In this document: piece by piece, positions 1 to 36,484 of the stretch | How positions within the stretch are numbered: position 1 is the first letter of the stretch | Layout of the letters: the number at the start of each line of letters is the position of its first letter | Source: Psychrosphaera sp. B3R10 | Lineage (GTDB): Bacteria > Pseudomonadota > Gammaproteobacteria > Enterobacterales > Alteromonadaceae | DNA: 36,484 bases | Reading direction: 5' to 3' | NCBI RefSeq assembly: GCF_018861025.1 | Contig: NZ_JAHKQH010000004.1 | Span: forward strand, 1-36,484 | Made by a program: the position numbers and the translations under genes | The notes under the pieces: model-generated | What the model saw: the letters and a program-made list of their open reading frames with translations, nothing else | What the model was told of the DNA's origin: nothing | Database searches by the model: none

Positions 1-808
1 CTGTTACAACTACCGTACCGGATACTGTGACGCTTGACCCACTTTCGACTGGCGTAGTCACTGTTATAGTTGATTGACTGCCCACTGCGGCGGCATCATC
101 AATGAATACCACACCGCTAGCGTTAACCGTTGCCACACTCGTACTTGAACTTGTCCAAGTTGAAGCCCAACTCAAATTCCCGAGTACCTCTGTACTGGTA
201 TCGCTAAACGTACCTAAAGTAGCTAACGTTAAGTCTGCGCCCTTCGGAATCGTTGGGGCAGCAGTTGTAATGGCAACGCTTGAAATAATTGGATTATCAA
301 CAGTCAGGGTTATGGTATCAGTAATATAAGTGGACGAATCGGGCAATTCTAAGGCCTTCAATTCAATAACAACCGTATCGCCGACAGTCGCATCAGGTTT
401 TATCGTCACTAAACCACCATTGTCTACCGTTGCAATACTCGTATCGCCACTACTCCAAACCTGAGTTGTTAACAACGTTGTACTGGTATCCGACAATACT
501 CCTGCCACTGAAACTTGTTGTGTGGTACCAACCGGAACCGACGTCTCGCTTGCTGACAGGGTTAATGTTTCTAATATTGGCTGCCCAACTGTTACAACTA
601 CCGTACCGGATACTGTGACGCTTGACCCACTTTCGACTGGCGTAGTCACTGTTATAGTTGATTGACTGCCCACTGCGGCGGCATCATCAATGGAAACCAC
701 ACCGCTAGCGTTAACCGTTGCCACACTCGTACTTGAACTTGTCCAAGTTGAAGCCCAACTCAAATCCCCGAGTACCTCTGTACTGGTATCGCTAAATGTA
801 CCTAAAGT
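1..808 (-). repeat. 588-bp-period tandem repeat inside the Ig-like gene (units at 1-220 and 589-808)
   Basis: Bases 1-220 recur at 589-808 with about 4 mismatches, an offset of 588 bp (196 codons, one A+B Ig-domain pair). The intervening parts (about 221-588 against 809-1176) are related but clearly more diverged. The left copy is cut by the window edge. The offset is a multiple of 3, so the repeat preserves the frame of the minus-strand gene. Confidence 0.9.
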
Positions 809-3800
809 ATCTAGCTCTAGCTCCCCACCTTTTGGAATGGTGGGCGCTACATTTGTAATCGCTACACTCGACAAAATTGGATCGCCGACGGTTAACGTTG
901 CCGTGCCAATAACAAATGTACTTGAACTTGATGATTCTAATGCTTTTAACTGGATGTCGACCGTATCGCCAACTGTCGCATCTGATTTAATTGAAACCAA
1001 ACCGCCAGTATCGACCGTCGCAATAGTTTCATCAGAGCTACTCCAAACTTGAGTCGTTAGCAGCGTCGAACTTTCATCAGACAATACAGCGGCAACGTTT
1101 ATTTGCCTTGTCGTCCCAACAGGTACTTCGGTAGCAGTTCCAAAGCTAGGTGTAGCAGGAGTTAAAGTTAAACTTTGCAATATTGCCTGACCTGCAGTCA
1201 CGGTTATTGACTTAGAAACGATTGTTGTTGAGCCGTCTACCACTGGCGCAGATACTGTGATTGTCGACTGACTTCCCACAGCGGCCGATTTACTCATACT
1301 AACGACACCACTACTGTCGACAGTTGCTACAGTAGTACTTGAACTCGACCAAGTTAACGTCAATGGCGTTGGAAACCCACTGCTCGTATCAGTCAAAGTC
1401 CCTTCTGCAACTAAATCAAGTGTTGTGCCTTTAGGAATTGTTGGGGCGACGTTTGTAATCGCGATACTTGACAAAATTGCCTTATCAACCGTTAAAGTCA
1501 ACGTATTGGTTATGTAGTTCGAAGAACCTGGTAAATCTAGTGCTTTCAACTCGATAACAACATTGTCATTTTCCGTTGCGTCGGATTTGATTGAAACCAA
1601 ACCGCCACTGTCTACCGTTGCAATTGTCTCGTCAGAGCTACTCCAAATTTGGTTTGTAGCTAACGTGGTACCACCATCCGATAACAAGGCTGCAACATTT
1701 ATTTGCTGACTTGTGCCTATAGGTACATCAGTTGAGTCTGCCGACATTGTAAAGCTTTGCAGTGAAGCCTGACCCGCAGTGACGATAACTGAGCCAGAAA
1801 CTAAATCGGTTGAACCGGTTTCTACTGGGGCAGTTACGGTTATCGTTGCTTGACTGCCTAATACAGCGGCCGCATTTATAGTTACTGTGCCATTACCATC
1901 AACCGTCGCTATATCTGTATTTGAGCTCGACCAAGTTAATGTGGTTGGCAAATCGTTACTATTATCCGTTAACGTACCAGCCTTATCTAAAGTTAATTCC
2001 GCTCCTCTAGGAATAGTCGGTGCATCTGTTGTGATCGCAATACTTGATAAAATTGGAGTATCTACAGTGATAGTTATTGTATTGCTGATGTATGTGCCAG
2101 ACCCCGGTAAATCGAGTGCATTGAGTTCGATGACAACAGAGTCTCCGTCTGATGCATTTTGACTAATAGTAACTAAACCAGTTGTGCTAACCGTCGCAAT
2201 ATTCTCATCAGCACTACTCCACACCTGTGAAGTTGACAATGTCGTACTGCCATCCGACAACAATGCTGCTACTGATATTTGCTGTGATGTACCCACTGGT
2301 ACTTCCGTTTCCGTTGCAGACAATGTGAGACTTTGCAACCTCGCTTGCCCCGCTGTTACCGTTACTGTATCCGAAACCAACTGGCTTGAATCAGTTTCCA
2401 CTGGTGCGGTTACAGTAATCGTTGCCTGACTACCAACACTCGCTGCAGCATCTATAGTTACTGTGCCATTACCATCAACTGTCGCTACATCTGTATTTGA
2501 GCTCGACCAAGTTAATGTGGTTGGCAAATCGTTACTATTATCCGTTAACGTACCGGCCTTATCTAAAGTTAATTCCGCTCCTCTAGGAATAGTCGGTGCA
2601 TCTGTTGTGATCGCAATACTTGATAAAATTGGAGTATCTACAGTGATAGTTATTGTATTACTGATGTATGTGCCAGACCCCGGTAAATCGAGTGCATTGA
2701 GTTCGATGACAACAGAGTCTCCGTCTGATGCATTTTGACTAATAGTAACTAAACCAGTTGTGCTAACCGTCGCAATATTCTCATCAGCACTACTCCACAC
2801 CTGTGAAGTTGATAGTGTCGTACTGCCATCCGACAACAATGCAGCAATATCAATTTGTTGCGATGTACCTACCGGCACATCCGTCTCTGTCGCTGATAAG
2901 GTTATACTTTGCAATTTCGCTTGGCCTGACGTCACTGTCACTGTATCTGACACAAGCAGGCTTGAATCAGTTTCCACTGGTGCGGTTACAGTTATTGTTG
3001 CCTGACTACCAACACTCGCAGCGGCTAAAATCGTCACTTCACCTGTAGCATCTACTGTCGCTACGTCAGTATTTGAGCTCGACCACGTTAAAGTCGTTGG
3101 TAAGCCATTGTTATTGTCTGTCAACGTTCCCAATGCGGTAATATCTAACGAAGTACCTCTCGAAATGGTTGGGGGGGCTGTGGTAATTTCAATGCTCGAA
3201 AGTATTGGATCTCCGACCGTCAGCGTCAAAGTATCTGTAATGTAAGTTGTTGAACCAGAAAGCTCTAGCGCCTTAAGTTCGATTACAACAGTATCACCCA
3301 CTGTCGCACTTGATTTAATCGAAACTAAACCGGTACTACTAACCGTCGCAATATTTTCATCAGCACTACTCCACACCTGTGAAGTTGACAAAGTAGTACT
3401 GCCATCCGACAACAATGCTGCTACTGATATTTGCTGTGATGTCCCCACTGGTACATCCATTTCCGTTGCAGACAATGTGAGACTTTGCAACCTCGCTTGC
3501 CCAGCAGTTACCGTTAACGTATCACGCACGGTAACACTTGAACCAGCTGTAACCGCGGCAGAAACCGTAATTGCGGCTTGACTACCAACTGATGCCGAAG
3601 CCTTTATCGTTACCACACCATTTGTATCAACTGTCGCTACATCAGTATTTGAGCTAGACCAAGTTAATGGTGTTGGTAAACCATTGTTGTTATTTGTTAA
3701 GGTTCCAACAGCCGTAATAGACAGCGTGGTGCCTCGCGAAATTGTCGGCGGCGAAGTGGTAATCTCAATACCAGATAATATAGGGTCGCCAACCGTCAAT

Positions 3801-6800
3801 GTTATATTGCCAGAAATATAGGTTGATGAACCTGCTTGTGCAAGCGCTCTAAGCTCAATATCAACGGTGTCACCAGCTGTCGCACTTGGTTTGAATGTGA
3901 CTAAACCGCTACTATTAACGGTTGCGGTATCCGTGTCAGAGCTACTCCAAATTTGAGACGTTAAAATGCCATTGGTTCCGTTCGACAAAGAACCAACTGC
4001 CACAACTTGCTGAGTCGTGCCCACTGGAACTGTTGTATTTGTCGCCGACAAGGAAATAGTTTCTAGTGCCGCATTAATTACCGTAATCGTCATCGACGAA
4101 CTTGTATAAACGCCAGAACCGGGGTTTATTTCAGCCTTAGCCGTTATCAATGCCTGACTACCAACGGTTGTTGCATTTAAAACACTTACAACACCGTTAC
4201 TATCTACCGTCGCCGTATCAGTATTCGAACTCGACCAAATAACCCCAGATGGCGAATCACTTGTACCGTCACTTAAAAGACCAGTAATGGTTAACTGTAA
4301 ACTTAGTCCTAGCCCCAATTCTGAATCAGGTTGAACGATATCGATAGTATCTAATAATGGCGCCGCAATAGTTAATTCATATTGATCAACAATATATGTA
4401 CTTGAAGTTGCTTCTTTTTTAGCTCGCGCAGTAATGGTAACCGTTGAACCGATGGCAGCAGTGTTCGTTGTTGACACTACGCCTACTGAACTCACAGTTG
4501 CAACACTCGTATTTGAACTTGACCACTCTAGGGTGGTTGGAATACCGAGGCCATTATCTGACAACATGCCAGAAACCGATAATGAAATATCTGTCCCTCT
4601 AGGAACACTCGACGAACTAGACGAAATCGTTAATGTATCAAGAACCGGAGGTAGAACTGTTACTAATATGGAATCTGTAACCAGAACACTAGAATTAGTG
4701 GTTTTTGGTGCTGATACTGTTATACGAGCTGTGCTACCTAATGTCGCACCGTTCGGTATTTCAAGGGTCCCCGTATTGCTGATCACAGCGATATCAGCGT
4801 TACTCGTCGACCAAGATAATATAGGCGCAGAGCTGCTGTCAGACATGACACTTGCCGGCACCATTGTTATTGCGGTTCCTCTTGCAACACCTATGTCACC
4901 ATTTGTTATCGACAAGTTTTCCACTAATGGCGCACTCACCGATAATACGGTCGAGTTACTAATAATATTTGACGAGCCGATAAATGATGGTGCTGAAACT
5001 GATATGGTTGCTACGTCACCGATTTGTGCTGAATCTGGAACAGTAACCACCCCAGTTGCAGCGTCAATCGACATAACCGCTGGGTTTGAACTTGTCCAAG
5101 TCAAAGGCGTTGGTAACCCTAATGTGTCATCCGTTAATAACCCAACCGTAGTCAAGGTACTTGAAGTCCCACGAGCGACCGAGCCACCTATTGAGTTGAT
5201 CGCCAATGAAGCTAGTACTGGGTTTCCGACGGTTATCACTGACGTTGCTGTAACATCGACGCTAGAACTGAATGACTCTTTCGCTTTGGCGCTAATTGTT
5301 GCAAAGCTACCAATATTCGCCGTGCTTAAAACTAATACCGCGCCGCCATTATCAACCGTCGCAACTGACGTATCAGAAGATTGCCATGTCACTGTTGTCG
5401 GTAAATCAGTGGTGCCATCAGTCATAGTGCCCGTTGGCACCATTTTTATCACTGAGCCACGTGCAATCTCACTATCTGGATAATTTAAGCTAAGGGTATC
5501 GAGTACTGCATCTCCAATTGTGAAATCGAGGACATTACTGCTTAACAATTCACTTTCAGCATTAGTGATACTCGCGGCAATCTTTACTTCACCTAAATCA
5601 AATGTTGAAATCGTACCGTCGCTTGCCGGGTCAGCCAAACTGCTGTTTGAGGTTGTCCAAGCAACGTGTTCCGTTAGATCTAAAGTCGAATTATCTGAAT
5701 AAGTTCCTGTAGCACTTAGCTGTGCTGTTCTCCCATCGGGTACCGAAGTTTGATCAACTTCTATAGAAATTGCATTTAATAATGGTGAGGTTACCGAGAC
5801 ATCAATATCACCACTTATAGGATTGTTGTCGTCAAGTGTCCAATCTACAGATACCGACAATAGGCCAGCGCTTGCCGTTTTCACTTGGGCAACCGACGTA
5901 TTCTCATCACTCTCAATTAAAACGCCACCAGCACCAGACACATGCCAATTTAAACCTTCAGTGAAAACTATGGATTTACCGTTTTCTGCTTTACCAATCG
6001 CTGTAAACTCTTCTGTTTGACCGGCATAGACGGTTTCTCGCACATTGGTAATGTTAATTTCAGTCAGGGCACTAACGGTGATAAATGTTTGTTTACTTAT
6101 TTCAACACCGTCGAAATTATTTATCCGAGCACTTATCGGCCCAAAACCATTTTTGTTCGCAACAAAACGACCACCTAGTTCCGTTCCAGAAGTCATGCTA
6201 CCAATTAATAAAGCAACATCATCACCCGGTCGACCAACTTGCCATGTAACTTCTTCGGTTAAGTCTGTACTACTGCCGTCAGAATAAAACCCCATCGCGG
6301 TAAATTGCAGTGGCAAATTGATGATAGTGGTTGGGGATAATGGTGATAATTCAAGATATTCTAATAACGGACCACCAACGACAATTGGATAGTCGACATA
6401 AATTGTTTTTGATTCGCCAAGTTCATCAATCACAAGTTCAGCAGTGATGACTGTTTCACCTTCTTCAATAGGCGTTAAAATACCAACTACATCAACCGTC
6501 GCAACTGATGGATTTGAAGACGACCAACTTACTTCACCGTTAAGACCAGAGCGGCTTTCATTCGAGTAAATACCTGTCGCTATAAGCAGATCAGGGACTC
6601 CTTTTAAAAATAATGCTTCTGGTTGCGGACTAACCGTAAAGCGCTCAAACGTCGGTGTTATTTCAATTGAACGTAGAGTTGCTGCAGAGATGCTTACTCG
6701 TGTTGTGGTAGAAATTTCTTCTTGCCCCGGCGGCGTGTACTTAGCAAAAACTTCTATTTCACCGGCAAACTTCGCATATAAATCGCTAGCATTGGTTTGG

Positions 6801-9800
6801 TTAAAATCAGCAATCGCGGTATTCGAAGAAGACCAAGTCACGGTATCTGTTAGTTCTAAAAATCTATCATCCGATGTATAACCAGTAGCCTCAAATGTAA
6901 TAGTATCGCCAGCAACCATTTTAGTATTAGTTGGAGCAACTTCAATTAGTTCGAGTATTGGCGCACCTACTATAATTTCAGCGCTAGAGAAAATCTGATC
7001 ACCATATCGATTTGACGATGATACGGTCAATGTTACTATGTCATCTCCTTGCGTTAGCCCAGTAACTAACCCTTTTAAGTCACTATTGTTAATAATAGCA
7101 ACCTCGTGCTCATCAGTATTTGGAATGCTCCAATTGGTCGTCACTTCTTTAGTTATTTCTTTTTCAGTCGTGTCGGCATATACGGCAAATGCTTTAAACT
7201 GGAACTGTGATCCTAAAGACACTATCCAAGGGGTATCACTGGTATTTGGCTCAATTCTTATAGACGTAAATACGGTTTCAATTCGATTCAACAAAATCGT
7301 TGCTGAGTGACCTTTTCCAGATATAACTTCTGTCGCTGAAATGGTTACCACTGACCCTTCTCCTGGCAATATTTCAACAAAGCCGGTGGTTGGGTTTACT
7401 TCCGCGACTTCAATATTACTACTTTGCCATTGCGCCGCACTAACATCTTCTATTTGTTTATAGCCACCATCGGAATAAATACCCCAAATATCAATTTGGA
7501 CACTTTCACCACTTGGTACATTAACGCCATAACTTAATGCCGCCGGAACCAAGTTAATACTTTCTAAAACCGCAATGGTTACCGGGAAGTTAAGAGGTTG
7601 TGATATCACAATATTATCAGCGTTAGTGATCGACGCCGTTACGACAACGTCCGCTTCACTCGAGTTCGCAGCAAAGACTCTGCCTGCGCCGCTTCCAGCT
7701 TCAACAATACTTAACACATTACCATCGGACGTATCCCACGTTACCTTACTAGAAATATCCTGAGTAGACCCATCACTATAGTGACCAATCGCCTTGAAAA
7801 CACCACTTTGACCTTTCGCCAATTGGCTAATTAGCTCATCTCCGATACCGTCTTTATTAGAATCGTAATAACTTTCGATCTCGATAGTTTCTAAGAGTGG
7901 AGGCGAAATTGAAAATGCAATATTTTGGTTTGTTTCAACATTGTTGTAGTTAACATCGATAAATGTCGCATTTAATGTGGCGTCACCTTGCAGTATAAGA
8001 TCTAACGTATTAGCTAATGCAGAGTTAAACCCGATAAAACTTTCAAACTCAGGCGCAATCGACCAACTGACATAGTCACTTATATTACGTGCAACCCCAT
8101 CAGAAAAATTACCAATTGCTTGAATAGATTGTGTATAACCTTGCCATAAGCCTTTTTCTTCGGGCAGTACTATACTGAATGAATCAAGTTTAGCAGGTAC
8201 AACATTAACATTGATTTCATCAGAGACGATACCAGCATCACCTTCCACCGTGGCAGAAACGGTTAATGTACCAAGTGCGTTGGCTGTCGAATTAGCTTCG
8301 ATGAAAAAACCATCTACCGCGACGATACTGACCAAGCTGTTATTTGACGATGTCCAAACGACATTGGTTTCATCACGTTGGGTGCCATCGGTGTATAATC
8401 CTACAACTCTGACCGGCGTGCGGACACCTTTAGGAATCGAAAGTAACTCATTTTGCCAAACATTCTCGTCTGTGGCTTCAATGGTTATCTGAGTCAATAG
8501 TGCCGAGGTTGTTGACACAGCAAACCCCGTACTTATAATATTTTCACCAATATCATTGACTAATGACGCTGTTATTAGAGTGTCCCCAACACTGCTAGCA
8601 ATTAGTTCATTTGGGTTGGACGAATTGAAACTCGCAATGGTTTCACTAGATGAGTTCCAGGTAACTAACTCGGTAATATCCTCTCGAATATTATTTTGAA
8701 AATTCCCCATAGCCCGCCAAGTAGAGATTAAACCTAAAGCATAACGCTCTATTACTGGTTCAACGTCAATTGACAATAACAATGGTTTATTAACAACGAG
8801 TGGCAGTGTGCCTGTTATTTGAGTCTCGCTGCGATTCATCTTCACAACGGTTAGGTCGACAGTACCTACTTCAAAGGTGTCGACCTGAAACTTTTCACTT
8901 TCTTGGTCGTAACTCGCAGTGGCGATATCGGATTGCGATGATGAAAAGACTAACGTTTCATCTGTGGTGATATCAGCGACATCCAAATTTGAATATAAAG
9001 CTTCGACGACAAAAAATTCGGTTTTATCAATTGCGATTGTCAATGGTTCAGTTTTTAAGGTGTCATTAATGGGTTTTATTGTTAAACCATCCACGACTTT
9101 CTCTTCAACATTCAGTGAAAAACTCGCTGCCGTGATTGAACTCCCGTAACCGTTATCAATCGATGCGGTAATTGCCGTGGTACCAACTTGTGTTGTTTGG
9201 AAATTACCAAACTCATCAAATGTACCAATCGCTGGACTATTATGTTCCCACTGAACCAATGAGGACCTGTCAATTTTTGTATTGTCAGTAAATGTTGCTG
9301 TCGCTTGCATCACTATCTGACGACCTAAAGGCGTCGATGCTGTGCCCGTTATTTCCAAAGAAACAATAGCAGCTGGCGTAACTTCAATCGTTTTTGTTGC
9401 TAGTAACTGCTCACCAATGCCATTATTAATCTTAGCTGAAACAACAACCTGACCTTTAGATAGAGATGATATTTTGCCGGTCGCGTCAATTTGAGCCACC
9501 GATTCATCATCTACGGACCAACCAATACCTTCTAGTAACTGGCTTTGAGAATCGTCACTAAATGTACCAAATAACGTCAATTCTATGCCGTTACCCAGAA
9601 TAATTTGCTCGTTATTGGCTTCAATATCGACTTGTTGTAATAACGGATCTATCGACTCTATGGTAATCGACGTTTTATTTTGACTATTTATTGCGTCAAT
9701 TGTAAAAGTAACGGGCTTTAATATGGTGATTACATTTTCGTACCCTTGTTCAGACTCTAATGAAGCAACGCTTGGATCACTCAACGTCCAAGTATACTCG

Positions 9801-10060
9801 TCCGCTTGAAAGCTTTGATTATCGCTCGACAATGCCGCGCTAAAATCCTTTAGCCCCGTATCCTGATTGTAAATTGCAAGTGCGAATTTATCGCCTTTTC
9901 TAATGCTAGATTCGTCTCCTACTCTCACCTGTAAAGGCTCTAAGCGAATTTCATAATTTGAATTTAACGGTTCTTCTGTGACATCACAGGCCGCCAACAG
10001 CAAAACAAAACCGTATAGCAAGTAACGAGAACAATTGGTTAGTAATTTAAACAAATTCAT
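1..10060 (-). CDS. Giant bacterial Ig-like (BIg_2-type) repeat lipoprotein, partial (3' end beyond window)
   Basis: The reading frame is open from ATG at 10060 to the left edge: 3,353 codons with no stop, so the protein is larger. An in-frame ATG lies two codons upstream (10066); neither has a strong Shine-Dalgarno sequence. The N-terminus is a lipoprotein signal: a hydrophobic stretch ending in LLLAAC, with Cys25 as the lipidated residue, followed by Asp at +2. The rest is about 34 tandem units of about 96 residues, each with the BIg_2-like signature S-x-x-V-A-x-V-(D/N)-x-x-G and a Trp in a W-(S/T)-S strand before it. Units near the N-terminus (about 10000-4400) are diverged; those at 4000-1 alternate between two types (A/B) and are nearly identical in places. 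Such domains usually build stalk-like adhesins or surface filaments. It starts 63 bp after the Sel1 lipoprotein gene on the same strand, so it is probably co-transcribed with the T6SS block. The true C-terminus and its function are not visible. Confidence 0.9.
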   Translation of the reverse strand, partial: MNLFKLLTNCSRYLLYGFVLLLAACDVTEEPLNSNYEIRLEPLQVRVGDESSIRKGDKFALAIYNQDTGLKDFSAALSSDNQSFQADEYTWTLSDPSVASLESEQGYENVITILKPVTFTIDAINSQNKTSITIESIDPLLQQVDIEANNEQIILGNGIELTLFGTFSDDSQSQLLEGIGWSVDDESVAQIDATGKISSLSKGQVVVSAKINNGIGEQLLATKTIEVTPAAIVSLEITGTASTPLGRQIVMQATATFTDNTKIDRSSLVQWEHNSPAIGTFDEFGNFQTTQVGTTAITASIDNGYGSSITAASFSLNVEEKVVDGLTIKPINDTLKTEPLTIAIDKTEFFVVEALYSNLDVADITTDETLVFSSSQSDIATASYDQESEKFQVDTFEVGTVDLTVVKMNRSETQITGTLPLVVNKPLLLSIDVEPVIERYALGLISTWRAMGNFQNNIREDITELVTWNSSSETIASFNSSNPNELIASSVGDTLITASLVNDIGENIISTGFAVSTTSALLTQITIEATDENVWQNELLSIPKGVRTPVRVVGLYTDGTQRDETNVVWTSSNNSLVSIVAVDGFFIEANSTANALGTLTVSATVEGDAGIVSDEINVNVVPAKLDSFSIVLPEEKGLWQGYTQSIQAIGNFSDGVARNISDYVSWSIAPEFESFIGFNSALANTLDLILQGDATLNATFIDVNYNNVETNQNIAFSISPPLLETIEIESYYDSNKDGIGDELISQLAKGQSGVFKAIGHYSDGSTQDISSKVTWDTSDGNVLSIVEAGSGAGRVFAANSSEADVVVTASITNADNIVISQPLNFPVTIAVLESINLVPAALSYGVNVPSGESVQIDIWGIYSDGGYKQIEDVSAAQWQSSNIEVAEVNPTTGFVEILPGEGSVVTISATEVISGKGHSATILLNRIETVFTSIRIEPNTSDTPWIVSLGSQFQFKAFAVYADTTEKEITKEVTTNWSIPNTDEHEVAIINNSDLKGLVTGLTQGDDIVTLTVSSSNRYGDQIFSSAEIIVGAPILELIEVAPTNTKMVAGDTITFEATGYTSDDRFLELTDTVTWSSSNTAIADFNQTNASDLYAKFAGEIEVFAKYTPPGQEEISTTTRVSISAATLRSIEITPTFERFTVSPQPEALFLKGVPDLLIATGIYSNESRSGLNGEVSWSSSNPSVATVDVVGILTPIEEGETVITAELVIDELGESKTIYVDYPIVVGGPLLEYLELSPLSPTTIINLPLQFTAMGFYSDGSSTDLTEEVTWQVGRPGDDVALLIGSMTSGTELGGRFVANKNGFGPISARINNFDGVEISKQTFITVSALTEINITNVRETVYAGQTEEFTAIGKAENGKSIVFTEGLNWHVSGAGGVLIESDENTSVAQVKTASAGLLSVSVDWTLDDNNPISGDIDVSVTSPLLNAISIEVDQTSVPDGRTAQLSATGTYSDNSTLDLTEHVAWTTSNSSLADPASDGTISTFDLGEVKIAASITNAESELLSSNVLDFTIGDAVLDTLSLNYPDSEIARGSVIKMVPTGTMTDGTTDLPTTVTWQSSDTSVATVDNGGAVLVLSTANIGSFATISAKAKESFSSSVDVTATSVITVGNPVLASLAINSIGGSVARGTSSTLTTVGLLTDDTLGLPTPLTWTSSNPAVMSIDAATGVVTVPDSAQIGDVATISVSAPSFIGSSNIISNSTVLSVSAPLVENLSITNGDIGVARGTAITMVPASVMSDSSSAPILSWSTSNADIAVISNTGTLEIPNGATLGSTARITVSAPKTTNSSVLVTDSILVTVLPPVLDTLTISSSSSSVPRGTDISLSVSGMLSDNGLGIPTTLEWSSSNTSVATVSSVGVVSTTNTAAIGSTVTITARAKKEATSSTYIVDQYELTIAAPLLDTIDIVQPDSELGLGLSLQLTITGLLSDGTSDSPSGVIWSSSNTDTATVDSNGVVSVLNATTVGSQALITAKAEINPGSGVYTSSSMTITVINAALETISLSATNTTVPVGTTQQVVAVGSLSNGTNGILTSQIWSSSDTDTATVNSSGLVTFKPSATAGDTVDIELRALAQAGSSTYISGNITLTVGDPILSGIEITTSPPTISRGTTLSITAVGTLTNNNNGLPTPLTWSSSNTDVATVDTNGVVTIKASASVGSQAAITVSAAVTAGSSVTVRDTLTVTAGQARLQSLTLSATEMDVPVGTSQQISVAALLSDGSTTLSTSQVWSSADENIATVSSTGLVSIKSSATVGDTVVIELKALELSGSTTYITDTLTLTVGDPILSSIEITTAPPTISRGTSLDITALGTLTDNNNGLPTTLTWSSSNTDVATVDATGEVTILAAASVGSQATITVTAPVETDSSLLVSDTVTVTSGQAKLQSITLSATETDVPVGTSQQIDIAALLSDGSTTLSTSQVWSSADENIATVSTTGLVTISQNASDGDSVVIELNALDLPGSGTYISNTITITVDTPILSSIAITTDAPTIPRGAELTLDKAGTLTDNSNDLPTTLTWSSSNTDVATVDGNGTVTIDAAASVGSQATITVTAPVETDSSQLVSDTVTVTAGQARLQSLTLSATETEVPVGTSQQISVAALLSDGSTTLSTSQVWSSADENIATVSTTGLVTISQNASDGDSVVIELNALDLPGSGTYISNTITITVDTPILSSIAITTDAPTIPRGAELTLDKAGTLTDNSNDLPTTLTWSSSNTDIATVDGNGTVTINAAAVLGSQATITVTAPVETGSTDLVSGSVIVTAGQASLQSFTMSADSTDVPIGTSQQINVAALLSDGGTTLATNQIWSSSDETIATVDSGGLVSIKSDATENDNVVIELKALDLPGSSNYITNTLTLTVDKAILSSIAITNVAPTIPKGTTLDLVAEGTLTDTSSGFPTPLTLTWSSSSTTVATVDSSGVVSMSKSAAVGSQSTITVSAPVVDGSTTIVSKSITVTAGQAILQSLTLTPATPSFGTATEVPVGTTRQINVAAVLSDESSTLLTTQVWSSSDETIATVDTGGLVSIKSDATVGDTVDIQLKALESSSSSTFVIGTATLTVGDPILSSVAITNVAPTIPKGGELELDTLGTFSDTSTEVLGDLSWASTWTSSSTSVATVNASGVVSIDDAAAVGSQSTITVTTPVESGSSVTVSGTVVVTVGQPILETLTLSASETSVPVGTTQQVSVAGVLSDTSTTLLTTQVWSSGDTSIATVDNGGLVTIKPDATVGDTVVIELKALELPDSSTYITDTITLTVDNPIISSVAITTAAPTIPKGADLTLATLGTFSDTSTEVLGNLSWASTWTSSSTSVATVNASGVVFIDDAAAVGSQSTITVTTPVESGSSVTVSGTVVVT
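1874..2849 (-). repeat. 576-bp-period near-identical repeat inside the Ig-like gene (1874-2273 and 2450-2849)
   Basis: About 400 bp starting near 1874 recur at an offset of 576 bp (192 codons) with only a few differences; the stretch 1887-2162 encodes the same residues as 2463-2738. Outside this core the two copies fall to the background similarity of the other units. This points to recent duplication or gene conversion of an A+B domain pair. Confidence 0.9.
2184..3512 (-). repeat. Second homogenised block at twice the unit length (2184-2360 and 3336-3512)
   Basis: A block of about 175 bp covering one B-type domain at 2184-2360 reappears near 3336-3512, an offset of 1152 bp (2 x 576), and is closer to that distant copy than to its neighbour at 2760-2936. 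For example, the stretch encoding the end of the B domain reads almost identically at about 2290-2345 and 3440-3500, while the middle copy differs. This mosaic pattern implies conversion between non-adjacent units. Confidence 0.75.
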
Positions 10061-10123
10061 CTTCATTCTTTTAATTTACACTCATCTTGCGACAGCATGA
10101 CAAAGTCCCTTTAAATTGTTTTA

Positions 10124-11551
10124 CTAATAAGTTTCAAACTTAATGTTGTATTCTATTTCTTTCGCGTTTTCAGGCATTTCCGATACCATCTGGCGATAAG
10201 CATCACCTATCTTATAAGACAAATAAACTGTGGTGTCTGGCCAATATCGAGTCACCGTAATAATCGTATCTTTTGCTTTCCAGCTATATTTAACTTCACC
10301 AAAATTTAGGTCACCTTTCGATTCAAAAGGTAATCCATATTTATCATTAATTAACTCTATAATTTGTAGCACATAGTTTGGCGCATTGTGGGATGGGAAT
10401 CGATATTCTAATGATGCTACCTGGTCGGTTTGCAAGCTATAACCAACAAACAACCTATCTGTACTTTTTAGCAACTTAGACGACTCGTATATATCAAACC
10501 AATAATTATCTTGTTCTCTAAGTGGGTTAGCAAAATTACTCTTGAGCCTTTGCCTTAAGTTTTTTCGCGTTGTTGAAGCCAATGTCCCACCATACAACAC
10601 CAGAGATGTTTTTAACGTCTCTAACATTTTTTGTAAAAATGGTAATCGTTGCTGTGAGGGTAAGTAACCTTGTTCAGCCGCTTTGGTGTGCCAAAATAAC
10701 GCACGTTGAGTGTCCATAGGTGTCGCAATACCCTGCTCATACATCAAGCCTAGGTTATACTGAGCGTCAATAACACCTTGATTAGCAGAATTTGTATACC
10801 ACTTAAAAGCTTCTTCATTATTCTGCTGAACACCAATGCCAACCCTGTAAAGGGATGCTAGGTTACTTTGTGCTGCCGCATGATTCTGTTCAGCCGCTAA
10901 GGTGTACCATTTTGCAGCTTGAGTAAAATTAAAAGTTTTTGAACGACTTTGCTTATAGAGCGCCATCAAGTCAGATGATAATGGCACTTTGTCTTGTTGA
11001 TTTAATAGTCCATAACTAAATTGGGCTCCTGCATGACCCTTTTTCGCAGCTGATAGCAACCAACGGATGCCCTGATCAAGATTTTGTTCAATTTTGACAC
11101 CTGATACATAAGCTCTGCCCAATTCAAATTGCGCATCTACGTAGTCTCTATTCGCAGCCAACTTTAACCAAAGTATGCCCTGATCATAGTTTTCTTCAAC
11201 ACCTAAGCCATTCATAAACATCAAGCCAATATAATATTCAGCTCGAGGATCTTCTTCTTTTGCTAATGGCAACCATTCAACAAGAGCTCTTCTATAATTT
11301 TTATCATTATAAGCAATGAGCCCCTGGTCGAAGTCGCCTTCAAATCCTAGGTCATACAAAGGAGCAAGAGATTTAAAGTCTGGCATCACTTTTGTGAATG
11401 AACCACCTTTCCCATCCGCTTTGCCAAATTTTGGCTGCTCTGAATCAGATTTTTTCTTGTCCGAGCCTAAATCCAATAGTGGCACGCTATTTAATGAACA
11501 ACCATGAATAGCCAATATCGAAGCTAAAATTATACTTTTCTTTAACGACAT
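10124..11551 (-). CDS. Sel1-like repeat lipoprotein with an unrecognised C-terminal domain
   Basis: 475 aa. The N-terminus has Lys-Lys, a hydrophobic stretch and IHGC with Cys18. This is a plausible lipobox, though His at -2 is atypical; Ser at +2 fits outer-membrane sorting. A charged linker (about 28-60) leads into Sel1/TPR-like repeats from about 66 to 300, with signatures such as AEYYIGLMFMNGLGV, WYTLAAEQNHAAAQSNLASL and AQYNLGLMYEQGIA. The last 165 residues (about 310-475) form a separate domain rich in aromatic strands that I do not recognise. It starts 16 bp after the TAXI-like gene and ends 63 bp before the giant Ig-like gene. Sel1 repeats are protein-protein interaction scaffolds; a periplasmic assembly role at the outer membrane is inference. 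Confidence 0.85.
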   Translation of the reverse strand: MSLKKSIILASILAIHGCSLNSVPLLDLGSDKKKSDSEQPKFGKADGKGGSFTKVMPDFKSLAPLYDLGFEGDFDQGLIAYNDKNYRRALVEWLPLAKEEDPRAEYYIGLMFMNGLGVEENYDQGILWLKLAANRDYVDAQFELGRAYVSGVKIEQNLDQGIRWLLSAAKKGHAGAQFSYGLLNQQDKVPLSSDLMALYKQSRSKTFNFTQAAKWYTLAAEQNHAAAQSNLASLYRVGIGVQQNNEEAFKWYTNSANQGVIDAQYNLGLMYEQGIATPMDTQRALFWHTKAAEQGYLPSQQRLPFLQKMLETLKTSLVLYGGTLASTTRKNLRQRLKSNFANPLREQDNYWFDIYESSKLLKSTDRLFVGYSLQTDQVASLEYRFPSHNAPNYVLQIIELINDKYGLPFESKGDLNFGEVKYSWKAKDTIITVTRYWPDTTVYLSYKIGDAYRQMVSEMPENAKEIEYNIKFETY

Positions 11552-11567
11552 AGTTTAATGACTTATT

Positions 11568-12887
11568 TTAGTTGAAATCTTTGCTGTTAATACCTAGCGA
11601 CAACTTCCACTGGATATCCCGACTGACGTGATCGCATTGTTGTAAAAAAGACAAAAATGCAGCGCTATCACTCATTTCTTGTTCTTTAGCAACGGCAATC
11701 CCCTCACCTTTTATCCTACGAATTTCAGCTAAATGTTGAGTCAATAATCGATAATCTTTGGTGTCAGCTTGCTCTTGCTCCTGTGCATTCACATCTTCTA
11801 ACAATGCTTGAATTCGTTGTAATCGAGCAGCTTGCTTGTCTTTTTCATACGTTTCATTAATGCCTATCCAACGTGAACGAACATTCCAAATAATGATAAT
11901 GGCAAATAATAAAAACCACTTCATACTCCAAAGTAACAGTAGTGAGTCAAATAACGCCGTTTTGAAACTGCCATACGGATTAAAACGTCTTTTCGTTACA
12001 TCATGTAGCAACAGTTGGTCAGATTTCCCCTCGCTCTCTTTTAACCATTTAGATAATAAAGGGAATTTTAATGTGAAATTTTTTGTCTCCATAACATCAA
12101 TCAGCATGTTCACTATATCTGATGATAAATCGAGTCGACTCACCAGCCATACATTCTCTGAAACGGTTGGTAACCATTTGTCTGGCATTGGACCAAAAGA
12201 TGAAGGATAAACCCCCATAGCAAAATTAGCATTTTGGTAAAGATTGTTACGTTCGACAAATCCCTCGGCCGCATCAATAGATATAAGGCTGAAATTACCG
12301 CTGCTCATTAACTTCTTCATATAGGTATCGTTAACACTGGTGCTAATGATTGCACCATCTAAGTTACGGCCTTCGAGTAAATCAAGGTGCGACACTTCAG
12401 TATTTAATAGCGAGGACTCTTCAATTTGATAATGTTCTAATAGTTTATAAGCGGCTTTTCTGTGATCACTTTTTAATCCGCCTAAAGAAATTCGCTTGCC
12501 TGACAAGCCATAAATGGAACGAATGCCGGAATCGACATGAACAACAATGTGCAACAAATGTTTTTCAATTGGTGCGATGACCGCTAAGTTTGTCATATCC
12601 GTAGCACTTGGAGAAATTAAAGCTACATCGGCTTTTCCTGACTGCAAAGCTCCTCGGTTGATACCTGAAGAACCACTCTCAACCAATTCCACTTTATAAT
12701 CAGAACGTGTTTCAATTGCTTGTTTCAATTCTTTGCCAATTTGAAATAAATAGCTCGTCCTTTCACCAGACGCGACCCGAATCACGGTGCTGGAATTGCT
12801 TTTATAATACCCTACATAAATGACCCCAATTATAGCGACGATCATTAATGACCAGCTAATAAAAGGCCTAACGTTATATAAGTTCAT
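11568..12887 (-). CDS. Membrane-anchored TAXI-family (TRAP-type) solute-binding-like protein
   Basis: 439 aa. A membrane segment at about 11-28 is followed by a periplasmic-type binding domain (about 34-290) with TAXI/NMT1-like features: VIRVASGERTSYLF, SGSSGINRGALQSGKADVALISPSA and YGLSGKRISLGG. A second membrane segment lies at about 316-336 (LLLLWSMKWFLLFAIIIIW), and a charged, coiled-coil-prone tail (345-439) is expected in the cytoplasm. Free TAXI binding proteins feed TRAP transporters, but no TRAP permease gene is present here, so a sensing or structural role is more likely than uptake (inference). AAAGGGA lies about 7 nt before the ATG. A 140-bp gap separates it from the PAAR-like gene, the largest gap inside the block, so it could have its own promoter; I saw no strong one. 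Confidence 0.8.
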   Translation of the reverse strand: MNLYNVRPFISWSLMIVAIIGVIYVGYYKSNSSTVIRVASGERTSYLFQIGKELKQAIETRSDYKVELVESGSSGINRGALQSGKADVALISPSATDMTNLAVIAPIEKHLLHIVVHVDSGIRSIYGLSGKRISLGGLKSDHRKAAYKLLEHYQIEESSLLNTEVSHLDLLEGRNLDGAIISTSVNDTYMKKLMSSGNFSLISIDAAEGFVERNNLYQNANFAMGVYPSSFGPMPDKWLPTVSENVWLVSRLDLSSDIVNMLIDVMETKNFTLKFPLLSKWLKESEGKSDQLLLHDVTKRRFNPYGSFKTALFDSLLLLWSMKWFLLFAIIIIWNVRSRWIGINETYEKDKQAARLQRIQALLEDVNAQEQEQADTKDYRLLTQHLAEIRRIKGEGIAVAKEQEMSDSAAFLSFLQQCDHVSRDIQWKLSLGINSKDFN

Positions 12888-13027
12888 AAACTATTCCCTT
12901 TGAGTTATGTAAGTACCTATTTAAGATACTGATTTTATTCTAAAACGATAATATTGCTTTAAGGCCACCATCATTTTAATAATTTGATTTACCAATATTA
13001 TCTTTTTATAAACATTCTTATTCTAAA

Positions 13028-13441
13028 TTAAGCCAAAATCATTACTTTAACTTGCGAAGGGCTTAACGTCGCACCAAAAGAGCCCGGCATCATGCCATTT
13101 TGACCTGACAAACCGAGCATTTTATTGGAAGGTAAACCACCAATAAAAGTTTTCACACTACCTAGCAATTGCCTTTGTGGCCCCATAACCATGCCAGATA
13201 ACGGATTCATCATTAGTCCAGCGTTATCACCATTACTCATTGGAGTAATAGTTAACATATTATGATTTGGCATAGCCAAAGTTAATACTTTTACCTGCGA
13301 TGGAATACCCATCGCTGTCACCGCAATATTAGGATAAGGCAACGGTGTTGGAATTGGCCCGACCGGTGAAGGTATGGGCGTTAAACACACGTCTGGAAAA
13401 GCCATATTCATTGCCGGCATCTGTGTTGTCGCGAAAACCAT
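13028..13441 (-). CDS. DUF4150 PAAR-like T6SS spike-tip protein
   Basis: 137 aa. It carries the DUF4150 (Tox-PAAR-like) signature: a start followed by MAFPDVCLTPIPSPVGPIP and PYPNIA, then short Gly/Met-rich segments (SNGDNAGLMMNPLSG, GLPSNKMLGLSGQNG). PAAR-like proteins cap the VgrG trimer and often carry toxin domains; this one ends right after the core and has no C-terminal extension. An AAGGA motif lies about 10 nt before the ATG, a slightly long spacing. It follows the DUF3540 gene by 14 bp, in the usual vgrG/DUF2169/DUF3540/DUF4150 neighbourhood. Confidence 0.88.
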   Translation of the reverse strand: MVFATTQMPAMNMAFPDVCLTPIPSPVGPIPTPLPYPNIAVTAMGIPSQVKVLTLAMPNHNMLTITPMSNGDNAGLMMNPLSGMVMGPQRQLLGSVKTFIGGLPSNKMLGLSGQNGMMPGSFGATLSPSQVKVMILA

Positions 13442-13455
13442 TCGATTGTTGTCCT

Positions 13456-14106
13456 TTATCCCATATGGATCCGTTCACCATCAATTTTCATATCTTTCTC
13501 GGCAGTAATGACTGCATGTTGCGAACGAATTGTGGTGGTAGATGACACATTTTGCACGTAATTTTTACTGTTTTTCTGTTCAACACCTTCAACGTTTGAA
13601 AAGCTATTTTTAACCGTTTTAATCAATTTATCAGCTACCGAGGTAATTAGCTCTGATAATGTTTGAATTGAAGTCCATTGTGCCTTTAAATTTTTTCCCG
13701 AAACTTGCATTTCAGTACTATATACTTGAGTGCTATTTGCCGTAATGTTTAAATCTTCTGACACAATGCTATGTTGTCTTGTCGCGGTAAGTTTTATATC
13801 TCGGTGGCTCGAAAATGTTAAATCGCCTTGTTTTGTTTCGACTTTCAGGCTTGCAGGAAAACTCAGTTTGGCATCTTGGTTATCTGGCCTTTCGATTACC
13901 GCAATAATATGGCTTTGCTTACCTTCAACGTTAATTAAAACTTTATCTCCGGTTTCGGGTTGAACAAAACAACTGAATGCGAGTTGAGCGCGATACGCCC
14001 CCCTATCTGATAAAACCATATATTCACGATTAAACCCCCCCTGTATGACAGCGTGTTCAGTAAACCCTATTTTAGCTTTTAAATCACTCGATAACGGTAT
14101 ATTCAT
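13456..14106 (-). CDS. DUF3540 family T6SS-associated protein
   Basis: 216 aa. An N-terminal segment with an OB-like pattern (about 20-75, YRAQLAFSCFVQPETGDKVL) is followed by a long beta-strand-rich repeat stretch (about 80-216) with many short alternating polar/hydrophobic strands (LKVETKQGDLTFSSHRDIKL, MKIDGERIHMG), like the gp5/VgrG C-terminal beta-helix. This architecture fits the DUF3540 family, which occurs beside DUF2169 and DUF4150 genes in vgrG islands. The exact role is not established to my knowledge; a spike-associated or spike-mimicking part is inference. It lies 9 bp after the pentapeptide gene and 14 bp before the PAAR-like gene. Confidence 0.75.
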   Translation of the reverse strand: MNIPLSSDLKAKIGFTEHAVIQGGFNREYMVLSDRGAYRAQLAFSCFVQPETGDKVLINVEGKQSHIIAVIERPDNQDAKLSFPASLKVETKQGDLTFSSHRDIKLTATRQHSIVSEDLNITANSTQVYSTEMQVSGKNLKAQWTSIQTLSELITSVADKLIKTVKNSFSNVEGVEQKNSKNYVQNVSSTTTIRSQHAVITAEKDMKIDGERIHMG

Positions 14107-14115
14107 AACATTCTC

Positions 14116-15171
14116 TTATTTTGCAGCCCATTGTTCCGCTTTTAATTTTGTTTCGTCAGTTTCTAAAGCTAACTTTCGGCTCGCACCTTTCCAATTGGTT
14201 TTCTGCTCTTGTATTTCATGCAAATTAGTACGATACAAACTAGTATTCGACATATCCGCCTCGTCGAGAATAGCATGGCTAAATTCAACATATGTTAAAT
14301 CTGCTCCACTAAATACAGATCCTGTGCAATCTGCTTTTTCAAACAGTGCCTGCTCAGCTTTGATTTTAGTAAAGTTAACCTTAGTTAATATGGCTTCTTT
14401 TAGCAAAGCCTGTGGCATATTTGCATTTTCAAAATTAGCAAATGACAAGTCTGCTTCGACCAAGTTAGCCTGAGCCAATATCGCGCCGCTGAAATTGGCA
14501 CTCGTCAATTTTGCTTGCATAAAACCGGCTTGCGATAAATCTTTATTGCTAAAGTTTGTATCTGATAAATCGCATTGCTGAAATTGTGGTTTAATAAATC
14601 CTACTTTTGTAAAATCAAAACCTGCGAAATTCGCTTTCATGAAAAACGGCAATTCCCATTGAACTTCATCTAAATTAATAGCTTCAACTAAGGGCTCAAG
14701 AAAATTAACACGAAACGCCGTTGAGCCTGCCCAACTCGTTTTTGAAAGATCAGCATTAATAAACGAACTTTGATTTATTTTGCAACCTAAAAATTTAGCG
14801 CCAGCTAAAACCGGGTTGACAAAATTCGTATTCTCCAAATTCGTATTGGAAAAATCACTCTCCGCTAATTTTGAGTCGACAAAATTAGCTAACCTTAAAT
14901 CACAGCCCACCAGCGACATTCCATTTGCCTCTGCTTCTATAAAGTTGGCTAGTATGAGGTTTGCGCCATCAAGCTTTGCATTGCTAAAAGTACAGTTAAT
15001 AAAGTTACACTCTTTTAACTTAGCTCCGGATAAATTTGCCCTTGAGAAGTTTACCGACTCAAAACTGCCGCCCCCTAAGTCCACGCCTTGATAATCACCA
15101 TCGGACAAATCAACACCGTCAACAATAGGCTTGCCACCTTTTACTGCATCAATTAGTTCCTGTTTCAACAC
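14116..15171 (-). CDS. Pentapeptide-repeat protein of the vgrG island
   Basis: 351 aa, almost entirely pentapeptide repeats of the A(D/N)LxX type, e.g. FSRANLSGAKLKECNF and ANFSGAILAQANLVEADLSF, predicted to fold as a right-handed quadrilateral beta-helix. It has no signal peptide. The start is GTG at 15171, chosen because a perfect GGAGG lies 9 nt upstream (15181-15185), inside the last codons of the DUF2169 gene, which implies translational coupling. It resembles the C-terminal half of that upstream protein and may have arisen from it. The possibilities are spike accessory, adaptor partner or cargo. Some pentapeptide proteins (Qnr, MfpA) mimic DNA and bind gyrase, but nothing here specifically shows that activity. 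Confidence 0.85.
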   Translation of the reverse strand: MLKQELIDAVKGGKPIVDGVDLSDGDYQGVDLGGGSFESVNFSRANLSGAKLKECNFINCTFSNAKLDGANLILANFIEAEANGMSLVGCDLRLANFVDSKLAESDFSNTNLENTNFVNPVLAGAKFLGCKINQSSFINADLSKTSWAGSTAFRVNFLEPLVEAINLDEVQWELPFFMKANFAGFDFTKVGFIKPQFQQCDLSDTNFSNKDLSQAGFMQAKLTSANFSGAILAQANLVEADLSFANFENANMPQALLKEAILTKVNFTKIKAEQALFEKADCTGSVFSGADLTYVEFSHAILDEADMSNTSLYRTNLHEIQEQKTNWKGASRKLALETDETKLKAEQWAAK

Positions 15172-15174
15172 AGT

Positions 15175-18024
15175 TTATGGCCTCCATTCTTTCAGAATAG
15201 TCTGGTCAAGATTTGCGCCTGAGTATGTGTTGTTTCCTAGGGTGCTGTCTAAAAAGTTAACACTGTACAAATTGGCTTTAGAGAAATCGGCACTAACTAA
15301 ATAAGCCTTGTACATTGAGCCCTCCATTAAATTGGTCGCTTTAAAACTTGCCCCTTTACATTGGCTCTGCATAAACTGGGTTCGATACGCTTTTGCCCCC
15401 TGAAAACTCGCATTATCGAGCTGCGATCCAGAAAAATCGGCTTCGTCTAGCTTCGCTTGGTCAAATTTGGCATCAACCAATTGATTCTCTCTAAAACAAG
15501 CTCGACTGCCATCGATTCCGGTAAAGTCACTGCCATTAAGTTCACAGCCACCAACAAATCGAACATTTATCATCTGCGCTTGTTGGAAATTATTATTGTT
15601 TGAGATTGCTTTTACAAAGTTAACACCATCTAAAATAGCTTTAGTAAAATCACAATCAACAAATTGGCCTTCGACAAAGTTCGCTTCAGCAAGATCCGTT
15701 TCAATAAACTCACAATTTCTAAATACCGGATTAACAAAGTTGCACTTTTTCAATTCCGAGCCATTAAATATGGTTTGTTCAAATGTGGTATCTAAAAAAT
15801 TACCTTCAGCCATTGGACAGTTAATTAACTTTGCTCTAGTGAAATTCGAACCGCCTAATTGGCAACCCGCCAAATTAGCATCCGTGAAGTCTGCATCGGT
15901 TAGGTTAGCGGCACCGATATTGGCCCCTTGGCAATCGGCATTCCGTAAAATGGCATTCTCTAGATTTGCGCTAGCCAAAATAGCTTTACTTAATTTAGCA
16001 TTGGTCAAATTGCAATTGGCGAAATTTACACCTTCTAAATAACAATCTGACAGGTCAATCCCGGTCAAGTCCTCTCCAGATATGTCTATACAAGCATAGT
16101 CACCACTTACTAACGATTCGCCATTTTTAAACTGTTGAAGAAACTGCTGTTTCAGATTTTGTTCTTTTTCTGGATGAGGTGAGCGCATTTCTCCCATAAG
16201 GTGTGCGCCCATTAAATAGGTTTCTTTATGTTTAATCCCGGCCTCAATGATTTGCTGTTCGAGTTTCTCTGCATCAAAATCAATTTTGGGTATTTCAGAC
16301 TCTGGGATGCCTGCTCCGCGTAATTCAGAAATTTGTAACTCTGCTTCCGAAAGTTGTTGCCGTAATTCAGAAAGTTGTGGCGACATATCAAGTCTAGGCC
16401 ACATTGGAGGCATATCCATTTCAGTCATTATTTGTTCGATTTCAGATATCGCTGGTGCAAGTGCCTCTGCATCACTGCTCTGTTTTATAAGCTCGAGTTC
16501 TTTCTCTATATGTTCTCTTGTTTGCTGCTTTGCATTTTCAACCATTTGTTCTTGATAAGCTTTAATTTCGTCTAATACAGTCAAATCTATATTAAAAATA
16601 TCTATGTTGTCTGGCTCTGTTAGAATGCCTGGCATCATCCGCTCTAACATTGCTTCGATTTGAATTTGCTCATCGGCTTTTTCAGGATTATTGATTTTTT
16701 CTAAATACGGAGTCGGGTCGACACCCGCCACTTTGCACTGCTCAATTACTTTGAGTTTAGCGTCCTCTATTTTATTCGATGCGTCTAATAGACTGCGCTC
16801 GCCAAATGATTCCAAATTATCTTTTGCTAGTAACTCTAATGGAAAATCAAAGTCTTCTTGAATCTGCTGAAAGCCACACTTCATGCCTTCGGCAATTAAT
16901 GGAGCGGAAAACAAAGCATATTTATAACCATGTTTGAGGTCTAGGCGCTTTGTTAATTGATCTTGATAATGGGCTAATGTTCTAGGCGTATCTTTGCGAT
17001 TTTCACAGGCCAGTAACAAGGCTTTTATATCCGAACCAATATCTGAATACGCTGCAATCGTCCCCCTGTATATCATCACACCTAAATCGGAGTTAGGAAA
17101 CAAGTATAAAGTATCAAGTTTGGTTGGGATTTCTTTAAACTGAATTTCCATCTTTCCAGTGGCATTGCCACTATTGTCAACAACTGGCACCTGCTGATTA
17201 ACAAAAGCACGTCCATAAATGGGTGGTAAAGTACCCGACAACTCTTGGTGTTTGGCATGCATATTAGTAATCGAAAACTGCTCATCTCCATTAAAAAACC
17301 CGTCGAGCCACTGGTCTTCCGCCGCATCATTAAAATAGAGCCAGTTTACGTCGTCCGGTAATCCCGGCATGCGGGTTTCAATGTATTTTTGGTCAAACGT
17401 TCCTGCCTTTTCTACGCGCGGAGTGTTCATGATATCTATACGGCCAAAACTGGCAGGTTGCGGTTTTGAGCCCGGCGAGGTAATTAGATTACTCTTATAT
17501 TCAATATTAGGCAAAAACTGACGCTCGCCAAAATCGGTTGTCACTTCTATCGCGCCTTTCCCGCCAGGGTTTGGCTTAAACCCTTCACCACCGAAGGCTT
17601 TTTGGTACGTAATTGGCATTTCTGTAAATAGCTCTGGCGAGCTCGGAGTAATGCCCGCACCTAATAATTTATACCAATGCCGGTCGCCAAATATTGCCAG
17701 CTCTTTTTCAACGGCGGTTTGATAGGTCCCTTGCTTTGTTTTGCTTTTGACCGTCAGCTTAACAGAGCCTGCTTCAACTTTTTGATTATTCGGTGGAATA
17801 AAACTCCCCGCTACTAAAACTTCACCAACCTCTTTTGGCATCGCGGCATCAAAGATTTCCCCATCTAACTGCTCACCAATTACTTCCCACAACTTTTGTT
17901 CAAGTAATATTTCACCATTAGTAAGAGAGAAACCAATGGGAATAGAGACCGTAAACAAGTTTTTTTCCAAATAGGAAAAAGATTTATACAAAACACCAAG
18001 TTGAAGCGGCTTTTGAATTTCCAT
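15175..18024 (-). CDS. DUF2169 T6SS adaptor fused to C-terminal pentapeptide repeats
   Basis: 949 aa. Residues about 1-340 match the DUF2169 family (FGDRHWYKLLG, ITYQKAFGGEG and the pattern around PASFGRIDIM are recognisable). A charged, Met/Gln/Glu-rich helical linker spans about 450-620, and pentapeptide repeats fill about 640-945. DUF2169 is one of the adaptor/chaperone families that sit next to vgrG and help load PAAR-type cargo onto the spike. It starts 3 bp after vgrG stops and ends 3 bp before the next gene, so all three are probably translated together. No toxin motif was recognised, so adaptor is the favoured call; the pentapeptide half could bind or ensheath the spike (inference). 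Confidence 0.88.
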   Translation of the reverse strand: MEIQKPLQLGVLYKSFSYLEKNLFTVSIPIGFSLTNGEILLEQKLWEVIGEQLDGEIFDAAMPKEVGEVLVAGSFIPPNNQKVEAGSVKLTVKSKTKQGTYQTAVEKELAIFGDRHWYKLLGAGITPSSPELFTEMPITYQKAFGGEGFKPNPGGKGAIEVTTDFGERQFLPNIEYKSNLITSPGSKPQPASFGRIDIMNTPRVEKAGTFDQKYIETRMPGLPDDVNWLYFNDAAEDQWLDGFFNGDEQFSITNMHAKHQELSGTLPPIYGRAFVNQQVPVVDNSGNATGKMEIQFKEIPTKLDTLYLFPNSDLGVMIYRGTIAAYSDIGSDIKALLLACENRKDTPRTLAHYQDQLTKRLDLKHGYKYALFSAPLIAEGMKCGFQQIQEDFDFPLELLAKDNLESFGERSLLDASNKIEDAKLKVIEQCKVAGVDPTPYLEKINNPEKADEQIQIEAMLERMMPGILTEPDNIDIFNIDLTVLDEIKAYQEQMVENAKQQTREHIEKELELIKQSSDAEALAPAISEIEQIMTEMDMPPMWPRLDMSPQLSELRQQLSEAELQISELRGAGIPESEIPKIDFDAEKLEQQIIEAGIKHKETYLMGAHLMGEMRSPHPEKEQNLKQQFLQQFKNGESLVSGDYACIDISGEDLTGIDLSDCYLEGVNFANCNLTNAKLSKAILASANLENAILRNADCQGANIGAANLTDADFTDANLAGCQLGGSNFTRAKLINCPMAEGNFLDTTFEQTIFNGSELKKCNFVNPVFRNCEFIETDLAEANFVEGQFVDCDFTKAILDGVNFVKAISNNNNFQQAQMINVRFVGGCELNGSDFTGIDGSRACFRENQLVDAKFDQAKLDEADFSGSQLDNASFQGAKAYRTQFMQSQCKGASFKATNLMEGSMYKAYLVSADFSKANLYSVNFLDSTLGNNTYSGANLDQTILKEWRP

Positions 18025-18027
18025 TAT

Positions 18028-21000
18028 CTAACTCAATAATCTTATAAGGCCTGAGCCAATATAGGCGCCAGCAGTTTTGATTCCCGCACCTGCAGTCTCA
18101 ATTTTTGTCGCCGTAGTACTTAGATTAGAAACTGAGTTTTTTAATTCTGTTAGCTTTGTTTTTATTTGTACAGCATCAAATTCAGTTGCTGCAGTCAAGC
18201 TAATTTCGGCCCTAATACCAGCACTAATGTCAGCCCTCAGTCCAGTAACAACGTCGGTGCATGCAGCTACATCAAGAGAGAATCGTGCAGCAATACAAAT
18301 ATCATTTTTAAGCCCTAAAAATAGATCGCTTGTTGCCGCTAAAGACATTGTCGACGAAGCTGCGAATTTGAATTCACTAGTCCCGCCCATAAAAAATGTG
18401 TCATCCCTGCCCCATTGTTTGGTGTAACTATTCCCCATAACGACATCATACGTATCTCCATCTGTGTAGCTCGCTGCATTGCCGTAAGTCTCAGAATCTG
18501 AATTACCCACAGTTATTGAAATGTCATCGCCATTTTTATAGTTATAAGAATTGCCAATTTCCTTGCTCGCAGAGGTTGTGCCTCTTGATAGAGTAAAACC
18601 ATAATGCTTAGATGTGATATCTCCATATCTCGGCCCACCTGGAGAGGCTTTATCATGAGCATGCGTTGCATTAATAGTTTCTGTATTGGAATTAATTAAA
18701 CTTTCAACATAACCATTACCGAATGCGTAATCAGCTGGATCACTACACCATTCAAATCGACGACCATGGTGGTATTCATATTCATCCCCCCACTTCATCT
18801 CAACTATTTGATTTTCTGGGTCGATTGCGCGAGTTTCATCGCCCCAGTTATACAAACCGGTAGTACCGTCTGCTAAGTGATCTGGATCGGTATTTAACGC
18901 ATTTGAAATTGCCGACATGTCTGCACCAAAATACTCTTCATTGTCATCAATGCCATCTTCATTAATATGAAATTCGTCCCAACTATTACCGAAATCAAAT
19001 ATCTTGTCAGCGCCATAAATATATTCATTTCCTGAAGACCAAACATAGCGCTCGCCAATTCGACGTTCGATAACAAAGTTACCGGCCAATTCATCTTCTC
19101 GAGTCATCGCGCCATCTTCTGGGAAAGTAGATGGTAGGTTTAGAAAATGACTTGGTAAATCCCCAGAAGAAGTCGCCGTTTTGCCATCGGTTGAATAACC
19201 AGTTACTTTTTCACCTTCGATTTCTTCAATTAACTTTTTAAATTTGAAAGTAAAAACAGCTTGTTCATCAACAATATCATTGCCTGATTTTAACGAACCA
19301 CTTTCAGTGTTTGAACCTGAAGCGGCATCAAGCGAAGCATTCGCGCTATTGCTGTCCTGGTCACTAATATTAACTACCGTACCTGACCCATCTTCAAAAT
19401 AGTAATTACTAACACTAACAAAGCTCTGGTAGCCACCTTTGACTTCTTTACGCTCCATTCCCGTCGTCATCAATACCCAGCCATCGCCGGCGTGGTTGGG
19501 CGCACCTAAATGCATATAGGTTTTGTTGTCTCCGGTTTGTAATTTAATGCGGTTTTTACCGTCTTGATCTTCCAGTTCAATTTTATTACCAGAGCCCGTT
19601 TTAATTAAGCTGTTGGTTTGGTTATCCGCTGTCGTAATACTTGGTTGTGAGGCATTTGGCACAGTGCCCGCGATAACAGGTCGGTCAGGATCGCCACCAA
19701 TAAACGTGAGCAATACTTCAGTACCCTTTCTCAAAGGGAAACTCATACCTTGTCCCTCGCCACCATAGGGTTGACTCATTCGGATCCAATGGGACGATTT
19801 TCCGCCGTCACGATTCAACCGGTCAAAAGGTAACGTAACTCGGTAGCGGCCTTCTTCGTCTAATTCGGCATAATGACCATCACCTTCCGCATCAACAAAG
19901 GCGTTTAATGTGCCATGAATTTCTGGCTTAGTAGTAACTTGACTGCTCCGATATTGAATGTCGGCCGGAATTGCGGAAAACGTATTTTGATATACGACGG
20001 CTTCACCTATGTCTCCGTCTGCGTAGTGCAATAGACTTGGGTTCTTTGCTTCGTGTTCAATGTTAAGCAGTAAATAATCTTGATTACAACTCGTTCTAAA
20101 ATGCCCTTCAAGCGTAAATTGATGCCCTGATATCAATCTAATAACGGTACTTTCACCATAATACACCGACTTTGTGCTACTAATTTCTTCGGCTCGAATT
20201 TGAGCAAGTTGACCACCTTCTTCAGGGGTTTGTATATTTTGTCCCCACACATAAATCTCACTCGATGGATTAGCAGATTCATCAACGATAAACTCGCCTT
20301 TGATATCGACCGAGGGTTTATCATCGTTGTAATCTTTCAATAATACTTTGTGGGGTAATCGTTTCTTTTGATTGATAAAACTAGTGATTGTATTTGCTAA
20401 AGCGTTTATTTCTAATGAGGCGTTTGGACTATAAGTTACATCACTGTTTGTAATATCTTCCTGCGTTTGCAATGAATCACAGAACACTAACTTTTCACCT
20501 ATTTCACCCTGGGTGAAATAATAATAAATGCCATCGCGTTCCATTAATCTAGAAATAAATTCTAGGTGGCTTTCATTATACTGACACTTATAAGCCCAAT
20601 TTCGATAATTACCTTGTAAGCCCGAAAGGTCGTAATCTTGCGTGGTAAATCCAGCCTCTTGGAGTACCATTTCTATTATTTCTTTAATATTTTGATCTAA
20701 ATAGATTTCATTCGTGTGAAACAGTGATAATTCCCAAAGTTTCGGCACCAATTTGGCTTTATATAGTGTCTGGTTGTTAACCTGAGAAACTGCATCACAA
20801 TGGGAAATTATTCCTTGGATGACTCTTTCTTCGTTACCCAAAGTAATGGTCAACGACGCTTGTGTCTCAAGAATTTTGTCGATATCAATATCGGGATTGA
20901 CAGACAATAACTCAATTTCAAACTCATATAGACGAGAAATACCTTCTGTCCCTTTAAAAGACAACACTTGAACCTTGTCGTCTGCAGACAGAGCATTGTG

Positions 21001-21030
21001 TTCGAATGAAAACGCTATTGTATTGTCCAC
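18028..21030 (-). CDS. tssI: VgrG (TssI) spike protein with a long beta-helical C-terminal extension
   Basis: 1000 aa, against roughly 600-700 for a plain VgrG. The gp27-like hub spans about 1-370 (signature YNESHLEFISRLMERDGIYYYF at 151-172) and the gp5-like OB fold about 370-460 (SQPYGGEGQGMSFPLRKGTEV, GDPDRPVIAG). A short gp5C-type strand region follows (470-540), then a Ser/Asn-rich insert (about 545-655). Next is a repeat region (655-870) with GERYVWSSGNEYIYG, YEYHHGRRFEWCS and GNSYTKQWG motifs, typical of elongated beta-helix needles, and a final helical part (945-985). The start is GTG at 21030 with AGGAG 8 nt upstream. No catalytic motif was recognised in the extension; a longer needle that docks the DUF4150 tip is favoured over an evolved effector VgrG. 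Confidence 0.93.
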   Translation of the reverse strand: MDNTIAFSFEHNALSADDKVQVLSFKGTEGISRLYEFEIELLSVNPDIDIDKILETQASLTITLGNEERVIQGIISHCDAVSQVNNQTLYKAKLVPKLWELSLFHTNEIYLDQNIKEIIEMVLQEAGFTTQDYDLSGLQGNYRNWAYKCQYNESHLEFISRLMERDGIYYYFTQGEIGEKLVFCDSLQTQEDITNSDVTYSPNASLEINALANTITSFINQKKRLPHKVLLKDYNDDKPSVDIKGEFIVDESANPSSEIYVWGQNIQTPEEGGQLAQIRAEEISSTKSVYYGESTVIRLISGHQFTLEGHFRTSCNQDYLLLNIEHEAKNPSLLHYADGDIGEAVVYQNTFSAIPADIQYRSSQVTTKPEIHGTLNAFVDAEGDGHYAELDEEGRYRVTLPFDRLNRDGGKSSHWIRMSQPYGGEGQGMSFPLRKGTEVLLTFIGGDPDRPVIAGTVPNASQPSITTADNQTNSLIKTGSGNKIELEDQDGKNRIKLQTGDNKTYMHLGAPNHAGDGWVLMTTGMERKEVKGGYQSFVSVSNYYFEDGSGTVVNISDQDSNSANASLDAASGSNTESGSLKSGNDIVDEQAVFTFKFKKLIEEIEGEKVTGYSTDGKTATSSGDLPSHFLNLPSTFPEDGAMTREDELAGNFVIERRIGERYVWSSGNEYIYGADKIFDFGNSWDEFHINEDGIDDNEEYFGADMSAISNALNTDPDHLADGTTGLYNWGDETRAIDPENQIVEMKWGDEYEYHHGRRFEWCSDPADYAFGNGYVESLINSNTETINATHAHDKASPGGPRYGDITSKHYGFTLSRGTTSASKEIGNSYNYKNGDDISITVGNSDSETYGNAASYTDGDTYDVVMGNSYTKQWGRDDTFFMGGTSEFKFAASSTMSLAATSDLFLGLKNDICIAARFSLDVAACTDVVTGLRADISAGIRAEISLTAATEFDAVQIKTKLTELKNSVSNLSTTATKIETAGAGIKTAGAYIGSGLIRLLS

Positions 21031-21078
21031 TGCTTAACTCCTAAAAACCTAAAACGCTAAACCACAATCATAGTAAAT

Positions 21079-22098
21079 TTATAGCAAATTGAGGGTTGTC
21101 ACTAACACATCTTCAACACCGTCTTTCTTACCATCTGTATGATTTTGTTCTTGCAATAGCCACGTGTCGTATCCTAATTGCCCCCATTGCTTTTCACCTA
21201 AACGGATACCTTTGGCCGCCTTTGTAATCAACCCTATTTTAATGTCGACTTCAAGAGGTCTATCTATATACGTTTTTACTAAGGCAATAAAAGCCTGCCA
21301 GCGATTTTTATTATTAACTAACTGCTCAAATGTGCCCTGTGACAAAGGTCCCAAATGAATAATTATTTTCGAGCTATTATCTATCACTTTATCACCGACC
21401 AATGCCGAACATCCCAATTCACATGAATTAACACCGAGTGAAGATAAATGTTGAAGAGGCACTATCACTTGTCGTTCGACATATTGTTCTACAGACACAT
21501 CCACTTTTAACTCAGCTAAATAAGTTTCAAGTAACGACTTTAACCCTTGAGCGGAACGTTGCTTACTTGCCAGTAGCCCCGAGAACTTTAACAGCATGTC
21601 CGGGGTTATTAATTTTTGCTGTAAGCTTATATCACTCGTGCCAATTAAATGATGTAGTAGTTGGCTAAAATCACGTTTTTGAAATTCAACGACCTGACTT
21701 ACTGCATTATATTTCTTCTGGGCTAACGCAAATAGTTGATACAAGCGTTGATGTACTATGTCTAAAAACTGCCGAGCTGTAGTTTGCTCTTCTTGCTCAA
21801 ATTGCAATAATTCTTCGGTATAGAAGCTAGGCAATGGAGATGACGAACCGTACAATCCGAGTATATTGGTTACAACTTCAAATTCACCATATGAATTTTT
21901 TGTAACTGAAACAATTTCACTTCGACTAATTTGCATAGAAAGTGCTGGACGTACTCGTATTTTTTTTAGCGGATCTTCACCACTTGCCTTCACAATTGCA
22001 TATAAGTTTGTGAGCAATCGTTCGAAAGTAAATGTTTTTGGAGACGTTAAAATTCGCTCTTCTACTGAAGGGCTCGTTTGCCTAATTGTGCTGGCCAC
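21079..22098 (-). CDS. tssG: TssG baseplate wedge protein
   Basis: 339 aa. It carries the TssG/VasB signature: an N-terminal FTFERLL segment, then VVTNILGLYGSSSPLPSFYTE and RQFLDIVHQRLYQLF. TssG forms the baseplate wedge with TssE, TssF and TssK. The start is GTG at 22098, inside the end of tssF, with a near-ideal GGAGGTGA (22103-22110) 4 nt upstream. The 37-bp overlap with tssF implies coupled translation of the two partners. Confidence 0.95.
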   Translation of the reverse strand: MASTIRQTSPSVEERILTSPKTFTFERLLTNLYAIVKASGEDPLKKIRVRPALSMQISRSEIVSVTKNSYGEFEVVTNILGLYGSSSPLPSFYTEELLQFEQEEQTTARQFLDIVHQRLYQLFALAQKKYNAVSQVVEFQKRDFSQLLHHLIGTSDISLQQKLITPDMLLKFSGLLASKQRSAQGLKSLLETYLAELKVDVSVEQYVERQVIVPLQHLSSLGVNSCELGCSALVGDKVIDNSSKIIIHLGPLSQGTFEQLVNNKNRWQAFIALVKTYIDRPLEVDIKIGLITKAAKGIRLGEKQWGQLGYDTWLLQEQNHTDGKKDGVEDVLVTTLNLL

Positions 22099-23780
22099 TT
22101 GATCACCTCCCCACTAAAAAAGTCTTCCATTACAAATTCGCTATAAACGTTAATAGCCGCAGTACTAGCAAAAAATTTATCAAGAATAGAGCCGAACAAA
22201 AAGCGATCACCGAGGCTTGCAAAGTTTTCGGGTTTTACGGTCACCATAATATTCTGACCATGTACAAACGCATTGTTAAAGAGTCGTTCTTCCCGCTTAA
22301 TTTTAACTTCTGTAATCGCTTCTATTTTCTTTTCATTTAACAAACGCTGACTTTTTGCCTTTGCGTCTGGTGAAATGTACTGCTGTAAAATTGATTTTAA
22401 TGTTGAGCTGTCGGTGATTGATAGGTAGTTTAATGATAAATGTGAGATCAACTGCCAAAGCATATCACCGTCTAATGGAATTTTTCGACTTGTTGTCGGT
22501 GATGTAATATTTTTAAAGGTCGCTAGCTCTGGAGTATTTGAGGTTGCTACACCGATGTCCCCAGTATGTAATTTGTCAGCTTGATTGCCATTACTGCAGG
22601 TGAGTTTAGCTTTTAGTATTTCGTTGTTGGCAATCGGTGTATTTGGATCAAATGCAAGTTTAATATACGTATCGACTGATGGCTTATGAATATTTTTATA
22701 TACCAGTTCATAAACAGATTGAGTGCTGGTATTGACCTGATGACCCCCGAACAATTGATATTCTCTAGATTGCTCTACCCCGCGGGCATTACTCTCCACT
22801 TGCTCAACTGCATATATTTCATGATTCGCTTTATTAGAGCCGGTATTTGGTAACAACTGATACTCATTTTCAGTAGGAGAAATCAGTACCGAATGGGATT
22901 CAGCTTCAAATAAATTAACAGCTGGCGTAACGTTTAGCCAAAAATGCTCTTTTGATAATTTTGGTAACTCTATATTCGCCTTACGCATCGAAATATTAAT
23001 ACTAAACCGGGTGCCAGCCCCACGGTCACGCCATTGTGACAAATCGATATCAATAAACAAAAACTTTTCAGGAAATAGGAAGTAAGTTTGAAGTAAATCA
23101 TATGCAGGCATCAACCCTGGAGGTTGAGGATAAATACTGGTTTGGTTTTCTATTCCACCAGGTTGCACAACGTCAACAGGCAATGAAATATCACCACTGG
23201 AAGACATTGTTACTTCTTTAATTTGATTAACGAGCAGGTAATATAAATCACACGCTTCTTCGTATTCACCACCAATATAAAGTCTTATCTTATCAAATGG
23301 CTGCTGATCAAGGGTTGTGTTTATTAACTCGAATTGCAAACTAAAATTCAAATCGCCGTCACGACTTTTTTCAACAACGTCAATTAGGTTTATTGGTAAT
23401 ATTTCTATTTTGTCGACAGTTTTAAATCGACAGCTTCCTAAGTCACTTTCTTTGGAATCAATGTAAGTCCCCGCATTCACCGCAAGTGGTTTTGCTAAAC
23501 TTGGCTTAGGTTTAAAAGCGATCATGGTGGCGCTTGGCATTGGGCGAATATATTGTGGACAGACTAATTGCGCCAAACTGTGTAAAAACTTTGGAAACTG
23601 GCTGTCGAGTTCCTGGCGAATATTTGCGGTTAAAAATGCCACACCTTCTAAAATAAGTGTCGCATCAGGATCAGCGTTCGCACCAGTCAATGCCCGAGTA
23701 AGTGCAGGGTTGTCGCGTGAGAAGTCCTTTGCTATTGACTTCAATAGCCTCAATTCTTGTTTGTAATAATTAGTTAACAC
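22062..23780 (-). CDS. tssF: TssF baseplate wedge protein
   Basis: 572 aa, normal for the family. The N-terminus is a classic TssF/VasA start (YYKQELRLLKSIAKDFSRDNP, then TANIRQELDSQFPKFLHSLAQLVCPQYIRPMPS). It is the scaffold of the baseplate wedge, with two copies per wedge alongside TssG. The start is GTG at 23780 with AGGA 6 nt upstream, 8 bp after the tssE stop. Confidence 0.95.
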   Translation of the reverse strand: MLTNYYKQELRLLKSIAKDFSRDNPALTRALTGANADPDATLILEGVAFLTANIRQELDSQFPKFLHSLAQLVCPQYIRPMPSATMIAFKPKPSLAKPLAVNAGTYIDSKESDLGSCRFKTVDKIEILPINLIDVVEKSRDGDLNFSLQFELINTTLDQQPFDKIRLYIGGEYEEACDLYYLLVNQIKEVTMSSSGDISLPVDVVQPGGIENQTSIYPQPPGLMPAYDLLQTYFLFPEKFLFIDIDLSQWRDRGAGTRFSINISMRKANIELPKLSKEHFWLNVTPAVNLFEAESHSVLISPTENEYQLLPNTGSNKANHEIYAVEQVESNARGVEQSREYQLFGGHQVNTSTQSVYELVYKNIHKPSVDTYIKLAFDPNTPIANNEILKAKLTCSNGNQADKLHTGDIGVATSNTPELATFKNITSPTTSRKIPLDGDMLWQLISHLSLNYLSITDSSTLKSILQQYISPDAKAKSQRLLNEKKIEAITEVKIKREERLFNNAFVHGQNIMVTVKPENFASLGDRFLFGSILDKFFASTAAINVYSEFVMEDFFSGEVIKWPAQLGKRALQ

Positions 23781-23788
23781 AACACATC

Positions 23789-24211
23789 CTAGTTGACGCT
23801 ATCAAATTGTAAATTGCCGTTAGCTAACACGGCGCCAGTAAATGTGATGTCAGTCACTTCTGCATCTTGAAAAATAGAGCCACTGATCTCAAACCTAACT
23901 AACAAATTATCTTCCTCGTTAATTTGCATTTTAATCAAAGGCTTTGTTAATCGCGGTTCATATTGATGGATTTGAGCCAACATTCTTTTTACTATCAGTT
24001 GCGGATCTGGTGGCCTGTTACCAATAACTTGAGTCGCATCACCTAACAAACCATATTCTTGATCAACTTCGACTGACCCTAACGGGGTATTAAACAACTT
24101 TTCCAAATGATTCAAAATCGACTGTTTTACAGAGATCCGTTTACTATTCGCTCTTTGTTCACTGTCTAAATCAAGGGAAGCTAGACGTTCAAATAATCGT
24201 AGATGACTCAT
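23789..24211 (-). CDS. tssE: TssE gp25-like baseplate protein
   Basis: 140 aa from the ATG at 24211 (MSHLRLFERL). An in-frame start at 24277 exists but would overlap hcp2 by 61 bp and add a basic leader unlike the family, so the shorter start is preferred. The gp25/GpW core is visible (ILNHLEKLFNTPLGSVEVDQEYGL). TssE joins the wedge and starts sheath polymerisation. It lies 5 bp after hcp2, so it probably relies on translational coupling. Confidence 0.93.
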   Translation of the reverse strand: MSHLRLFERLASLDLDSEQRANSKRISVKQSILNHLEKLFNTPLGSVEVDQEYGLLGDATQVIGNRPPDPQLIVKRMLAQIHQYEPRLTKPLIKMQINEEDNLLVRFEISGSIFQDAEVTDITFTGAVLANGNLQFDSVN

Positions 24212-24216
24212 AATAA

Positions 24217-24705
24217 TTAGTCGGCCCCTTTCGCTTGGGTTTCGTATTCCACGTCGCCGTCGCTGCCATAACTCCATACTATTTTTTCGTAACTAATGGT
24301 CAAATTTTCCATTAAACGATAACCGTCATGCTGAGTATCGTATAGATGTGGCGACCAAGTCTCTATTTTGGTTAACAGTGCGTTTTCCAATTTAATCCGG
24401 TACATTAATTCTCGGTCACCTACCGTTGTATGAACATACCAACTTAAAACAACTTCACTGAGGACTTCTCTGTTATCAAGAGCTTGCGCCAGTTTTGGGG
24501 TGCTTTTGTCCACCAACTTATTAATCTGTATACCTCTATGAACAATCTGCCCTGAAGATACCTGATTATTAGCGGAACGGGGGATTTCTATTTGGTGATC
24601 AAATTTTAATACTTCAATCTCCGTCTCGTTACCTTCGTAACGTGAACTCCCTTCTATAACCCCTTGAATATCACCTCGTAGAGTTAAAAATCCAATCATT
24701 GCCAT
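24217..24705 (-). CDS. tssD: Second Hcp tube protein (hcp2)
   Basis: 162 aa. Hcp fold signatures are VLKFDHQIEIPRSA, GQIVHRGIQINKLVDKSTPKLAQAL, VVLSWYV and NLTISYEKIVWSY. It has no toxin extension, only a short acidic tail. AAAGGAA lies 6 nt before the ATG. It follows the TssB-TssC fusion by 15 bp and precedes tssE by 5 bp, so it belongs to the second sheath module. It is clearly a different paralogue from hcp1 (32865-33410); both share the K-x-(V/I)-DKS-(S/T)-P motif. Confidence 0.93.
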   Translation of the reverse strand: MAMIGFLTLRGDIQGVIEGSSRYEGNETEIEVLKFDHQIEIPRSANNQVSSGQIVHRGIQINKLVDKSTPKLAQALDNREVLSEVVLSWYVHTTVGDRELMYRIKLENALLTKIETWSPHLYDTQHDGYRLMENLTISYEKIVWSYGSDGDVEYETQAKGAD

Positions 24706-24720
24706 GTCGATTTCCTTTGC

Positions 24721-26451
24721 TTAATCTACGTTCATCGTGAGACTTAAACTGAAGTCTTTACCCATAAATCGTAAATGAGGCACGATCGTTAGGTCTAAAG
24801 ATTGTTCACCATTAATATCTGGTGCAGATAAAACAACTTCAGCTTTTTTTAGTGGCTTTCGGGCTCGAATTGCCTCTGCAGGATTTTCAACGTCTGACAC
24901 ATAACGTTTTAACCATTTGTTTAGTTCTGTTTGTACTTGGATCAAACTTTTCTGGACCCCAATTGACTCCCTTTGCACTACCTTCAAATAATGCACTATT
25001 CTTGAAACGATAAATATATAAGGGAGTTGTGCTTCCACTTGGGAACTAAAATTTTCACTTGGATCTAGTGATTTATGAGCCGAGAAATTCCCCCACCGAA
25101 CTGACGCTGAAGAGGTAAAGAATAAATTTTGTTGGGCTTTGTTGTAAGCCAGCGTTAAAAAGCCTACATTCGCCAAATCCATCAACTGCCGCTCAGAAAT
25201 CATGGCTTCAATCATGTAGTTTGGAAACAACTGCTTAGAGGTATCGGTTGAGTGGTACATATCAACACTACCACCGACGTGACCCGTTAAGTCAGTGCAA
25301 ACGGCATATTTAGCGAAACTATTAATCAGGCATTTTGCAAAAGCAAACGAGGCATTTCCTAACAAATTTTGGTTTACATTCTCTGCCACGCTTTCTGAGT
25401 ATGGAATTGCGTCAATTTCTCCGGCTCCAAGTTTATAAGCCTCTCGGAGCTTAACTCGTGGTAATGCTAAACCAATATATGCTGAATCTAATGTTTTTTG
25501 AAATGATCGCCACTTAATGTATCGAGGTGAAGACATCAACTCAGGGATGTCACTGATAATCTCTAATTGACTAAAATCCTCTTCATTGAAAAATTTAGGT
25601 GAAGCACCTGCGATAAATGGCGCATGAGCTAATCTACATACCTTCGCGATATTTTTGAGAAGCTGTAAGTCTTGACTACCCGCAGAAAAATAGTAATCAG
25701 CAATAATTGCACTATAAGGCTGACCACCGTATTGAGCATATTCTTTTAGATAAACGGCATCATACAATACTGTATCTTGTATTTCTCTATTGGCTTCAAA
25801 ATCCTCTTCTAAAGACGCCTTACTTATGTCGAGTATTTCGATAACGCAACTTTCTGCCAGCTCTTCAGAAAAAACTAGGCGATATAGGTTTCGCCATATC
25901 GATTCGAGTTTTTGGAACTGTTCGTTTTGAATAACCTGTGACAGTATTTCATGCAGGTGCTCATTTATATCAAATAGAATAAATGGCAATTCGTCAAAAC
26001 TCGACACCGCATAATCGATGCCGCAATGAGCTAATAAAGCCTGCTCTTTTTCATCTAGCACCACATTGTTTAATGTCGCTTGATTAAGACATAGTTTCAA
26101 TTTCTTAATCAACGCTACATGCTGATAAAGGTAATCAACTGACATCAATAGACTTTCAGGCTCGAAATCAGAGATTCGCGCAATGGATACATCTATATCA
26201 ATATAGGTGACGCGATTATTATCAAGGTCGACCGCTAATTCAAAAGAAACTTCGACATCCATTGCCGCGAGAACTTGGTTAAAGCTTCTCGTATCAATTT
26301 GGGTTGCATCATCAAAGTCTTTTTGGAATTGCCCGCTAAAGTCTCCAAGAATTAATAGCTTTAGTGGTAAAGACACGTCTTCACCACTATCAGCAGACTG
26401 ATAGGTAAACTCCATCCGATCCCATGAAGGGGATGATATTAAATCACTCAT
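24721..26451 (-). CDS. Single-chain TssB-TssC fusion sheath protein
   Basis: 576 aa. Residues about 1-140 align with TssB (MEFTYQSADSGEDVSLPLKL, LILGDFSGQ, then FNQVLAAMDVEVSFEL and ISDFEPESLL), matching the separate TssB of this locus at ELPMKILVMGQFSSQ, FDEVMGSMDLDINF and LKDFTPDKLV. Residues about 165-576 align with TssC throughout: YGGQPYSAIIADYYF, RLAHAPFIAGASPKFF, LPYIFIVSRIVHYLKVVQRE, TELNKWLKRYV, RKPLKKAEV. The N-terminal arm of TssC (about the first 75 residues, including the helix known as the ClpV target) is absent at the junction. It overlaps tssM by 8 bp and precedes hcp2 by 15 bp. Possible roles are an alternative sheath subunit, a baseplate-proximal ring, or a non-recycled sheath. 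Second TssC-like genes are known in alpha-proteobacterial imp clusters, but I do not know this fused form as a described component. Confidence 0.9.
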   Translation of the reverse strand: MSDLISSPSWDRMEFTYQSADSGEDVSLPLKLLILGDFSGQFQKDFDDATQIDTRSFNQVLAAMDVEVSFELAVDLDNNRVTYIDIDVSIARISDFEPESLLMSVDYLYQHVALIKKLKLCLNQATLNNVVLDEKEQALLAHCGIDYAVSSFDELPFILFDINEHLHEILSQVIQNEQFQKLESIWRNLYRLVFSEELAESCVIEILDISKASLEEDFEANREIQDTVLYDAVYLKEYAQYGGQPYSAIIADYYFSAGSQDLQLLKNIAKVCRLAHAPFIAGASPKFFNEEDFSQLEIISDIPELMSSPRYIKWRSFQKTLDSAYIGLALPRVKLREAYKLGAGEIDAIPYSESVAENVNQNLLGNASFAFAKCLINSFAKYAVCTDLTGHVGGSVDMYHSTDTSKQLFPNYMIEAMISERQLMDLANVGFLTLAYNKAQQNLFFTSSASVRWGNFSAHKSLDPSENFSSQVEAQLPYIFIVSRIVHYLKVVQRESIGVQKSLIQVQTELNKWLKRYVSDVENPAEAIRARKPLKKAEVVLSAPDINGEQSLDLTIVPHLRFMGKDFSLSLTMNVD

Positions 26452-29400
26452 GTTCAGTTAATACCGCTGCAGTAAGCACACCTGTGTTCCAGCAACTTGA
26501 AATCGTTCTAGGAATTTCTAGTTGCTTACGGTCAAGCGCTTCTAACAATGCATTCTGCCCAGACATAGTGTATTGCAGGTCCACATAGCTAACACCGGCC
26601 TCTCTTAACCTATCGGCTAATTCAGGAAAGTCTCCGGCCGTAAACCTTTTTTGACCAGTTTTAAAGTCTGCCAAAAAGTTAGGGAAACCAAGTTCACCTT
26701 CATACCGTTTTTCCAATACAAACCGACCTATATTAATTCTAAGCTTAACTTCGCTGCAACTTTCCCCCCACTTAAACATTTGGCTATTAGCAAAATTTTG
26801 ATTAACCAAAATAGTTGAACCTTCAGCGCATAGTAATTCTAATTCCGTTTTGCTTACATGATATTTTGCGTCCAAATTAGTGCCTGTTGGTAATGTCGCT
26901 AAGTTTACAGGATAGAACTCTTGCTTGGATTTTCGAGCATCATCAGCCTTTGCTGCAAACTCTAAAAAGCTTGGATTAAGCGGGTATTTAACTTTATCTA
27001 CATCTTTAGCGACAAAGCCTGCGCCTAGTCGTTTAGCTACAAAAGGAGCCAATTGTAAATCGAGAAACGACCATAGCATTCCTTGTTCTCCAAAGACCAT
27101 ATTTGGCACTTTGTAGTTAGGGACACCATCGATATTCGTTAAGAACTCTTGCTCCCAAACATCCTGAACTTTACAAGAAGATTCATTTAACATGTAATCT
27201 TGCATAAGTTCGATAGCACCGCCATAGAGTGCCCAGAACGCAGAGTTGCTTGGGGTTTCTTTGCCAACAATTGCCTGAAGTTTCTTGAGGCTGCTATACA
27301 CACTGGCTAGACTTCCGTCACCCACGGCAGGGTTATCCGGTGAAGAAAATAAACTACTAATCGCAGCATGTGATACTGAGCGCATTTCAGCGCTATATAC
27401 AAAACTCCCTAACGACTCTCTATATTCACCAAGAAGTTTGCCTGCTTCTTCCAATTGCATTTGTCGTTCATCAGGTGAAGGTCCAGAAGCGCCTTTTGCC
27501 ATTTTCTTCTGGGTTTTCATGCCCTTTTTTCCAGCTTTCGACAATGCTTTACCAAGCGGACCAGCTTTACCAACAATCTTAAGTGCCATTTTAGTTAACA
27601 TTTTATTCTGAGCACCATCGGTCTTTTGCTCAGGCGCAAACGCACTCATATCTTCGTAATAGAAAACCATCGTTGCCCACTCTGGCAGTTCGACATCGTC
27701 TTTGTATGGTGCAATTTGTTCATTAACTAAATTAAGTGCATTAAAGTATAAATTACGGCCCGTTGATAAATTATTAACAACCATTAGCCATTCATTTCTA
27801 CTATTTAGTTTCTCTGTCCCTTTGCTAAAGTTCTTAGAAAATCGCTCCCAATTCTCTAAGTACTGCTTTTTATATTCTTGTTCAAATCCAGGTAATATGT
27901 CGTCTAATATGTCGTCATATCGTTCAGTCTGCCTAATCTGCGCAATAAACTGGTCGATGGTTTCTTTACCTTCAACCGTATATGCACCGTTGACTACCGA
28001 ATCAAACGTCATAGCTCCGGTACCAACATTCCAATAATCAGATACTTTAATTTCAGCAGTGCTTGCTACCTTATTTGCCCATGGTATTAACCACTTGGCG
28101 AGATCTTTACTTTTTAGCAAAATATCATTTAGTTGCTCGTCCATTAACTTTGCTTCTTGTTCTATGTCAGCGCGATTAGTCGACCAATTCAACGATTGTA
28201 AATATAGGGTATTAAGTTGAGCGACGATATTTGGATCTTGAATACCAAAAAAGTCTGCATCTGACACACTATATGGTGGCGGTAATGACTCCATATCTGA
28301 ACCTTCAAGATAGGCATCGATTATGTTGATTCTTCGGACCAACGTACTAATAAAAGCAACAATCTTTTCTTCAGAAATATCACTGTCTTGAACAAACCTT
28401 TTTGAGAGTTCTCGAACAAAAAATTGATCGGTTTTTTCTACAATTCGAGCATTGACTCGTTCTGAGAACAAACCTTGTAGTTTAACAATAAAATCAGGTG
28501 TTTCAGAATAGCCCATCCAAGGTGTCCATGAGTGCTCCTCTAGACGTGAAACCATATCTCGAAAATCGTATAGTGACCTTACGTTTGCAGAAAGTTGCAC
28601 CGACTCTTCAAAACTTCCCGCATACTTAGATACTGACGTATCAAGTATTTCTGAATCAGTCGAATAGCTAAAATATAATGCTACTAATACAGCAGCTAAT
28701 GTTGCATTCCACGCCAATGACTTACCAAAAATCCGGCTTCTAACAATACGTTCTGAACGACCGATTGAGCTAACCATATCTCGTTCGCCCGGCAATATTT
28801 TGCTAAGCAGTATCTGGCTAAACAGGCCTCTGCGACCAGAAACCATTCTAGTATTGTCGTCGGCTGCAGTAAAATAAAGTGACCTAAAGTTAGGTGTTTT
28901 TTGATATGGGTTGTTTTGAAACAAAGAACCACAAAAGATTGAAAGGTGTCTTTCCAATTTTTCAAACTGGCTAGGTAAAAGCAGTAATTCCGGAGTGACA
29001 GTACTGTCTTTTATCGCATTAAGCATCAATTGCTTAATTCGCTCTGCGAGCTCACCGACAGTGTGACCAACAAAATTTGCCGCTGTTAAGCCATCGTTAT
29101 TAACCTCGCCAATCGGTTGGTTTAGTTTAGCTCCAGGCAACGTCTCAACCCAATCATTAAAACCTGGCATTTTGTCTGTATGAGTTATAACAACATAAAC
29201 TGGCACAACGACACTGAGTTGTTGCATCAATTGTTCGATTGCTCGGCGTGACTCAATTGCCTTTTCGATAAGTTGCTGGCTTTTCTCACCAAGCAAATCT
29301 TCCATCGTTAAAGTAACAACAACACCATTTATAGGTTCTTTAGGACGCTGTTTGCGTAACAATTCTAATAACAGATGCCACTTAGGGTTATTTTTATTAT

Positions 29401-29935
29401 CGTCGGTAGAATTAATATAACTACTTGGAACATCAAGTGCGATACCTTGATTAAATAGTTTCCAATTTATATCTTGCTCAGTTTTGTCCAACCCTTGTAA
29501 ATCTATAGTTGGTGAAGATAGGTTGGCTTCATTTAGTAAAAATGACTTACCACTTCCGTTTTGGCCTATAACTAAATACCAAGGCAAAACGTACATTGGA
29601 TCGCCATGAACTTTTAGATAGCTCTGGCGCAACAGTTTAGTCATTTGAGAGAAATTTTTCTCTAGCGGCGTTTTCTCAAACGAGAAGTTAAATGAGAAGG
29701 CTGATTTTTTTTCACCCTCTTCAACATTAACCAGTCCTTCAACCTGTTGTTTTGCTCTGTAATACAAAATACCTTTGCGAATAAGCAAAAATAATAACCA
29801 AGCGACAAACACGCCAATTGCGTAATTCACGCCCGTCATCAGCTCTTCACCAGCTAAAACAGCTCCGCCAATCACTAAGCCTGAAATGACTAACCAAATA
29901 AATATGTATAATAATATTTTCAAAAAAATTTTCAC
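26444..29935 (-). CDS. tssM: TssM (IcmF) inner-membrane complex protein
   Basis: 1163 aa, standard length. Membrane segments lie at about 5-28, 37-53 and about 405-425; the large remainder is periplasmic. An intact Walker A, GQNGSGKS, is at 124-131, followed by the IcmF ATPase-like domain (PINGVVVTLTMEDLL, VPVYVVITHTDKMPGF). It forms the trans-envelope channel with TssL and TssJ. The start is GTG at 29935, without a clear Shine-Dalgarno sequence and 38 bp after tssL. Its 3' end overlaps the fusion gene by 8 bp. Confidence 0.95.
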   Translation of the reverse strand: MKIFLKILLYIFIWLVISGLVIGGAVLAGEELMTGVNYAIGVFVAWLLFLLIRKGILYYRAKQQVEGLVNVEEGEKKSAFSFNFSFEKTPLEKNFSQMTKLLRQSYLKVHGDPMYVLPWYLVIGQNGSGKSFLLNEANLSSPTIDLQGLDKTEQDINWKLFNQGIALDVPSSYINSTDDNKNNPKWHLLLELLRKQRPKEPINGVVVTLTMEDLLGEKSQQLIEKAIESRRAIEQLMQQLSVVVPVYVVITHTDKMPGFNDWVETLPGAKLNQPIGEVNNDGLTAANFVGHTVGELAERIKQLMLNAIKDSTVTPELLLLPSQFEKLERHLSIFCGSLFQNNPYQKTPNFRSLYFTAADDNTRMVSGRRGLFSQILLSKILPGERDMVSSIGRSERIVRSRIFGKSLAWNATLAAVLVALYFSYSTDSEILDTSVSKYAGSFEESVQLSANVRSLYDFRDMVSRLEEHSWTPWMGYSETPDFIVKLQGLFSERVNARIVEKTDQFFVRELSKRFVQDSDISEEKIVAFISTLVRRINIIDAYLEGSDMESLPPPYSVSDADFFGIQDPNIVAQLNTLYLQSLNWSTNRADIEQEAKLMDEQLNDILLKSKDLAKWLIPWANKVASTAEIKVSDYWNVGTGAMTFDSVVNGAYTVEGKETIDQFIAQIRQTERYDDILDDILPGFEQEYKKQYLENWERFSKNFSKGTEKLNSRNEWLMVVNNLSTGRNLYFNALNLVNEQIAPYKDDVELPEWATMVFYYEDMSAFAPEQKTDGAQNKMLTKMALKIVGKAGPLGKALSKAGKKGMKTQKKMAKGASGPSPDERQMQLEEAGKLLGEYRESLGSFVYSAEMRSVSHAAISSLFSSPDNPAVGDGSLASVYSSLKKLQAIVGKETPSNSAFWALYGGAIELMQDYMLNESSCKVQDVWEQEFLTNIDGVPNYKVPNMVFGEQGMLWSFLDLQLAPFVAKRLGAGFVAKDVDKVKYPLNPSFLEFAAKADDARKSKQEFYPVNLATLPTGTNLDAKYHVSKTELELLCAEGSTILVNQNFANSQMFKWGESCSEVKLRINIGRFVLEKRYEGELGFPNFLADFKTGQKRFTAGDFPELADRLREAGVSYVDLQYTMSGQNALLEALDRKQLEIPRTISSCWNTGVLTAAVLTEHE

Positions 29936-29973
29936 GGCTGACTCATAATTTTGTTAATTTTAAGAGGTAGTTA

Positions 29974-30633
29974 TCATATTGAGATAACTAAAAAGTTCGC
30001 CAAACCAACCAGATCTTTTTTAAAGAAAAAGTAAGCGAAAGCTACGATTAAAATAGGTCCACCATAAACTAGCGGAGAAAAGTCTTTTTTAACGTGTATC
30101 TTCCCTTCAACCTTTTTCTTAGAATAAGCTCCTGGAAACAACGTGGCTTCATCATTCAACTCATCAGCTAACAATTTGTAATTGTCGTACTTTATTGAAT
30201 CAAGTTGTGACTGAAGTCCTGAATCATAAAACTTCCCGGTGAATCCGAGAGTTAAACAGTAATAATATACTTCTCTTATATCCCGCTCTGCAGGGTTAAA
30301 TGGATTTAGTCCATCTAACTTTGTAAAAAACTCAACACCACCTTGGGTTGTATCAAAATAAAAACGTTGCAGTAAATTTCGCCCCCAAACCTTCCTATGT
30401 TCCCACTTTGAAGCGATGAGTTTTTCATCTATAAAAGTTACAACAGCAAAAAGTGCCAACTGGTATTGAGATTTGGTATAACCCCCGTCTAGTGCAAAAC
30501 CCAGTAAACTATCTAACTGGCTAGTAATGTGTGAACGCACAGAATCATAACTATTTTCTTTGTCGATTTCTGCATGTTCAACAACCTGCATGGTATAACT
30601 TAAACTTCCAATAAAGCAGTCAACTAATCTCAT
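29974..30633 (-). CDS. tssL: TssL (DotU) inner-membrane complex protein
   Basis: 219 aa. The cytoplasmic DotU domain shows YQLALFAVVTFIDEKLIAS and WGRNLLQRFYFDTTQGGVEFF, followed by EVYYYCLTLGFTGKF. A single C-terminal membrane segment lies at about 190-207 (YGGPILIVAFAYFFF) with only about 10 residues after it. There is no OmpA-like peptidoglycan-binding extension. AGGGAG lies 4 nt before the ATG; the gap to tssK is 8 bp. Confidence 0.95.
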   Translation of the reverse strand: MRLVDCFIGSLSYTMQVVEHAEIDKENSYDSVRSHITSQLDSLLGFALDGGYTKSQYQLALFAVVTFIDEKLIASKWEHRKVWGRNLLQRFYFDTTQGGVEFFTKLDGLNPFNPAERDIREVYYYCLTLGFTGKFYDSGLQSQLDSIKYDNYKLLADELNDEATLFPGAYSKKKVEGKIHVKKDFSPLVYGGPILIVAFAYFFFKKDLVGLANFLVISI

Positions 30634-30641
30634 GTCGCTCC

Positions 30642-32033
30642 CTAACCTCTTACCAAAACCATTTCAATAATCAAATCGTCCGGGGCATCGTCCCAATGTA
30701 CTGCAAACATTCCTTCTTCTTCAATTGCCTTCCATTTACTGCTGGTTCGATCAATTGTAAAGTAGGTCACTTTAGGACGTTGTTCTAATCCTGTTGGTTG
30801 TTCATCCAAATGAGTGAACTCAACCCCTGGTATTGCGCTTTGTACGTAGCGTTCAACATGGGATTTCGCCCCAAGTTTCGCATAATTTTTAAACGAACTG
30901 ATATAGTCATTCGCCGCTAGATTACTTTCTAACAGCAAGTACATACTATGCTGTCTAACAAAAAATTCGCTTGGTAACTTACAGTTATATGACCCGTCGT
31001 CTTGTTTTTCCAATCGTACCAAAAGCTCTGGACTTACTGTTAACTCATCCAATAAGCTGACTAACAAGGCCTTCGTTTTCTCAAATGACTGGAATAACTC
31101 ACGGTGATTATACTTAATCGTCGAAACGGTTCCGTCTAATGATTCACCTAATATACTGTAGCGTGCAGAAAATGTTGATAATTCACCTATTAATGCTCGA
31201 ATATGGCCAAACATTTCAAATGGCGTAATCGATGGGTGTTCTAAGTAATGATTTAACATTGGGGCATATCGAGCAATCACTCTTAACGCACTACGGTAGC
31301 GTTCTGAAACCGGATTAAACTCGGCACTTCTTGAAGTAGAAGTATTTTTATAATTTTCCAGTTGTTTAGAACGCCCGAGTAACTCGTCTCTAATCTCTTT
31401 AAGTTGATCCATCATAATGGAAGACGCATTGATGCAAACGGAAGCTGGAATGAACTCTTTACTGAACATCACGACGTCTTCAATTTCTTCAAGCTTAGTT
31501 ATTGGCATAATTAAACAATCTGAAAACTGTTCAATTTCGTCCTCAAATATTAACCTAACGACATATTTCATCGTTTTAACAGTAACTGACTGGTCGCCTT
31601 GATGGACATCTTTAATCGATTCACCCTCGATACTTGACACGTAACGGGTAGAGATAATTTGGCTATTATCATAACTTGGAACCTGAGTAACATTACTTCT
31701 ACTATCACTGAGCTTTGAAATTACTGCTAAAACGATTATGCCTTTGGTACGATCTTGCCAGTGGCTTTCAAAACTGCGAGGCGCAATTAACGCATTTTCA
31801 GGAAACGAAACTAATGAACCATCTTCGTACAATACATCAAGAGTATTTAGCTCTACAAAGCCCCTATTAAGTGCTTGACTGTCAAGATGCATATTCGAAA
31901 CGCCCCACGGGAATGGGTTATTTATACCGTAAAGTTGATATACAGCTTGTTGCGAATGCAAAGACTGATATTGAAAGTGTTGAGGCTGAAGGAAGAGTCC
32001 CTGATGCCAAAATAATGGTTTATTGAAATTCAC
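30642..32033 (-). CDS. tssK: TssK baseplate-to-membrane connector
   Basis: 463 aa. The hallmark WHQGLFLQPQHFQYQ is near the N-terminus (residues 9-23), followed by the typical shell domain and C-terminal region (LVSLLDELTVSPELLVRLEK, KSHVERYVQSAIPGVEFTHL). TssK links the baseplate wedges to TssL/TssM. The start is GTG at 32033, preceded by AAAGGA at 7 nt. Confidence 0.95.
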   Translation of the reverse strand: MNFNKPLFWHQGLFLQPQHFQYQSLHSQQAVYQLYGINNPFPWGVSNMHLDSQALNRGFVELNTLDVLYEDGSLVSFPENALIAPRSFESHWQDRTKGIIVLAVISKLSDSRSNVTQVPSYDNSQIISTRYVSSIEGESIKDVHQGDQSVTVKTMKYVVRLIFEDEIEQFSDCLIMPITKLEEIEDVVMFSKEFIPASVCINASSIMMDQLKEIRDELLGRSKQLENYKNTSTSRSAEFNPVSERYRSALRVIARYAPMLNHYLEHPSITPFEMFGHIRALIGELSTFSARYSILGESLDGTVSTIKYNHRELFQSFEKTKALLVSLLDELTVSPELLVRLEKQDDGSYNCKLPSEFFVRQHSMYLLLESNLAANDYISSFKNYAKLGAKSHVERYVQSAIPGVEFTHLDEQPTGLEQRPKVTYFTIDRTSSKWKAIEEEGMFAVHWDDAPDDLIIEMVLVRG

Positions 32034-32079
32034 TAAGTTATCCTTTACTCGTTTATATGTCTGACGGCATAAATTATTA

Positions 32080-32787
32080 TTATTGAGCGAGCATTTGCAC
32101 TCTAGATATTTTTGTTACGCCTAAATCAACCCAGGCCTTAATTCTAGCTGCCTCTGAAATACCAGGTTCAGAAAATGGGTTCAGATTACTAATTGTAGAC
32201 GCGGAATACTCGGTTCGATTGGCAACAGAAGGGATTTCAAATATTTGAACACTATCTTCCGTCTGCAGTTGATAATAACCAGCAACAACCGCTACAAATT
32301 TTGTTTCTTTAAATCTATCTACCGTTATCACTTCATTACTACTTGGTGAAATAGTTAAGTCTGAAGAAGCAACGATACTCGTATCAATATCTTCTTTCTT
32401 ACTAGTAAGTAGCTCTCTAATTCCTGCAGGCGTACTCGCTATATCTTTAAATACTTTTAGGTCAGACAGTTGAAAAACTTTTAAGTACAAACTATGCGGT
32501 TTTCCAACGTATAAATTCAGTTGTGGTGGTGTTTGAAAACGGAAGACTATCGCTGCGGGATCATAATCCCAAGTTTCATAGGCATCAACAATTTCGGCGT
32601 TGCCCCGATAATGCCATTTATTTGTGTGCCACTGCCAAATCAAATTATTGCCTTCAATTTGTGGATCGTCGATTGTCAGTGGAGGATGTTCCTCTATTGT
32701 ACCTTTCCATTCAGGAAGTGGCGTTGCACAGCCGGTTAGGAAAAGTACATATATAAAAAAAATAGAAAATATGGCTTTATTTTGCAT
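32080..32787 (-). CDS. tssJ: TssJ-type outer-membrane lipoprotein
   Basis: 235 aa. A lipoprotein signal peptide ends in LTGC (Cys20) with Ala at +2, consistent with outer-membrane sorting. The body shows the TssJ beta-sandwich pattern: PHSLYLKVFQLSDLKVF, SPSSNEVITVDRFKETKFVAVVAGYYQ. It is longer than typical TssJ (about 150-180 aa), with an extra N-terminal segment (about 25-90) and a C-terminal tail. TssJ caps the TssM periplasmic domain at the outer membrane. It lies between hcp1 and tssK. Confidence 0.88.
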   Translation of the reverse strand: MQNKAIFSIFFIYVLFLTGCATPLPEWKGTIEEHPPLTIDDPQIEGNNLIWQWHTNKWHYRGNAEIVDAYETWDYDPAAIVFRFQTPPQLNLYVGKPHSLYLKVFQLSDLKVFKDIASTPAGIRELLTSKKEDIDTSIVASSDLTISPSSNEVITVDRFKETKFVAVVAGYYQLQTEDSVQIFEIPSVANRTEYSASTISNLNPFSEPGISEAARIKAWVDLGVTKISRVQMLAQ

Positions 32788-32825
32788 TTTGTCATTTTAT
32801 CGTTTTAATCGCTTTAACACATTTA

Positions 32826-32857
32826 GAACCAGCAATAGAAGTTACTATTGCTGGTTC
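32826..32857 (-). promoter_or_regulatory. Perfect 13-bp stem-loop 7 nt after the hcp1 stop
   Basis: The arms GAACCAGCAATAG and CTATTGCTGGTTC are exact reverse complements around a 6-nt loop. In the minus-strand transcript it lies 7 nt past the hcp1 stop and is followed by UAAAUGUG, not a U-run. It is therefore not a textbook intrinsic terminator. It may stabilise the 3' end of hcp1 mRNA or act as a partial terminator that lowers expression of tssJ and beyond (inference). Confidence 0.75.
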
Positions 32858-32864
32858 CGCTTTC

Positions 32865-33410
32865 TTAATCGTCAAATGCGACTAATTCTGTATTTTCACC
32901 ATTTGACGATGAATCTACACATTCAGTTCCGCAAATGTCATGTTTCCATGCTATTGCATTAAAACTAAACTGCAATTTTTCTGTAGCCATATAATTATCA
33001 TTGCTAGGATCCATTGCATTAGGCGACACTGTAGAAAGGCTTATCAGTTTCGCTTCTGCTACTTTAATTTGATAGTAACGTACAGGCTCACCACCACTTG
33101 TTTCATCAGGTGAACGATAAAATTCAATATGGATATTCAAGTCTGTAGGTTGAGACAATAGTTGCGCCAATATTGGACTACTTTTATCAATCAATTTTGT
33201 TATTTCAAAGTATTCATGCCTTCTGACCCCAGTAACTTGACCATTTCTTGGATCTATCGGTAAAACACTTTTTTGCTCAAAAGCCTGGGCAAATATCTTA
33301 TCTAAATGCTCTTCTTTATAGTATGAAGCTATACTTTCTTTAGACGAAGCACCTTCTGTCAGGTTATTCCCTTCAGCATCTTCTATCGTCACAAAAATTT
33401 CGTTTGGCAT
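32865..33410 (-). CDS. tssD: First Hcp tube protein (hcp1)
   Basis: 181 aa from the ATG at 33410. An upstream in-frame TTG (33416) exists, but AGGGA is better spaced (about 10 nt) for the ATG. Hcp signatures: VTIEDAEGNNLTEGASSK, GVRRHEYFEITKLIDKSSPI, LNIHIEFYRSP, KLISLSTVSPN and EKLQFSFNAIAWKH. After that core there is a tail of about 25 residues with the pair CGTEC and an acidic, Ser/Asn-rich end. It forms the hexameric inner tube that is fired and secreted. It lies downstream of tssBC with stem-loops on both sides, suggesting separate control of mRNA level. Confidence 0.93.
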   Translation of the reverse strand: MPNEIFVTIEDAEGNNLTEGASSKESIASYYKEEHLDKIFAQAFEQKSVLPIDPRNGQVTGVRRHEYFEITKLIDKSSPILAQLLSQPTDLNIHIEFYRSPDETSGGEPVRYYQIKVAEAKLISLSTVSPNAMDPSNDNYMATEKLQFSFNAIAWKHDICGTECVDSSSNGENTELVAFDD

Positions 33411-33463
33411 AATCAAAGTTCCCTATCAATAGGTGGTATATCACCATGTTAAATAAATTTATC

Positions 33464-33493
33464 GGTGAAGTTCACTGGTATGTGGACTTCACC
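33464..33493 (-). promoter_or_regulatory. 12-bp stem-loop 7 nt after the tssC stop
   Basis: The arms GGTGAAGTTCAC and GTGGACTTCACC (plus-strand reading) pair at 11 of 12 positions around a 6-nt loop. It begins 7 nt after the tssC stop, the same distance as the stem-loop after hcp1, and has no following U-run. It may stabilise tssBC mRNA, mark a processing site, or attenuate transcription into hcp1 (inference). Confidence 0.65.
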
Positions 33494-33500
33494 AAGGTTG

Positions 33501-34958
33501 TTAAGCTTTCTCTAATGACCCTGCTAAGGATAATGTAAAATTAGCCCCCATAAACTTGAAGTGTGGTGTAACGCTTAATGCTACAGAGAACCAACCTGCA
33601 TCACTTTTATCTTCAGAAACCACCAATTCGGCTTTTCTTAAAGGGCGAGCACTTCTAGTTGCTGGAGATGGATTCTCTTGATCTGCAACATACCTTCTCA
33701 ACCACTTATTAAGTTCAGTTTCAAGATCAGCCCTTGTCTTCCAACTACCTAAGTTTTCACGTTGTAGCACTTTAATATAATGCGCTAAACGACAAACAAT
33801 AAACAAATAAGGAAGTTGCGTGCCTAAACGATAATTTAACTCAGCGATCTGACCTTCGGCATCATTGCCAAATTTAATTGCTTTTTGAACTGAGTTTGAA
33901 GAGAAAAATACTGCGTGATCGCCACCTTTTCTTAACGTCAACGGAATAAAGCCCAGTTCAGACAATTCGTACTCTTTTCTATCTGAAATGACAACTTCAA
34001 CTGGGCCACGAACTTCTTCACTGCCATCAACATCAACAACGTCTATAGCCAAGTCTTCGACTGCACCACCAGATTGAGGTCCAATAATATTCGGACACCA
34101 TCTAAATTGTGCGAAACTATCTGCTAATCGGCTTGCATAAGCATATGCAGCATTACCCCAAAGATAATCTTCCTTCGATGTAACTTTTTCTTGATAATTA
34201 AAAGAGCGAACAACCAGGTCTTCTCCATAGGTTGGACGCAACATGAAACTAGGAAGTGTTAAGCCAACATATCGAGCATCATCACTTTCTCTAAATCCGT
34301 TCCATTTAGCATATTGTGCGCCGTCGAAGATTGATTCAACTTCTTTTAATGTTGGCAATTCTTCATACTTATCGACTCCAAAAAACTCACAACTCGCTGC
34401 ACTTATAAACGGCGCATGAGTCATAGCACTTAACGATGCCATGTTTGAAAGAAGTTCAACATCTGGAGCTTTATAATTAAAGTCATAGTCGCCTATTACA
34501 ACACCAAATGGTTCACCACCAAATTGACCGTATTCATCTGTATAGATCTTACGATACAAACCAGTCTGAGTGATATCAGGTGCATCTTCAAAATCGTCAA
34601 CTAAGTCGTTTTTGCTAGCGTTTAAAATTTGAACCTTAATATTTTGTGAAAAATCGGTTCTATTTAATAAGAAGTTTAAACTCGCCCAAGGCTTTTCAAT
34701 AGACTTTACAACTTCGTTATGAAGTATTTCGTCAATTTGTGCACTTAGACGCTGATCCAATTCATCGATCATTGTGTCAACTAGTGACTTATCAATACGA
34801 ACACTTTCAACAGATTCTCTAGCAAGTACATCTTGTAAAAAAGCTTCTACACCCTGTTTTACTACAGGATAGCTTTCGTCTTGCTGGTTTATTTTTGTAA
34901 AATCTAAAATTTCTTCTACGAGTGTGACTTCGACAATTCCGTCATCTGTATTAGCCAT
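33501..34958 (-). CDS. tssC: TssC contractile sheath large subunit
   Basis: 485 aa, normal length. It keeps the N-terminal arm (EVTLVEEILDFTKI, the position of the known ClpV-binding helix of VipB) and has the full sheath core: PWASLNFLLNRTDF, YGQFGGEPFGVVIGDYDF, MTHAPFISAASCEFF, LPYLFIVCRLAHYIKVLQRE, LNKWLRRYVADQENP. It assembles with TssB around the Hcp tube. It starts 26 bp after tssB with AGGAAA just before the ATG. Confidence 0.96.
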   Translation of the reverse strand: MANTDDGIVEVTLVEEILDFTKINQQDESYPVVKQGVEAFLQDVLARESVESVRIDKSLVDTMIDELDQRLSAQIDEILHNEVVKSIEKPWASLNFLLNRTDFSQNIKVQILNASKNDLVDDFEDAPDITQTGLYRKIYTDEYGQFGGEPFGVVIGDYDFNYKAPDVELLSNMASLSAMTHAPFISAASCEFFGVDKYEELPTLKEVESIFDGAQYAKWNGFRESDDARYVGLTLPSFMLRPTYGEDLVVRSFNYQEKVTSKEDYLWGNAAYAYASRLADSFAQFRWCPNIIGPQSGGAVEDLAIDVVDVDGSEEVRGPVEVVISDRKEYELSELGFIPLTLRKGGDHAVFFSSNSVQKAIKFGNDAEGQIAELNYRLGTQLPYLFIVCRLAHYIKVLQRENLGSWKTRADLETELNKWLRRYVADQENPSPATRSARPLRKAELVVSEDKSDAGWFSVALSVTPHFKFMGANFTLSLAGSLEKA

Positions 34959-34984
34959 TTTCCTACCTTTTTATCCTTAGCTGA

Positions 34985-35473
34985 TTATTTCTTAACGCCA
35001 ACTTCTTTAACAAGTTGACTTCTTTGGCTTTCATCAGCCAACATATTTTGAATAGTGCGACGCATTTTAGGTACATTACCTAAAGGGCCTTTTAATGCTT
35101 TTAATGCATTTCTTAATTCAATTATTTGCTTTAATTCTGGAACTGATTCAACCAATTTGTCTGGCGTAAAATCTTTGAGGCTTTTAGGAGATAAGTTTAT
35201 TGATAATTCTTCGTCATTATCGGAAAGTTTATTAGGGACTGTAAAATTAATGTCTAAATCCATCGATCCCATAACTTCGTCAAAGTTATTCTTGTTAATG
35301 TTAACAATCTCCCTTTCTTCCATGACTTTATCATCAGCTTGAGAAGAAAATTGCCCCATTACTAGTATTTTCATAGGCAATTCTATTTGGGCATTTGCGT
35401 CACCTACGGCGGGTTTGTATGAAATATTGACCCTTTCCTTTGGTGCTACTGAACCGCTCTTTTTCTTACTCAT
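34985..35473 (-). CDS. tssB: TssB contractile sheath small subunit
   Basis: 162 aa. TssB/VipA signatures: RVNISYKPAVGDANAQIELP, MKILVMGQFSSQ, NFDEVMGSMDLDINFTVPN, SLKDFTPDKLV, and the C-terminal helix rich in Leu/Lys. It is the first gene of the block. AAGGA lies 7 nt before the ATG. It pairs with tssC downstream. Confidence 0.96.
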   Translation of the reverse strand: MSKKKSGSVAPKERVNISYKPAVGDANAQIELPMKILVMGQFSSQADDKVMEEREIVNINKNNFDEVMGSMDLDINFTVPNKLSDNDEELSINLSPKSLKDFTPDKLVESVPELKQIIELRNALKALKGPLGNVPKMRRTIQNMLADESQRSQLVKEVGVKK

Positions 35474-35613
35474 ATCTTATCCTTTCGCATTATGAAGTTT
35501 TATTTTATTCTTACAGTCAACTTATACAGTTAAAGCATAATGGTGTTCTGAAAAGCTAACTTATAACCAATTACTTTATGAACCACACTCTAGTTATCTG
35601 ATGGTTCTATTTT

Positions 35614-35630
35614 TGCAAACATAAAACCAG
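35614..35630 (-). promoter_or_regulatory. Candidate sigma-54 (-24/-12) promoter for the T6SS block
   Basis: On the minus strand TGGTTTTATGTTTGCA has GG and GC separated by exactly 10 nt, a perfect TTGCA -12 element and a TGG -24 element; the CAC part of the -24 box is missing. It lies about 140 bp upstream of the tssB start. Sigma-54 control is common for T6SS operons, but no enhancer-binding activator gene is in the window. Confidence 0.4.
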
Positions 35631-35736
35631 CCAAAAACTAGTAAACTTTTATATCACTTTCTAAACAGACAAAAATTAAACACTTTGTGTAGGACAAATG
35701 TGCAGCATTGAACAAATATAAAACAACTACACAGTT

Positions 35737-35750
35737 GACTAAAATTAGTC
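35737..35750. promoter_or_regulatory. 14-bp palindrome GACTAA-AA-TTAGTC
   Basis: Exact 6+2+6 inverted repeat about 107 bp upstream of the candidate sigma-54 promoter, a typical distance for an activator site. A palindrome of this size can occur by chance in 1 kb of AT-rich DNA. Confidence 0.25.
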
Positions 35751-36180
35751 GATGTTAAAAAAAAGTCAAACCCAATACTCTAAATCAAACTAGGATTATT
35801 AGACATCTATAGAGAAGTAAAAATATATAGTTGTTATTGATACAGTTTATTTAGTCAAAAAGCAAAAGTTAATCAATGAACCTTTTACTACAAACCTGAT
35901 TAATTCATCAGTTCGCCACTAAATACAATTTAACCGTATGTGTTTTTTGCGAATAATTACTAGCTACGCTTATTGTCTAAACTTTTTATTAGTCTTCAAT
36001 TTTAATAACAAAATAATCTATAAAAAAACACAGCTAAAAAACGATGGATTGGATACAGACAAAACAATACGACAATAGTAACCTTAATTTTATTTACTAA
36101 ATGGCGAGTTAGCTGCAATCCAAATAGAACGATAGAACATCAAAATATCAAAACACAACATAATACCAAAACCCTTTGAA

Positions 36181-36196
36181 GTAAGTGACCACTTAC
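36181..36196. promoter_or_regulatory. 16-bp palindrome GTAAGTG-AC-CACTTAC
   Basis: Exact 7+2+7 inverted repeat in the upstream region, of a size and form usual for a dimeric repressor or activator operator. It is about 710 bp from tssB, so it more likely serves a gene beyond the right edge. No matching second copy was noticed. Confidence 0.3.
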
Positions 36197-36484
36197 ACAT
36201 GGGATTACAAAATGATAATATTGGTTTGTCTAAGTTATGGATAAAAAACTATCACGACATAAAAAATGGTTATAAAATAGAAAAGTAATCTGGATATTAT
36301 AAAACCTACTAAAACACAGTATAGCAATCTGGTTCGCTCTTTTGTTTCGAAATGAGTATTCTATTCAATTGTAAAATACATCAGACCACTTCTAAAATTT
36401 GTAAATCCTGTTAAATACAGATGCATTTCACTATTCGAATTTAATAAGCCAAATATTTCGGTTATACCATTTCATTTTAAATTG

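What the first reader, a model, noticed from the sequence alone, without database searches (positions are those of the whole stretch)
24721..26451. A natural TssB-TssC fusion sheath protein beside a complete separate tssB and tssC
The 576-aa product carries a full TssB-like half (about 1-140) joined to a full TssC core (about 165-576), while canonical tssB and tssC sit at the head of the same block. Sheath subunits are normally two chains in 1:1 ratio; a fused chain fixes stoichiometry and moves the C-terminus of TssB to the entry of TssC. It may form a special ring (for example the first disc on the baseplate, since tssE/F/G follow), a dominant modifier of sheath length, or an independent sheath.
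Basis: partly seen in the sequence, partly recalled or inferred. Interest (0 to 1): 0.88.

Follow-up and report, generated by a model that had tools for sequence, protein, structure and literature searches.

The report
Extra fused sheath protein in T6SS
Some marine bacteria carry, for their contractile toxin-injecting needle, an additional sheath protein in which the two usual sheath chains are joined into one, paired with a second tube protein, which suggests that the tail may contain a special layer not described before.

Summary
Window 24721-26451 (-) is an intact 576-aa chain with a TssB half (about 12-140) and a TssC half (160-574), beside separate tssB, tssC and hcp1. It is no local accident: ten genomes in six families carry it, in all ten between tssM and a second hcp followed by tssE-F-G, and with a separate tssB-tssC. 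Fusions group together and branch much like their TssC partners; one comparable pair shows purifying selection (dN/dS 0.096). All ten lack 47-58 residues of TssC's N-terminus, where the ClpV-recognition helix lies, and TssB's GPLGN motif. ClpV over cut-off was found in 2 of 10 genomes. Other TssB-TssC fusions, alone in the stretches read, arose separately. Best explanation, inferred and untested: fusion plus Hcp2 form a dedicated sheath-tube disc on the baseplate from which ordinary sheath and tube grow. Weak, tssM-linked translation signals and the tssEFG neighbourhood fit; strand-level evidence is mixed. My searches of the held library found no report of such a fusion.

The parts
24721..26451 (-). 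TssB-TssC fusion sheath protein, 576 aa; TssB half about 12-122 (to 140 by TIGR03358), joint about 113-158, TssC half 160-574
24217..24705 (-). hcp2 (second TssD tube protein), 162 aa, directly after the fusion in all ten loci read
   Evidence: PF05638 1e-27, TIGR03344 126.8 bits; order
34985..35473 (-). separate tssB
   Evidence: TIGR03358 177.8 bits
33501..34958 (-). separate tssC, with its N-terminal stretch intact
   Evidence: TIGR03355 609 bits; N-terminus
32865..33416 (-). hcp1 (TssD)
   Evidence: TIGR03344 125.6 bits
32080..32787 (-). tssJ
   Evidence: PF12790 8.2e-12; TIGR03352 29.1 bits, just below its cut-off of 31.6
30642..32033 (-). tssK
   Evidence: PF05936 4.3e-93
29974..30633 (-). 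tssL
   Evidence: PF09850 1.2e-32
26444..29935 (-). tssM; its end overlaps the start of the fusion by 8 nt
   Evidence: PF14331 2.7e-44; overlap
23789..24277 (-). tssE; the listed start overlaps hcp2, the real start is probably internal (near 24211)
   Evidence: TIGR03357 65.9 bits
22062..23780 (-). tssF
   Evidence: PF05947 3.6e-123
21079..22098 (-). tssG
   Evidence: PF06996 5.9e-72
18028..21030 (-). vgrG (tssI)
   Evidence: PF05954 1.3e-71
13028..18024 (-). cargo block: DUF2169 with pentapeptides, pentapeptide protein, DUF3540, PAAR-like

Best explanation
Shown: a type VI secretion locus with two sheath-tube gene sets, (1) separate tssB + tssC + hcp1 and (2) a fused tssB-tssC + hcp2, the second between tssM and tssE-F-G in every locus read. 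Inferred: the fused chain makes one ring of sheath subunits around one Hcp2 ring directly on the TssE/F/G baseplate; its donor strands would reach TssE and its inner gp25-like domain would accept donor strands of the ordinary TssB/TssC subunits of the next ring, so it works as a nucleating adaptor disc for the ordinary sheath and tube. Because the joint removes TssC's N-terminal stretch, the disc would offer no ClpV (or substitute unfoldase) handle and would stay with the baseplate when the rest of the contracted sheath is taken apart. Steps shown: gene content, order, joint, loss of the stretch, parallel divergence, purifying selection in one pair. Steps inferred: location, copy number, strand exchange, resistance to disassembly.
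For: Order tssM-fusion-hcp2-tssE-tssF-tssG in 10 of 10 genomes found to have the fusion. Fusions group together (98/98, 59 rows; 100/99, 32 rows without G536) with the branching of their separate TssC partners apart from G709, whose partner is unresolved. Hcp2s part from Hcp1s (98/96, 22 rows). Shine-Dalgarno pairing of the fusion is weak (mean -3.2 kcal/mol, n=10), like tssM (-2.8, n=10) and unlike tssB -6.6 (n=9), tssC -5.4 (n=10), hcp1 -6.2 (n=8), and its first in-frame start lies -50 to +14 nt from the tssM stop: this suggests low, tssM-linked amounts. Of residues invariant in the separate chains, fusions keep 0.61 in the gp25-like acceptor domain but 0.19 in the N-terminal TssB arm. One paper states that the two linkers of each subunit go to the ring nearer the baseplate and that TssE was proposed to accept those of the first ring (PMC5813253, section 8 read); on that description the arm of a first ring would no longer meet ordinary subunits.
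Against: No localisation, copy number or interaction data. The P. aeruginosa structure paper describes the TssB strand as donated to a neighbour within the same disc and only the TssC strand to the same protofilament (PMC5807055, passage); on that description a diverged arm argues for rings made of fusion only and does not tell a first disc from a whole tail. The C-terminal donor strand keeps 0.54 of invariant residues, no less than the body (0.51-0.61); the gp25-like domain is not significantly better kept than the body (0.61 against 0.55, p 0.17); the joint keeps 0.14; the pooled donor test (nominal p 0.008 and 0.025, sites taken as independent) is driven by the arm. Hcp2 has a strong mean ribosome-binding energy (-5.8, though -0.2 and +1.9 in G094 and G536) and G536's fusion a strong one (-8.6). 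Codon adaptation sets tssC and hcp1 above fusion and hcp2 in the two Psychrosphaera genomes but not in G141 or G978. In V. cholerae the first ring looks like ordinary sheath and no additional protein seems to lie between VgrG and Hcp (PMC5813253).
Confidence: 0.36

Rival explanations
1. Second, independent tail: the fusion polymerises with itself around Hcp2 on the shared baseplate and membrane complex, giving two interchangeable sheath-tube types from one locus, the fused one not recycled by ClpV.
For: A fused sheath gene plus its own hcp is present in 10 of 10; TssB-TssC fusions that are the only TssC-like ORF in the 20-kb stretches read exist in another T6SS lineage, so a fused chain probably can form a whole sheath; hcp2 has a strong mean ribosome-binding energy; the diverged arm fits rings made of fusion only (PMC5807055). 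The order fusion-hcp2-tssE-F-G resembles the B-C-D-E-F-G order of many T6SS loci (recalled).
Against: Weak translation signal of the fusion next to the tssM stop.
Confidence: 0.22
2. Mixed-in modifier: fused subunits are built into ordinary rings here and there, altering stability, contraction energy or ClpV access along the sheath.
For: Domain content of the ordinary subunit is kept.
Against: The N-terminal TssB arm has lost nearly all residues invariant in separate TssB: 0 of 10 columns kept by 7 or more of 9 fusions. The paired Hcp2 is unexplained.
Confidence: 0.13
3. Distal end cap or length terminator, standing in for TssA.
For: TssA (PF06812) was found in only 1 of 9 fusion genomes tested.
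Against: G709 has TssA and ClpV together with the fusion. On the description of PMC5813253 a terminal ring should keep its donors; the arm is diverged, though the tail strand is not.
Confidence: 0.1
4. Not a tail part: a soluble assembly factor that holds Hcp2, TssE or sheath subunits before assembly.
For: Fast evolution relative to the separate sheath chains (branch lengths).
Against: About 0.61 of the invariant residues of the gp25-like domain are kept, 22 of 48 columns by 7 or more of 9 fusions.
Confidence: 0.1

Closest known systems
TssB/TssC (VipA/VipB) heterodimer of the T6SS sheath
   Same: Both folds present in the order of the operon; the match to the solved VipB chain 3j9g_B starts at its residue 9, about VipB residue 69 if the model starts at 61 as PMC5048182 says (passage)
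   Different: One chain; TssC's N-terminal stretch with the ClpV helix and TssB's GPLGN motif are missing, with a joint of about 45 residues; present in addition to the heterodimer
TssB-TssC fusions as the only TssC-like ORF read in their 20-kb stretch (G027, G020, G049)
   Same: TssB then TssC in one chain
   Different: 645-703 aa, both domains over NCBI cut-off; in G027 and G020 nearly whole TssC (TIGR03355 from profile position 3-4), in G049 from 40; separate clade 100/100: a second origin
Several sheath and tube proteins of the antifeeding prophage (Afp2/3/4 sheath, Afp1/5/7 tube)
   Same: More than one sheath and one tube protein in one contractile particle (PMC12961389, one passage read)
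   Different: Extracellular system with single-chain sheath proteins (recalled); no homology test was made
R-pyocin sheath
   Same: Sheath without the outer domain 3 (PMC5807055, passages read); single chain and not recycled (partly recalled)
   Different: Not made by joining TssB and TssC; used as the whole sheath (recalled)
Double TssC clusters (adjacent TssC-like genes in G024, G049, G054, G032)
   Same: A second TssC-like chain in the locus
   Different: Matched over the TssC part only; different tree position where included

Membership tests
T6SS sheath large subunit TssC | VipB N-terminal and gp25-like domains | tested here: met
   PF05943, PF18945, TIGR03355 over cut-off
T6SS sheath large subunit TssC | N-terminal stretch with the ClpV-recognition helix (LLDEI-like) | tested here: not met
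   47-58 N-terminal TssC residues face a gap in 10 of 10 fusions; the first 45 all face a gap in 9 of 10, G536 the exception. In 8 fusions scanned the TIGR03355 match begins at profile position 36-55
T6SS sheath small subunit TssB | VipA domain | tested here: met
   PF05591 over gathering score; but TIGR03358 below its cut-off, 60.3 of 97.25 bits
T6SS sheath small subunit TssB | GPLGN/GPIGN motif of the C-terminal stretch | tested here: not met
   Present in 10 of 10 separate TssB, in 0 of 10 fusions; the residues after it align weakly
Type VI secretion system locus | TssB,C,D,E,F,G,J,K,L,M, VgrG, PAAR-like | tested here: met
Type VI secretion system locus | ClpV (TssH) | tested here: not met
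   No match over cut-off in the window's genome; its best match is ClpB. Over cut-off in 2 of 10 fusion genomes, G709 and G774
Type VI secretion system locus | TssA | tested here: not met
   PF06812 found in 1 of 9 fusion genomes (G709), not in the window's; G978 not tested
Baseplate adaptor disc (eCIS-like) | location next to the baseplate in few copies | not testable with these tools
   needs microscopy or mass spectrometry

The most novel reading that the evidence does not exclude
A T6SS subtype whose tail has a dedicated first sheath-tube layer, made of a fused TssB-TssC chain around a second Hcp, that nucleates the ordinary sheath and escapes recycling, so that contracted sheaths are taken down to a reusable baseplate-bound stump.
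Probability: 0.27. Interest if true: 0.8.

Novelty: new variant of a known kind. Interest (0 to 1): 0.62.

Why it matters
T6SS tails are described as one sheath heterodimer and one tube protein from the baseplate up. A co-inherited second set with a fused, trimmed sheath chain says that at least one subtype encodes two kinds of sheath-tube unit. That makes two open questions testable by simple deletions and tagging: how the first ring is laid on the baseplate, and what stops disassembly at the baseplate. The second, independent fusion lineage suggests that splitting the sheath into TssB and TssC is not obligatory for T6SS.

Tried and rejected
Rejected: assembly or frameshift artefact (same fusion in nine other genomes, G141 of 1 contig and G978 of 2 among them; purifying selection in one pair). 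Rejected: fusion as a late result of losing ClpV (G709 and G774 have fusion and ClpV). Rejected: one origin for all TssB-TssC fusions (separate clades). Led nowhere: AlphaFold with 3 rows (mean pLDDT 39); with 10 rows 55, enough only to recognise both halves. Codon adaptation gave no consistent difference; G000 was measured against G001's reference genes. Promoter-like (44; shuffles 47.9, sd 6.1) and terminator-like sites (13; 10.1, sd 3.4) were near shuffle level. Plasmids: 436 records matched; of the 15 listed, each match is in two pieces, 14 annotated as tssC and tssB and one as two type VI secretion genes; 421 not seen. Viral contigs: one locus with separate TssB and TssC. The first genome-contig scan found nothing; the second found two named loci. 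dN/dS for the fusion and Hcp2 in G094/G170 could not be computed.

Not tested: TssA in G978; whether weaker fusions lie below the E-value limits (counts are lower bounds); whether G709's fusion arose separately (in one search it lies between the other fusions and the separate TssC); whether G027, G020 and G049 have a separate TssB-TssC in the same cluster beyond the 20 kb read; hcp1 in G774, whose contig ends inside clpV.

Full report
What is there. The ORF at 24721-26451 (-) encodes 576 aa without interruption. Pfam and NCBIfam place a TssB domain at about 12-122 (to 140) and a TssC at 160-574. The TssC half is strong; the TssB half is over Pfam's gathering score but below NCBI's cut-off for TssB. 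Solved chains of VipA/TssB match (best over residues 10-141) and of VipB/TssC (best over 158-574). A weak AlphaFold model (mean pLDDT 55) finds 12 chains at E 0.001 or better, all T6SS sheath: nine for the C-half and three VipA/TssB chains for the N-half.

Surroundings. All on the minus strand: tssB, tssC, hcp1, tssJ, tssK, tssL, tssM, fusion, hcp2, tssE, tssF, tssG, vgrG, DUF2169, pentapeptide protein, DUF3540, PAAR-like. The second hcp directly after the fusion is central to what follows.

Relatives. The same fusion was found in nine other genomes: G001, G978, G094, G170, G141, G236, G774, G709 and G536; with the window's that makes six families and seven genera by the tool's labels, all within one class. 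G001 is Psychrosphaera sp. F3M07 and G094 an uncultured gammaproteobacterium, judged by equal contig lengths (668276 and 25055). G141's size, 4,559,598 bases, equals what I recall for Psychromonas ingrahamii 37; no call names it. By sample, matches that take in the N-terminal half at the limits used: 2 of 60 relatives, 5 of 394 in the order, 4 of 369 in the class, 3 of 295 in the family, 1 of 398 in the phylum (the window itself); samples overlap. The other matching genomes matched over the TssC part. In 10 of 10 the order tssM-fusion-hcp2-tssE-tssF-tssG holds and a separate tssB-tssC is present, in 9 on the same contig and in G774 on another; hcp1 was read in 9.

History. In a tree of 59 TssC cores (7 of the 66 rows, cut short or second tandem copies, were dropped) the nine fusions are one group (98/98). 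Apart from G709, whose partner lies in an unresolved fork, the partners branch the same way; their fork at G001 is weak (85/35), and the partners as a group have only 46/94. The three other TssB-TssC fusions form a clade (100/100) far away. Long branches met for G774 and G536, so I rebuilt without G536's fusion, with G978 and with 10 hand-picked rows of the 38 others: the fusions stay one side of a branch (100/99), G978 joins G141/G236 in both sets, and G709's fusion lies between the rest and the separate TssC. One origin is the simplest reading; a separate one for G709 is not excluded. Hcp2 and Hcp1 part at 98/96, with the order inside Hcp2 poorly resolved. For G141/G236 dN/dS is 0.096 for the fusion, 0.075 for TssC and 0.114 for Hcp2. 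The fusion evolves faster than the separate TssC, yet is kept.

The joint. In an alignment of ten fusions with ten separate TssB+TssC pairs, 47-58 N-terminal residues of TssC face a gap in every fusion, and the GPLGN/GPIGN motif present in 10 of 10 separate TssB is in 0 of 10 fusions (G094's tssB is cut by the contig end). The residues after that motif align weakly, so where TssB ends in the joint is unsure. In P. aeruginosa TssB1 136-172 and TssC1 1-37 are unresolved in the sheath, and TssB 117-133, TssC 66-86 and TssC 39-54 form domain 3 (PMC5807055, passages). So the joint probably links the two ordered helices and drops the third. The dropped part contains the helix by which ClpV takes hold of contracted sheaths in V. 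cholerae and E. coli (PMC4239648 and PMC5048182, passages); in P. aeruginosa H1 that helix is not required (PMC4239648). The separate TssC keep a helix of that kind by eye.

ClpV and TssA. ClpV over cut-off was found in 2 of 10 fusion genomes (G709, G774) and not in 8; the window genome's best match is ClpB, the best matches of the other seven were not identified further. TssA was found in 1 of 9 (G709). Since G709, with ClpV and TssA, carries the fusion too, the fusion is no consequence of their loss. ClpV-less T6SS are known, and ClpB takes part in disassembly in Francisella (PMC7182274, passages).

Mechanism. Of residues invariant in the separate chains, nine fusions keep 0.19 in the TssB arm, 0.14 in the joint, 0.54 in the C-terminal tail, 0.61 in the gp25-like domain and 0.51-0.61 in the rest. 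Mean identities, fusion to its own partner against partner to partner, are 29 and 71% in the arm, 38 and 81% in the tail, 48 and 75% in the gp25-like domain. If both linkers of a subunit go to the ring nearer the baseplate (PMC5813253), the arm fits a first ring and the tail does not discriminate. If the arm stays within its disc (PMC5807055), its divergence only says that rings are made of fusion alone. The arm's linker is shorter by 1-5 residues in 7 of 8 comparable genomes and equal in G709 (counted by hand). Mean ribosome-binding energy is weak for the fusion (-3.2) as for tssM (-2.8), stronger for tssB, tssC, hcp1 and hcp2 (-5.4 to -6.6); random stretches give -0.95 to -1.6. Starts were taken as the first in frame, and G141 and G236 are near copies. 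This fits few copies of the fusion but not of Hcp2. Codon adaptation does not settle it. On checking I lowered the first-disc reading from 0.40 to 0.36 and the novel case from 0.30 to 0.27, and raised the independent tail from 0.20 to 0.22, because the two papers describe the arm differently and the gp25-like domain is not significantly better kept than the body.

What is known. A cryo-EM study of the V. cholerae baseplate found a first ring that fits the ordinary sheath and states that T6SS clusters lack orthologues of tube-like proteins such as gp48 and gp54 (PMC5813253, section 8 read). Antifeeding prophage has three sheath and three tube proteins (PMC12961389, one passage). Searches of the held library for a TssB-TssC fusion listed four papers in all; I read passages of one (PMC10433429), which report no such fusion, and only listings of the other three. 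Passages of PMC4239648 found with the words fusion and fused were about two-hybrid constructs (12 of 16 places shown). Subscription journals are largely missing from that library, so absence in print is not shown.

Verdict. A real, conserved, accessory fused sheath chain with its own tube partner: a new variant of the T6SS.

Noticed in passing
L041 (G027) 9507-11444, L042 (G020) 9562-11514, L043 (G049) 8787-10898: TssB-TssC fusions of 645, 650 and 703 aa, the only TssC-like ORF in the 20-kb stretches read, next to tssF and other T6SS genes; separate clade. ClpV over cut-off lies elsewhere in those genomes.
   Followed up: partly
window 2-10066: Frame of more than 3355 aa with 12 Big_2 (bacterial Ig-like) stretches after the Sel1 gene, running off the contig; a 3268-aa relative lies at the same place in G001.
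   Followed up: partly
window 32826-32857: 13-bp hairpin directly after hcp1 (the 77-nt gap folds at -22.8 kcal/mol); G001 has a different hairpin at the same place, G141 and G978 have gaps of 10-12 nt. May separate sheath and tube expression from the rest.
   Followed up: partly
window 10124-12887: NMT1-type substrate-binding protein and Sel1-repeat protein inside the T6SS block, both also in G001 and G094; an NMT1-type gene follows tssG in G774.
   Followed up: no
window 33501-34958 and partners: Separate TssC keeps a ClpV-type N-terminal helix, by eye, even in genomes where ClpV was not found, so another unfoldase may use it.
   Followed up: no
window 24217-24277: The listed tssE start lies inside hcp2; an internal ATG near 24211 is the likelier start.
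   Followed up: no
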